Below, one piece after another: positions 1-64,000 of a stretch of 64,000 bases of DNA. The position numbers and the translations under genes were made by a program. Each line of letters begins with the position of its first letter. The stretch's first letter is position 1. The stretch comes from Cymbomonas tetramitiformis (lineage: Eukaryota; Chlorophyta; Pyramimonadophyceae; Pyramimonadales; Pyramimonadaceae), in assembly GCA_001247695.2 (NCBI GenBank), contig LGRX02033392.1, positions 1 through 64,000 of the forward strand, read 5' to 3'. The notes below the pieces were generated by a model. It ran no database searches. It saw only the letters and a program-made list of their open reading frames with translations, and was not told where the DNA came from.

Positions 1-101
1 CGCCCCTGTGACCGACTCTCCTCCTCAACTCCTGCAGATCACGAGTTTGAGTGCCGCCCCTGTGACCGTCTCTCCTCCTCAACTCCTGCAGATCACGAGT
101 T
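1..101. repeat. 54-bp tandem duplication
   Basis: Two copies of a 54-bp unit lie head to tail (1-54 and 55-101). Both contain the phrases CGCCCCTGTGACCG and CTCCTCAACTCCTGCAG and differ by only a few bases. The second copy stops where unrelated sequence begins. The array may extend left of the window. Confidence 0.8.
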
Positions 102-2258
102 GGGCAGTAAAAGAGGCACTGGATATATATTAGGAGCTGATGTTGCGTTAAGAGAATTTCTCTGCCCGAGCGAGGACTGCTCACCTCGCCCTGGTTCCGG
201 CACGAGGCCCACTTTCACAGGGGGAAGGCCGTTCGCCCGGGAGGGCATGGCTCCGAACGCGCACCTTCTGCGCAAAGTGGCCGGCGCTCAGAGCAGTGCA
301 CCCCGAAAATATGTACTGCCAATCTGCATCGATCCTCCCGAGATATCAGTTCCTTGACACATGCTTCAAGCTCCACATCTCTCGGGAGCATGCATGTCCA
401 GCAAGTGTTGTGAGACAGATGGAGTTCGTGAACACAACGAGAGTTCTCTACTTCAAGGGAGACTGTCACTTTGCATGCCGAGAGGCTACAGCCGAACTTG
501 ACTAACGCCATAACTTGCTGCTCGCAAAGGTGAAGTCTCCTTCAGTGCATGACATGTCCGGAGGCGAAGGGTGAAGCGGCGAAAGGGAGCTTCGAGCGGT
601 CCCAGTGAGGGCAACAGATCGACTCAGAAAACGCGCGCTTTCTTCTCTGCAGAGTTCAGTGGACGCGGACGTGGCTACGTGGCAAAAGTCACCTCCACTC
701 CAACTGAAGTCATAGTGACTGCCGCGAGCACAATAGTTAGCGGCTGTCTTTGCTAAGGGCGTTTGCATATACTCCCACGTCTCCTCCTGGAAAGCGGTGA
801 CATTGCCGTTGGAGATGTAGCTTGATAAAAGCATGTTCGGAATCTCCTGCAACAGCGGTCGGCGGGAAGGCTTCCGGTTAAGCGGCGCCAGACGAAAATG
901 CACAAAAGTCGTATGTATCACATTGTTGTACTATTCACACTCGATAACTATGAAATCGTGTCTTCATAGAAAAATGCTTTGAACCAACATTCCGAAGGAA
1001 CATTCTACATCCACCCTTCGACACCCATCCATATGCCGAAAACTTTCCACATCAACGACTTCACAGCTTGAAACTATATTTATCACGAGAGGCCGCACAT
1101 TGGAAGGCGAACAGTTTAGCATGTGTTGAACAAAATGTACAGGCGAAGGAACGGACCACGGAAAGAAATGCAGCCCGGCGAAGCATACTATATCCGAGGT
1201 AACAGATAACGCCGCACACAAGAATGTAGTAGATCACGGCGAGGCGCCAGTCTACAATAGCAATTTCCTGTGCAGCACAGGCCCTCAAGTAAATATAAAA
1301 CTGACGCAAGAGTTTCGGCACGGATCATATGCCGAAATATTCCGAGTCACCACGGCAATTACGACCCATGCAATATGTACCTTTGCTGTTTTGAAAACAA
1401 GCTTCGGCTTCACTACATAATACCAGCATTTTCCCCAATATCCAAGAGAAGCTGCGCCACACCACAAAATGCACCAACACGTCAGAGCGCTTCCCTGGCG
1501 TTAGCCCAAACATAACCATCAAGGCCTTAATGACAAATAAATATGCTTTGTGTAGCGCATTCCGAGACCACGCCATTCGTCAAGATCGCTGTTGAACATT
1601 ATCGTGAAGATCGAAAACGAAAAGATGCTCGCAGCGTACGATCGCATATTTTTCCAGCAGGACCCCGACAATGCGAGCTTGAACAGTGAAGTTGCAGCAC
1701 ACACTACACTTCAACTGTTCGAAGACGAGTTACCTTTGTTGTCCATTTCCTGGAAGCACAAAAGTCGACCCCTTCGAAAGGTAATTTATGCAGCAGGGCG
1801 CTTGTTTACTCGATTTTCTGTGCTCGTGACCGGACACGCTTTTCTGCTCGCGACGATCTGAACAAGACTATTCGAATTCGTCTTGTCAGTTTTGCTCTGG
1901 TTTATAAAATTCTTGCTTGTCGAGCTCGAGCGAGAGGTGCGTAGCTGGTAGCGAGCTCGCTGGTAGCACGTGTTGTGTCACAGTAGAGCTCTAATCCTAA
2001 AGCATACTGTATGGATATTATGTAATCAGTAATGAAAATTCAAATACAAATGGGTGAATTGTGAGATAGGAAGTCTTGGCCCTATCAACACCCGTGGATC
2101 TAAAAACACCCACTCTTTAGATACGATAATCGTTATGAACTATTTGAATATGGAAATCTCGATGTATCCGAGATTTCCCCCAAAAACACCCAACAGCACA
2201 ATATGGGATTCGTCATGTCCGCGCGATGCGGGTGTCAATAGGGACCAGGCTTCCTCCT
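102..2258. other. Region without a recognisable gene
   Basis: I recognise no protein family on either strand. Open stretches are short and frames are closed often. The least random-looking are a minus-strand stretch at 502-921 (139 codons) and the possible exon at 1592-1780. If a gene is here it must be spliced from short exons. I see no repeat structure apart from short GAGCTCG runs around 1920-1955. Confidence 0.4.
1592..1780 (+). CDS. Possible single exon of an unknown gene
   Basis: A 63-codon open stretch of mixed, protein-like composition ends exactly at a good splice donor, CGAAAG followed by GTAATT at 1781. After the donor the translation loses that character. I see no convincing acceptor or partner exon and no family resemblance. 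It could equally be a fragment of an old mobile element. Confidence 0.2.
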
Positions 2259-2490
2259 AGCCCGGTGGCAACAATTTTTATTCCTATTTAGCCCGGTGGC
2301 TTTAATTTATATGTGAGATAGCCCGGTGGCATACATTTTTATTCCTATTTGGCCCGGTGGCACCGAATTTTATTCCAAAATAGCCCGGTGGCTTCAATTC
2401 AGTTTTGAGATAGCCCGGTGGCTTTAACCGCCGCCCGTCGGTATGTTTGACCTGTCTGAGATAGCCCGTTACCTTATTGAAAAATTCCAA
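2259..2490. repeat. 31-bp AGCCCGGTGGC minisatellite, left block
   Basis: The core AGCCCGGTGGC (or GGCCCGGTGGC) recurs at 2259, 2290, 2320, 2351, 2382 and 2412, so the period is 30-31 bp. Each core is followed by about 20 bp of AT-rich spacer, and a shortened AGCCCG occurs at 2463. The same core at the same spacing continues at 5019-5125, so the array was split by the LTR element between them. Confidence 0.9.
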
Positions 2491-2495
2491 GATAG

Positions 2496-2754
2496 TGATG
2501 TGAAAGTTGATAATATAGTAATATATAAGCTTGCACTGTGAAATGTCAAGGCAGTGAGGCAGGGTTTCTCGGTTCGGCTAAAGTCAGATTAAACTGGGAG
2601 ATACACAGTTTTAAGCTAGCGGACGGACCGTGACACTGACACACGAGCGGAGATAGACAGCAGGCACTGCAAGTGACATCCGAGCAGGCGAGGGGTGACA
2701 CAGGGCACCACTGACCTCCCCCCTTATGGGGGGTGAGAGTCAGTGTTCCCATGA
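2496..2754 (-). repeat. 3' LTR of the gag-only element
   Basis: This 259-bp repeat matches 4757-5015. In plus orientation the ends are TGATG and CATGA. Near its right end is a strong CCCCCC-TTAT-GGGGGG hairpin. It is the 3' LTR because the gene reads leftward. Confidence 0.88.
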
Positions 2755-2877
2755 CACCACCTCACCCCGAAGGTGGGAGGTGCACTGCAGGGCCAGCCGG
2801 TACTCCCGGGCAGGCGGCTAGAAGAAATGTAATGTTCCTAGCTACTAGTCAACTCGTGATGTGCCAATTCAGGGGCC

Positions 2878-4484
2878 TCAATCTAGGGTTTGGAGCTGAG
2901 TGCCAATCACGACCCCAGCTCCTGGAATGTGCGGCACCCAAACAGGTGAAGATCGAAGTGCCGGCCAGTCGGTGTCCTCGTCCTGGAAGGCCAGGGCGGC
3001 AACAACGGGCTCATCCGGAAGCGGTGGGGCAAGGTCTTCCGCCGCAGGCACCACCAGAGCATCGCCGTCGTCATTGTCAATCGTGTCACCACCACAAGGT
3101 GCAGGCGGCAAGAGCCGCACGGACCGGAATGCTGCGTCAACAGCGTCAACAGCGGGCACAGCAGGTGGGGCAGGGGTGGCGTCAGCAGACGGCGGGTCGA
3201 GAGACGGGCGAGGCTGAGCCGGCTTGGACGTGACGAGGTGCTTGTTGTTGGCGAATGCCTCGATGCACACGTAGGGGCAAGCACCACGAGTGTCGGGATG
3301 AGCATCTGTGACACCCCACACGCGGAAACAGACAGCACACGGATAACCAGTACCAGACCACTTAAGGTATAAGGCAGTGGGGGTTTCGGCCACCCACTTC
3401 CCATCAAGCGGCGTGTCGGACTGCTTCTTCGCGCGGAGTGCCATGGCCGTAGGGCGGCCGGGCGGGTCAGGGGTCTGGGGCTTCTGGGTGGCGGTCTTAG
3501 GGCGGTACCCAGAACCCTCGGAGCGAGTGTCGGGGGTCGGCAGGGACGAAAGTGTGGCCAGGGGGCTTTCGTCCCTAAATGCGAGACGGATGCGGAGCGC
3601 GAGGCGGTCAAAAGTAAAGAGATGACCTGACCGTAACTCGCGGAGCACCACCAGGTACAGTGGGGCGACGTACGGACTCTTCTTGGCGGACTCGGACAGG
3701 ATGTGCCAGAGGTCAGCAACGCGGTCGGAGTCGGAGTACGCAGGCTTGAGCTTGTGGTGACGCTCACAAAGGCGTCGAATCGTAGCCAGCTGTGGAGCTG
3801 GGTCCACGGTCTCAGAGAGGACGATGGCCCTCATCTGGGTCCAGTAGCGCATACCATCGGCGTCGGGCACGCCCTCGACCTCGTAGCGAAGTCGCTGGAG
3901 TGCATAGCGGCCGTCAACGGGATGGGTGCGCGCACACTCGTGGTAGACAGATAATGCGTTACCACGAAGGGGGTGAGGCAGGAGGCAGAACAGGATCTCG
4001 TTCACAGTAGAGTGGTAGAACTCGTAGTCGTGCTCCAGGTCAAGCAGCTTGGCCGACTCCGCGTACGAGATCGGGAACATGACGTGAGCCAGTCCAGCGG
4101 TGAAGGCAGCGAAGTCAGCGTCGGCGGTGTCGTTGTCAAGGGTGTAGCCAGCGGGAAGTTTGAAACCAGTGGACTTGAGGAAGCTCACGAGGTCACTCCC
4201 ATACGTAAAAGCGTAAGAAAGTTGTTCTCGAAACTCCTCCTCGCGGCCCTCCTCCACAGGCGTAGTCACCAAAATGTCGGGGTCATTGAAGAAATCAAAA
4301 GCGCTGTTGGAGCTTCAATCGTTGGTTTCGCACGCAAGGACGAAGTCCCCACGATGCGGCGGGGTCGAGCACTCGAAGATGGTGTAGAGTGCGAAGCCGT
4401 CGGTGACGGGGATAGTGACGCACCAGTGCGTGCACGCGCAGCACGAAGCGCGGAACCAACTGTCTCACGTCGGGCGGAAGCCAT
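2878..4484 (-). CDS. Gag-like protein with zinc knuckle (retrotransposon)
   Basis: The main frame runs from about 4311 down to 2878 (about 475 codons). A start codon at 4484 begins a basic leader (MASARRETVGSALRAARARTG) in another frame, and the two must join near 4305, so there is either a frameshift mutation or programmed shifting. The middle is helical and capsid-like. About residues 300-340 contain a cysteine/histidine cluster, CAVC followed by DAH and later CPYVC, consistent with a zinc knuckle. The C-terminal third is rich in Ala, Pro and Asp. Gag would package the element's RNA. A decayed relative lies at 45425-46640 on the plus strand, with the same RYWTQMRAIVLSETVDPAPQ block. Confidence 0.75.
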
Positions 4485-4496
4485 GTCGGGTAAAAA

Positions 4497-4690
4497 GTAA
4501 TGTCGGTCCAGTTGATCGGAAACGCACAAAAAAAGTGCGCTGTAGTGTCGGTAAATGTCGGTACTAAAAAATGTCGGTATAGGGTGACCTATGCGAAGGC
4601 AAGGAGGTCGAATGTCGGGTTGAAGTGTCGGTACAAGGCTGAAGTGTCGGTAGAAATGTCGGTAAAAATGTCGGTTTGAAGTGTCGGATA
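4497..4690 (-). repeat. TGTCGG repeats in the element leader
   Basis: TGTCGG (usually AATGTCGGT or AGTGTCGGT) occurs about a dozen times at irregular spacing in the untranslated leader between the 5' LTR and gag. On the sense strand of the element these are ACCGACA repeats. They may bind a protein or the element's own gag, but nothing in the sequence proves it. Confidence 0.7.
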
Positions 4691-4756
4691 GAATCGCAGG
4701 GCGCGAAGCGGACGGAATACAAGAAAAACACCTCTGAACGTAGGTGGGTCCAGACC

Positions 4757-5015
4757 TGATGTGAAAGCTGATAATATGGTAATATATAAGCTTGCACTGT
4801 GAAATGTCAAGGCAGTGAGGCAGGGTTTCTCGGTTCGGCTAAAGTCAGATTAAACTGGGAGATACACAGTTTTAAGCTAGCGGACGGACCGTGACACTGA
4901 CACACGAGCGGAGATAGACAGCAGGCACTGCAAGTGACATCCGAGCAGGCGAGGGGTGACACAGGGCACCACTGACCTCCCCCCTTATGGGGGGTGAGAG
5001 TCAGTGTTCCCATGA
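4757..5015 (-). repeat. 5' LTR of the gag-only element
   Basis: This is the partner of 2496-2754. The only differences I see are near the left end (AAAGCTGAT against AAAGTTGAT and ATGGTAA against ATAGTAA). As the 5' LTR it should hold the promoter. TATATAAGC close to its left end is the only TATA-like stretch, and it is also present in the other LTR. Confidence 0.88.
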
Positions 5016-5125
5016 GATAGCCCGTTTCACAAAAAAATAAAATTGTAAGATAGCCCGGTGGCAATAATTTAAGTTCGATTCAGCCCGTGGCATTAGTTCA
5101 TTATTCCCATTTAGCCCGGGCGCCG
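5016..5125. repeat. 31-bp AGCCCGGTGGC minisatellite, right block
   Basis: AGCCCG cores recur at 5019, 5052, 5082 and 5113, again about 31 bp apart, with GATAGCCCG at the left edge. Removing the LTR element and one GATAG copy joins this block in register to the left block. Confidence 0.85.
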
Positions 5126-5289
5126 TCCGATCTCCCGCCGTTGCATTGCATTTAGCTCGATCTTGCAAATGTGACATACCCCGATTTTGGCTGCGCCGAT
5201 GAGTGAAGGTGTGCTCCATAAACAACGCCGATCGGATTTGTATTGTCCCGTCACCCACTCCACTCTAAAGTAAGTGGCTACTGCCCGGC

Positions 5290-5337
5290 GGTCCTTGTGG
5301 GAGGACCCAAATCGCGTTCGGTCCTCCCACAAGGACC
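5290..5337. repeat. 18-bp inverted repeat (hairpin) GGTCCTTGTGGGAGGACC
   Basis: The arms at 5290-5307 and 5320-5337 are perfectly complementary over 18 bp, with a 12-base loop. A related hairpin at 38646-38692 has changed bases on both arms so that pairing is kept. Both are preceded by GGCTACT and followed by a T-rich stretch. It could be a tiny palindromic mobile element or the source of a small structured RNA. Confidence 0.85.
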
Positions 5338-5399
5338 GGCTTTGCGGGGATTTTTTAAACCATCTTTTTGTGGTACCTATTGACTATTGCTGAAATCTG

Positions 5400-6074
5400 T
5401 ATAGGCAGCCCTGACTGGGAGTCCCGGTTAGGCCCCTATGACAGATCCCTAGGACCAACACTGGACTGCTGACTGATCTGTAGGTTCGTACTGTGACACA
5501 CGCTGTGTCACAGGTAGGCTAGACTCCGAGACCGTCCGAGACCGTTCCGGGTATATCTAGCTTAGGGTTTATTTATCTTATACAGTTTATCCACACGAGT
5601 ACGGGACTTTCTGATATCTAGTGTACTTGGATATTCCGGTAGGTCGTGGCCCCATCCACGTTTTCATTCCACTTGCTATCTTGGCCATGATTGGCTAAGC
5701 AGCCGCTTGAAGAGGTGGTGCGCACTTGCGCGTTTGGGTGCGGCTAGGATTTGGACATGACTTTACGGTAGACGTCTCTTGCGGCTGCGAGTCATGGGCA
5801 CCGCGCGTTGCTATTGCTCGGTTTTGGCAATGTTCATTTACGTTATCTTACCTGCCCTGATCCCGCTGGTTTACGTACTTTGGGCTGGTGCTCCGGACAC
5901 CTTTGACCACGACGACATTTGCAAGTGCCCCACGCTTGTTTCGCCTCTCCGCACGTTCCGCCGTTACGTCTTCACTCCATTTCCGCCACAACACCCAAAC
6001 GTGCAGCCGCGCATCATCTTTTCTCTGGCTTTCTACAGTATGGCAACATCTACTCGAGCTCGCAAGCGCCTATT
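5400..6074 (+). mobile_element. LTR-retrotransposon 5' remnant: LTR end, leader and first gag codons
   Basis: Sequence up to about 5640 resembles an LTR end (GGATATTCCGGTAGG). It is followed by TGGCCCCATCC, a likely tRNA primer-binding site, and by a leader containing TTGGCCATGATTGGCTAA. The TRIM at 11834-12451 has the same order (TATATCCAACAGG, TGGCCCCACGC, TTTGGCCATGTCTGGCTAA), which identifies the family. A start codon at 6040 opens a gag-like N-terminus (MATSTRARKR). LINE sequence then begins at about 6075 and closes the gag frame. The left LTR boundary is uncertain because no partner LTR is visible. Confidence 0.6.
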
Positions 6075-9000
6075 ACTTATTTTTCGAGTACCTAAATTAT
6101 GACCTATGTAGCGGGGAGTATGGCGACAAAACAATGCAAAAGGAAATACATGAATACCGATTAGAAATCAGGAAAGAAATAGAGCAGCTGGACAAGAATA
6201 TCCGCAACACACTGGAGCTCAAAAACTTGGAGCCCAAAGGAAATGACGCGGTAACCAGCGGCCCAAATATGACTTCCCCCTCCCACCATATCCTCACTCG
6301 GAGAGGTGCCACACCTAAAAAGCAGATAGAAACTCTGATAGAAACTTTCAGACTGGAATGGAAGACACACACCACTAATGAAACAATTGTTTCAGAAGCC
6401 GTTGAATCACATAGGAAATATCATCACACCTCGAATACGAATAACACCAACATTCAAATTCATCTCCTTGTGATAAATAAAATATGGTCAACTGCGGTCC
6501 ACATAATTCCAGAAAGCAAGATTATTTATTGTGATTTTGATATTTCTACCAATAATCACCAGAAGGACATTTTCACACCTCTCCCAGATGACCTAAGTGT
6601 GCACCGCATAACCTTGAAACTGGGAGTACACCCGAACAACATGGGGGTTTTCAATTTTACACTAGCCCACAAAGCCTCCCACATCCTGCACAACACTAAA
6701 TTCTTCACGGCAGCACAACTAAACAGAGATCTACTATACGAACTTGAAAACCTAAACATTAGAATTCTTCCGCAAACGGGTAGAGAAGCTAGAATAGCCA
6801 AACACGAAAACAACAAAGCCATCTCAACCATACGACAATCATTAAGATTTCACCTCCCGAAAATTGATGCACATCCTACAAAGCCAAATCCTGAAAACAA
6901 AGAGTGTAAACCTATTTACACTGCTTATAATCACCTCATCTCAGGCAAAAGAAAACTTTCTAGCGCACACCACACACATGGATACCGCAGGAAACACTCT
7001 CATAAACAAAAGAGAATAATCCAAAAGACCAAATGCACAAACAAAATCTTTGATTGTGAAAACATTTATGACGCAGATGGCAGATGCATCTTACAAAAAG
7101 CAAAACACAAAAGCGTTAGGAAACAATCTGAAGAATTAGACCGACTTACAAAACTACAACTAGCACAACACTCTGGCAGTCTGATCATAATGGGTATGAA
7201 TATGATGAGAGGCCTCCGACACCACAAAGAAGATAAAGACAGTTTGGCTAAATTAGAAACAATTTGCAATCTTTTAATTGACAAACGGGCTGATATAATT
7301 TGTATATCAGAAACCAAAGTAAATACTGAAAACCTTGCATTAATTAAAACCCTAATGACACAAAAAGGAATCCAATTCCGCACATCTCATGTAAACGAAA
7401 AAGCTTCCATTGGTTCCATGATCTTATGGAACCCGAAAAGTTTACCACTTTCCATCTCGGTTACCACAATTGATGGTGATGCAAAAAGGGCAAAATTTTC
7501 AGGAAATAACGGTCTGGAGCTCTACATAGCCAGCGGTTACATGAATGATGCCACACTAGTAGATGAACAAAAGGAATTATATGACACACTCACTGACTGG
7601 GCAGGAAAAGCAGGAAATAATCCTAAAAAGGCCTACATAGAGATAGGTGACAAAAACTGTACTATTACCCCAAATCAGCGGGTGTCGGGTGGAAATTACA
7701 TGTCATATCAAGAGCATGTCGAGAAGAATAAGCATCTTCTAACTTATTTCAACAATGACAAATGTTCCCTCAATGAAGTGATCATGGACCGAAACCCAAA
7801 CACAGAAATTTTCACACATGTCATATCCAAAAACTCAAAAGCAAAGCTCACTCATATCATGGCAAACTCTACTATGGCAGAGATGACAGTTAAATCTGGT
7901 TGGACGGAGGAAAACCCTTATATCATCTCCGACCACGGGATAGTATGGGCTGAATTTAAGCTCCCTCAAAACGACATCAAACCTGAGATAACTTCAGATG
8001 CAATTTTGCCAACACCTAGATTTAATGGTGCCAAGGAAACCACACATGATGAGTACCCGGGTTACCCAATCAGAATGACAAACAAAAACACGGATACAAA
8101 AAGGAAAATAAACAAGAAAGATATTGTTGGTCTCCTTGAAGCAAACGGATACAGCACAAATGAACTTGTGCACGCGTGCATCAATAAAAACAAAGCAAGA
8201 GACGCTATCAGCACCATCAAGGGTGATACCACTGATCTTGATCTTAAACGGGATAATACTGACGGCAGCCCCATTACAGTGAGCAAGCTCATAGCTAAAA
8301 ATAAAGAGACAGACAACATAGAACAATGTTTAAAATGGCACAACAAATCCAAGGAATGGTGGATTCACCTTAACAGCCCATGGCATGCAGCTCATTTACT
8401 CTCTAGAGGAAAGGGGATGCCAGAAGGTGGTCTCAACTTAGGCCATAACGACAAAGATAACATCTGGCATATAGGTTCGCCACACCTACTAAATAAGAAA
8501 GATGTAAATGCCTATCTCAAACGACACCTTTCATTCAGCTCACTGGAAGTTAAGAAAATCACGAAATCCAGCACAGATGATCACATGACCAGCTGGGATA
8601 TTCTTCTACAACCCCATATGCCTGCTAAATTCTGGAACCTGTACGGATCTGAGATGCATTCGGAAAAAATAGACTGCACCACTCATTTATTCCAATACGC
8701 TACTGGCTGGGTGTCCTACACTGAGAGACTACATAGCACACTTGAAATGGATAATGGATTGGAAGCTGCTAGAAACGGCGGCACTGGCCTCAAGGAAATG
8801 CACCCTGACGCGACATGGGATACCCTGCACAAATTGGCACATCAGGCGGCAAGTGACGCCTTTGGCACCAAGAATCTGAACAAAACTGGGAGGTCAGAAA
8901 AACCATCAGCAGTATCTAACTATATATACAAATGGCTAAACACAGTACGCCGCACCATCAAATATCTGGATACAAGAACCCATGTTAACAACATTCCGAA

Positions 9001-9448
9001 GCAAGCCAAAAAGGCTGCCCGCACTCTACCGTTTGCCGCGCTCCAACCCAAACTCAATGAAACAGCAGCCACATGGAGATTGCGATTGCATGAAAATTAT
9101 GTAATAATCAGAAATGCTTTTCAAAAAAGCAGAGACACCGACATTGAACGACGCAAACTTCGAGAAAAAGAAGCCTTGCAGCATCTTTTCTCAACTAACC
9201 TTTCGAGGTTTCTAGACACAGTCATGGGAAAGATGAAACCTACTGAAAAAGGTGCAGCCGCTACCCCAGGTAGTGATGGAAAGATACCTGAGACAAAGAC
9301 AGAAAGACTAAACACAACACTAGATGAATACAAAAATAAAAATTATTTTCTACTAACCCGAATGAGCCAGATGAACTCCCACAGTGGCTCACTGACATTC
9401 TCAAGGATAGCCCTAAAATCCCCGATACGGCCGCCGCGAGACTACTGA
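6075..9448 (+). pseudogene. LINE polyprotein: unknown region plus APE-type endonuclease (copy A)
   Basis: The frame is open for over 1,100 codons. The first 370 or so codons hold an unrecognised domain ending in a Lys/Arg/His-rich stretch (YRRKHSHKQK), probably nucleic-acid binding. From about 7185 to 7960 the APE endonuclease signatures appear in order: N in MNMMRGLR, E in ISETK, ASGYMND, D and N in GDKN, and SDH. In LINEs this enzyme nicks target DNA to prime reverse transcription. A long linker follows to about 9350, where a one-base shift puts the reverse transcriptase in another frame. The frame is also open upstream of 6075 into LTR leader, which is accidental. Confidence 0.85.
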
Positions 9449-10645
9449 CAGAAATCACGCACAAAGAACTTCAACAAGCATACTCGGACTGTGGTATCTC
9501 CACAGCACCAGGACCCTCAGGAATGAGATACTCGCAGTGGATCAAGGGCCCAGAGAATTTTCAAGAAGTTACTGTCTCACTTTTTAACCACATTCTTATA
9601 ACTGGGAGATTTCCTAAGAGTGCAAAATCTGGAGTCATCCTTCCAATCCCTAAAAACCCCTCTGCACAATGTACAATAGATAATTCCAGACCTCTCACAA
9701 TGTTGGAAACGGGTCTTAAACTATTTAACACAATAATTGCTAACCGTCTCAAAACAATACTTAACACCCACCCCATTCTCTTTCCCATTCAAGATGCCTT
9801 TCTTCCGAATAAAAACATAGATGACTCACTCCAAATTTTGAATGAAGTAATATCGGATGCCAATAGATACGACAAAGACCTCCACGTAGTTTACCTGGAC
9901 CTCAAACAAGCATTTGACAGAGCTGAATTCTGGATGAGCAATTTAGCGCTCAGAAAGTTAGGACTCCCATCACAAATAATTAACATCATCTCAGACATCA
10001 CCAATGATGCCTCTAGAATGGTACTCGCTGAAGAAGGCCTCACAGATGAATGGTCCCTCGAATGTGGAGTTCCTCAGGGAGAAGTTTTGAGCCCACTAAG
10101 GTTTGTAGCCATTATGGACATCTTGGCAATTTGGTTAGCAAAAAGAGCAAACGGTGTAAACCCGACAGGAACCACATATGGATATGAACTGAACTCGGAA
10201 CGCCATAGACCAGACAAACCAGGAAATAATATTATTCCTCCCTCCCAAAACCTATTAGAAAAGGACACCACTTTAAATATCTTTGCACGGTTCTTCTGTG
10301 ATGACATCATTCTCGTGGGGAAAACTAAAGACGAATTTCAAGACATGCTAGGTATAGTTAATGAATTTATGAGCTTCATCGGTATTCCCATCAATGTTAA
10401 GAAATCCAAATACTCTTACAGAAAGCGCATCAAACCTCAGGGCAAAACGGTAACGCGATATGACCCGTCCGATGATTTACTCATCTCAGGGGGTCATCTG
10501 GAGCCCAATACAAATGACTCAAGTCCTTCCATTGATTCGAAATGGAAACCCTCTGAGTCACCAGAATTCCTCGATTTCTCCAGCAGCAAAGAGGTAAACA
10601 GATATCTCGGAGTATGGTTTGCACTAAATGGGGAATGGGACAAGT
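9361..10645 (+). pseudogene. LINE reverse transcriptase domain (copy A)
   Basis: In the shifted frame an APGPSGMRYSQW motif at about 9505-9540 opens a non-LTR reverse transcriptase. It is followed by RPLTMLETGLKLF, DLKQAFDR, GVPQGEVLSPLR and the catalytic FCDD (Asp codons at 10300-10305), then a conserved YLGVWF. All catalytic aspartates are present. The domain is cut at about 10645 before the thumb, and the open frame then runs by chance into LTR leader. Copy B carries the missing downstream part but lacks this domain, so neither copy can encode a full enzyme. Confidence 0.92.
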
Positions 10646-10855
10646 TGATTTTACGTTGGCTGGATTTTTGCCGTACTTCTGGTCGATATCACACCGTTTG
10701 CGGTACCCGGGAATCCTTTAAGTCCACACGACTTCATCGAGTTTTTCGTCCTTATCCGCGAGTTTACGCTCTCGACGACCACCACCTCTTGGCCGCCACC
10801 ACCGCGACCGCTTCCCGATCACACCCGCTTGCTCCACCCCTACTGTCATTTCATC

Positions 10856-11833
10856 ATGGTAGCCACCAGATCATCTTCGAGCGCTCCTCTGCGGAGGAGG
10901 AACCTAGCGACTATTTTCGACCAAGCTGCTGCCCGACATGCAGCCACTCCCGGGACTCATAAGGCAACTGGCCCTCCGGCAGCGGGACCCCCTGCGACGT
11001 TCGTGGCAGCTGTCCGTACTTTGATCCGCACCACGCACGACGAGAAAGCCGCCAAGTTTGTCGCCAAGAAGTGTTTCGGTCTGAAGGACGAGCGCTTCCA
11101 TGGTGACGAGAAGAACGTGCACGTCATTTTTACCCGCATGGTAGCTGCTCTTCGCGAGGCTTTCGTAGCCGAGGACGAGCAGCTGAGCGACCTCTTTGTA
11201 CTCGACGACGCCAGCATCACGGTGCGAGCGGAGAGCAACCAGCTCCTCTTCATCTCCACCCTTGAGCTCCTCGTGCATCCTTCCAGTCCAGCTTCGGACT
11301 GGTTGGAGAGCTCTGCTCAGACGTTTCCCGCGGATGGGAAACGGGTTCTGCTCGAGTTTGCACGTAAGCTGCTTCATGCCGACGCACCCTTTCAGGGGAC
11401 GTCGGACTTGCTGGCAGTTGAGCTGGGCTACGGCAAGGACCCCAACGAAGCTATCATGGACTTCAATGCCGCGCTCGCCGCCGCAAAACGCAAGAACACC
11501 CTGGACGAGGACGACGTCAAGGGGCAGTTCATTCAGGCCATGGACGCCGACTACTACAGGCCTGTGGTATCGCGGCTCCTGCTGCACGACCAGCGGGTAG
11601 CGGTATCCTTGTTGACCGTTCAACAGTGGGCCCGCGAGTGTCGTGCGGCTCACGTGCGGGCTGGCACGGCTACGCAGAAGTCGGCTGCGGTTGGCAGCCA
11701 CATGTTGCCTGCGAGGTTTGGCAACCCGCCGGGTGGACACACTTCTGCGGACGCCGACGTGATGGAGATCCTCCTCGCGTTACGCAAGGAGGTGCGCGTT
11801 CTTTCCGACAAAGTCAACGAGTGCTGGAATGGT
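10856..11833 (+). CDS. Gag-like capsid protein, N-terminal part
   Basis: I chose the start at 10856 (MVATRSSSSAPLRRR) because the related remnant at 6040 begins the same way (M, then Ser/Thr/Arg-rich). About 325 codons follow with strongly helical, capsid-like composition and no catalytic motifs. A heptad-like stretch (VMEILLALRKEVRVL) lies just before the break. At 11834 a TRIM interrupts the gene, and the frame then runs to a stop inside the TRIM at 11941. The gene resumes at 12452. Confidence 0.6.
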
Positions 11834-12451
11834 CACACCGCTTACTCTTGTGACTCTTCCTATAGTAGTGGGTATGACTGTCACCCGAACCTGAACCCTA
11901 ACTGTTTATGCCCATGTAACGGGTTATCTGATCAGCTTTAATACATTCTGAGAAAACCTATCACTGAGTGAATATATCCCGGGTCCTAGGGGTATATCCA
12001 ACAGGTTTGGCCCCACGCACTTTTTTTAGACACTGCGAAGTTTGGCCATGTCTGGCTAAACAACGACGATTGAGATGGAGTGAGGGGCTCCTCTAGAGGC
12101 GCGGCGGAGCGGTATGGCCTAGTTACATGACTGGTTGATTGGGATTGCGGAGGGCTCGTGCACGTGGCCGCTTATTTTTCCTTGCTACGCGTTGGTAGAC
12201 GTTGGGATTTTGGTCGGATCCGGCACCACATTCCTTGGCCGCGTTGTTTAATCCACATGCACGTTTGGAGAACTTTGTGCGCACACCGCTTACTCTTGTG
12301 ACTCTTCCTATAGTAGTGTGTATGACTGTCACCCGAACCTGAACCCTAACTGTTTATGCCCATATAACGGGTTATCTGATCAGCTTTAATGCATTCTGAG
12401 AAAACCTATCACTGAGTGAATATATCCCGGGTCCTAGGGGTATATCCAACA
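11834..12451 (+). mobile_element. TRIM: miniature LTR element inserted in gag
   Basis: Two 170-bp direct repeats (11834-12003 and 12282-12451) flank 278 bp without coding capacity. The repeats end in CCAACA, and the internal part begins GGTTTGGCCCCACGC, a likely primer-binding site. The leader matches that at 5640-5700. By eye the repeats differ at only a handful of positions. The target duplication is not clean: AATGG lies before and AACGG or ACGGG after. Propagation would depend on an autonomous relative. Confidence 0.8.
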
Positions 12452-13640
12452 ACGGGAAGGGCTTCACTCCCCGCGCGGAGAAGCCTCACAACCCACGCCC
12501 AGGGTTGAAGCACCGCTTCGCGGCTTCTCCGCTTCCGGAGGGGAATTATTCGCAGGGCAACTCGAAGCTTGTAGCGTTTCATCGTGGGACTGGACAGGCG
12601 ATCCCGCTTTGTCAGCACTCGACGTGCACGACGGCGCAGGCTAGGGATTGGCACCGCGACTGCCCGCACGGCGGTCCGCGTGCGGAGAAGACGGCTACTG
12701 GGGTGCATTCTTTTGCGGTTCAGGACGTGGAGGGCGACTTCTACGCCGCTGCCTTCCAGCACGCCATCGACAGCAACGACGCCGACCGCTTCGACGCGCT
12801 ATGCTTCTTGGCGGGCGGCAAGCCCGTAATGCTCGAGGACCTCTCCACCGCCTCCTTCTGTGTGGGCGACACCGTTGAGACTCACGCCATCGACGAGTAT
12901 CTGGGGTGCTACCAACCCGCTGACACCCGCTTCGGGGTCTGCGCGGTTGGTGGTGCCATGAACGTCAACAACTTCCAGGTCCACGACAAGATCCTTGACG
13001 GCGCTCTGGTCGTGCCGCCACCGACCGCCAGCGCCGCCTGCCGCTCCGCAGTCGGTGGTGTCCGACGAGGGCATGTACCCCGTTAGCGCACTGCACGCCC
13101 ACGAGCCAGACACGTCCTTCATGGACAAGTTTGCGGTGAGGCTTGAGCTCACTAACCCTGACCCGCCCCTCGCGATGCATTGCATGGGGCCCGTGGCACC
13201 CGTTGATTCGGTTTCAGTGACTGGAGGGGAGTCCGAGGATGACGACGAGGGTAGTCCGCCGCCGTGGCAGGCTTTGGGCTGCGGCAGACCGCCGTTGGGC
13301 TTTGGGTATTCCGCCCTGACGTCACTCACGGTTTGCATGTTCTTCATCGTGTGTGCCGCTGCTGTACCGTCGGCCGCTTCGGCCTTCGGTGGTGTTAGCA
13401 TGGGCGCCGAGGCGGCTCCACCGGTCGGTGGTGTCGTTCACGGGCAGCCGGGTATGCTTCTGGTGACGACAACAGCCTTACGCACATCTTCAATCGACAA
13501 TCGAGGTTTGGGTTCTACCCACAATTGCCCCACGCATGATTTATCAGCAGCACCGGAGCACACCGACGACGAGGTCGGTGGTGCTGATGTGCTATCACCC
13601 GCAGCTATCCCACCGTTCCGGTATTGGCAGCCGGCGGGGT
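12452..13640 (+). pseudogene. Gag-like protein, C-terminal part with Cys/His cluster
   Basis: Reading resumes after the TRIM. At about 12615-12680 a cluster of Cys and His (CQHSTC, then WHRDCPH) resembles a degenerate zinc knuckle. A region beginning VQDVEGDFYAAAF follows. Near 13010 the frame shifts by one, and a second open frame (from about 12995) continues with an acidic stretch and a hydrophobic segment at about 13315-13400. The gene is cut off at about 13640 by the tail of the inverted LINE copy. Function beyond gag is not recognisable. Confidence 0.5.
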
Positions 13641-13719
13641 GGTACTCGGATAATAATAATAATTATTATTATTATAAGTATTATAATTATTATAATTATT
13701 ATAATTATTATCTAGCAAA

Positions 13720-14080
13720 GGGGACAAAGTCCCGAGAGTGCGGTATCCCTGCAAAGCAGGCTAGTGAAAACACCAGGGGCTACTCCCTCTGCTACAGCGC
13801 GCCCACAAAAAGGGGCTCAGCCCGCTTGTCAGCGGGGTGACATCTAGAGAAAAAGCAAAGTGCTAAAAAACTCTAGAAGATGGAGAAGCAGCCATGGCCG
13901 GGTGAGTGGAGGGGAGGCTGATTCTGAATGGTGGGGAAGGAAGTCGAAGAATTCAGGGGGTTTTTGGAGACGTTGAGAAAGGTGGTCGTGGTGAGGGGAC
14001 CGGGAGGGGGAGGGACGGCCCCTCCCCTTGGGGACTCGTTGGGGGCCGGGAGTTTACACTCCCAGCTCCCAACCCATCCA
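13720..14080 (-). other. Structured LINE 3' UTR (copy E)
   Basis: On the minus strand the same hairpins occur in the same order as in copies B, C and D: a GGGAGT...ACTCCC hairpin just after the stop codon, a C-rich tract, CCCGC/GCGGG, GCCC/GGGC, CCTGC/GCAGG and GGGAC/GTCCC. The stem sequences differ from the other copies but still pair. Confidence 0.75.
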
Positions 14081-14100
14081 ATATTGCAAGTCTTTGAAAA

Positions 14101-14698
14101 TTATTGCAAGAGAGTTTGAAGGAAATCAATTGACTGTTGAACGGCTTCTGTTTCTGACATGGTTTCATTGCTTGGAATGTCAACTGTGTGTGGGTCAGTG
14201 TTTAAGGTGGTGGTTGTGCTTAATTTAAACACGTCTCGCCTGTTTTTGGTGTGTTGCCTGCAAACTCTTGAGAGTTTTTTGAGAAGTGGTTTAATCTTAC
14301 CACGGGGTACACCTATCGTGTTGAGAACGGAACCAAAAAGAGGGGGGAGGTATCCCATGAGTGTAAGAGCTTTGGGCCATTTCACAGTGCTCATGAAGGT
14401 CTTGGAATTTGCATTGGTGCCACCATAATAGGACTCATTATCACTCTGACGGTAAGGAGGGTCTTGAGTAGGCCATGGACGGAGTGAAAAGGGAAGTACT
14501 TCGTCCCTTTCGTTCATAACTTCTTTCCAAATATCAGTGCTAACTCCTGTGTATTCAAGTCTCTTCTTCGTGATCTTAGACTTGGGAAGGACGTTGAGAA
14601 ACCATCTGGCAATCTTTTTCTGCGTAGACCTCCAGTCAAAGGCTGGTTGGATGTCACTGGGTGCGCTGTCTATAGATATAATTACAACATCCGAAAAG
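14101..14698 (-). pseudogene. LINE polyprotein C-terminus (copy E)
   Basis: The minus-strand frame matches the C-termini of copies B, C and D, including PAFDWR, WFLNVLPKSK, IKPLLKKLSRVCRQHTK and the terminal FLQTLLQ before the stop at 14101. One frame change occurs near 14517. It is too short to hold any catalytic motif. Confidence 0.85.
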
Positions 14699-15056
14699 TC
14701 CTAACGTAGAGCAAAATCAGCCAAATCGAAATTTCGAAATCTAACGTAGAGCAAATTCACAAAAAATGCAAATCAATTTTCCAAGTAAATTCATTCCACA
14801 AGAAACAACACATTTCCATTCGATACTTAACTGTCATACGAAATCTAACGTAGAGCAAAAAAACAAAATTTTCAAAATTCGAAATCCAGCATCCCGAAGA
14901 CTGAAATCTGAAATTTAACGCAGAGCAAAATCAGCCAAATCGAAATTTCGAAATCTAACGTAGAGCAAATTCACAAAAAATGCAAAATCGACTTATCAAG
15001 TAAATCCATTTCACATGCAACAATGCTTTTCAATTTGGTATTTAAACCTGGAATCT
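14699..15056. repeat. 214-bp tandem repeat, AT-rich, about 1.7 copies
   Basis: The phrase GCAAAATCAGCCAAATCGAA starts at 14711 and again at 14925, giving a 214-bp period. A shorter phrase, TAACGTAGAGCAAA, recurs several times within each unit. There is no coding potential. The repeat directly abuts the 5' break of LINE copy E. Confidence 0.8.
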
Positions 15057-15154
15057 GATGTTACACGGTAAGACAGGCACCCTGGCCCGCTCCCAAATAT
15101 TGATACACTATATACATATTATACAACCCAGCATTCTGGCAACTTCGACGGTTT

Positions 15155-15892
15155 CTAGGCAGGCTCCCTCTGAGGAGGTGGTGGCAGCTGAGCCAACTGG
15201 TTCTGGTTATTCCTATTGTCATTCTTATTTCGTTTGTCCACCCAAGTCACATTGATGGACCCATCCTTGTTCAACGCATAAGGAGACTTGCAGTCCCGCA
15301 GCATATGTGACCCCTGGTATTTCGGGCATTTGGCATTACCATCTGCAGGAGCTCCCGGTTTTGCAGTAACATGCTTAGTGGCTCCTGATAACGAGGCCTT
15401 CTTGGATTGAGTTTTTTTGAACATCTGCAGTTCTGACTCGTGCGCATCATTTTTCTCGCACTCTGGAACTGTAGCCCTTATTTGTTGATGTGCAAACAGG
15501 GCAATGTGATTGTCCGGCAAGGACGCATCCCTAGTACCCCCTGCCAACTCCCTCTCAATGAGAGTGGCAAGGGAATACAAGGACTGAGGAGTCTCCGGCT
15601 CCCTCGAACTGGCTCCCGGCAAGCCAAAGGCAGCTGCCACCTTCCGCATCAGCTTCGGTATCTCCGGCACCGCCTTCCCCGGGGTCAGGCACCACTCCAA
15701 TAGCTCGCTTCTCAATCGGTGGGCTTTCAACCAGTTGGAGACCCCTTGGTCTCTTCTTGCATGGATCTTTGGAGTACCGAGTCCACGTATGCCTGAATGT
15801 CGAATCCCGGCGTCACCGATGATGCCAATCCCAAGAGAGCCTGCTCCCTCATGCCACCATCCATCTTCATTTACTTGAGGTTGAGGAAACAC
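15155..15892 (-). pseudogene. Gag-like protein C-terminal part with damaged zinc knuckle
   Basis: On the minus strand a helical region is followed by a basic segment and CPKYQGSHMLRDC. That looks like a CCHC zinc knuckle in which the second Cys is Tyr and the spacing is one short. A Gln/Asn- and Pro-rich tail ends in a stop. Near 15750 the better reading (FDIQAYVDSVLQRSMQEETKG) is in another frame, so there is at least one frameshift. Probably it belongs with the minus-strand pieces at 17367 and 18150 as one retroelement gag. Confidence 0.55.
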
Positions 15893-16450
15893 TCACATAT
15901 CGTCCTTTGTCTCGATACAAACATGCATAATAATGTGTTGCAGCAGTAGCATCTTCTCGCCCCCACTCTGATAATGCACGTAATACAATAATCATAAGGG
16001 GCCATAATCTGAGGCAATCACATCACCCTCCCTAATCATTATTTTTCAACTTCAGCTTGTCATACGCATGCAATCTTTCATCGATCGGATCACAGAAATT
16101 CTTCATATCTATCCTCACATCAAACAAAGCAATCATAGTCATCATAATTGCAGTAATTATTGTCCATCATCACAGCAACTATTTTGTCATAATTAGAGCA
16201 ATTCCATCATCATGGTAACAACATTAATTTCAATCATATTTTCAGCAGTCCTTACAGCAAATTCAAATTTTGTAATATTTAACAAACTCATATTTTCAAA
16301 TAGCAATATTTCATCTCAATTACAGCAATTATTTTTCATCATAATCACAGCAAACAATTTTTATCATAATCACAACAATTAATGCCAAATCATTTGAAAC
16401 CATGCCACAATTAGGAAATTACAACCCTCATGCAAACTTGCCCTCATCAT
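15893..16450. repeat. AT-rich low-complexity stretch (CATCATAATCACAGCAATT-like)
   Basis: Loose repeats of ATCATAAT, CACAGCAA and CAATTATTTTTCATC run from about 16050 to 16400 without a fixed period. No coding frame survives. It sits between two protein-like minus-strand segments and may be an intron or an old insertion. Confidence 0.5.
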
Positions 16451-16466
16451 AATCATACACCTATGT

Positions 16467-16790
16467 CTACCACAGATATGTGAATCTGTCCTCCCCATAT
16501 GGGAGTTCATCCACCACCAGAACGGATCTACACAACGGACATCTGACCACTTTCCTATAAGTCATGGTGAATACAGCATGGATTGCTGCTGGCTGGACTA
16601 GGCTGGTCAAATGATACATCTCATCTAGGCCATCAAAGCAGGCTACATGATAATGATGATTACATGCAGTTGAAACACATGGCATTTCCCCCAGCAGGCT
16701 GGCTAAGCAAATTGCACAGTCGTCTCCCACCGTTGGGGCAGTCAGTGTTCTCGTGAGTACAACTTCCTCATCGGCCTCCCGAGCTTGTAA
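16467..16790 (-). CDS. RING-H2 zinc-finger domain protein (single exon or fragment)
   Basis: The frame encodes a complete RING-H2 pattern: CAIC, a later C-N-H with H-V-A-C (CNHHYHVAC), a 32-residue loop, and CPLC. Spacing fits C-x2-C, C-x-H, H-x2-C, C-x2-C of E3 ubiquitin ligases, where it recruits the E2 enzyme. There is no in-frame ATG before the domain. A plausible acceptor (TTACAAG) lies upstream, so this is probably an internal or last exon, or a domain captured by the surrounding retroelement. The family is clear; the gene boundaries are not. Confidence 0.6.
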   Translation of the reverse strand, partial: LQAREADEEVVLTRTLTAPTVGDDCAICLASLLGEMPCVSTACNHHYHVACFDGLDEMYHLTSLVQPAAIHAVFTMTYRKVVRCPLCRSVLVVDELPYGEDRFTYLW

Positions 16791-16880
16791 TATCAATCAA
16801 CCAATTTGTGTCAGGAAGGCCTGTAACCAGGAGCTTACATCCGACCAGATTTTTTGGAAACTAATTGTCCACATAAACAA

Positions 16881-17000
16881 CCCCCACGGGGTAAACAGTC
16901 CCTCCAAGAGGAGACACCTCACAGATTGAGGATTTCAAGCAACAAAAACCCCCACGGGGTAAATACTCTTCCAAGAAGAGCCTCACTCAGTGTGAGGATA
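16881..17000. repeat. Tandem hairpin repeats CCCCACGGGG...
   Basis: Two units start ACCCCCACGGGGTAAA (16881 and 16948, approximately). Each contains three successive small hairpins: CCCC/GGGG, then CTCC/GGAG or CTCTT/AAGAG, then CCTCA/TGAGG or CCTCAC/GTGAGG. A third partial unit with CCCCACGGGA follows at about 17020. The stems vary but stay paired. Confidence 0.55.
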
Positions 17001-17366
17001 ACATCAGTTCTTGTTGTCCCCACGGGACACAAGCAGCATTTAAATCCAAAACTTTCAAAGCAAGTCAAATACTTTTAAATTGGCAGGCCACAAACAGTAA
17101 GCATAAAAGTTCACAAGAACCATAAATTTACCACCTAGGAAGCGCCCACAAGCACGGGTACTGCGCTCCTAGATTACTGCAAGGGCCCTAACTAATTACT
17201 CTTTGGAACTAGGACGGGGACCGGACTATTCTTAAGGAGGGGAAGAATTCCTAATTAGTGAAAACGGGTTGAACAGGCTGATTAAGTTTTTTCAAGCTAC
17301 AGGGAAGAAGAAGGCCCTAGCAAAATTAACCGAAGTGAATTCAAATTGCTAAAGGAAAAGGAGAGG

Positions 17367-17740
17367 TCAAGCAGGAGCGCTCGGGCTAGCTACCTGGGCT
17401 GGTTGAAGAGGTTCTTGGACTTGGCTTGCGGGAGGATTGAGACCAGAGAAAAGTCCTTGCTCTGCATTCGGGTCCACGTGCGGGCCGAACCCCGGCGGGT
17501 ACGTCGGGGTCTGTGCGGCTCCCGGCCGGACGTGCAACGGGGACGGGGGCCGCCGGGGGCCCGTGCCTTCGGTAACAGGGACAACGGGAGGTGTTTGCTG
17601 TCCCGATTCCCGGGACGCCAAGTCGGTCGGGACGTCCCCCATTGGCGGGGGGACCGGCCCCCCCGCGTTCAAATCAGCACGCGGGGTCAGAGTCATAGGT
17701 TGAGCCGTATCCCCCGTCGCGCCGTCGGGGCCGTACGGGA
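17367..17740 (-). pseudogene. Proline-rich gag-like segment
   Basis: The minus strand encodes about 110 residues rich in Pro, Gly, Thr and Ala, such as PVPPPMGDVP and GPRRPPSPL. It ends at a good splice donor (CAG then GTAGCT, near 17390), so it may be an exon. Low-complexity linkers like this are common in retroelement gag proteins. No domain is recognised. Confidence 0.35.
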
Positions 17741-17969
17741 CCTCTCAAGCACCTCGCGGAAGCTTTCCAGATTCCTCACCATAGTGGCTCTGGACTTCGA
17801 CAGACAGGAAGCACTACACCTACTTAGAAAGATACATGACCTCGCTACGGGATATGCAGTTAGCCTTAACAGACTATATAGGAAAAAAGTGGACACCGAA
17901 CCGGATTAAGAGAAAGGATGGGAGAAGAGTCATGGGGACTCACAAAGCCCCACGCCCCGAAAAAGGGTG

Positions 17970-18008
17970 TCTCTTTTTCTTTTCTTTTCTTTTCTTTTCT
18001 TTTCTTTT
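17970..18008. repeat. (TTTTC)n microsatellite
   Basis: About seven copies of TTTTC lie in tandem. No other feature is evident here. Confidence 0.95.
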
Positions 18009-18149
18009 GGCTCTGGACTGGCTGTTCGTGACCTCCTGACCGGGGACCTTGGCACAGATTTTCCGTAGGTGCTCGGACTTGAAGATAGAGGGGTTCAACA
18101 GTAAATTCCTTGCCAGGCAACACGAAGGAAGCAACATCCTCAAGGAGCA

Positions 18150-18490
18150 GCACATCTAAGGAGGCAGTCCAGGAGCTGCTTGGTCACCAAACGACAGTTC
18201 TTGTAACAAGGACGGTCCGGACGGCGATTCCGGCGTTTCAGCATTCTCCCGCGACCACCTTTCCCCCGCGTCGACCACCTCGTCACCGTCTTCGGATTCA
18301 TTAAGACCCAACGAGCGAAAAATTGCGGGCTCGGCTCCCGCGGAGGGGAGAGCCGCGGAGCCGAGGTTGGTGCATTCAACGCGGGCGACACGTTGGGCAC
18401 GGAATTCTCGTCGAGCTGACGAGCCCGTGCACTGCGGGAGGCGCGGGTCGCCCTCCGCAAATCAGAACTAGTAGCGAGTGCTGCGAAACT
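18150..18490 (-). pseudogene. Gag-like N-terminal segment
   Basis: The minus strand starts MSFAALATSSDLRRATRASR, a Ser/Thr/Arg-rich start like the other gag genes here. It shifts frame near 18310 into an acidic stretch (LNESEDGDEVVDAGERW) and stops at about 18162. It may be the first part of the gene whose later parts are at 17367 and 15155. Assignment rests on composition and order only. Confidence 0.35.
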
Positions 18491-18755
18491 CATGATTGTA
18501 AGAAGAAAACTTGCGTTAGGAAACGGAGAAGAAAGACGCAGCAATCGTCAGCAGGTAGGAAAAGTGAAGTATTTTCACCAATTTCCGACTAAAGAGCGAC
18601 ACTCTGCGACACTTGGACTTCGAAGCTGGAGGTGAACAGCCACTTCGTGATCCTTCATTTCCTCGATCCGGGGAGTGAGATCAGACGATCCGTCTCCTGA
18701 ATGACGGTCATCACTGATGACGGAAGGAAAGTCGGCGATCAACTACTCTGGGGGC

Positions 18756-18829
18756 CAGAGCCTTCGGATCGGTTAAATTTAGATGTTATGACTTAGGGTT
18801 TGTAACTGTCATGGAGTCCGAAGGCTCTG
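18756..18829. repeat. 13-bp inverted repeat at the satellite edge
   Basis: CAGAGCCTTCGGA at 18756-18768 is the exact reverse complement of TCCGAAGGCTCTG at 18817-18829. It lies at the left edge of the satellite block. A 28-bp phrase beginning CTCTGAGCTTCTAAAATG follows it and recurs at about 19704 on the other side of the array. Confidence 0.75.
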
Positions 18830-18849
18830 AGCTTCTAAAATGTAACAAA

Positions 18850-19425
18850 CCTTTCATTTGCGCCCATCCTCGGACGCAACCGAGCTGTATACTAGATTTT
18901 GCGAACGCTCAAAAATCTCGTTTTCTAGCGAACCCTGCGAGCAAACCCCAACTGGAACGTCAAACACGGTCCCCTACATCACAGAACATCACGGGTATGA
19001 GTTGCGGAAGTGGTAGAGGGGTTCGTCACCTTTCATTTGCGCCCATCCTCGAACGCAATCAAGCTGTATACGAGATTTAGCGGACGCTCAAAAGTCTCGT
19101 TTTCTAGCGATCCCTGCAAGCAAACCCCAACTGGAACGTCAAAAACGGTCCCCTACATCACTTAACAACAAGGATATGAGTTGTGGAAGTGGTAGAGGGG
19201 ATCTTCACCTTTCATTAACGCCCATCATCAGACGCAACCGAGCTGTAGTCGAGATTCTACATACGCTCGCAAGTGTCGGTTTATTGCGAACCCTGTGAGC
19301 AAACCCCAACTGGAACGTGAAAGACGGTCCCACATACAACGCTAGATACCTAGTGTGAGTTGTTCAAGTGTTTTCAGGATGCGCACGTAAAATCTGCGCC
19401 CATCGTCGCACGTTTCCGGACAATA
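18850..19425. repeat. 179-bp tandem satellite, about 3.2 copies
   Basis: Units begin CCTTTCATTTGCGCCCATC at 18850, 19029 and 19208, and a partial unit starts near 19387, so the period is exactly 179 bp. The units share AACCCCAACTGGAACGT and ACGGTCCC. They diverge from left to right, the last being most degraded. There is no coding capacity. Confidence 0.9.
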
Positions 19426-19910
19426 CAGTTAAAGCAATGAACGTGGGGAGATGGCGTTTGCTCACCCAAGATGTCGCGCTCTTTACAACTTCGTGTAGGG
19501 AAAAGGTTCAGAATTGAGGCGAAAACCAAAGTAAATATGCCTCTACCATGTCTTGTAGGATAATTGCGCTCTCCAAAATGGGCGGGGGGGATGATCACGC
19601 TGCACACGCTGCATTTTTATCACCAGATAAACAGCAGAGAGGACTTGGAAAAGGCAGTGAGATTTACGGCTGTTTTCTTGGTTTTGGCATAAAAGACCGG
19701 GGTCTCTGAGCTTCTAAAATGTAACAAACCTCGAATAATCGAATCTCGATCGCTTCGGCCGCGGCTCAGAGACTCCGGTTCCGGAGTAACAGCAGACTAC
19801 GCGCACGATGTCACCAATGAGCAATGAGGCGGTGACACTCCGGTGCGACTGCGGAAGATGGTTTTGGCATTTCCGACTGCCACTGGCCGAAGTGTCCCCG
19901 AACGGCCAGC

Positions 19911-20905
19911 CATATTCAAATTGAATGCCCAGGACGCAACAACAGCTTAAGTGACCTTAGAGCAACTCAGGATGCTGAGCTGAGGAAAATTATTGCTGAA
20001 GGAATTTCAGGCGAGCCTAAACCGTCCTAAATCCTGGTAAGGGTACCACATATATCCAATCAAAACCATCGAAACTCTTCCCTCTTGCTGACCTCAGACG
20101 GGATATGGATGATGAATTATACTTACACGCTCTACCGGAAGCCATGTATCGACCATCAACTTCAAAAAAGAATACCATTGCTGTGTCTGCTAAACCGGAA
20201 GCGGACCCTGTCACGGGAGCAATTAAATACCCCGAACTTCAATATGTCCGAAGAAAACTAAGAGTTTTGGAAACTTCTGGCATGGCACCGCCTCTCAATG
20301 ATCCGTAAGACGAATATCCCTCCTTCAAGAACCTTTACCGCACCAGGGCTATTTATTAAGGAAGATATTCAAAACCTCAGTAGCACATCTGCTGAGATTG
20401 CGGGACTGCGATTCCTGCTCACAGAACAAAAGGAGAAACTTCTCAAATCCATGACTCCAATGGCGCATGCCATTGACTCCATGGCCGCAATTTCTGCTGT
20501 AACAAAGGATGGCAGATCCATGAGTGCCCGTGACAAACTCCGTGAAGTCAACCGCAGAGATGTGCAGGCTGTCCGCCTACTACTAGAAGAACTTGGCTTC
20601 TACAGTGAAAGGGATCACAGTAAAATCATCCTCAAATGGATAAGAGGTCACAATAATGACAAAGTTCACGACAGAGTGGATCGGACTGCCAAAAGAGCCT
20701 CATTCAGAGGGGGTTGCTTAGACATTCCTCGCTACGATCCGGTCGAAGAATTGCCTTTCTCATTGTTCTTTTTCGAGGCTCCCATCTTATGTGATATCCG
20801 CAGTCACATTCGAAGAATCCAACGTCTCTCACACTATCATAACTGGAAAACCCCTCAGTCTCAAGGAAAGTACCTGAGAATGCTCAATGAGAATAACATC
20901 AAAAA
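19911..20905 (+). pseudogene. Two shuffled LINE fragments
   Basis: 19911-20292 matches the LINE region from the zinc finger to the start of the methyltransferase-like domain. 20293-20905 matches the RNase H region, which in an intact element lies upstream of it. The order is therefore swapped at a junction near 20295. The second piece keeps three of the four RNase H acidic residues, the E in SAEIAGL, the D in AIDSMAA and the D in VDRTAKRA. It ends where it would approach the zinc finger. Neither piece can work alone. Confidence 0.8.
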
Positions 20906-21385
20906 AGCTTCTCCGCCTCCGAGGCGTCCCACCTTGAAAAACGCAATTTTTAGTACAATAAATATGCGTTAATATTTTAGTTTTCTGAAGCTTTTTAGAA
21001 ATATTTTCGCGACTTTAAGGTATATTTTGACCCCTGTTTTGCCTTCTGCTGTGAGATATGGGCCTGTGCACGCTAAACCCTAAAACCTGCGGTATGTTTC
21101 ACTTTTGCTAGTTTTGATCTTTTGTTGATATGTGATATGCATTTAAGTACCCAGCGACCTGAGTTTCTTACGAAGGTCCTGGGGAAAATTACACCAAACG
21201 CCTGGAGAAGCTAGGAAGCCTAGCGTTTCCTAGTGAGGAACCTATACCGCACTCGCACCATTAGAACAACATTACGCGTACCTACCTGACACCTAACAGA
21301 AACAACTAACAGTTACGGAAAATTGAAAATTGACAGCGAAAAAGGGAGACGTACTGTTTGCAGTGCCACCAGAAACGACAGAGAT
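20906..21385 (+). other. Upstream region of the spliced gene
   Basis: This non-coding stretch separates the LINE fragments from the four-exon gene. It contains AAACCCTAAAAC at about 21080 and a GAAGCTAGGAAGCCTAGCGTTTC imperfect palindrome at about 21210. I see no clear TATA box. It presumably holds the promoter and leader of the next gene. Confidence 0.35.
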
Positions 21386-23463
21386 ATGCAGCAGACAGAA
21401 CTCGCAGCACAGGCCGATATGAGCGAGCTACCCCCACCACCCCCACCAGATCCTATGCAAGAACAAGAGGAAATTCAAGAAGAAACACTGGCACAGAGAT
21501 ACGAAAATATGGTGCTTATGAACAGTGAAGTCCTGGAGGAATTGGGAAAGTGGAGTGAAGCGCTTGACGACGACACGGTCTCATCATTGCTATACGCTAC
21601 TTTCACTGCGAAAGCAGCTGCAGCCTATGGTGCTCTGGGCAAGGAGATTGACCACAAGACCTTCTTCGGTGAAATCAACAGGCCCCCAATCTTATGCGCT
21701 TACATTCGAAACATCTTCAAATACGCCACCAACCTGTCTGTAGTCAGAGACAACGAGGTTGTCATCGAGAGTGAAGCAGCTATGCGACACGTTGAGAAGA
21801 TCACCAAGTTTACCAGAGGAGGGGTGGGCAGCGTACACATAAAAAACATTATACAAATACTGGTGGAGTGCGACCTGTACTTCCCGACCCTGAAGGCAGT
21901 AGGCGAACAGGTTACTGCTCTAGTTGCGAAGCAAACTGCCTCTCCAGCAGCGTCTGCATTTGATGGGATTGACCTTGGGGAACAAGCTGAACCCGACGCT
22001 GGCGCCCAAGACAACTGGGAAACAGCAGAAGACGCAGGTACCTCTTCCCATTGCTTTCATCAGCGCGCTGACCTTACCCACATTATAGCATCAACAAATA
22101 CAGGAAAGAAAACATTATGCTGACTTGCGTAAAAATAACTGGCGGGTGGTATAACTTGTTGTTTCTCTTTTACACTTCTTTAGGTGTAAACGACAACTTG
22201 AACGTGCTCACTGGACAGCGGGAAATCTCGCTGGCGGATCACGAGGAGGACTCCGATTTCGACCTTGCATCGCTTACGGCAGCGGCAGAATACACGGCAA
22301 ACGTAAACAGCAGAGCCGAGGAGATTGAAGGACACGAAGGTGAGCTTGAAAACGAGGACTTCCTGCAGACCCTGAAGATCACGCGTGCCAACACCGCTGA
22401 CACATCTCGGTTTACTGCTCGGGAAATCGGAGAAGTCCGACGCCAGTGTGAGGAGGAACTCACCCGAAGACACCTGGACATCGGCTCCCTGGCAGTTAAC
22501 GGATTGACCAGAAAAACCTCCGAAAACACTCTGGTAATTCCTGCCCCACAACAATCTGTACCTGTTTCACATCTTAACACATTTAGTATACACTACTGCA
22601 TATACTGCCCCAAGAAAAAGGGGAAAAAAAAGAAAAACATTCACAGCATCTCACTACCGCGGTACGTACAGGCACCTTTCATTAAAGTGCTGCTGCTGTC
22701 CGAAAAAGAAGCGGCGGCTCTGCTTGAGAAAGCGGTTATGCTCATCGACGGAAAGAGATACAAAATTACCCCGAAGTCAACACGGCTCACTAGGATCAAC
22801 CTTTTCTTCCGTGCGGCAGCCCCTGACTTGCACATCTCAACGGCCAACATAGTACAATTCTTGCTCACCACGCCTTTTGCCAGTTTCATTAAGAGAATTG
22901 TGTACCAACAAACTTTCAGTGAGCAGTTAAACCGCGGCAGAACTCGGTTAGTACGGAGAATTTTCGTTGTCCTGAGACCGCCGTTGGCCGCTACCCCTGA
23001 GCCCGCCAGACTGGACATCAGCAACCCAGAGCACGCCATTTACTTTATGCCTCTGCAATACATCTATGACCCGCTGGGAGTGGTACTGATCACACAGTGC
23101 AGTGCTTTTGAGTGCATCAGGTGTGCACCGCATCCGAAACGGTAAGGCCACTGCTCAAAAAATTGCCCTGAGATAGGCGGAATCGGTAAAGGAAGCGGGA
23201 TTGGCAGGGGCAAGGGGAAAGGGAAGGGATCTTATGGCGGTTCTGCACCTGGCCCCCCTGGGCCTCCTGGCCCTCCTGGACCCCCTGGCACTCCGCAAAC
23301 TCCAGCATCCCACTCAGCTAAGTGGGCTGCAGCAAAAGCCAAGGCAGTGAAAAGAAAATCTACTCCGTCATTTCTAAGCCCAGCCCACAAATTACCCGCC
23401 GCAGGCAGAGGTATACCGGCGGAAGAGGTCGTCAATCTTGCCTTGGAAAGATTTGGAGACTGA
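21386..23463 (+). CDS. Four-exon gene, protein with collagen-like basic tail, function unknown
   Basis: Proposed exons are 21386-22037, 22184-22533, 22672-23141 and 23208-23463. Together they are 1,728 bases, an exact open frame of 575 codons. Introns are 146, 138 and 66 bases, all GT-AG; the first ends in a pyrimidine-rich CTCTTTTACACTTCTTTAG. The N-terminus is Pro- and Gln-rich, followed by about 180 helical residues of no known family. The middle is mixed alpha/beta, and the C-terminus has a Gly/Lys-rich stretch, four Gly-Pro-Pro repeats and a Lys/Ala-rich tail. It lies directly upstream of the LINE block in the same direction. It could be a host gene, or the element's first (gag-like) gene; introns argue for host, the position and basic tail for the element. 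Confidence 0.6.
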
Positions 23464-23703
23464 GTATTTTCTTTCACCTTACAACTCTATGCATCAACAC
23501 AGCATACATCGATATGAAAACAAACAACAGTACATTTATGTGTGCTGACCAATACTATTTCCAGTACCGTGTGCTGGCCCGAAGGATTACAACAGTACCT
23601 TTCTGTGCTGACAGATACTTTTTACAGTACAGTGTGCTGATCGGAACATTTAACACAGCCCTTTTCTCTCTTAAACTGCTGCTTTACCTTACATTGCTGG
23701 GGT

Positions 23704-25605
23704 ATGATCCCCTCTTACTCACTGACCTGCTATGGTGGTAAAATTGCTAAAGGTTACCATACTTTTCACCTGAACATTCACAAGCACATTACTTTTAAGT
23801 CTGCACTGCCCTCTTCTCTTTTTTACAGTGCCAAGCATAAGCCCTGTATGAGAGCCTTAATTGGAGTGCTAACAAAGCCGGTACCCCTACTGAATTCACA
23901 ACACACCAGTGTTTACCTGTCTCTAAACTGCTACCGCATCCCTCACCCAAAATTGTTTTCTATACCTGGTAGCTCTCAGTATTTGTCAACACCTTACTTG
24001 CACTCATTCTGCTTTCACTTTCTTTTGTATGCCTGCAAAAAAGGCTTTGAATCTTACTCCTCCGATACCGACACCTGGAGTTGTGAAATCCTTAAGCTAA
24101 TTTCTTTTGCCACTTACTCTTGGTGTCACATATGTTTATGCACCTGCTTTATAGCTAGAACAGTTTTACAACTAAACTTAAAACACTTCCGGGACAACTT
24201 AACACATACAACCGACTGCAATAATAATGTTTTAACAACATACACTTTTCTGTCAGACAACAATGTATACACCCCTGAAGCGGGAAAAACCATAAACCAA
24301 ACCTCCATACCCCCTTGTAACAATACTTATCTTAGTACAGTTCGGACAATAAACAACCCGACATGTTTATCAAAGTATAACACAAACAGAGCTTATCACT
24401 TCGGGACAATAGTCAGTACCGAAGGAGACATATCCGATACTACACACAACCCGAAGCGGAAGACAGTAAACACCGTCATACGGACAGTTAACTTAACACA
24501 ATATATTTATCAAAACTACAAACAGTTCGCTGCCTCCACCTCTAAGCGGTTTATGACAAACTTATTTTGGCTTTCAAATAACTTAAGACGGCACAAAATT
24601 TTTCATGCACGGAAAGCTAACAGTTTCAAACAAACAGCAGATAACCCCGAATATATGACGGAGATAACATTACGAGAAGAAAACAGAAAAGCAATAACCG
24701 CAGTAGGGAAATGGGTGGGAAACCCTAAACCGCAGGGCCGATACCTAAGCATAATAAGCGGCATAGAAGTGGACAGAGCCAAAAATGACTGGAAATATTT
24801 CACCCAATGTCCATATACGATACAACGAGGTGAGAAAATAAATATGAGCAACAATGAACAAACTTGGGCCAAAAGCGAATTGTACCGTACACAATTCGCT
24901 AAAAATCGAAGTTTTGGAAAAATGACCCAAGCCCCAGAATATTTGGTAGAAACAACATGGATACCTATCCGAAATGATATATGCAAACAAACTGCCGAAA
25001 ACCCCAGATTACAGCCAGGAAAATGGGAAAATAAGAGTGTAACACGTTACATGAACGGTAAGGCAATAAGAAAAGAGAGCACATACGGGCATGACATATC
25101 GCAAAACAATAGTAAAAAGCACACACTAATAGAATTGACAACCTCATACACAGATATAACAGACAACACAACCGAAAAAGGGAAATGGATGGCAAACCCT
25201 AAGCTCTCGGTGTGTCCCCTAATGTCCAAAAGCGTCATAATAGATGATAATGTTAGAATTAAATGGAAATACTTCACCCTAAGCTTATACATGCCACAAC
25301 GAGGCGGGGGAATGAAAATGAGCGAGAAAGGACAACTTTGGGTCACAAGCGAATTGCATGAGATACAATTCGTAAAAATTCTGACTTTTGGAAAAAAGAC
25401 CCGATTATCGAAATTTTTCAGAGGAAAGTACCCTGCGTACATACGAAATGACCTGTGCACCCGAAAAGCTAAAATATTCTGTATACGGAAAGGGAGATGG
25501 GATAAGGAAAGTGTAACGCGTTACACGGAATTTATGGGAGACGGCAATATGTGCTTATACGGGACTAAAATGCTGGAAACCTCTCTGAAAGTGAAATGGA
25601 AATAA
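23704..25605 (+). CDS. Long unknown ORF with internal duplication, overlapping the LINE ORF
   Basis: The frame has 633 codons and uses the same AC-rich codons as the LINE. The first 150 codons are Cys/Phe/Tyr-rich and may not be translated. The second half contains two copies of a 158-residue unit (GKWVGNPK... and GKWMANPK...), matching a 474-bp tandem duplication at 24706 and 25180. It ends in the phrase ATGGAAATAA, whose first three bases start the protease-endonuclease ORF, so the two overlap by 10 bases. That layout suggests stop-and-restart translation within one mRNA, and that this is an upstream ORF of the element. No family is recognised. Confidence 0.5.
   Translation: MIPSYSLTCYGGKIAKGYHTFHLNIHKHITFKSALPSSLFYSAKHKPCMRALIGVLTKPVPLLNSQHTSVYLSLNCYRIPHPKLFSIPGSSQYLSTPYLHSFCFHFLLYACKKGFESYSSDTDTWSCEILKLISFATYSWCHICLCTCFIARTVLQLNLKHFRDNLTHTTDCNNNVLTTYTFLSDNNVYTPEAGKTINQTSIPPCNNTYLSTVRTINNPTCLSKYNTNRAYHFGTIVSTEGDISDTTHNPKRKTVNTVIRTVNLTQYIYQNYKQFAASTSKRFMTNLFWLSNNLRRHKIFHARKANSFKQTADNPEYMTEITLREENRKAITAVGKWVGNPKPQGRYLSIISGIEVDRAKNDWKYFTQCPYTIQRGEKINMSNNEQTWAKSELYRTQFAKNRSFGKMTQAPEYLVETTWIPIRNDICKQTAENPRLQPGKWENKSVTRYMNGKAIRKESTYGHDISQNNSKKHTLIELTTSYTDITDNTTEKGKWMANPKLSVCPLMSKSVIIDDNVRIKWKYFTLSLYMPQRGGGMKMSEKGQLWVTSELHEIQFVKILTFGKKTRLSKFFRGKYPAYIRNDLCTRKAKIFCIRKGRWDKESVTRYTEFMGDGNMCLYGTKMLETSLKVKWK
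24706..25565 (+). repeat. 474-bp in-frame tandem duplication
   Basis: GGGAAATGG begins units at 24706 and 25180, exactly 474 bases (158 codons) apart. The units align along their length, including WKYFT, PQRG/IQRG, SEL...QF and GTRKA/CTRKA-like segments. They have diverged considerably yet both remain open, which suggests selection on the protein. Confidence 0.75.
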
Positions 25606-28465
25606 AAATTGATAAAGACATAAGCGGCAGCATAATCATGATGTACTACATAATGCGCCACCTACTGAGATGTGCAGAAATTCTCAAAAGAAGACAAGCA
25701 GACTCACAAGCAGTCAACTGTGGGCTTTCCGTTATGCTTACCCATTTGATGGCGGGGCTTGGCAGAATGAGGCGACACACCGTGCAATATTTCCCGGGCC
25801 CCAGAGTGATTTTACAACTAGCACACAAAAGACAAAAGGCTTGTAAACATATAAGAAAGGATGCCTTGAAATACATGATCAAGAACCCACAGAGAGTATG
25901 GCTCTGGGAAATTGCACGGACTCGGAATACAAGAAAATCCAATATGAAAGCTCCTTTCAGCAAAATAAGGCACAAGCCCCACTGCAAGATGGAAAACAAT
26001 ACCAAACAACACAATAAACCTATACCCGAACAGATGCTAAGCGGTGGAGCTGGCACCGAAGGCAATAAGGCGGATGGAAATGAAACACCCGGTGAATCAA
26101 TTTACTCGGAAAAAGGATGGATAAAAGCCTCCCATGTCGGTGATGCAATGAGATTCCGAGACCCGAGCACAATTGCCCCTATGGACTTCACCGACCTGAT
26201 ATCCAAGATGACAATGATGGACCAAAACTTCACAAAAATCATAAACAGTAGACTTAAGAAATACGGTCACACACAGATAGGCATGTGCGATAACACTCAC
26301 TGGCGGCTCCTCATGATCCGAGTTTCACAATACGGGAAAATAGAAGCCTATATATATGACCCCTTAGGAGATAAAGCGGACAAGGGAATTGTCACCATGT
26401 TTGCGGAGGTACTCAAGACCTGGCTGGAAAATCTTACAACCATTACTGACCACAATGAATACACAATTATCATTAACAAGGACACATACCAAACAGACAC
26501 ATACAATTGCGGTACATGGGTAGCAAAAACTGCATTCAGATGGGCTCAATGGAACAGAGGCTCACACATGCTCCCATTCTTTGAGTACCTAAAATGTGAC
26601 CTTCACGGAGGAGAGCACGGCGACACAATAATGCAAAAGGAAATACACAGATATCGATTAGAAATCAGGAAAGAAGTGGGAATGCTGACTGAAGGTACCT
26701 ATAACACAACCGAGCCCAACAACCTGGAGTCTATTGGAACTGACACTGTAAGCAACGGCTCAAATATGACCTCCTCCCCCCGCCACACACTTACACGGAA
26801 AGGTGCTACACCTACAAGTCATATAGAAACTTTGATAAACCAGCTCAAACTAGGGTGGAAAACACACACCACCTACGGAACAATTGTTGCAGAAATCATT
26901 GAATCACACCGAAAATATCATCACACCTCGGACACAGGGAACATCAGTACACAAACCCACCTTTTGGAGAACAATGGTATCTGGGCAACCGCAATCCATA
27001 CAATCCCCGAAAGAATGATTATTTACTGTGATTTTGATACCATGCCCAACAGACACCAGAAAGACAACTTATCATCTTTTCCGCAAGAATTTACTGTGCA
27101 CCGCATAAACCTGAAGTTGGGGGTACACCCGAATAATGCGGGGGTTCTCAATTTTGCACTAGCCCACAAGGTCTCTCACATCCTACACAACACCAAATTC
27201 ACTACCATAGTGCAATTAAACAGAGACCTGCTATACGAACTTGAAAAACTAAATATCAGAATCCTCCCACAAACGGGTAGAGATGCTAAGAAAACCAAAC
27301 ACGAAAATAACAATGCCATTTCGATAGTACGACAGTCGCTCAGAAATTACCTCCCGAAATCTCACACACATTCAACAAGGAAAAATTCTGTGAACCAAAA
27401 TCGAAAGACCATCGACACGACTGATTCCAACTGCCTCACACTGGGCAATGGAAAGTACTCTTGTACACCTCCTACCTATGGATACCGAAGGAAACACTCT
27501 CATAAACAAAAGAGTTTAATCCTTAAAACCAAATGCACAAGCAAAATTTTTGACTTTGAGAACAGTTATGATATAAATGGTAGGTGCTTACTACAAAAAG
27601 CAAAACACAAAAGTGCCATTATACAGCTGGAAGAAATAGACAGGCTCTCAAAACTACAATTAGCACAACACTCGGACAATCTGATTATAATGGGTATGAA
27701 TATGAGAGGCCTACGCCACCACAAAGAGGACAAGGACAGTCTGATCAAACTAGAAACAATCTGTAATCTGTTAAATGACAAACGGGCTGACATAATATGC
27801 ATATCAGAAACCAAGGTGAACACTGAAAGCCTTGCATTAATCAAAACCCTGATGACCCAAAAAGGAATCCAATTCCGCACATCTCATGTAAATGAAAGAG
27901 CCTCTATAGGCTCAATGATCCTATGGAATCCGAAGAGCCTACCGCTAGCCACCTCGGTTACCACAATAGATGGAGATGCTAAGAGAGCAGTAATGACCAA
28001 ATTTTCAGGAAAAAGCGGGTTTGAACTCTACATAGCTAGTGGCTACATGAATGATGCCACACTAGTAGACGAGCAACTGGAATTATACGACACACTCACT
28101 GACTGGGCAGGTAAAGCTGGAAATAATCCAAATAAGGCCTACATAGAGATAGGTGATAAAAACTGTACCATTACCCCGAATCAACGGGTGACTGGTGGTA
28201 ATTACATGTCATACCAAGAGCATGCTGAAAAGAATAAGTACCTGCTAACATATTTCAACAATGACAGATGCCCACTCAAGGAACTGGTAATGGACCGCAA
28301 CCCAAACACAGAAATTTTCACACATGTTATATCCAAAAATTCAAAAGCAAAACTCACTCATACCATGGCCAACACAACCATGGCTGAATTGACAGTTAAA
28401 TCTGGATGGACAGAGGAAAACCCTTACATCATTTCTGATCACGGGATAGTGTGGGCTGAATTTAA
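25596..28465 (+). CDS. LINE polyprotein N-terminal half: Ulp1-type protease and APE endonuclease (copy B)
   Basis: Residues 1-230 are unrecognised. A C48 (Ulp1/SENP) cysteine protease follows with the catalytic set in the right order and spacing: His235 (in NTHWRLL), Asp255 (in IYDPLGD), Gln299 and Cys305 (in QTDTYNCGTW). Ulp1 enzymes cut SUMO or similar conjugates; here it may process the polyprotein or alter host SUMO marks. A region of unknown function (about 340-690) with a basic YRRKHSHKQK stretch comes next. The APE endonuclease (about 700-955) has MNMRGLR, ISETK, ASGYMND, GDKN and SDHGIVWAEF, all intact. Insertion of a MITE at 28466 ends the frame in a stop at 28484. The domain order fits a non-LTR retrotransposon with an added protease. 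Confidence 0.9.
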
Positions 28466-29005
28466 CCCCTTAGCTGCCAGCTGATGGACATGTCCATCAT
28501 ACACTCAAAATCGATTTTCTCGGCGACAAATAACTCAAATTCACTTTTGAAGACAGTTTTAAAAAGCTCTCATCGAGCCGCATGCAGCCATGCACTTGGG
28601 AGCAACCATGTTGCGACGATGCTCTAAATATTTTCCCAGACGCACTCTATTTTAGCTTGACCATAATGAGTTACATCTAGGGCACACGTGTCGTAGTGTT
28701 ACAAGCCCCTAATAATATAAGCAGCCCTAACCGCATGTTGAGCGCTTGGTAAGATTATACCTGGAGGTATAGGGTCAATATTAGGGCTTACATTGTTAAC
28801 GATGTGCACATCCATCAACATTTTTCAGTTGACAATCACGTCGTCGGTATCAAGTGTCATGTATTTTCAACGTTTGCATATGATTCGCCTTGAGAAGACC
28901 TTTCCGACAGTATTTTCAAAAGTTGAGGCAGGACCCTTATACCAAAGTTATTGTAATTAAACCTAAATTTTCAAAACCCAGAAGATTCCTCCGGCAGCTA
29001 AGGGG
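28466..29005. mobile_element. 540-bp piggyBac-type MITE
   Basis: The insert has perfect 13-bp inverted ends (CCCCTTAGCTGCC) and is flanked on both sides by TTAA (28462-28465 and 29006-29009). Copy A is uninterrupted at this point (GAATTTAAGCTCCC, about 7955), which gives the empty site. TTAA targets with CCC...GGG ends are the hallmark of piggyBac transposons. The body has no coding capacity, so a transposase elsewhere must have moved it. Confidence 0.92.
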
Positions 29006-29009
29006 TTAA

Positions 29010-30058
29010 ACTCCCCAAGGGTAATACTAAACCTGATATACCTTCGGATACCACTAAGACAACACCTAAATTCAATGGTGCAAAGGAAATCACACACGAT
29101 GAGTACCCAGGGTACCCTATCAGAATGATAAATAATAACACAGAAGCTACAAAGAGAATCAATTAAAAAAGAGATTGCAGGACTCCTTACAGCAAATGGG
29201 TACAGCATGAACGAACTTGTGCACGCATGCAAAAACAGAAACAAAGCAAGAGCTGCAATCAGCATCATCAAAGGTGACACCACCGATCTCGATCTGAGAC
29301 GTGTGAATACAGATGGCAGCCCCATAACTGCGAACAAGCTCATAGCAAACAGTGAAGAGACAGATAATATAGAACAATGTTTAAAATGGCACAACAAATC
29401 CAAAGAATGGTGGATTCACTTCAACAGTCCATGGCATGCAGCTCATTTACTCTCCAGAGGAAAGGGGATGCCAGAAGGTGCTTTCAACTTAGGTCATAAT
29501 GATGAGGACAATACGTGGCACATAGGGTCACCTCATCTTCTAAGTAAGAAAGATGTCAATGCCTATCTAAAACGTCACCTTTCATTCAGCTCACTGGAGG
29601 TAAGGAAAATCATGAAAACCAGCACAGATGATTCTATGATCTGCTGGGATATCCTTCTGCAACCCCATATGCCAGCCAAATTCTGGAATCTGTACGGATC
29701 CGAGATACATTCAAATGAAATAGACTGTACTGCCCTCCTCTTCAAATACGCTACAGGCTGGGTATCGTACACTGAAAGACTGCACAGCACACTCGAAACT
29801 GAACTCGGACCAGATACAGCAAGCATGGACTGCAATAGCCAAAAGGAAATAAATCCTGACACAACATGGGATACCCTCCACAAACTTGCGCATCAGGCGG
29901 CTAGTCATGCTTTTGGTACCAAGTCTTTGAGCAGATTTGGTAAGTCTGACAAACCATCAGCGGTATCAAATTATATTTACAAATGGCTAAACACAGTGCG
30001 TCGCATAATCAAATATTTACATTCAAGAACCCATGCTGTTAACATTCCCAAGTAAGCC
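29010..30058 (+). pseudogene. LINE polyprotein linker between endonuclease and RT (copy B)
   Basis: The coding sequence resumes after the MITE and matches 7960-9000 of copy A. A frame break occurs near 29165 (AATCAATTAAAAAAG against an uninterrupted copy A). An open stretch then runs from about 29168 to 30055, where it stops at CCCAAGTAAGCC. That is where copy A continues into the reverse transcriptase. No known domain lies in this linker. Confidence 0.8.
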
Positions 30059-33000
30059 ATCAAAGTTACATCAGCAATTGCTAATTCCACAAATAATGTT
30101 GCAATTGAATTAGACAAAATTATAGCTTCGTTCATAATTAAATACCTGAGTTGCCCCGCTGACACCAATCATCAAATAATTTGGACAGCTGTCTCCCAGG
30201 GGGGGTACGGCATTGATAGCGTATTCGATGTTGCAACTGCGTCGTGCATTACTGAAACCATGAACACCCTCTGCTCTGTAGATGAACATAAATATTGGCA
30301 ACACAACCACACTGACCGTATCACTGATCCCCATCTCATCTCACTATACCGTAGGAACAGTAACTTATGGCTTAAAATAATGATTTGCAACATGAACAAT
30401 GAAATGCGTAATAGTTCTATCTCGGGATTCCCCCTCTCCCACTATGCAACATACAGCCACACAAAAGACAAGCGCTTCAACTGGTTCAAGCGTACAAGCC
30501 ACATTATGGCCAAACTTGGATACGCTATCGACTCTAAAAATTACCCTGAAAATGAAGCAGGTGAAACTGCCTTGGTCACCTCTCTCCCCAGACAACTCTA
30601 CATGTCAAGAAATGTAACCTCCGCAATCCAAAAATATAACCTAAAGCACACTGGTTCATTTCTGACTCCTTGTGGTGGAATGCTTAAGAACTGGCAAGAA
30701 AGCAAGACCTTTTTTAGGTTGAATGGTAATAGACCTCCTGAATGGCTCACTGTAATTGAGAAAGAGATGCTTCAAAACCCTGCAGATCCGGACCCACAGG
30801 CAAGATATGTCAAGAAACAATACAGGGACACCATAGTACCTCCCGACACGGGTGAATTTCACTGGAGAGGCAATGGTGACAAAGATTCCATCTCCCTTAT
30901 TTACATCACCAGTATTGACATAGAGGCCGGGACAATTCAATATACGGAATATAATAACAACGTCAGAAACCCTAAAACCTTTAACAGAATTGAAGGCACA
31001 AAATGCCTCCAATATGATTTTGAATACAGTATTACGGATGATGGCTGCATCTTAATCCCAGCTGGTCTCAGTATTGAATATAATGGCAATACGGATCCAC
31101 CTCCTGAAGTCCTTGCCAAAGTCAATGATATTAAAATACACTATGATTACATCTCCGACAGGCAGCATGAAACTATTATTGCCAGAATGAAAAACAAAAC
31201 TGCGGAGGAAAATAGTGAATTCAGCTGCCCCAGTGATTCGGAGGAAGAAACCTTTCCCCACAATGAAAAGAGAAACCAAATGGAGGATTATGATATGGCA
31301 AGCGACGGCTCGCTGTTTGCGGGCAAGAATTCTGCATGTAGTGGTGCAGCGTATGCCATAAAAAACTTCGACAACGGGGTGCCATTAATTCGCAAGATGA
31401 ATATACCTCCTTCAAGAACCTTTACTGCATCAGGGGTTTTTGTAAAGAAAGATATCCAAAACCCCAGCAGCACATCTGCTGAGATTGCGGGACTGCGATT
31501 TCTGCTTACAGAGCAAAAAGAGAGGCTTCTCAAATCCATGACCCCAATGGTGCATGCTATTGACTCCATGGCCGCAATTTCAGCGGTCACAAAGGATGGT
31601 AGATCCATGAGTGCCCGTGACAAACTTCGAGAAGCCAACCGCAGAGATGTGCAGGCTGTCCGCCTACTTCTAGAAGAACTTGGCTTCTACACTGAAGGGG
31701 ACCACAGCAAAATTATTCTCAAATGGATAAGAGGACACAATAATGATAAAGTTCATGATAGAGTGGACCGGACTGCCAAAAGAGCCTCGTTCAGAGGGGG
31801 TTGCTATGATATATCTCGCTACGATCCGGCAAAAGAACTACCCTTCTCACTGTTCTTTTTTGAGGTTCCTATTTTAGGTGATATCCGTAGTCACATTAGA
31901 ATAATTCAGCGTCTATCACATTATCATAACTGGAAAGCTCTTCAGTATCAAGGAAAGTATCTGAGAATGCTAAATGAGAATAATATCACCCCCATTAAAG
32001 ACATTTCTAAAATTACTCCTAAGACGTTCACTGCCACTAGAAGCAGAGAACTTCTGGGCCTTCAAGCCTCTCCAGCACGTTCATTCAAATTGGGGAAATT
32101 CGAAACGGAAACCTGCCCTCACTGCCAAGTTAATACTAAATGCACCTTTGAACACATCCAACTTGAATGCTCAGGACCCAATAACAGCCTGAGTGACCTT
32201 AGAGCTGCTCAGGATGCCGAGCTGAGGAAAATTATAGCTGAAGAAATTCCAGGCGAGCCTAAACTCCTAAACCCTGGAAAGGGTACCACATATATCCAAA
32301 CAAAACCATCAAAACTTTTCCCTCTTGCCGACCTTGGAAAGGATATGGATGAGGAATTATACTTGCATGCCCTTCCGGAAGCTAGCATGTACCGACCATC
32401 AAATACAAAAAAGAACACCATTGCGGTGTCTGCTAAACCAGAAGTGAACCCCGACACAGGAACGGTTAAATACCCCGAGCTTCAGTATGTCCGAAGAAAA
32501 GAGTTTTGGAAACTCCTGGCATGGCACCGCCTTTCAAACAGAGAAATCCCATGTTCACTTGAGGAGTACTCGAACAGGGCTCATGACACGCATAGAGCGC
32601 TCAATGCATGTAAATTTGAATCAGGCGACCCTAAGAATTGCTACGCAATAAGAAGATGCCTCTTGGATATCTTGGTCGATGACAGAAACCTGGATAAAAA
32701 TGGATGTGAACTCTTTTCAAACCCACTAAATGCTCATCCCAGAATCCACTCAAAGAGATGTATTCCCACCGAAAGAATGAAAACTGCCCTCAGGCCCTTC
32801 TGTCATCAAGGAAGAATAGGCTTTGATGGTCTCGCTTGGGATGCCTATGTTGACCCGATTACAGGCATTGGTAGAATCGTCTATGGCAATCCCCCCTTCG
32901 ATGGCAAAGATAAAGGGAAATCATCGGCAGTCATGACTACCTTGGAAATGGGCCATAAAGCGGCTAACACCGTCCCTGGATTTTCTGGTACATGGATCTT

Positions 33001-33766
33001 GCCGTTGTCCCCTAAAAACCAAAAAAGATGGTTTGATAAAGGCTTTAAACTTGTTTTCAGATTCCCGCACAACACCATTCCATTTATCCCGCATGGCTAT
33101 TGGACGGGTGATGACCCTTATGTGCTCCCAGGTGGTGGATGCTACAAGGACGATTACTCTGATGTTGTCATTATAGCCATAGATAGTGCACCCACTGATA
33201 CCAACCCAGCTTTTGATTGGAGACCCACTCAGAAAAAGATAGCAAGATGGTTCCTAAATGTTCTCCCCAAATCCAAAGTCACAAAAAAGAGATTAGAACA
33301 CACAGGAGTTAGCTTTGATATCTGGGAAGAAGTTATTAAGGAAAGAGACGAGGTACTTCCTTCCTCTCTCTGTCCATGGCCCACTCAAGATCCCCTTCGC
33401 CAATATGACGCTGTGTCTTATTATGGAGGTCACCACGACACGACAGTCACCGATACAAACTCCAAACCCTTTAGGAACGCTGTGAGATGGCCTAAAGTCC
33501 TTACACTTATGGGATACCTCCCCCCTGCATATAGCATCGTCCTTGGCGCAGTAGGTGTTCCCTGCAGAAAGATCAAACCACTTCTCAAGAAACTTTCGAG
33601 AGTCTGTAGGCAGCACACCAAAATTAGGCGTGATATGTTTCTGTTTAACACCCTCAATACTTCGAACACTGACCCGCACACAATTAATATTCCAAGCGAT
33701 GAAACCATGACTGAAATGGAAGCAGTACAACAGTCAAATGAATTTCTTCAAACCCTTCTACAGTAA
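30059..33766 (+). CDS. LINE polyprotein C-terminal half: RNase H, zinc finger, NPPF methyltransferase-like domain (copy B)
   Basis: The frame is open for 1,236 codons; as a part of a polyprotein it needs no start of its own. It begins with the reverse transcriptase thumb (WTAVSQGGYGI). RNase H spans about 31290-31800 with the four acidic residues in MASDGS (31304), SAEIAGL (31481), AIDSMAA (31562) and VDRTAKR (31766). A CCHC finger follows at 32113-32168 (CPHC, then H, then C). The last 420 residues contain FDGLAWDAYVDP, then VYGNPPFDG (NPPF at 32888-32899), then WILPLSP. NPPF/Y is the catalytic motif of N6-adenine methyltransferases, including Dam-type DNA enzymes and the mRNA-cap enzyme PCIF1. 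I cannot tell which family this is, or whether it is active. Confidence 0.85.
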   Translation: MKVTSAIANSTNNVAIELDKIIASFIIKYLSCPADTNHQIIWTAVSQGGYGIDSVFDVATASCITETMNTLCSVDEHKYWQHNHTDRITDPHLISLYRRNSNLWLKIMICNMNNEMRNSSISGFPLSHYATYSHTKDKRFNWFKRTSHIMAKLGYAIDSKNYPENEAGETALVTSLPRQLYMSRNVTSAIQKYNLKHTGSFLTPCGGMLKNWQESKTFFRLNGNRPPEWLTVIEKEMLQNPADPDPQARYVKKQYRDTIVPPDTGEFHWRGNGDKDSISLIYITSIDIEAGTIQYTEYNNNVRNPKTFNRIEGTKCLQYDFEYSITDDGCILIPAGLSIEYNGNTDPPPEVLAKVNDIKIHYDYISDRQHETIIARMKNKTAEENSEFSCPSDSEEETFPHNEKRNQMEDYDMASDGSLFAGKNSACSGAAYAIKNFDNGVPLIRKMNIPPSRTFTASGVFVKKDIQNPSSTSAEIAGLRFLLTEQKERLLKSMTPMVHAIDSMAAISAVTKDGRSMSARDKLREANRRDVQAVRLLLEELGFYTEGDHSKIILKWIRGHNNDKVHDRVDRTAKRASFRGGCYDISRYDPAKELPFSLFFFEVPILGDIRSHIRIIQRLSHYHNWKALQYQGKYLRMLNENNITPIKDISKITPKTFTATRSRELLGLQASPARSFKLGKFETETCPHCQVNTKCTFEHIQLECSGPNNSLSDLRAAQDAELRKIIAEEIPGEPKLLNPGKGTTYIQTKPSKLFPLADLGKDMDEELYLHALPEASMYRPSNTKKNTIAVSAKPEVNPDTGTVKYPELQYVRRKEFWKLLAWHRLSNREIPCSLEEYSNRAHDTHRALNACKFESGDPKNCYAIRRCLLDILVDDRNLDKNGCELFSNPLNAHPRIHSKRCIPTERMKTALRPFCHQGRIGFDGLAWDAYVDPITGIGRIVYGNPPFDGKDKGKSSAVMTTLEMGHKAANTVPGFSGTWILPLSPKNQKRWFDKGFKLVFRFPHNTIPFIPHGYWTGDDPYVLPGGGCYKDDYSDVVIIAIDSAPTDTNPAFDWRPTQKKIARWFLNVLPKSKVTKKRLEHTGVSFDIWEEVIKERDEVLPSSLCPWPTQDPLRQYDAVSYYGGHHDTTVTDTNSKPFRNAVRWPKVLTLMGYLPPAYSIVLGAVGVPCRKIKPLLKKLSRVCRQHTKIRRDMFLFNTLNTSNTDPHTINIPSDETMTEMEAVQQSNEFLQTLLQ

Positions 33767-34196
33767 ATTATCAAAAATTGCAACTAAAAATGACTTGGGG
33801 GCTTGGGAGTGCAAACTCCTGGCCCCCAACGGGATACATAGGGAAGGGGCCGTCCCCCCTCCCCTCCCCCCACCCCTTCCCCCCTGCCCCCCTATCCACC
33901 TTCTCTACGTCTCCAATAACCCTTCAGCCTTCGTCTTCCCTCCCCACCGCTCAGATTCAGCCTCCCCACCACCCTCCGGCCAAGGCTGCATCTCCTCCTT
34001 CTAGAGCTTTTTGCACTTAGCCCTGTGCTTTTTCTCTAGATGTGGCCTCGATGATGAGTCGAGATGAGCCCTCTGGGCGCGCTGTAGTAGTGGGAGTAGC
34101 CCCTTGTGTTTTCACAAGCCTGCTGGGCAGGGTTACCGCACTCCCAGGACTTGGTCCCTTCTGCTAGCGTAAATGTTATATTATTATTATTATTAT
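33767..34196 (+). other. Structured LINE 3' UTR with (TTA)n tail (copy B)
   Basis: Directly after the stop is a strong hairpin (GGGGGC-TTGGGAGT paired with ACTCCTGGCCCCC). A 50-base C-rich tract follows, then CTCGA/TCGAG, GCCC/GGGC, TTGTG/CACAA, CCTGC/GCAGG and GGAC/GTCC hairpins. GGGAGT and ACTCCC enclose the last set. The UTR ends GCTAGCGTAAATGTTATATTATT... in a TTA repeat. The same layout in copies C, D and E suggests it is the RNA structure recognised by the reverse transcriptase. Confidence 0.8.
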
Positions 34197-34198
34197 TA

Positions 34199-35987
34199 TT
34201 AACATCACCCCCACTAAAGACACTTCCAAAATCACACCTAAAACTTTCACTGCCTCTAGAAGCAGAGAACTTCTGGGCCTTCAAGCTTCACCGGCACGCT
34301 CATTTAGGATGGGGAAAACCGAATCAGAAAACTGCCCTTACTGCCAACCAAATACCAAATGCACCTTTGAACACATCCAACTTGAATGCCCAGGACACAA
34401 CAATAGCTTGAATGACCTTAGAGCTACTCAGGATGCTGAGCTGAGGAAAATCATTGCTGAAGAAATTTCAGGAGAGCCTAAACTCCTAAACCCTGGTAAG
34501 GGTACCACATATATTAAAACAAAACCGTCGGAACTTTTCCCTCTTGCTCACCTTAGACAGGATAAGGATGGTGAATTATACCTACACGCCCTACCTGAAG
34601 CCAGCATGTATCGTCCATCAAATTCAAAAAAAAGTACCATAGCTGTGTCTGCTAAACCGGTAACGGACCCTGACACGGGAACCGTTAAATACCCCGAACT
34701 CCAATATGTCCAAAGGAAAGAGTTTTGGAAACTTCTGGCTTGGCACCGCCTTTCCAACAAAGCAGTTCCATGTTCACTTGAGGAGTACTCGGATAGGGCC
34801 CATGACATCCATAGAGCGCTCAATGCATGCAAGTTTGAATCGGGCGATCCTAAAAACTGCTACGCAATTAGAAGATGCCTCTTAGATATTTTGGTCGACG
34901 ACAGAAACCTAGACAAAAATGGATGCGAACTCTTCTCCAACCCACTAAATGCCCACCCCAGAATTTACTCAAGAAGATGTATACCCACCGCAAGAATGAA
35001 AAAAGCCCTCAGGCCCTTTTGCCATCATGGGAAAATTGGCTTCGATGGTCTCGCTTGGGATGCCTATGTCGACCCGATGACAGGCACTGGCAGGGTTGTT
35101 TATGGTAATCCCCCTTTCGATGGTAAAGATAAGGGGGAATCCTCGGCAGTGATGACCACCTTAGAAATGGGCCATAAAGCGGCAAACACTGTCCCTGGAT
35201 TTTCAGGAATATGGATCCTTCCTTTGTCTCCCAAAAACTAAAAAAGATGGTTTGATAAAGGCTTCAAACTTGTTTTCAGATTCCCGCATAACACTATCCC
35301 ATTCATTCCACATGGCTACTGGACGGGTGATGACCCTTATGTTCTTCCAGGGGGTGGATGCTGTAAGGATGACTTTTCGGATCATTATAGCTATAGACAG
35401 TGCACCCAGTGATACCAAACCAGCTTTTAACTGGAGGCCCACACAAAAAAAGATAGCCAAATGGTTTTTAAATGTCCTTCCCAAGTCCAAAGTCACAAAG
35501 AAGAGATTAGAATACACGGGAGTTAGCTATGATATCTGGAAGGAAGTCATTAATGAAAGAGACAAGGTACTTCCCTCCTCACTCTGCCCATGGCCCACTC
35601 AAGACCCCTCTCATCATCAAGATGACATTAAGTCTTATTATGGTGGCCACCACGACACGACGATCACCAATGCTAACTCCAAGCCCTTCAGGAGCGCTGT
35701 GAAATGGCCCAAAGTCCTTACACTCATGGAGAACTTCCCTCCTCTATTTGGTACTGTTCTCAACACGATATATAGGGGTTTCCCGCGGAAAGACTAAACC
35801 ACTACTCAAGAAACTCTCCAGAATATGTAGGCAACACACCAAAAACAGGCGAGATATGTTTCTGCTAAACACTTCCATCGCATTAAACACGGACCCACAC
35901 ACAGTCGTCATTCCAAGCGATGAAACTCTGACAGAAGCAGAAGCAGTTCAAAAGTCGAATGACTTCCTACTTACCCTCTTGCACTAA
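34199..35987 (+). pseudogene. LINE zinc finger and NPPF methyltransferase-like domain (copy C)
   Basis: The frame holds the CCHC finger (CPYC, H, C at 34327-34390) and the NPPF motif (35107-35118) in the same surroundings as copy B (FDGLAWDAYVDP, VYGNPPFDG). A TAA stop at 35239 replaces the CAA of copy B in the phrase PKNQKRWFDKG. A deletion near 35375 shifts frame, and another shift occurs near 35770. The C-terminus (LLKKLSRICRQHTK) is recognisable to the stop at 35987. Confidence 0.85.
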
Positions 35988-36485
35988 TTTTCAAAGATTT
36001 GCAATTTAGAAATTCTCCAAGCCTTATTGCAATGGCTGGCGTTATAAAACAATAGGTCGAATTCTTGCTGGCTTTTAGGGTCTTAGGGCTCAGGTGGGGA
36101 CTGGGGGCGTCAACCCCCGGTCTCCGATTACCGGGAGGGACCCCCCTCCCCTCCCCTCCACCCTCCCTTTCCTCCGCCTTCCCTGGCCCTCGTCTCCTTC
36201 GTGCTCGGACCCCCTCGTTCTTCGACTTCCTTCCCCACCACCTTTAGATACAGCCACCCATCCACCTACCCGGCCACGGCTGTTATCTCTATCCTCTAGA
36301 TTTTTTTGCGCTTGCCCTGAGCTTTTTCTCCAGTTGTTTCCCCGTCAGATAACGGGATGAGCCCCCTCCTGGGGGCGCGCTATAGCAGTGGGAGTAGCCC
36401 CTTGTGTTTACCACTTGCCTGCTTAGCAGGGTAACTGCACTCTCAGGACATTGTCCTTTCTGCTAGCGTAAATGTTCTATTATTC
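35988..36485 (+). other. Structured LINE 3' UTR (copy C)
   Basis: The UTR has the same order of hairpins as copy B with different stem bases: GGGGACTGGGGG paired with CCCCCGGTCTCC, CCCGT/ACGGG, GCCCCC/GGGGGC, CCTGC/GCAGG and GGAC/GTCC. The C-rich tract is present. The tail is short (TCTATTATT). Confidence 0.75.
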
Positions 36486-37717
36486 TCTCAAACAAAGCAA
36501 TTCCATGTTCACTTCAAGAGTACTCGAATAGGGCCCATGATATTCATGTAGCACTTAATGCATGAAAATTTGGATCGGGCGACCCTAAAAACTGCTACGC
36601 AATAAGAAGATGTCTTTTAGATATTCTGGTCGATGACAGAAACCTGGACAAAAATGGATGCGAACTCTTCTCAAACCCACTAAATGCTCACCCTAGAATT
36701 CACTCTAGCAGATGACTGAAAGAATGAAAACTGCCCTCAGGCCTTTCTGTCATCAAGGAAAAATAGGCTTTGATGGTCTCGCTTGGGATGCTTATGTTGA
36801 CCCGCTTACAGGCATTGGTAGAATCGTCTATGGCAATCCCCCTTTCGACGGCAAAGATAAAGGGAAATCATCGGCAGTCATGACTACTTTGGAAATGGGC
36901 CATAAAGCGGCTAACACCGTCCCTGGATTTTCAGGAACATGGATCTTACCGTTGTCCCCTAAAAACTAAAAAAGATGGTTTGATAAAGGCTTTAAACTTG
37001 TTTTCAGATTCCCGTACAACACAACGTTTTCACATTCCATTCATCCCACATGGCTATTGGACGGGTGAAGACCCCTATGTTCTCCCAGGTGGTGGATGCT
37101 ATAAGGATGATTATTCGGATGGTGTCATTATAGCCATAGCCAGCAGTGCACCTAATGACACCAAACCAGCCTTTGATTGGAGGCCCACGCAAAGAAAGAT
37201 AGCCAGATGGTTTTTATATGTTCTCCCTAAGTCCAAAGTCACGAAAAAGAGATTAGAATACACCGGGGTTAGCTTTGATATCTGGGAAGAAGTTATTAAT
37301 GAGAGAGACAAGATTCTTCCTTCCTCCCTCTTCCCATGGCCCACTCAAGACCCCCATCCAAATGACATTGAGTCCTATTATGGTGGTCACCATGACACGA
37401 CAATTACCAATACTAACCGTAAACCTTTCAGGAACGCTGTGAGATGGCCCAAAGTTCTTACTACACTTTTGGGATATCTTCCCCGTTCGTATGGCACTGT
37501 CCTCAGCACAATAGGTGTTTCCTGCAGAAAGATTAAACCGCTCCTTAAGAAACTTTCCAGAGTGTGTAGACAACACAGAAAGAAAAGGCGTGATATGTTT
37601 CTGCTTAACACCCCCACTACTTTGAACACCGACCCGCACATTCCAAGCAACGAAACCATGACAGAAATGGAAGCAGTACAACAGTCAAATGAGTTCATTC
37701 AAACTCTCCTACAATAA
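36486..37717 (+). pseudogene. LINE NPPF methyltransferase-like domain (copy D)
   Basis: NPPF is kept at 36835-36846 with the same flanks as in copies B and C. Early stops lie near 36563 and 36715. The TAA at 36967-36969 is at exactly the same codon as in copy C. A small insertion near 37020 shifts frame, after which the C-terminus is open to 37717. It cannot encode a working protein. Confidence 0.85.
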
Positions 37718-38147
37718 GCTTTCAAAAATTGTAACTAGGAATGATTAGGGGGCTGGGAGTGTAAACTCCTGGCCCCCAACGGGACACCAAGGGGCGGGGC
37801 CGTCCCCCCCCCTCCCCTACCCCTCCGCCCCCTTGCCCCCCCTCCCCTAACCACCTTTCCCTTCGTCTTTAAAACCCCCTTAGGCTTCGACCTCCCTCCC
37901 CACCGCCTAGATTCAGCCACCCCTCCACCTTCCCGGCCACGGCTGCATCTCCGACTTCTAGAGTTTTTTCGCTTAGCCCTGTGTTTTTCTCTAGATGTGA
38001 CCTCGCTGATATGTCGAGATGAGCCCTTTGGGCGCGCTGTAGCAGTGGGAGCAGCCCCATGTGATTTCACTAGCCTGCCAGGCAGGGTTACCGCACTCCC
38101 AGGACTTTGTCCCTTCTGCTAGCGTAAATGTTTTATTATTATTATTT
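37718..38147 (+). other. Structured LINE 3' UTR (copy D)
   Basis: The hairpin after the stop (GGGGGCTGGGAGT with ACTCCTGGCCCCC), the C-rich tract and the four downstream hairpins match copies B, C and E. The tail is TTTATTATTATTATTT. Confidence 0.8.
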
Positions 38148-39370
38148 CCTGAGCCTAAAGTCCAGCACACCACCCGGAGCTGTGACTAGAGCTAACATGG
38201 CTAGGCAAGCGGAGCAAAATAAACAATAACAAACAGCTACTCAACTTCAAGGGTACGTATCGATATCTTTGATATTCTGATATATCGATAAATCAGTATC
38301 AATTGATATATTTTTTAACGACATCGGAATATTAGTATTGATCGATAATGTTTTTTTCATATCGGAATCGATTGATAAATCTTCGGAATTATTGGAATCG
38401 ATTGATATAATTTTTGCATATTACCCGCAGCTTAAGGTGGCTCATGGGGGCTTCTTCGGCGGTGTTTTCAAAATTTGGAGACATTTGTCGTCAAGATCTT
38501 GAGCTGCTCTTTCTGCAGTGTCTTATCAAAAGTTTGATCTGAGTTCATCTTGACCCTCAAAATCTCGGTTTAAGTAGGGTGGGTATTTCCCAATTTTCCT
38601 TAAGATGGCTTAAGCCACCTTAAGCTAATTGGCTACTATCCACCAGTCCTTGTAAGAGGACCACATTTTGACGGGGTCCTCTTACAAGGACCGGGTTTTC
38701 AATAATTTTTTTCGATGACTTAGCGAGCTCCTAGATGCGTACCCCCCGGTTGGTAATTACTTTGAGACTTGAAGTTTGGTAGGCTACGTCCCCCGTCGTC
38801 AAGATGCATGTATGTTGACAACCACAGTTGAGGTTTCCCAAGGGGGTATGCATTTTTTTCTTCACGTTTTTGTGCTATTTGCCGGAGTTTTATGTTTTGG
38901 GTCTATCCCCGCCACTTCAACCGATATTTTGATAGTCAAGATGACCCCGGATGAAACTTTTGACAATTAGTGAATAGCTTAGTCCTTGAGAAAGGACCAG
39001 AGTTTTCTCGTGAAATATCGATAAAAACACCCCTTCAAAGCGTCCCCTTTAAAAACAATCCACGGGTCACTTTGAGTATGCACCCACATGTCAGGATATT
39101 GATTTGACTCATAAATATGATATGCGATGGCATGTTGAGTCCCCTTGCGCCCTCGTAGAGGCAGAACTAGTAAGATTGCGCTGGTCCTTGAGAGAGGATT
39201 AGGAATATGGATAGTAGCCATAATTAGCTCACCGGGGGCTTCCTCGAAGACGCTTTCAAAATTTGGAGACCTGCGTTGTCAAGATCTCGAGCTGCTCTTT
39301 CTGTAGTGTCTTGCCAAAAGTTTGATCCGAGGTCATCTTGACCCTTAAAATCTCGATTGAAGTAGCATGG
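38148..39370. repeat. Non-coding repeat block inserted in the gypsy element
   Basis: 38240-38420 is AT-rich with repeated ATCGATTGATA. A 140-150-bp segment at 38438-38588 recurs in direct orientation at 39231-39371 (shared phrases TTCAAAATTTGGAGAC, GAGCTGCTCTTTCTG and TTTGATC). The interval holds a GTCCTTG hairpin at 38646-38692, a smaller one (GTCCTT/AAGGAC, 38983-39000) and no gene. The right repeat ends exactly where gypsy integrase coding begins, so it is probably a non-autonomous element with terminal direct repeats, but I see no target duplication. Confidence 0.6.
38646..38692. repeat. 17-bp inverted repeat GTCCTTGTAAGAGGACC
   Basis: The arms at 38646-38662 and 38676-38692 are fully complementary, with a 13-base loop. 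It is the relative of the hairpin at 5290-5337: GGCTACT precedes both and a T-run follows both. The arm sequence differs (GTAAGAGG against GTGGGAGG), but both arms changed together. Confidence 0.85.
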
Positions 39371-39960
39371 GTATGCAAAAACAAACGCATGATCTCCTGC
39401 CAGAAGGCGTCATTGAACCGCGGGTCCCGGTCAGACACAATCTTCATTGGTGCCCCATGATGCCGCCATACTGATTCGAAGTAGATTCTGGCCACCACAG
39501 CGGCGGAGCTGTCGCCAAAGTTCATTGGCACAATGTGCACCATCTTGGTCAACTTGCAGGTGAAGGCAACAAAGGCATCATTATCTCTCTCAGACACTGG
39601 TAGGCCAGTGACAAAGTCCACCGCAACATCCTGCCACGGTCTGTTGGGGATGCTGTGTGGATTCAACAGCCCATCTGGGTAGGTGCCGCGCGGTCGTACA
39701 GACTGGCATACTGCACAGGAGGCGACCCATGTGCCAACGTCCTCAGCAGCTCCGCGCCACCAAAATCGTCGCAACACCCTTTCCAGGGTTTTGTCTGTGC
39801 CGGTGTGGCCTGCGGAAAGTGACTCATGTGCTTGGCGGATCACCACCTCTCGCAGTGGGGAGTCCTCCCCCAGCACCAGCTGGTACCTGCCCGCCGCTGT
39901 GCGCCAGACCACATCGCCCACCAGTCTGAAGTCCTGCACACCTGCAGTGATTGATGGGGA
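39371..39960 (-). pseudogene. Gypsy integrase (truncated)
   Basis: The N-terminal zinc-binding HHCC motif is intact (AHES...GHTG...CAVC). The catalytic core has its first two aspartates (VDFVTGLP and VSDRDPRF). Sequence breaks after FWQEIMRLF, before the catalytic glutamate, where the repeat block begins. The enzyme would have joined element DNA to the host chromosome. Confidence 0.88.
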
Positions 39961-40099
39961 GCTGCTTTAACCCTGTCTCGCAGAGAGCGGCGGGTTCCCT
40001 TGCGTTCATATTCTGCTTTCAGGGCGCGGAGAAAGTTCAGGTCAGACTGGTGTGTCACCGCGTCCCCGAAGTCAGCAGCTTCCCCCTTCCTCAGGATGG

Positions 40100-40700
40100 C
40101 CGGTGGCTCTCGTGGGTGTCTTGTGCGAGCGGGCTGCGGCTTGGCTGGAGGAGCGTGTACAACTAGTACAAATGGCCAGCGTAGATCGAAGGCCTTCCCA
40201 TCCGGAGTCTCAAAGACCTGGTTGGGATCTCCCTTTTCATCATGAGTAGGAATTACCTCCACAATCTGCATACCAGCCAGCTTGTCTGAACAGCTTGCGC
40301 CATGCGGGCGGCTTAGACTGCAAATCAGGCAGCACGAATACAGCTGAGGTGCGTGTGCTCTGGATCCGCTCGCCACTCCTCGATGTACTTCTGCAGAACT
40401 GCCTCCACAGTAATGTGACCGGAGTTGTATGGAGGACTACACCAGACGTGAAGCCCTCGCCACTTCTCAGAGAGGCAGCCTGTCCAGAATCGATCCACCT
40501 GTCGGTTATGTCCACCAAGGTCGCAACAGGCGTCCACATCTAAGGCACCGAACCGATGGGCGTACTTCTCAAAATACTCTGAACGCACCCGCCAGTTTTG
40601 GATGTCCCCAGGAGTACATTTAGGTCGGCGGCTTCGAGGTTGGGTTACTTCAGGCGACTGTGTGCCCTCTGGGATCGCGGGGTTCTCCTCTTCTACAGAT
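40100..40700 (-). pseudogene. Adenine-methyltransferase-like (Dam-type) domain within gypsy pol
   Basis: Between RNase H and integrase the minus strand encodes YFEKYAHRFGALDVDAC, then WRGLHVWCSPPYNSGH (SPPY at 40427-40438), then in other frames FVLPDLQSKPPAWRKLF and a PDGKAFDLRWPFVLVVH end. A DVDAC-like strand followed about 30 residues later by [NDS]PPY, then a second strand and a closing Trp-Pro-rich segment, resembles phage-type Dam DNA N6-adenine methyltransferases. Such enzymes usually methylate adenine in DNA. At least two frame breaks (about 40330 and 40260) make this copy non-functional. It is not a normal part of gypsy pol. Confidence 0.65.
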
Positions 40701-40859
40701 ACCGCTGGTTGCTCCTCATGTACTGTCGACTCCCGCTGCTGCGGTTCTAGTGATGGTGACACCGCTGTGGGGCCTTGGTCACCAATGACCGCTGGTTCCT
40801 TTCGCAGCGACATACTCCTTGTTACTCTGCGCGAGGGTGTAACTGTCTTCTGCGCTGCA

Positions 40860-41692
40860 GGCTTTCCAGGTTCAGACGCAGTCTTCGAAGTACTGCTAGG
40901 TAGCTCAGCAGTGGTGTCGAAGGTCAGCTCGGGTTTCTCAGTGACCTTATAACTTTTGGGGTTCATGAGAGCTACTGTCCCTTCCGCGTCCATAGCCTGT
41001 TCCGCCGCAGTAAGAATCTCCATCCCAGCGAGCCAACTGTCTATCTCTTGAGCCCAGTGAAAGCGGGCTGCAGGAGGTGCTGCAGGGAAATAGTGGGGCT
41101 TCAGAGTCGCCAGCGGGCACGCTGGAAGATCTGAGACAGGGTCTATCGCACCTGCTTCTTTTAGGCCGTCGCGGACGTCCTTATCCTTGAAGTCAGGGCG
41201 CCTGGAGAGTGCATCTAGCACTAGTAGCAAGGCTCCTTTAACATACTCCATGCGCGGCACGCCCACCTCTACCAGGTCCATGTACCACCTCGCCTGTCTG
41301 CGGCTCAACTCTCTGCCTGGTTCCATCAACCACTCAAGGGGGCGATGATCACCCTGAAGGCGGAAGTTGGTGAAGATGAGGTAATGCCGCCAGGTGACTG
41401 TGGTGCAATGGTGAAGAGCGCCAAGCTCCCTTTCCCCGGTATGATAATTCTGCTCGGCGGCTGAGAACTGACGGCTCTCATAAGCTATCACACGTAACCC
41501 ATTGCCATCCCCATTGTCTTGCATGAGGACCCCCCCAAGAGCGATGCCACTGGTGTCCGTCTGCACTACGAACGGTGCAGAACCGTCGGCCGCCCCCTTG
41601 ATGTTGGGTAGGGCCAGCACTGGCGCTGAGGTGAGGGCCTTCTTCAACTCCTCAAAGGCCCATTGCTGCATAGGACCCCATTCCCAAGGCAC
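40860..41692 (-). pseudogene. Gypsy RNase H domain
   Basis: The stretch begins with the tether PMQQWAFEELKKALTSAPVL and contains the RNase H acidic residues in VVQTDTSGIA, TGERELGAL, GDHRPLEWL and LDALSRRP, in the usual gypsy spacing. The frame is open on into the spacer and methyltransferase-like domain, with a low-complexity Ser/Thr/Pro segment in between. The enzyme degrades the RNA strand during reverse transcription. A frame break separates it from the reverse transcriptase at about 41710. Confidence 0.9.
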
Positions 41693-41729
41693 ATCTGCCT
41701 TGGTCAGGCGGGTGAGCGGCTGGGCGATC

Positions 41730-42194
41730 TCAGAGAAACATACAGTGAATGAACCTGCGGTAGTAGCCTGCCAGCCCCAGAAACTGCCTGACGTTGGTGA
41801 CCGTTTCCAGCTCAGGCCAGTCCCTCACCGCTGCGACCTTGTCATGTTGAGGTCTGCAGCCGTCAGCAGAGATACAATGTCCGAGGAATCGAAGAGACTT
41901 CTTCAACAGCTGACACTTATACCTCTTCAGGAACACACCTTTCTCGCGACAGGTTAAGAGCAGCTGCTTGACATGCTCGTAGTGTTCAGCCGCCGTGTTG
42001 CTGAACACAACCCCATCGTCAATAAAGATCCTGACGAATGGTAAGTGTCCCAGCGCTCGCTGCATACGGCGTTGGTACTGCGAGGGGGAATTCTGCAGCC
42101 CCTGCGGCATGACCAGCCATATAGCCCGATCCATGGCCTCACGATCCACCATGAGCACCCAGGTCTCCACGCGAGGGTTAGAGAGCTGTAACAA
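41730..42194 (-). pseudogene. Gypsy reverse transcriptase, C-terminal half
   Basis: Palm and thumb motifs are present: VMPQGLQNSPSQYQRRM, the catalytic VRIFIDDGVVFS, FLGHCISADG and VRQFLGLAGYYRRF. Fingers and the first catalytic aspartate are missing. The sequence upstream jumps to a Pro-rich segment, so several hundred bases were deleted at about 42200. Confidence 0.9.
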
Positions 42195-42199
42195 AGGGT

Positions 42200-42675
42200 G
42201 AATGATGAAGGCGTCCCCCCAAACGCGCGTAAGCTGTGAGTGGTGCCCCCAGCATGTGCATGATGCGGAAGAGGATGGAGTCGCCTGTTATACCAGCTCT
42301 GCGACGCTCATCGCACGGCAGAGTGACAGTAGCTGCACCTTGCGGTACCGCTGGTCGGTGCGTCCACAGGGATCCGCCATCGTAGGTGACGAACAGAGCT
42401 CTGACCTCTGGGTAATGGGGGTAAGAGGGGTCTGGATCTGGGTCACCAGGGGGACCTGGGCCTGGGTTCTCAGGTACAGGGCCGCCAGGCTCAAGGGCAG
42501 GATCACCTGGTGGTGGGGGTGCAGGGTCCTCAGGTTCAGGGGCGGGATCCCCTGGCGGAGGAGGCATCGGCTGCGGAAGGGGTAGCGGGTCAGCGGACCT
42601 TGGATCAGTAAGGGGTTCACCCCCGTCGCCCAGCACAATGGATTCCACAGATTGTCGTCGATGGGGTACGATCAT
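42200..42675 (-). pseudogene. Proline-rich linker of gypsy gag-pol
   Basis: The minus strand encodes repeats of PPPGDPAPEPEDPAPPPPGDP. A more ordered segment follows (EVRALFVTYDGGSLW) and the open frame runs into the RT deletion point. The repeats are low complexity and the role is unknown; they may link gag or protease to pol. Confidence 0.5.
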
Positions 42676-42743
42676 GTTGTAGAGGCTGGGATGAGCATCA
42701 GCAGTTCAGCGGGGATGGTCGCAGAGGTGGTCACAGGAAGGGA

Positions 42744-43160
42744 CTACTGTGCCGCATCTCCAGGAATAATCCCACTATCTGCAACATTGACCTGATACGC
42801 TGGAAATGTCGTGGTGCTGTTCACCACCAGAGCTCCTTGTGCGCTGCTCTGTGGGTCGCCTGAGGCTGCACGCTGCTCAGACAAGAGATTGGTGATGGTG
42901 AAGTCTCGCATGACCCTCGCAGGGGTGTCAGCCTGGGTAACTGGCGCCGTCGCAGATGGGGGGTTCGCAGCGGCCAGGCCTCTTGTGACCATCGCTGAGA
43001 TATCCAGGGCCTGTACGGCTGCGACCACTTCACGCCGAATCTGCTCACTTCTGTTGCTTGAGTCAGAGTCTGATCCAGACCTGCGAGCAGCCCTGCGCCT
43101 GCGTTCAGCTCGTGCGCGTGTGCTGCGACTGCCCCTCACAGTAGTCTTCTTCGTACTTCC
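42744..43160 (-). CDS. Gypsy gag-like N-terminus
   Basis: About 135 codons are rich in Arg and Ser at the start (RGSRSTRARAERRRRAARR), followed by a short helical stretch. No ATG is visible upstream in frame before a stop at about 43165, so the first codons may come from another exon or use another start. It ends with a stop near 42744. Position and composition suggest gag. Confidence 0.45.
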   Translation of the reverse strand, partial: GSTKKTTVRGSRSTRARAERRRRAARRSGSDSDSSNRSEQIRREVVAAVQALDISAMVTRGLAAANPPSATAPVTQADTPARVMRDFTITNLLSEQRAASGDPQSSAQGALVVNSTTTFPAYQVNVADSGIIPGDAAQ

Positions 43161-43314
43161 TTACTAGCTAGCTACTGCAAGGCAGGTTGAAGTGAAGTGT
43201 TGGAGTTGGAGGAAGTGTTGGAGTGAAAGCTTATAAACTGGTCTGACAAGTTGTGTGCCATCCAGCGGGTCCGGCGCTTCAAGCGGGCCTGCGGGCCTGC
43301 CGCAGTCGCCAGCT

Positions 43315-44200
43315 GTTACAATCGTCTACGATTGTAACGTGGCGCGCAGCAGCCCGGACTCTTCGACAATCGTATACCATTGTCAACTTTTGGCGCGACT
43401 ACATCAGTCGCTTCAAGCGGGCCTGCGGGCCTGCAGTCGCTAGCTGTTACAATCGTCTACGATTGTAGCGGTAACCACGGCAGGCGCGGACTCAGCTTCG
43501 ACAATCGTATACCATTGTCAACTTTTAGCTGGCAGCGACTACATCAGTCGCTTTAAGCGGGCCTGCGGGCCTGCCGCAGTCGCTAGCTGTTACAATCGTC
43601 TACGATTGTAATAGCTGGCAGCGACTACGGCAGGCTCGGACTCAGCTTCGACAATCGTATACCATTGTCAACTTTTAGCTGGCGACTACATCAGGCTCGA
43701 AGTCAGCTGTTACAATCGTCTACGATTGTAATAGCTGGCGACTGCGGCAGGCTCGAAGTCAGCTTTGACAATTGTATACAATTGTCAAAGCTGGCAGCGA
43801 CTACGGAACGAAGGCTCGAACGCAGCTTTGACAATTGTATATAATTGTCAAAGCTTGCGACTACGGCAGGCTCGAACTTAGCAGCTTTGACAATTGTATA
43901 CAACTGTCGAAGCTTGCGACTACGGTGCCAGGCTCGAACGCAGCTTTGACAATTGTGTACAATTGTTAAAGCTTGCGACTACGGAAGCCTCGAACTCAGC
44001 TTTGACAATTGTATACAATTTTCAAAGCTTGCGACTACGGTGCCAGGCTCGAACTCAGCTTTGACAATTGTGTACAATTGTCAAAGCTTGCGACTACGGC
44101 AGGCTCGAAGTCGCCTTTGACAATTGTACACGATTGTAAAAGCTGGGGACAACGGCAGGCTCGGACTCAGCTATTACAATCGTGTACAATTGAAATAGAT
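43315..44200. repeat. Array of about 15 palindromes with ACAAT(C/T)GT cores
   Basis: Palindromes with arms such as TTGACAATTGTA or GTTACAATCGT recur from 43315 to 44195. In the left half two types alternate every 50-90 bp, and in the right half one type repeats about every 58-60 bp. The unit at 43761-43792 is a perfect 32-bp palindrome (half-site AGCTTTGACAATTGTA). Spacers share GCGACTACGGCAGGCTCGAA. The array starts just beyond the 5' end of the gypsy element. Confidence 0.9.
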
Positions 44201-44441
44201 GGCGACTTTTACATCTGCACACAACATCTTTTCTCTGGGTAACCCCAAAGGAACATGTTGGAATTCCATTGCCAATTCCAGATTTCGCTGTCAGCAGAGA
44301 TTGAATTTGGGCAGTTTTTTTTTTTTGTAAGTCTGCAAAACAGAGTCGGGTTTTGATTTCCCTTTTTCTTTTTATCTGTTCAATGTTTGTTGTTCAATGT
44401 TATTATTTTATATCATATTTTATTGTTTGTTTAATAGGAGA

Positions 44442-45143
44442 CGAATGTCAAAGCTGACTAATCTTTTCTTTATTATAATGTGCGAAATGCATTCTCCATA
44501 TATATATTCTTGAAAAGTGTAAAATTACTTTGCTTAATTTAATTTTTGTCTCGGGCTATTCGTGAAACTTGTAGGCTTTTTTTCAGCTGCCACTGAGTCT
44601 AACGTAAGTCTTTCAGCTAGTCTGAAAAAAACAATTTGAGAGCTGCTGCTGACAATCAGATACGAATGTCAAAGCTGACTAAACTTCTCTTTATTATGTG
44701 CGGAATGCAATATTCATGTGTATATTCTTGAAAAATGTAGCATTGGTTTGCTTGATTTAATTTTTGTCTTGGGCTATTCGTGAAACTTGTAGGCTTTTTT
44801 TTCAGCTGCCAGGTCCGAGTCTTTCAGCTAATCTGAAAAAAAAGAGAGCGGCTTCTGACAATCAGATACGAATGTCAAAGCTGACTGAACTTCTCTTTAT
44901 TATGTGCGGAATGCATTCTCCATGTGTATATTCTTGAAAAATGTAGCATTGGTTTGCTTAATTTAATTTTTGTTTTGGGTTATTCCTGAAACTTGTAGGC
45001 TTTTTTTCAGCTGCCAGGTCTAAGTCTTTCAGCTAGTCTGGGAAAAAAAAAAGAGAGCTGCTTCTGACAATCAGATACGAATGTCAAAGCTGACTGAACT
45101 TCTCTTTATTATGTGCGGAATGCAATATTCATGTATATATTCT
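44442..45143. repeat. 206-221-bp tandem satellite, four copies
   Basis: The phrase CGAATGTCAAAGCTGACT begins units at 44442, 44663, 44869 and 45078. The units share TTCTCTTTATTATGTGCGGAATGC and GAAACTTGTAGGCTTTTTTTCAGCTGCC. They are AT-rich and non-coding. The array lies between the palindrome array and a further palindrome at 45144. Confidence 0.88.
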
Positions 45144-45177
45144 AGCGTGCTACAATCGTACACGATTGTAGCACGCT
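45144..45177. repeat. 34-bp palindrome AGCGTGCTACAATCGT
   Basis: The two 16-base arms are perfectly complementary around a central AC. The core ACAATCGT is the same as in the array at 43315-44200, so it belongs to the same repeat family. Confidence 0.9.
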
Positions 45178-45366
45178 TTGGTATACCACCGTGACCGATG
45201 TCCACAGGGGGAGTATGACTAGGATGACTGACATGCCAATGACACCCCTGTGATGTATTAAGTATGGAAAACGATTTTTCGCGTTACATGCTTAAGTATG
45301 GGCTTAAGTATGTGCAACCCTCGGAGGCGTCATTTTTCGTTGGTGGGACGCGAAATGGGCCGGGAC

Positions 45367-45410
45367 GGGACACGAAATGGGCCGGGTCGGGACGGCCCAT
45401 TTCGTGTCCC
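45367..45410. repeat. 18-bp inverted repeat GGGACACGAAATGGGCCG
   Basis: The arms at 45367-45384 and 45393-45410 are perfectly complementary, with an 8-base loop. A partial extra copy of the left arm (GGGACGCGAAATGGGCC) precedes it. It lies just before the gag pseudogene. Confidence 0.88.
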
Positions 45411-45424
45411 ACTTAGAAATCCCC

Positions 45425-46640
45425 CGACAACGCTACTGGACCCAGATGCGGGCAATCGTCCTCTCTGAGACTGTGGACCCAGCGCCTCAACCGGCCACAA
45501 TTCTACGCCTTTGTGACCGTCACCGCAAGATCAAGCCGACGTACAGCGACTCCGCCCGCGTCGCAGACCTCTCGATCATGGATCATCCTGCCCGAGACCG
45601 CCAAGAAATAGCCGTACGTCATCCCACCGCTATTTGGTGGTGCTCCGCAAATTGTGGGCGGGTCATTCTTTCACATTTGACCATCTTTCCTTGCCTATTA
45701 TTCGCATTGCATTTCGGACGAGAGACCCCTTGCGAACTTTATCGTGGTACATCACATATTAGCAGTATCGAGTCTTTGGATTCGCGCAAACCGGCCACAA
45801 CCTTGAGCCTTGTGGCTCAAAGTGCATCGTTCTGTCGACGTGTCGAGTCGTCGTTCACCAAAAACAACTTCTCTTTCTCGCATTTTGAATTCGACATTTG
45901 TAATGAGTTCCTCGTCCAACATGCCTTTTAACGCTTTCGCTGTTGCTACCTTACGATCGAGGATCTATGTTTATTTATCACGGGATCTTACTATTGTTGA
46001 TTACGTGAGCGTCACTTTGAAGCTGAAAGCACGCTCGTTGAACTGGAGAACTTCTGATGATCGCCGAGCCGGATCTGTAAAGTTTAGTGATAAAACACAA
46101 TTCAACTGGACGTCTAAGGCCCCTTAAAAGAAACTAGCAGTAGGCTAGGTCGAGCCTGAGACAAGTTATAGATATTGATATATGCATCATCTGGCATCAT
46201 TTTGAATCCAATAAGAAATCGCGTACGCTACATCTGATCTACAATGAATCATAAATTAATACTTGAATAAGAAAATGCATACGCTATGTCAGGTCAAGGA
46301 ATGGGATGATGCACGATTAAGAAATATTTCACGCTAGGAGAAGATTTTCGTATGTGCAACAATAAGAAACCGGCATCGTTAAGCCCATAATTTTGTTCCG
46401 TCAGATTAAGCCGCTAGCGCAGCGAAAAATTGGCGGCTTCTTATATAGACCGCGACTTAGTGTACCTCAAATGGTCTGGGACGGGCTACACGTGCGCTGT
46501 CTGTTTTTGCATGTGGGGTGTGACAGATGCTCATCCCGGCACCGGTGGTGCCTGCCCTTACGTGTGCATCGCGAAGCTTCGCCAACAACAAGCAGCTAGA
46601 TCTTGCAGGCGGAGCGAGAACATATTATCAGTTCGGCAAA
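45425..46640 (+). pseudogene. Decayed copy of the gag-only element's gag
   Basis: 45425-45745 matches the gag at 2878-4484: RYWTQMRAIVLSETVDPAP, KIKPTYSDSARVADL, then in a second frame LVVLRKLWAGHSFTFDHL. About 650 bp of unrelated sequence follows, and the zinc-knuckle part resumes at about 46450 (YLKWSGTGYTCAVC, VTDAHP, GACPYVC). Several frameshifts and a stop are present. No LTRs are visible, so this is an old, fragmented insertion. Confidence 0.85.
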
Positions 46641-48146
46641 CAACTTAGGCGCAATCACAAATAATTGTCTAGGGAGAAGCTGCCTCATGAAATGCCAGTA
46701 GCAGTAGCAGAATCCACGAAAGTTCGCGAAATCCATCCAGTGAGAGACAGATCGCGCTGGTTAGTTGATTTATTCGTCTATGTACAAGTATGTTGCGGCA
46801 AGCAGCGATAGCGACATGTGCGTTGGAGCGACTGTGGCGCAACGATGGGGGTCAAGATTTATATACAAATCTTGATTTTTACATTTCGTCCGATGAAAAT
46901 AGTAAAATTGAAGATCCATATCCAACGAGATCGAGGATGCCTGGAATATATTGAGCGCGTTGTTCACTGTTCCCAGAAATCCCGCTCGATCAATTATATC
47001 GGATAAATCCTACGATTTATAACGATATAATTTGACTGCTTTGTTCATCTGGGTAGAGGGGTGAATGCAGTGAGCAGCAGCAAGTTTCATTTGCTAACAT
47101 GTCCTCTGGGAGACCCAAACGGAAGCAAAACCCAACAGCTAAGGCTATTGCTGCGCAGCAAGGTGTTTCTTTTGCTCTATAAAGCTCGGTATTTGCATCC
47201 GAAAATTCATTTCTCATGACTCGCACCAAATGTCCATTACCCGGAGGTACATTGGGATGTGCCTAAGAGCTCCATGGTACATCCCGATGTACCTAAGCAT
47301 ATCGTCGATTTGGGCGTTGATGCCAGTCCGTTTCAAGCACTACATCGACCACCCAATTACCAACTCGGTCAGGGACATGGGAGACTATCCGCTACACCCT
47401 CATACGATCCGATATCTGTATCAAATGCTGGTCTAGTGAAGCCATAGTTTTTCGATTGAGTGTATATCCTTCCACTCATCAATGCTTCAAGAGCGGTAAA
47501 AAACCATGATAACTTAGTTTATAGGATTACGTATGTCAACGATGACGTGATTATGTAAATAGAGGAACGTACCTAAAATTTTTCCAATTCCATAATTTCC
47601 GAATTTCTGAAAATCGCCAAGATGAACCGCTCGCCAACACCATCGTAATGATCAAACTACCACCAATTATGAGATCAAAGACCATAAGGGACAGGTAATC
47701 AACCATATTTATGGGCCGTATGACCTCCGGATAATAATTTGGCTCCCCACGGCATCAAGCGTGAAAGCGAAATTAGGTACATCGGGATGTACCTAAGGCC
47801 TGGTAATGAACACAAACAGACTGCGAAAAAACGGTTTCTGGTATAGTCCTCAGACCTCCAGGAGGCGTATCGTCGGCAGGTGCAACGGAGGAACCACCGC
47901 CACCCACAGCAACGGTGCCTACTGACAAGTACAACTACGGTATATATCTATCAATCTATCGTGCCCGTAGGCTGCACCAACACTGTGTGAAGAAAGAAGA
48001 TCAATTATGTGTATTTATACTCAGATACAGAATCATTGAGGGACGTACATATCATCTGTTTTGAACATTCGACCACCAACGCCGCTATCACATTTACCAT
48101 TCTCTTTTGTAGCATGCGCCCCCGTTGCATATCTGTATGGTGGGGA
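46641..48146. other. Intergenic region with three GGTACATC motifs
   Basis: There is no convincing gene on either strand. A near-palindromic phrase, GGTACATC(C/G)CGATGTACC or GGTACATTGGGATGTGCC followed by TAAG, occurs at 47245, 47276 and 47775. The region is AT-rich with many stops. It lies downstream of the large membrane-protein gene. Confidence 0.5.
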
Positions 48147-51113
48147 TTATTCCTCATTGGACAATGGATTGATCACTTCATGTATATCGAGTCCATTCCC
48201 TTTTCTTGCAGTTGCCAACCTGCCCGTATATCTCACCTCGTCATCATCATCGTCCCGAGGCCTTTCGCACAGTCCGGCAGCAGCACATAAAGGATTGACT
48301 CTTTGGGGCCCCAGCACTCGCACAGAGCGTTGGCCATCGGTGCTCATACGATGCCTGCATGCTTCTGTGAGCTCATCGTTATCGCCCTCGTGCTTTAACG
48401 ACATTGCAGTCAATAGTTGGTGACGCGTGTGGATCGCTACGGTGCCCGAATCACCACCGCCACCGTCATCCTCTTCTGTGGTATGTGCCTCCTCTACAGC
48501 TCTGGGCGTTGTGGGTCGTTCCTCATTGGACAATGGATTGATCACTTCCTGGATACCGAGTCCATTCCCTTTGCTTGCAGTTGCCAACCTGCCCGTATAT
48601 CTCACCTCGTCATCATCATCGTCCGGAGGCCTTTCGCACAGTCCGGCAGCAGCATATAAAGGATTGACTCTTTGGGGCCCCAGCACTCGCACAGAGCGTT
48701 GGCCATCGGTGCTCATACGATGCCTGCATGCTTCTGTGAGCTCATCGTTATCGCCCTCGTGCTTTAACGACATTGCAGTCAATAGTTGGTGACGCGTGTG
48801 GATCTCTACGGTGCCCGAATCACCACCGCCACCGTCATCCTCTTCTGTGGTATGTGCCTCCTCTACAGCTCTGGGCGTTGTGGGTCGTTCCTCATTGGAC
48901 AATGGATTGATCACTTCCTGGATACCGAGTCCATTCCCTTTGCTTGCAGTTGCCAACCTGCCCGTATATCTCACCTCGTCATCATCATCGTCCGGAGGCC
49001 TTTCGCACAGTCCGGCAGCAGCATATAAAGGATTGACTCTTTGGGGCCCCAGCACTCGCACAGAGCGTTGGCCATCGGTGCTCATACGATGCCTGCATGC
49101 TTCTGTGAGCTCATCGTTATCGCCCTCGTGCTTTAACGACATTGCAGTCAATAGTTGGTGACGCGCGTGGATCGCTACGGTGCCCGAATCACCACCGCCA
49201 CCGTCATCCTCTTCTGTGGCATGTGCCTCCTCTGCAGCTCTGGGCGTTGTAGGTCGTTCCTCATTGGACGATGGATTGATCACTTCCTGGATACCGAGTC
49301 CATTCCCTTTGCTTGCAGTTGCCAACCTGCCCGTATATCTCACCCTGATATCGCTCCGTGATTTTGTGGGATAACCAGAGTCATGTTTTGACACTACTTG
49401 CCCACCGATGGTGGTGTTGACCATAATGTCAGTATAAATGCCCTCTTGTCGATCATCGACATCAGCTGCAATCGAACTCTCATTGCTCCTATTATCCATT
49501 TGGAGTTTCTTCATCTGCCATAGATTAAATGCAATACACACACAAAATCCTATATATACCAATAGGCAAGGCCACACAAGCAGGTTTTCAATGAGCACTT
49601 CTCCGGTGGTGGTAGTCTCCACGCATGACAAATAAATACCCAACATCAAAGTGTAGAATAGTAATCCATGCGTCGTAATTGTAAAAATCTGCACCAGGCG
49701 TGCTGCTTCTGGATGCTGACTGAGGTTGATGCAGATGGCAGCAAAACAGATCGTCATTGCCACAAGGCTCTGCACGATACCCTCCTCGTCGAGGTACACA
49801 ATTGCACACGCGAGGCACAGCTTGCGCAGTAGATCAGCGATGTCGTACCACCAGACCTCCACATGGTAAGGGCAGAAGATGAACCCTGCTCGCATGATGG
49901 CATCCGCCTCCAACCTAGCCCATCGGCTGGTGCGCACCAGCATCCTGCTACACTTCTCCTGGTCCCCTGAATGATCGATGGCCGTCGCCGCAGTATTCCA
50001 ATAGACAAGCAGGGAGCGGCAACGCATATCATTATGTTTTGCCAGCATCCACTGGAGTATCTTGTCGATGAGCGCATCCGTGTCCTCGGTCGAATGGATT
50101 TCGCAAGGGCTTGTGCAGTGGTTGCGAGGCCAGCGCTCACCTCTCGATGCAGCGCCTGTTGCACGAGGCGGCGATGCTTGTGTGATGCCATTGGTGGAAG
50201 ATGCGGTACATGGTGAATGCAATACTGCCGCAGCTGCACTCGTGTCATCAGGTGCTGATTGATGATCCTTACTGCCAGGTAGCTCTGAGCTACTCTTCCT
50301 GCTCGACTTCCGCTCCATCTTGGATACTAAGGCGGAAAGCTCATCGAATGTAATTGTTTCAAGGGCGAGCAGCGGATCCCGATTGAGATCGTGCGCAGTA
50401 TAAGTTGGATCGAGCACTCGTCGAGCGATGTGCAGCAGGCAGGCCCGCCGCTTCCTCTTCGCCAGCAACGGCACATGGCATTTCACCATCAACAGGTAAA
50501 GACATACTGGCAAGCCGATCGGGTACAGCAGCACACCAAGTGCGGCGAACGGAAGGTTTCTGCGGTGAGGTCCTGTCCAGCACTGGACGTGGAGATCCAC
50601 CACCAAATATTGCTCATCGTGCACCTCCACACAATTGAAATAGGATAACATTGAAGTCGAGATGCAGATATACGAATGGTAGAGTATGAACAAGGTGGTT
50701 CTGATGACGAACAACTTGTACTCTGTCCGATCGACTGGCCGCCGCCGCTTGTATTGCATCCAATAAGTGACGGCCGCAACAATCCAAATAAAAGCAATGC
50801 CCAAAACGGGCAGTAAGAGGTACACCGCATGCTTTTCCAGGAAGCTTACTCCAGTGACACTACAGCCTGTGTTAGGGAGACCTGGAACGCTAGGCATTGA
50901 GAAGTTCAAAACTTGCAGGGAATCGAGAAGGGAGCTGAATCCGTCCGGCCACGGGACGTTGTAAACCGTGCCAAACGATGCCATGATTTGGCTGAAACTT
51001 ACGAGCACCGCAGCGAGCTGCCTCAAGCTGCGCACATCAATCCCGAGCGGCTCGTAGATGCCCTCACGAAGCTCCTCAGCACCAACAGTGCCGTCATCCA
51101 ACCTTTCTCCTTT
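48147..51113 (-). CDS. Large membrane protein, C-terminal part (multi-pass domain plus repeats)
   Basis: The open frame has about 988 codons. Hydrophobic segments near residues 100-122, 137-160, 187-209, 430-470, 480-505 and 513-540 suggest six or seven membrane passes. Segments such as FNCVEVHDEQYLVVDLHVQC and LLYPIGLPVCLYLL are typical of C-terminal membrane domains that follow ephrin-receptor-like cysteine repeats in protist surface proteins. From about residue 590 to the end come three full and one partial copy of a 123-residue acidic repeat. The frame is joined to the ORF upstream (51113-53158) by a one-base difference in a duplicated unit, so they are parts of one gene. No enzyme domain is visible; a surface sensor or adhesion role is a guess. 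Confidence 0.75.
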   Translation of the reverse strand, partial: KGERLDDGTVGAEELREGIYEPLGIDVRSLRQLAAVLVSFSQIMASFGTVYNVPWPDGFSSLLDSLQVLNFSMPSVPGLPNTGCSVTGVSFLEKHAVYLLLPVLGIAFIWIVAAVTYWMQYKRRRPVDRTEYKLFVIRTTLFILYHSYICISTSMLSYFNCVEVHDEQYLVVDLHVQCWTGPHRRNLPFAALGVLLYPIGLPVCLYLLMVKCHVPLLAKRKRRACLLHIARRVLDPTYTAHDLNRDPLLALETITFDELSALVSKMERKSSRKSSSELPGSKDHQSAPDDTSAAAAVLHSPCTASSTNGITQASPPRATGAASRGERWPRNHCTSPCEIHSTEDTDALIDKILQWMLAKHNDMRCRSLLVYWNTAATAIDHSGDQEKCSRMLVRTSRWARLEADAIMRAGFIFCPYHVEVWWYDIADLLRKLCLACAIVYLDEEGIVQSLVAMTICFAAICINLSQHPEAARLVQIFTITTHGLLFYTLMLGIYLSCVETTTTGEVLIENLLVWPCLLVYIGFCVCIAFNLWQMKKLQMDNRSNESSIAADVDDRQEGIYTDIMVNTTIGGQVVSKHDSGYPTKSRSDIRVRYTGRLATASKGNGLGIQEVINPSSNEERPTTPRAAEEAHATEEDDGGGGDSGTVAIHARHQLLTAMSLKHEGDNDELTEACRHRMSTDGQRSVRVLGPQRVNPLYAAAGLCERPPDDDDDEVRYTGRLATASKGNGLGIQEVINPLSNEERPTTPRAVEEAHTTEEDDGGGGDSGTVEIHTRHQLLTAMSLKHEGDNDELTEACRHRMSTDGQRSVRVLGPQRVNPLYAAAGLCERPPDDDDDEVRYTGRLATASKGNGLGIQEVINPLSNEERPTTPRAVEEAHTTEEDDGGGGDSGTVAIHTRHQLLTAMSLKHEGDNDELTEACRHRMSTDGQRSVRVLGPQRVNPLCAAAGLCERPRDDDDDEVRYTGRLATARKGNGLDIHEVINPLSNEE
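48150..49345 (-). repeat. 369-bp coding tandem repeat, three copies plus a partial
   Basis: The units are exactly 369 bp (123 codons) and nearly identical, each reading VRYTGRLATASKGNGLG...DDDDDE. Most differences are single bases. The period is a multiple of three, so copy number can change without frameshift. The antisense strand also looks open here, but only because of the repeat. Confidence 0.92.
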
Positions 51114-53158
51114 CACAATGTCGTCGAGTCTCCCTCACCAAGCTCCTCAGCACCAACAGTGACGTCATCCGACCTACCTCCTTTCACAATGTCGTCGAGT
51201 CTCCCCTCACCAAGCTCCTCAGCACCAACAGTGACGTCATCCGGCCTACCTCCTTTCACAATGTCGTTGAGTCTCAAAGTGCTCTGCCACAGCTGTTTAT
51301 CTTTCAGCAATTTGAAACCCAGGCGCAAAATCTCTGGGCCGTATTCGTGACATTGCGCTAGCTGCTCATGTCTGGTCCTCGTCACCAATGATGCCTCACC
51401 CACGGTGTCATCCATTAAACTTCTATTCTGCTGTAAGTCGAGCATCCTGAGCGTCATTCCAGACATATGGCTACTATTTCCCGCCAAGTCCGCAGATGGG
51501 TTTTTCCACCATAGCTCTTCTCTCGAATCACCTTTGGTATTTGTGGCCATATCACTGAGAGCTACGATCTTGGCGATGCCAAGACGACGCTTCTCAACAT
51601 CTATGGTTGATTCACATGACGGTGACGCGAGCAAATCGTCATTTGGCGATGTCTCAAAACCGTGACTTGGATTTGCTAAATTCGCGACGGGCTCAAGCCT
51701 GTGGCGCAGGGCAAGCATGGAAATGTCACCGCAGCGTTTTTGGCCTTCACCTTTCCGCCAACTCATGAGACTGCTCCAATATTTGTGCAGCTTCATTTCC
51801 CCACTTGCTTGCCATTGCTGCAAGGCTGACACTGAGAAGTGTCGGATCTGTTGAAGCGATGACGCAGAAGATGCCCTGGCCTGCTGCACTACAGAGACTG
51901 CTTTCTCCCGCATCGCAAATTCCACGTTCTGGTAAAAAGGCCGCTGCAGCCACACTGCCAATAGCAACATGCAAACACCAAAAACAGCATATGCCCACCA
52001 AGCGCGCTTGGCGCCACAATCTTCGCAATACCCATCACTCCCAAGTGTCCACCCATTCTGACAGGCCCCGCATAACACGGCATCGTGCCCCTCACGACAG
52101 GAGCTGAGTTCCGTGCTTTCCAGAAATTCCATGTGACCTGTCTCGTAATAGCGGTGAAGCAGATGTTCTCTGTCGTACGTCTCTGATGTGACCTCTCCAA
52201 GGCAAGCATCTTCCGGCGTACATTGGTAGAACTTGATTTCCTGCGTGTCTCGTCTCCAATACCCGGGCAGCCCGCGCATGAGCCCGTAACGGCATTGCGC
52301 GCCTTGTGAGCAGCTTGCGCAGGTCTGGTTCACGAATGCGCCGCTCTCATCAGGTCCACTCTGATAAAAGCCCTCGTTGCACACGCAAACAGCCTGCAGT
52401 GTATCTGCAGCAAACTCGTGGCAGAAGGCGAGAGTGTCCACATACCACGAGCCATTGAAGATACATACGTATTCTGAGTGGGTATCAGGAGCGCACGAGA
52501 GGCACTCGGCGAGGCCCTCCACTGGCGCAACCTCTCCCTCGGTGCATTCCTCCGAGCACACCTCGACGCGCCCTGTGTCCTGGCTTTGTGTGCCGATTAG
52601 ACATGGGACACAGCTGCTGGAGTTGAGCTGGTCCTGGTAAAAGCCCGGCTCACAAGGAGCGCAGTGGTGGAGGTCCTCTGGGGCGTGGTAGTGTCCATGC
52701 GCACACACGCACTCCTCCGGCGACGTGGCGTCCTCGCGGAGCGTCGTGAGGCCATCGGTGCTGCCCTCGTGATTGCACAGGCTGCAGGCCTCCTCTTGTC
52801 CGAGGGTTGTGGACCTAGAGCCATACCGGCCGTATCCACAAATCTTGCAGAAAAGCTGGCTGTCGATGTCGGATGCGGCGTTGTAGTATCCAGCTGCGCA
52901 CTCGCACCTCAGCCCGGATTCGTCTGCCACCTGGTGGTCAGGGTCCTCGTAACACAGAACTGGGCTGAAGTAATACTCGAGAGGTGAGCCTTGCAAAGCG
53001 CAACCTTGAGGGTCCGTCCAGTTCCACGCCGGCAACTCCTCCAGCGCCTCCTGCTGCTGCTTGCGGTCAACAAAGCGCACATACACCATGTAGGCGCCGT
53101 ACGGGCTCATGGATTCCACTTGGCTCATGTACCTGATCCAAACACATCGAAGGCCCAT
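51113..53158 (-). CDS. Large membrane protein, middle part: ephrin-receptor-like cysteine repeats and first membrane segment
   Basis: Residues 75-385 hold many CxxC and CxxCxxGxY repeats (CAAGYYNA, CAPCEPGFYQD, CVCNEGFYQSG, CGACQNGW), the pattern of GCC2/GCC3 or ephrin-type-A/B receptor-like domains, which are extracellular. A membrane segment follows at about 388-408 (WWAYAVFGVCMLLLAVWL). The next 270 residues are polar and probably cytosolic. The last 70 bases are a duplicated unit ending in a shifted frame. Upstream, coding (KLRAFDKVAGHCTITG) continues to about 53265 in another frame, so the true exon start lies beyond this ATG. Confidence 0.8.
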   Translation of the reverse strand: MGLRCVWIRYMSQVESMSPYGAYMVYVRFVDRKQQQEALEELPAWNWTDPQGCALQGSPLEYYFSPVLCYEDPDHQVADESGLRCECAAGYYNAASDIDSQLFCKICGYGRYGSRSTTLGQEEACSLCNHEGSTDGLTTLREDATSPEECVCAHGHYHAPEDLHHCAPCEPGFYQDQLNSSSCVPCLIGTQSQDTGRVEVCSEECTEGEVAPVEGLAECLSCAPDTHSEYVCIFNGSWYVDTLAFCHEFAADTLQAVCVCNEGFYQSGPDESGAFVNQTCASCSQGAQCRYGLMRGLPGYWRRDTQEIKFYQCTPEDACLGEVTSETYDREHLLHRYYETGHMEFLESTELSSCREGHDAVLCGACQNGWTLGSDGYCEDCGAKRAWWAYAVFGVCMLLLAVWLQRPFYQNVEFAMREKAVSVVQQARASSASSLQQIRHFSVSALQQWQASGEMKLHKYWSSLMSWRKGEGQKRCGDISMLALRHRLEPVANLANPSHGFETSPNDDLLASPSCESTIDVEKRRLGIAKIVALSDMATNTKGDSREELWWKNPSADLAGNSSHMSGMTLRMLDLQQNRSLMDDTVGEASLVTRTRHEQLAQCHEYGPEILRLGFKLLKDKQLWQSTLRLNDIVKGGRPDDVTVGAEELGEGRLDDIVKGGRSDDVTVGAEELGEGDSTTL
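51114..51275 (-). repeat. About 71-bp coding duplication with a one-base difference
   Basis: The unit encoding DDVTVGAEELGEG...LDDIVKGG occurs about three times. Near 51129 the run reads CTCCCTC, whereas the neighbouring copy at about 51199 reads CTCCCCTC. The missing C moves the reading frame between the two large ORFs of the membrane-protein gene. Confidence 0.8.
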
Positions 53159-53494
53159 GTATCTGATCCGAACACGTCAACGGATCCTGGTGCCCCTGTG
53201 ATTGTACAGTGCCCAGCAACCTTATCAAACGCTCTAAGCTTGCAGCCAGCATACTTATAATGCTCTACAGGGGGCTGAGTCAGTTTGTCGACGACTGCGT
53301 TCACAACCAGCCCACTGACTTACAACGCAGGCAGGCACATGCACTCCACGCTTAAGGGTGCAGCCCTGTCACTCCGGTTAGTGTGTGGGCCTTCGTCAAT
53401 GAATGGAATTTCTGGCCACACTCGTGGTGCAGATCAAATGCATACTACAAGAATGATTATGATTTGTGCAGATGTATCATTTTTGAGGAGGGAG

Positions 53495-54855
53495 CAACCA
53501 CATACCTCCCAGTGGACTCGTTGAAGTGTGTTACCATGTGCCCGTCGACCGATTTACGGGTGGTTGGCTGGACCTCTGTCCTGAAAATGTCTACCAAAAA
53601 GTTGTCATCACCCAGGGTGAGGGAGTTACTGAATCTATCCAAGGGAGTCACCGTCCAACTGGCACTGTCACCCGTGTGAAGCGCCAGCCCGTCGTCCACT
53701 CTTGCTGCCGTCGATCGATTGCTAATAACATCAGAGACAACTGTAAGCAGCACGCGCAGCTCTTGCAGATATTCCACACCGTCTACGATATTCGCGACTT
53801 TAAATGTGGCTATTTGGTTTGTCACTGACTTGTTATGCAGCTGCAAGAACACGATGTGCAACGTTTGCATATCGCCAGGTGTCGTCAAGGTGCCACTGAT
53901 GGGTTCCACTCGAACCCACGTCTGATTATCTTGAGCGGCAATGTTGAACGTAGTCACCAGGGAGCATACACCGCCATCATCTGCTTTGACACTTGAACCG
54001 ACGTTAATTATGTAGGGATCGATGACTGTAGGCTGCTGCCCGGCTACAACTGCATGCGCATGCTGCCCACTGAAAGGCACCACATCCCCGGATGAAGGCA
54101 AAAGCAACAGAGTGGACTGAACATGAACTCTGACGAAGACGGTAGCATTGATGGCACTGGTGAAGTTGATCGCTTGGTTGTCGGCCACCACTACCACGAC
54201 TGTGTAATTTCGCGTTGAAGTTCCATTTACATTTGATGCGTCCAACAGGACTTCGATCACGCCCTGCTGCGCGCCTTTGCTGGCGTACGCCTGCAGTCCA
54301 GAGGTATCCGACAACGAGCTTTGCTCCTCTTCGGCGCCCGTCATGTCAAGATTTGCATTTTTGTTTTCGAAAACATGAACTTGCTCCAGGAAGTAGTCAG
54401 TGGAGGTGACGTAGCTTGCCTCGTTTGGCCCATCTGGCTGCAGCTCCAGCAACTCAGTGCGCACATTCTGCATACTGACTGTAGCGTGCAGGATATCTGA
54501 AGTAAAGCGTAGGCGCGGAGCTACCTCCCATCGATACTCTTTTCTCATGATGACTCCGGAGTCTAGGGTGGCTTCAACCATGAAACTGTGGTTCCCTGCC
54601 ACAAGCCATGCGACCTCAAATGGCGAGGCGCAGTTCGTCATCGGGTCCTCATCTAACTGACACGCGAACTGCGCCACATCGTCGCCCCCGAAGGTGAAGG
54701 CGACGGTGGTGGCTTCATGTTCCTCCGGAGAGCGCGTGATGGGGAGCGCCCAAAAGCCCGGCGAGGGAGGAGGTGGCGGGTATGGTGTGGATGGGGGTGA
54801 AGGTGTTGGTACTTCTGTCTGTCCTCTGACAGTGGGAACAGTTGTGGCATCTGCG
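53495..54855 (-). CDS. Large membrane protein, N-terminal exon(s): Pro-rich linker and extracellular beta domains
   Basis: The frame starts at a likely acceptor (TGTGCGCAG, about 54855) with a Pro-rich linker (PPSTPYPPPPPSPGF). It continues through several beta-rich, Asn-glycosylation-rich stretches. The end (TPLDRFSNSLTLGDDNFLVDIF ... DGHMVTHFNESTGRY) looks like a filamin-type immunoglobulin repeat. It leaves the coding pattern at a donor, GGGAG then GTATGT, near 53497. Filamin-like repeats before cysteine repeats fit a large surface protein. I could not settle the splice phase into the next exon. Confidence 0.65.
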
Positions 54856-55000
54856 CACACATATCGAATTTCCCTTGAATTCGTATCAAAGAGCGTGATT
54901 ATGCAAATCAGCTGCCACGTATAACCAAATCATTCACGGCAAGGTGTGTGCACCTACAACAGGCAAGTGCCGATAGACTAATCCACCATCCTTAATGATC

Positions 55001-55580
55001 ATCATATACATGATAGTGGCAATCTAAAGAAACGGCGGTGCGGTAACATCTCACCCGAAAATGCAATTGGTGCTGAAGTTGGCTGTGGGAGTGGTGAGGC
55101 TGTGGGTGAGCGGGTGGGGCTGGCAGTGGGGAACGAGGTGGTGGGTGCCACCGTGGGCGTGGCAGTTGGCGCTGCGGACGGGGTGAGCGGGTGGGTGGGG
55201 CTGTGGGTGAGCGGGTGGGGCTGGCAGTGTGGTACTGGGCAGCGGTGCCACCGTGGCGGGCAGTTGGGCGCCCTGCGGCCGTGGTGAGCGGGTGGGTGGG
55301 GCTGTGGGTGAGCTGGTGGGGCTGGCAGGAACAGCAGTGGTGGGTGCCACCGTGGGCGTGGGCAGTTGGCGCTGCGGACGGGTGAGCGGGTGGGTGGGGC
55401 TGTGGGTGAGCGGGTGGGGCTGGCAGTGGGGATTGCTGGTGGTGGTGCCACCGTATGGTGGCAGTTGGCGCTGCGGGACGAGGGTGAGCTGGCAGGGTCA
55501 GGTGAGCGGTGGGGCTGGCAGTGGGGAACCAGGTGGTGGGTGCCACTGAGGGTGCTGGGCAGGATGTGGCACGTGGGCAA
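55001..55580 (-). repeat. Ser-Pro-Thr coding minisatellite
   Basis: On the minus strand the reading (PTASPTRSPTAPPTRSPT) repeats with short variable units. On the plus strand this is GGTGAGCGGGTGGGTGGGGCTG. It is probably the low-complexity stalk of the membrane-protein gene, with frame shifts between units. It could also be spacer DNA; the open frame extends to about 55691. Confidence 0.6.
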
Positions 55581-55624
55581 CCTCACTCCAGTGTTACAGG
55601 CATCTCTTGTAGCAACCATATGTA

Positions 55625-55762
55625 TGTCAAGAGCAGCGCCATTGCAGTCAACGGCACATGTCAAGAGCAGCGTCATTGCAGTCAACGGCACATGTCAAGA
55701 GCAGCGTCATTGCAGTCAACGGCACATGTCAAGAGCAGCGTCATTGCAGTCAACGGCACAGG
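55625..55762. repeat. 34-bp tandem repeat, four copies
   Basis: Four nearly identical copies of a 34-bp unit containing GTCAAGAGCAGCGTCATTGC lie in tandem. The length is not a multiple of three, so it is probably not coding. It lies at the outer edge of the Ser-Pro-Thr repeat. Confidence 0.92.
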
Positions 55763-55862
55763 CCACTTTCTGCATGAGCATAAGCATGCTGTACCATCAA
55801 TGACATTCATGCAATCGATACGACAATCTCAATTTGAATTTTCCCTGCCAGAATTATCATAA

Positions 55863-56920
55863 CCCCAAATGCACCGAAATAGTCATTGACTACCAAGACT
55901 ACATTTCACCTTACTTTATCGTGGAATCTCGGGGGTCCGCAGCTTGGTTTCTGATACTGTGGGGCTATTGCAACGGTGCATATACAAATGCCAAGCACGA
56001 ATAAGGCAAATCTTAGATAAAATCTTGTACCATCTCAAAGTCAACTAGCAGCTTGATTCCGAGGGGGTGTCATGTCAGTTCTTGACAGGCAAAGGGGTCC
56101 TGGGAGGGGTCAGCTCAGGCCCTACGCCTAGGGTCTGACTGGCCCCCAATCCCCAAGTACCCGTTCCCCCCGTTCCTTCTCCCTGCTTGTGGCCGAATGG
56201 GTGATCCGAACTCGAGCACTAGTCGGAATGATATTTCTACTCTGATGTCTCCACTAGTGTGGTAATGCCCACGCAACATCCAGTCAGCATGAAGCATCGC
56301 AGGACAACAACACGGTGCATATCGAATGGACTTATAACGATGCACGGCACCCCACGTCACAACATCTATTCAGCATGAAGCATTGAACAATTAAGACTAA
56401 GAGGGTTAATTACGGTTATTGCGGAACTCTGCTACCCCTAGCTTGGCTGTGAATTTTTGCTATTTAGCTTCGGATTTGGTTGAGAACTCCGGCCGGAGTT
56501 CTCAAATCCTTAGGTCACCATTGCCAAAGCTAGGACCAACCACACCAGTGACATCGGATGACACAGATGGAAAATGCAGTCCGAGTGAGACCCTCAGATC
56601 TGAATTGATGACACTCACTCGGAGGGCTGAGATGAGCTGTCCCTGGTTTCAACTTGGCTAAGTTGTGGGGGTCCTCGGCAGACCACGTAGTTGGTTGTAG
56701 GATTGATGACACTAGTGGAACCACTGATTGGTGGTTGCAGATTCATTGTGCATTGATTTGATCCTGCCGATGCAGGATTGGTTAGCCGTCATTTCTAGGA
56801 GGTAGAAATATAGAAGGATGGTTTGCAGCTCACTCTTGAATGAGCAGCAAATTGTTCAAGCTCCTTGTCACTCTAGTGGAGACATCGGAGAAAATATTTC
56901 AGTCTGACTAGAGCTTCAGA
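55863..56920. other. Region without a recognisable gene
   Basis: No protein family or structured repeat is evident apart from the 45-bp phrase at 56297-56341, which recurs at about 58408. A short inverted repeat, GAGAACTCCGGCCGGAGTTCTC, lies at about 56482-56503. Confidence 0.5.
56297..56341. repeat. 45-bp repeat, left copy
   Basis: A phrase beginning CAGGACAACAACAC and ending GGACTTATAACGATGCA occurs here and at 58409-58453 in the same orientation with two or three changes. The two copies enclose the unknown gene at 56922-58322, so they may be ends of an old mobile element. Confidence 0.75.
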
Positions 56921-56921
56921 T

Positions 56922-57494
56922 TTGTTCAAGATTTCTCTTTGGCTGGACGAGGACTCGTTGGAGCTCTCTTTTCAGTGTCTAAATCTGGCTTCTGACAGTG
57001 ACCTCGAGGTTGAATTTTCGAGATCAGACATCCGGGCTGCCCGTAGTTTGACAAATTTACAGCAGCACCCCGAGGTGCACGAAGTCTACAAACAGTTGAA
57101 GGACAGATTTGCTGATTTGCGGCAGTTTCCTGGCCCTCATATTTGGGAGTTTTGTCCTAAAGAGAGTTTCCATCACTGCTGGTGCAGCTTGGCGCCACGG
57201 AGGTATTTTTGCCCGTGTGACTCCTGTGTTAATCAGTCCTCATTTGGCAGCATTGCTGCTTTAATTGCTCATTACAGCGACCCCCCGAAACGGGACATTA
57301 CCTTCAACGGCGTGACCGTCACCAGGGAATTCAGTGCAGTACAGCACTACCTTTTTCTGTGGGTCTTAGCAGGATCCCCCATCGAGCTTACCACGGGGCT
57401 AGTCTTTGGAATCGGGACCAACGGACCTATTTGCAGACATCTATGCAGCAGAGGTGGTCATGCCATTGCCGATGAATTTGAAGGGCTTGCTTGA
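56922..57494 (+). CDS. Unknown Cys/His-rich protein, N-terminal part
   Basis: About 190 open codons contain a Cys/His cluster at about residues 82-110 (FCPKESFHHCWC, then FCPCDSCVN), which may bind zinc. A region that looks folded follows (FSAVQHYLFLWVLAGSP). No ATG opens the frame, so the start is uncertain. A stop at 57494 is followed at once by further open frames in the same direction, which suggests introns or frame breaks. I do not recognise the family. Confidence 0.4.
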   Translation: MFKISLWLDEDSLELSFQCLNLASDSDLEVEFSRSDIRAARSLTNLQQHPEVHEVYKQLKDRFADLRQFPGPHIWEFCPKESFHHCWCSLAPRRYFCPCDSCVNQSSFGSIAALIAHYSDPPKRDITFNGVTVTREFSAVQHYLFLWVLAGSPIELTTGLVFGIGTNGPICRHLCSRGGHAIADEFEGLA

Positions 57495-57504
57495 CTAAGG
57501 GAAG

Positions 57505-58322
57505 TTGGGCAGTATCAAGCACGGACCTACGGCCACGGCTCTCCGTCAGAAGGAACTGCTGAACGGTTTGAAGGCATTCATTCCGTGGTTTCAGCAGCTC
57601 CCTAAACGTAGGCAGCAGGCCCTGGTGGGCACCGTCGTGGATACCACGGCGGAAATCTTCAAGAAGGCCGAGGCTGCAGCTGGGTCCGACGGTGAAGATC
57701 CCCCGGCCAAACGCCACTGCAGTGCAAGCAGGAGTGATCCGTAAGACTTTTCTGGCCTCGGGCCGTATCCTGAAAGCCGCTGATGCCTTGGTGGTGGACT
57801 GGGACACAGAAGACAAGAGACGACATGTCCGAGGGAGATGAGGAGGAGGACGAGCACGACTCTCCTCCGAAAAGGAAGAGACCTCCGAAGCAGGTTTGTC
57901 CGACGCCGGAGCCTGCGGCGAAACATCATTCGTCGCCAGCGACATCTCGCAGGCAGGCGAAGGCGTTGGGACGCGTTCGGAGGGCGTACCGTGCCGCTCT
58001 GCGTATCGCGAGGGCTGTGGAGGAGTTTCCCCATGCTTTTGGGGACGAGATGGAGTGGATTATCCAGCCGGGCGCTTGCCCGGACATCGCGGACCAGGTG
58101 AACGACGGCTCCGAGGTGGACGGCCTGGAGGATGCGCGGGAGTGTGCGCCCGCGTCTCTGGAGAAGTACATCGCCTTCTTACGCGGTTCGGCGGTAATCT
58201 GGTACTCGCACTTACTCAAGTGCCCTGATGCGAACACCGACTCCCTCCCCGACCCGAGGAAGGAGAGCTGGTTACAAGAGCTCCCCGCGGGGAAGGCCAC
58301 CTACGGAACTAGAACTAGCTAG
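57505..58322 (+). CDS. Unknown basic/acidic protein, C-terminal part
   Basis: Two successive open frames (57505-57744 and 57783-58322) probably continue the gene on the left. The second contains an acidic stretch (SEGDEEEDEHD), a nuclear-localisation-like PPKRKRPPKQ and about 100 helical residues. It ends at 58322. The gene is bracketed by 45-bp direct repeats at 56297 and 58409. It may be a mobile-element protein, but no catalytic motif is visible. Confidence 0.4.
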
Positions 58323-60950
58323 CTGACTCTAGATGCAAATCTATTTTGGAATGAAACATCTTGTGAAGACCTGTGTTTGGTATTTGCGAATGTTCTCATG
58401 CAATAACACAGGACAACAACACTGCGCATATCGAATGGACTTATAACGATGCAATCTTGTCATCAAACATACGTCTCGACAGCACATGACCACACAACAT
58501 GGAAGAATCAATGTTTGCTACTGGCTTTTAGAGATTCTTCATCAGGTCCATTCCCAGAGATACACGTATCACACATGAGCATGTTTGATGACAGTGGTTG
58601 CCAAGATGGACTCTTTTTGCGTGGCCGAGTTCGACAAATACATTCGAGAATGTATGGCCTCAGGCTTTGATCTAACCCTAAACCCTAATGGTTAACACAC
58701 AATTATTGTGTGATACGCAATTTGCTGAGATGTGTATGTAGGGCCTCGGGCAATGAACCATGAAGTTGACGAGGAAACAAATACTCGAGTGGTGTCGCCA
58801 AGAAGTGCAAGCAAGATACATTGTTAATTCTGAAGTATTCGAGCGAAGTAATAAATGAGCAACTCTGATTGCAGTATAGCCTTTGCACAGAGGAACTTCA
58901 CTAAGCACATTAGGTACTTAGCGGGTGCTTAGGGAACTTCGTGTGTAAAAGGCTTAAGGAACCGAGCTTAGTGGCTTGTTGGTTTGTAGCTACCTGTGCT
59001 AACAGTAATGTGTCACGAAGCTACATGTGCCCTTTAGGTCGACTGCAACAGGAGACACGAATTCTTGATATCTGAAACCATTCAAATATTGTGCACTCCA
59101 ATCCAAAACACAAAAATGTGGAAAGTGCATCTGGCTTAGGTGAAGATAATGAGACCTTGCGAGAGACAAAGCAACATGCCACAGGTTACGAATACGAGTC
59201 CGAACCGATACGGACTCCGCTCAGTTCTTTTGCACTTTCTCGCCCAACCCAACCCAACCCAGACTCTATCTCTTTCAGTTGCAGAGCATTTTGTTATTTA
59301 AAATGCAGTCATAAGAATATGTAGACCTGTACTGGTTAACACTGAATGTCTTGGCTGGTGGCTTAGACAACGCCAGTCATACACGTGGCATTCCTTTAAC
59401 AGACGTTCCAGCAGTGTGCCTTTTGGCAAGAGATTATTGTGTGTGCACGAAGGAAATGACGAAATCTGTGCAGTGATGCCTTTGTTTGACCACTGGCAGA
59501 GAAAACGAAGGAAACCGCCAAAATAAATTGCAGAATCACTGTACTGTCATATCAGTAACACGCGAAGAGGTGCTGTTGCTTGGACAATCTTCGAAGCATC
59601 ACCGGAAGAACTCAAAACTGTGGTTTTTATACTAGCAAAGCATGCAAGCAATGACTAAAAAAGGTTGAGCCAAGTGTATATCGCACCAGGCGTCGGGCAA
59701 TCTTCATTTAAAGAGGTTCCGTTAGTACTCGTAACCTCGACATTTTCCGGAATGGTTCCACATAGACCCCAGTTATAGCTGATGTTCCTGCAGAAAAGAA
59801 GACAGCATACAATCGTGCCAAGCCTCAGCAGTTAAACTAGTGCTCCGTAAGAAAAGCATTCATTGCGGCAATTTAGTAGGAATATCTGGATGAGCTTGCG
59901 ACATGCACACAAAGCCGTATTCACCGGTCTCCTGCAAGGCTGAGGTATTTTGTAGAGCATCCGAGTAGTAGCGGTGCAGTACAAGCCGTGCAGTTACGGA
60001 GGCGTGCACCTTCACCAGCAGACCAATGGCATAACAACGTCTCATAAGGAACCACCAGAAGTTTTTGTGTTTATTGCAGGGAACACCTCCAGTATTTTCT
60101 GTGTGTTGTTGGGTACAATCATTCCCGGCAATCGTGGCCTGCATTTATGGTGTGGGACATCTGTCATGCTTTGAATGTAATTTTCAAGTTTGCTCCATTA
60201 TGCGACCTACCATCCATTGGCTCGCCGTGTTTGCACTTTGTGCAAAAGTGCAAATTTTGATTTATATGGAGTGTTTTAGAAATATGGTAGACTGGTCAGG
60301 ACAGGGAATATCCGCGCCACAAATGTCCTCACCACCGGATATCTACAGATGGAAAGCAAACCTGGCATTAAGGCTCGCGCATCACCGGCAATTTGGAAAC
60401 GGTGGTTGATTATACCGGGTTCATTTACAGTAATACTTTAGGTGGTAATCCCAAAGTATTACCGCTTGCACGAAACGACGGAAGTTTTTATCAAGGCTCC
60501 CTTCTTGTGGATTACACGTTTAATATGTTCAAATTGGAGTGCAATAGAATTGTTGTGGTTTCGGACTTTCAGAATCCGTGACTCATACGGCAGTAGAATC
60601 GATGTCACATGACACCGGTAGGTCCGTGACAAAGAACAGAGGTGACAAGTACCACGCACCGACACGTTCTGCTCAGCTCTGTTCCATTTGCTCTTGCAAA
60701 CAGAAACCTTCACGGGTACCGAGCATACTCTGTGAGGCACACTGCAATTCAGATGTTGCAGTTTTCCTTCTCTTTATCTGCTCATTGTAGACTGAAGAGT
60801 ATGTTGTGACTTAGCCACTACGATGTGCGGCGGTGATCGACGGCGACGGGAGCTACTGTGACCGCATTGCGACGGCATTGGCTTTGGCTGCTGTTTTCCT
60901 CATCAACAGGTTAGCAGCCCCGCTGTCGCTAGTTCTCTATAAATCATAGT
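58323..60950. other. Long region without a recognisable gene
   Basis: Open frames are short on both strands and match nothing I know. It contains the right-hand copy of the 45-bp repeat (58409-58453) and the interstitial telomere-like motif (58672-58688). No tandem repeats stand out in the rest. Confidence 0.5.
58672..58688. repeat. Interstitial telomere-like motif (CCCTAAA)2
   Basis: TAACCCTAAACCCTAA matches two repeats of the plant and green-algal telomere unit TTTAGGG in reverse orientation. It is short and isolated, so it does not mark a chromosome end here. Confidence 0.7.
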
Positions 60951-60977
60951 ACAGTGGGATGTGGACATTGCAATGCC

Positions 60978-61199
60978 GATTTTGCCAGGGTCGACACCCT
61001 CGTTTGGTTCATCACCTTTTTATCGTGGTTCGTTGCCCCTGGCACCATTAAGAGCTACACGTCGGGGACCCGGCAGCTACACCTTCAACGGGGTCACGAG
61101 TGGCGGCCGGTGGCGGAGCGGTTCAGAGTGGCGGCTACATTGCAGGGGGTGCGGCGCTACTGGGACCGGCCATCCAAGCCGGCCACGCCGCTCAAGTAA
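60978..61199 (+). pseudogene. Duplicate core-binding domain of a tyrosine recombinase
   Basis: About 70 codons (FLSWFVAPGTIKSYTSGTRQLH ... VRRYWDRPSKPATPL) match the N-terminal helical DNA-binding domain found again at 61660-61830. The frame ends with a stop at 61197. No catalytic part follows, so it is an orphan duplicate or the remains of a second copy. Confidence 0.65.
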
Positions 61200-61659
61200 C
61201 AAAACTGAAGGGACATGGCTCGGTACGTGGACTTCGGCTTCTTCTCTGATCTGTCCTTGTGTTTACACCGGAGAACGCATCCAAGGAATGACTACGAGCA
61301 GAGTGGACGCAACAGCCGAGCTGCTCAGGAAAATCTGACACAACCACAGAAAGGGGGGATGCCGCATTCACGTATACTTGGGTGAAACGGGAACGAGCAA
61401 AACAGGGCACGTCAGGGTACTACCGGCGGACTGCACTCTCACGAGGGGGCATGCAGTGCAGGCAGCACAGTAAAGACAAGACAGGACCAAAGGATGGCAG
61501 AGACACCGTCCCAAGCTATGTGGACATGGCCCTCATCGAGAGAATAGAAGGAATGCAGGAAGGAGCCCTCACGCAAAAAGATGCCCCCAAGAGGCAGGGT
61601 GACAGCTCCTCACCTCGTAGAAATTACACACCGACGACAAAAAATGGGGGCGCAAGCTG
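61200..61659 (+). other. Segment between the two recombinase N-terminal domains
   Basis: A basic open frame (61382-61696) rich in Lys, Arg, Gly and Ser lies here (GPKDGRDTVPSYVDMALIERIEG). It runs into the second core-binding domain and is probably the recombinase leader. No domain is recognised. Confidence 0.35.
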
Positions 61660-62488
61660 CTCGAAAAACATCACGTACTTCAGCTGGTTTGTGTAGCCCG
61701 ACACCATCAAGAATTACCTGGTGGGAGCGAGGCAGTTGCATCTACAGGGGCACATCCAGGCATGCGGTGGCAGCCACCCTTCAGGGGGTGAAGAGGTGCT
61801 GGGAGAAGCCCCCCAAGCCGGTCATGCCTGTCACATTGGCTGACCTGGAGAAGATGGCGCTCCTCATTTCCGTGCACGACCTCAAACAGGAGGCATTGTG
61901 GGCAGCCATCCTCGTGAGTTTCTTCGGGCTGTTCCGCAAGGACAACCTTACCACAGGGAAGGCAGATGCATGGCACACGCAAGGCGGCCTGGTGAGAGAT
62001 GACATCCTCTTCTAGGAAGAAGGCTCAGTGGTGTGGATTAGAGTGCGACACAGTAAGACGATTCAGTACGGGTAGCGGCAGCGCTGGGTGCCGTTGCGGG
62101 CGGTGTCGGGGTCGCTCTTGTGCCCGGTGCGGGCGCTGCTCCGCCTCATGGAGCGCACGATGGGGCGGCCAGGGGATTCGCCCCTCTTTGTCATGGAGAA
62201 GGTGACAGGCAGGCGAGGCACAGTGGTGCCCATGACCCACGATGCCCAGGTGACAGGCATCAAGAGCCTTGTGGAGCGGGTGGGGCTGGACCTGGCCAGC
62301 TAAGAAGGGCACTCCCTTCAGCGGGGCGGGGCCACGGCGGCGATGCGCCTGGACATTAACTCCATCTACATCAAGATGCAGGGAGACCGGAAGAGCGACT
62401 GCTTTGAGCGGTATTGCGAGCTGGACACCGAGCAGAAGCTTGTCCTTCCCGGGGCCATGGCAGAGGCAGCAGCTGCACTGCGGTAGAC
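61660..62488 (+). pseudogene. Tyrosine recombinase, YR mobile-element type
   Basis: Across several frame breaks and stops the plus strand encodes the core-binding domain (FSWFV...TIKNYLVGARQLHLQG), then FFGLFRKDNL with the first catalytic Arg (about 61930). GHSLQRGGAT follows, giving the His-x-x-Arg pair (His at 62310, Arg at 62322), and FERYCELD with the nucleophile Tyr at 62412. GDRKSD replaces the usual GDWKSD. This pattern is found in Crypton and DIRS-like elements and related algal recombinases. There is no reverse transcriptase nearby, which favours a Crypton-like origin. It is clearly inactive. Confidence 0.82.
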
Positions 62489-62947
62489 AGGTGACTCACT
62501 CATGCACTCGGCGCTCCCATGCCCCTGTTTGGGTGAGTGTGCCTAGGGCCCCGGTAGCGCCCTAGACTCTGTCAGGAGAGCCCCTGCTAGGTGCAGGATT
62601 GGGTGGAGGCTGCTGCTGAGGAAGCTTCCGCGCTCGTGCGAGGAAGCTACGATCCGTTGCCGTGAAGCCAGCGAGGCGCAGCCAGAGAGGCTTAGGCACG
62701 GAAGTAGCAGCGCAGCTTCGGAGCAGCAGCCCGCTCCCTTACAGACTGAGAGTAATGGAGACTTCGAGATGGGCTCGCCAGAGAGGCTAGAGCAGGAGAG
62801 ATTCGCCAGAGAGGCTAGAGCACCGGGAGAAAGAGAAAGCTTGCTAAAGAGGCCAAGCTTGGGAGAAGAAGAGAGGAATAAGACTTGCTAGACTAAATGT
62901 ATTTCTAACGAAACTAGCAAGCATCCATTCCTGCTCGTTTCTCGCAG

Positions 62948-62989
<42 letters not shown>

Positions 62990-63488
62990 GTGTGCACCCT
63001 GCTTGCATTTTGGTTCGGGAATAACCGTAAGAGTGCTACTACTTGTGCTTGAGCTATTGGTGTGACAAAGGAGTGTGTGTGTGTTTTCCGGAGGCTGATC
63101 ATAGCAGTCTTCAGCAGTGCAGCACTACATCGACCCATCAGCCGCAAGTGACTGATTCCATTACAAGGCAATTTCAAAAAAAGAGTCCACAGGAACTCGG
63201 ACATAGACTACTACTTTGCTTGTTGATGTGTTCGCAGTGATAGAGTATCAGCAGACATGTTGTGTGCCTCACTGTTTCTCATCGCTGGCTACATGGCAAG
63301 TGAGGATCCGAGCAAAAGAGAAATGTTCGAATTTCTATTTGGTGAGATGCGCGGACAGTTTAGATATTCATATAAAACAGACCACACAGACCAACCTCCG
63401 ATTCTGCCCGGAAAACTCCGCACAAAACAAGCAACGTAACGCAGTGGAAAGGGAAGAAAAAGAGTGTAGGCGCCTACGGCCCCCGCAG
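62489..63488. other. Non-coding spacer with short repeats
   Basis: 62640-62830 contains repeated CGCCAGAGAGGCTAGAGCA and GAGGAAGCT phrases. A (GTT)n microsatellite lies at 62949-62989. No convincing gene is present; the right part may be the leader of the LINE that starts at 63489. Confidence 0.5.
62949..62989. repeat. (GTT)n microsatellite, about 13 repeats
   Basis: This is an uninterrupted run of TGT/GTT triplets. No other feature overlaps it. Confidence 0.97.
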
Positions 63489-64000
63489 ATGCCCAAAGAA
63501 GACAAGGCAGAAAAAAAGACAGAGGAACAACAGCCCGAGCAGCCCGGAAAAGGGAATGAGACCAAAGGGTCCCCGATACCAAGGAAATTATGGGAAGGAG
63601 GGATGCCCAAAACCGAAAACCTGGATTTTGGCAAAATGCAGGAAGACCAGCAACACACGCTAACCCTCCTCACTTGGAACATTCAAGGGTCGAGGCAATT
63701 GCTGTATGAACTGGAGGAACAAATGCAGAAATGGGACATAGATGTAGCCGTGGTCACTGAAACCAAGGCTGCGAATGCGGACATAAAGAGGCACTTTAGG
63801 AACAACACTCAGTCCTACATTTGCACAAGCACACAGGAAACAAGGCAGGGAGACACAGGGGACGGGCACCACACTGCCGGCCTTGCTGTCATACTAAGGG
63901 GGGAGTATGCCAAACCGCACAACCACATGGAGGTGAAGGTGCCACACCTGAAAGGGGTACTCATGCATACCCTCCTACACTTCCCGGGGAAAAAATACAT
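63489..64000 (+). CDS. LINE endonuclease, N-terminal part (runs off the window)
   Basis: A frame from ATG at 63489 is open to the window end. The first 57 codons are rich in Lys, Glu and Pro. The APE endonuclease then starts with LTWNIQGSRQLL (metal-binding Asn) and VVTETKA (catalytic Glu). The residues differ clearly from copies A and B of the other LINE, so it is a different family. The domain would nick target DNA. Later motifs and the reverse transcriptase lie beyond the window. Confidence 0.8.
   Translation, partial: MPKEDKAEKKTEEQQPEQPGKGNETKGSPIPRKLWEGGMPKTENLDFGKMQEDQQHTLTLLTWNIQGSRQLLYELEEQMQKWDIDVAVVTETKAANADIKRHFRNNTQSYICTSTQETRQGDTGDGHHTAGLAVILRGEYAKPHNHMEVKVPHLKGVLMHTLLHFPGKKY

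What the first reader, a model, noticed from the sequence alone, without database searches (positions are those of the whole stretch)
25596..33766. A LINE with protease, endonuclease, RT, RNase H, zinc finger and a methyltransferase-like domain
Copies A and B are broken in different places, yet overlap, and together give one domain order: Ulp1-type protease (His235, Asp255, Gln299, Cys305), APE endonuclease, reverse transcriptase, RNase H, CCHC finger, NPPF domain. Motifs are seen directly. LINEs with APE-RT-RNase H are well known. A Ulp1 protease at the front and an adenine-methyltransferase-like module at the back of the same element is, as far as I know, not described.
Basis: partly seen in the sequence, partly recalled or inferred. 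Interest (0 to 1): 0.9.

Follow-up and report, generated by a model that had tools for sequence, protein, structure and literature searches.

The report
LINE retrotransposon with PCIF1-like methyltransferase domain
This is an abundant jumping gene (a LINE) of an unnamed eukaryote whose single giant protein joins a Ulp1-like protease, a DNA-nicking enzyme, reverse transcriptase and RNase H to a domain related to PCIF1, the enzyme that methylates the first adenosine of capped mRNA, which suggests that a retrotransposon may carry its own RNA-methylating enzyme.

Summary
Confirmed and sharpened. Copies A and B are broken copies of one LINE family. All parts compared are under purifying selection (dN/dS 0.03-0.32; NPPF domain 0.03).

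Best reading: a Dualen-like LINE with a PCIF1-type methyltransferase-like domain behind RNase H. Methylation of its own capped RNA is inferred, not shown.

The parts
25569..28463 (+). Copy B, N-terminal half of the polyprotein frame (first ATG 25596): Ulp1-like protease through APE
   Evidence: open frame; 72% aa identity to copy A from aa 312 on
26169..26603 (+). Ulp1-like protease domain; His 26298, Asp 26358, Gln 26490, Cys 26508 (first base of each codon)
   Evidence: kept in L027, L030, L039; dN/dS 0.15 against L039
27639..28463 (+). APE-type endonuclease
   Evidence: PF03372 0.0046, below the curated cut-off; dN/dS 0.05
28466..29005 (.). piggyBac-like MITE inserted into copy B, TTAA on both sides; not part of the element
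29132..30055 (+). linker in front of the RT; the RT behind it is deleted in copy B
   Evidence: tblastn of the RT finds only copy A in the window
9340..10520 (+). reverse transcriptase, present in copy A
   Evidence: PF00078 3.6e-23; best solved relatives R2 (80 bits), then L1 (61 bits)
5987..9340 (+). copy A upstream of the RT: end of the Ulp1-like part, APE, linker
30056..33766 (+). copy B, C-terminal half: post-RT region, RNase H, CCHC, NPPF domain, C-tail
31256..31975 (+). RNase H
   Evidence: PF00075 0.0015, below the curated cut-off; dN/dS 0.04 against L039
32114..32170 (+). CCHC knuckle CPHCQVNTKCTFEHIQLEC
32690..33175 (+). PCIF1-type methyltransferase-like domain: ELFSNPLN at 32708, NPPF at 32888
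33767..34203 (+). 3' UTR and (ATT)n tail of copy B
34204..36484 (+). 5'-truncated copy directly behind copy B's tail (CCHC, NPPF domain, 3' end)
36485..38146 (+). 5'-truncated copy directly behind the previous one
13662..14700 (-). 5'-truncated copy on the minus strand, with ATT array
19890..20901 (+). rearranged fragment: CCHC part in front of the RNase H part
23641..25605 (+). possible ORF1 or 5' part of the element, overlapping the start of the main frame
   Evidence: 654-aa open frame; 56% aa identity over the last 61 aa in L030; a 583-aa open frame upstream of L030 (L037); tentative

Best explanation
A high-copy, Dualen-like non-LTR retrotransposon of an unnamed eukaryote. SHOWN: natural copies with one frame of 3128 codons and, in the copy read (L039), the order Ulp1-like protease, APE, RT, RNase H, CCHC, NPPF domain; purifying selection on every domain compared; (ATT)n tails on window copies. 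SUPPORTED by homology through a sister LINE family: the NPPF domain belongs with the PCIF1 (PF12237) methyltransferase domain, and the protease with Ulp1-type peptidases. INFERRED: the element moves by target-primed reverse transcription; the protease cuts the giant polyprotein or removes a ubiquitin-like modifier; RNase H clears the RNA from the hybrid; the PCIF1-like domain acts in cis on the element's own RNA and methylates N6 of an adenosine, most likely the one next to the cap (m6Am), to stabilise or mask it.
Against: No Pfam, PHROGs or PDB match for the NPPF domain. Direct alignment to PCIF1 is not significant: over the whole domain 39 to 731 of 3000 shuffles reach the score and other windows of the frame score as high or higher; only in one of two tests on the part behind NPPF was it low, 8 of 2000 (fish) against 223 of 2000 (human). 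An HMM of sister plus PCIF1 ranked decoys above our domain, hhalign P 0.045. The sister reads NPEY where PCIF1 reads NPPF. The Ulp1-like domain alone has no Pfam match, hhalign to C48 P 0.3. Both AlphaFold models are unusable (pLDDT 34.6, 36.5). No biochemistry. RT position not placed in a tree.
Confidence: 0.62

Rival explanations
1. The C-terminal domain is a Dam-like DNA N6-adenine methyltransferase, like that of DIRS elements, and marks the new cDNA rather than RNA.
For: Dam-like enzymes are known in DIRS retrotransposons (PMC3266345 and PMC5890265 passages); a gypsy element in this window carries one. One of four phage Dam alignments was reached by only 4 of 500 shuffles.
Against: Profile comparison with phage Dam enzymes aligns the wrong parts (P 0.032, 22 columns not containing the NPPF register), while the gypsy Dam passes the same test at P 9.8e-7. 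The sister LINE's equivalent domain hits PCIF1_WW, and PF05869 is not in its Pfam list up to E 1.
Confidence: 0.15
2. The domain keeps the PCIF1 fold but is an RNA- or cap-binding module without methyl transfer.
For: The sister family reads NPEY instead of NPPF, so catalysis need not be kept in the whole group.
Against: In this family NPPF is kept in 15 of 20 copies fetched; of the other five, two read KPPF beside a frameshift, two lack the segment, one reads NSPF. dN/dS 0.03 over the domain.
Confidence: 0.25
3. Protease, RT and NPPF parts come from different families, pieced together by the reader from broken copies.
For: A and B are only 79-81% identical and broken in different places; the Ulp1-like domain is in one copy of the window only.
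Against: One uninterrupted natural frame with all domains; frames of exactly that length at 14 other scored places.
Confidence: 0.02

Closest known systems
Dualen / RandI LINEs (Chlamydomonas and relatives; cryptophytes)
   Same: APE and RT in a LINE (PMC3636483 passage); protease and RNase H as well, by recall of Kojima & Fujiwara 2005; (ATT)n repeat of SINEs paired with them (PMC3747384).
   Different: Dualen has a restriction-like endonuclease at the C-terminus; here no PD...D motif was found behind the CCHC of copy B, and a PCIF1-like domain stands there.
NeSL and Utopia-1_TSP LINEs of nematodes
   Different: They use a restriction-like endonuclease, not APE; no methyltransferase-like domain is mentioned in that paper (term search).
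PCIF1 / CAPAM, cap-specific m6Am methyltransferase
   Same: ELFSNPLN resembles ECFASPLN; NPPF identical; the sister LINE's domain hits PF12237 at 6.9e-20.
   Different: PCIF1 is a host enzyme; here the domain is the end of a retrotransposon polyprotein and too divergent for a direct match.
SymbioLINE-Dnmt, SymbioDIRS-Dnmt3, KnitGypsy-Dnmt3; Dam-like domain of DIRS
   Same: Retrotransposons that took up a methyltransferase (PMC5890265 and PMC3266345 passages).
   Different: Cytosine DNMTs or Dam-like enzymes; in the LINE case the DNMT is in the frame upstream of the RT frame.
L040 sister LINE family of the same genome (3530-aa frame)
   Same: Ulp1-like, APE, RT, PCIF1 domain in that order.
   Different: RT region 21% identical to ours; a second Ulp1-like domain behind the RT; no RNase H in its Pfam list; NPEY for NPPF; true PF12237 match.

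Membership tests
Non-LTR retrotransposon (LINE) with APE | LINE-type reverse transcriptase | tested here: met
   PF00078 3.6e-23 and 7.2e-22 in L039; nearest solved chains R2 and L1
Non-LTR retrotransposon (LINE) with APE | APE endonuclease in front of the RT, in one frame | tested here: met
   catalytic motifs and order in L039; Pfam match in copy B weak, 0.0046, below cut-off
Non-LTR retrotransposon (LINE) with APE | target-primed reverse transcription | not testable with these tools
   5'-truncated copies with common 3' end fit; target site duplications not examined
Dualen / RandI | cysteine protease, APE, RT and RNase H in one protein (definition recalled) | tested here: met
Dualen / RandI | second, restriction-like endonuclease at the C-terminus | tested here: not met
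   motif level only: no PD-x(10-16)-D behind the CCHC of copy B; a divergent one could be missed
Dualen / RandI | RT between the R2-like and L1-like groups in a tree | not tested
   only pairwise scores: R2 80 bits, L1 61 bits
Ulp1 / C48-like protease | His-Asp-Gln-Cys in order and spacing | tested here: met
   0 of 20,000 shuffles (strict), 109 (loose); kept in 4 of 4 copies with the domain
Ulp1 / C48-like protease | profile similarity | tested here: inconclusive
   no direct Pfam match; own alignment vs C48 P 0.3, C48 HMM ranks the window copy first of 1004 but other copies among decoys; met through the sister LINE, P 5.6e-5
PCIF1 methyltransferase domain (PF12237) | profile match over the cut-off | tested here: not met
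   none for our domain; met for the sister LINE
PCIF1 methyltransferase domain (PF12237) | homology through an intermediate member | tested here: met
PCIF1 methyltransferase domain (PF12237) | m6Am activity | not testable with these tools
   needs an assay
Dam-like DNA adenine methyltransferase (PF05869) | profile similarity | tested here: not met

The most novel reading that the evidence does not exclude
At least two deeply split LINE families in one genome encode PCIF1-type methyltransferase domains, and the family studied here keeps the catalytic motif under strong selection: the retrotransposon methylates the cap-adjacent adenosine of its own RNA (m6Am), an RNA-level self-mark written by a mobile element, beside a protease that processes or protects its polyprotein.
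Probability: 0.35. Interest if true: 0.88.

Novelty: new variant of a known kind. Interest (0 to 1): 0.78.

Why it matters
Capture of cytosine and Dam-like methyltransferases by retrotransposons is known and mostly read as DNA marking. A PCIF1-type domain at the end of a LINE polyprotein would move this to RNA: an element that may mark its own transcript at the cap. It also bears on the history of PCIF1, which has been found only in eukaryotes (PMC8868631 passages) and here has mobile relatives with 2094 first-look candidates in one genome. The element is abundant and has uninterrupted copies, so expression and methylation can be tested.

Tried and rejected
Two families pieced together: rejected by the natural 3128-codon frame. 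Dam-like identity: rejected by profile. Restriction-like endonuclease behind the CCHC: not found by motif. Direct PCIF1 assignment: not significant (mixed); only the sister LINE made the link. AlphaFold of the Ulp1-like region (single sequence) and of the NPPF region (6 rows): pLDDT 34.6 and 36.5; the fold search of the first gave nothing at E 0.001, the second was not searched. Relatives outside the genome: none confirmed in viral contigs, genome contigs or plasmids; none in phages for the NPPF region. NCBIfam and PADLOC were not searched. Papers: ten searches. None of the 13 papers listed (of 14) holds both 'non-LTR retrotransposon' and 'PCIF1'; five papers in the 15 listed (of 11,712 holding two of its three terms) hold PCIF1 and retrotransposon, and by title and start of abstract none describes a fusion. 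Most subscription papers are missing from the library, and reviews of eukaryotic adenine methyltransferases that I recall could mention such fusions.

Full report
WHAT IS THERE. Copy B occupies 25569-33766 on the + strand, with a 3' UTR and an (ATT)n tail to about 34203; copy A lies at about 5987-10520. They align in two blocks at 79.0% and 80.8% nucleotide identity. The break between the blocks in B holds a 540-bp piggyBac-like MITE, 28466-29005, with 18-bp inverted ends and TTAA on both sides. B lacks the reverse transcriptase: one frame ends at 30055 and the next opens at 30056 behind the RT. A has the RT (PF00078 3.6e-23); no part of the C-terminal half of B is found behind it. Three further 5'-truncated copies share the 3' end (34204-36484 and 36485-38146 on +, 14700-13662 on -) and one fragment is rearranged (19890-20901). 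The two + copies begin directly behind the copy before them.

THE DECISIVE TEST. The window lies in an assembly of 851,713,466 bases in 25,745 contigs. A probe from 31500-32500 gave 1771 first-look candidates; 40 were scored, 83-100% identical. Of 20 copies fetched (L013-L032), L030 carries all domains in two frames with one shift between them, and L027 carries them in order over several frames; the other 18 show no Ulp1-like part in the stretch held. A search with the Ulp1-like domain listed 150 scored places (2692 candidates); I count 15 in an open frame of exactly 3128 aa. One of these, L039, was read: its frame starts with ATG and holds, in order, Ulp1-like domain aa 192-336, APE 681-955, RT 1417-1809 (FCDD 1735), RNase H 2292-2531, CCHC 2578, NPPF 2836, and ends at 3128. 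Among 150 scored places of the NPPF domain (3255 candidates, 95-100% identical) one lies in a 3128-aa and one in a 3133-aa frame. The two-families rival is refuted.

SELECTION. Between L039 and L030, dN/dS along the protein is 0.18 (N-terminus), 0.17 (Ulp1-like), 0.32 (linker to APE), 0.06 (APE), 0.16 (linker to RT), 0.04 (RT), 0.05 (post-RT), 0.03 (RNase H), 0.13 (CCHC), 0.09, 0.03 (NPPF domain) and 0.16 (C-tail). Between copies of the window the APE gives 0.05, RNase H 0.10 and the NPPF core 0.06. The NPPF domain, 94% identical between subfamilies, is thus constrained as strongly as RT and RNase H. NPPF stands in 15 of 20 fetched copies; of the other five, L013 and L019 read KPPF beside a frameshift, L015 and L024 lack the segment, L029 reads NSPF.

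HOW IT MOST LIKELY WORKS. From general knowledge of LINEs: APE nicks, RT primes on the nick, RNase H clears the hybrid. The tails and 5'-truncated copies fit. Inferred: the protease processes the giant protein or trims ubiquitin-like tags; the PCIF1-like domain methylates N6 of adenosine on the element's RNA, most likely next to the cap. A binding role without catalysis (0.25) and a DNA-marking role (0.15) remain open.

KNOWN OR NEW. Ulp1-like proteases at the front of LINEs are described in nematode NeSL and Utopia-1_TSP (PMC4640811 passages). Dualen/RandI carries APE and a restriction-like endonuclease (PMC3636483 passage), with cysteine protease and RNase H as I recall from Kojima & Fujiwara 2005, which I could not read. 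Dualen is reported in Chlamydomonas relatives and cryptophytes (PMC8226300 and PMC12747079 passages), and (ATT)n is the 3' repeat of several Chlamydomonas SINEs paired with RandI (PMC3747384 table passages). The present element resembles Dualen up to RNase H, but the second endonuclease was not found and a PCIF1-like domain stands in its place; I call it Dualen-like, not a member. APE LINEs without a second endonuclease also end their linker in a CCHC knuckle (PMC5678591 passages). Capture of cytosine and Dam-like methyltransferases by retrotransposons is known (PMC5890265, PMC3266345 passages; PMC6338049 passages). A LINE with a PCIF1-type domain was not found in the held papers, a library without most subscription journals.

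Noticed in passing
L040 (G000:C8199:17300-27200) and 151 PF12237 matches in the genome: A second, abundant LINE family with Ulp1-like, APE, RT, a second Ulp1-like and a true PCIF1_WW domain, in frames of 3529-3533 aa at 12 listed places.
   Followed up: partly
window 39256-42287 (-): A Ty3/gypsy-type element with RNase H (5.4e-27), a Dam-like domain (PF05869 8.1e-6, just under the cut-off) and an integrase zinc-binding domain (6.6e-19); the Dam part matches phage Dam genes in 85 records.
   Followed up: partly
G000, e.g. C18098:65657-66217, C1565:3661-4221, C6019:49254-49622 (L038): The genome holds many Peptidase_C48 matches (629 first-look candidates, 150 scored, all listed over the cut-off) in long open frames, some over 4800 aa, many near 991 aa: other multi-copy families with Ulp1 domains.
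   Followed up: no
window 23641-25605 (+): A 654-aa open frame with two diverged internal repeats overlaps the start of the main frame by 37 bases; it may be the element's ORF1.
   Followed up: partly
window 48147-54929 (-): Probable host gene with ephrin-receptor-like cysteine-rich part and TRP-like region (the latter under the cut-off); a 369-bp tandem repeat, 98% alike, lies in its open frame.
   Followed up: no
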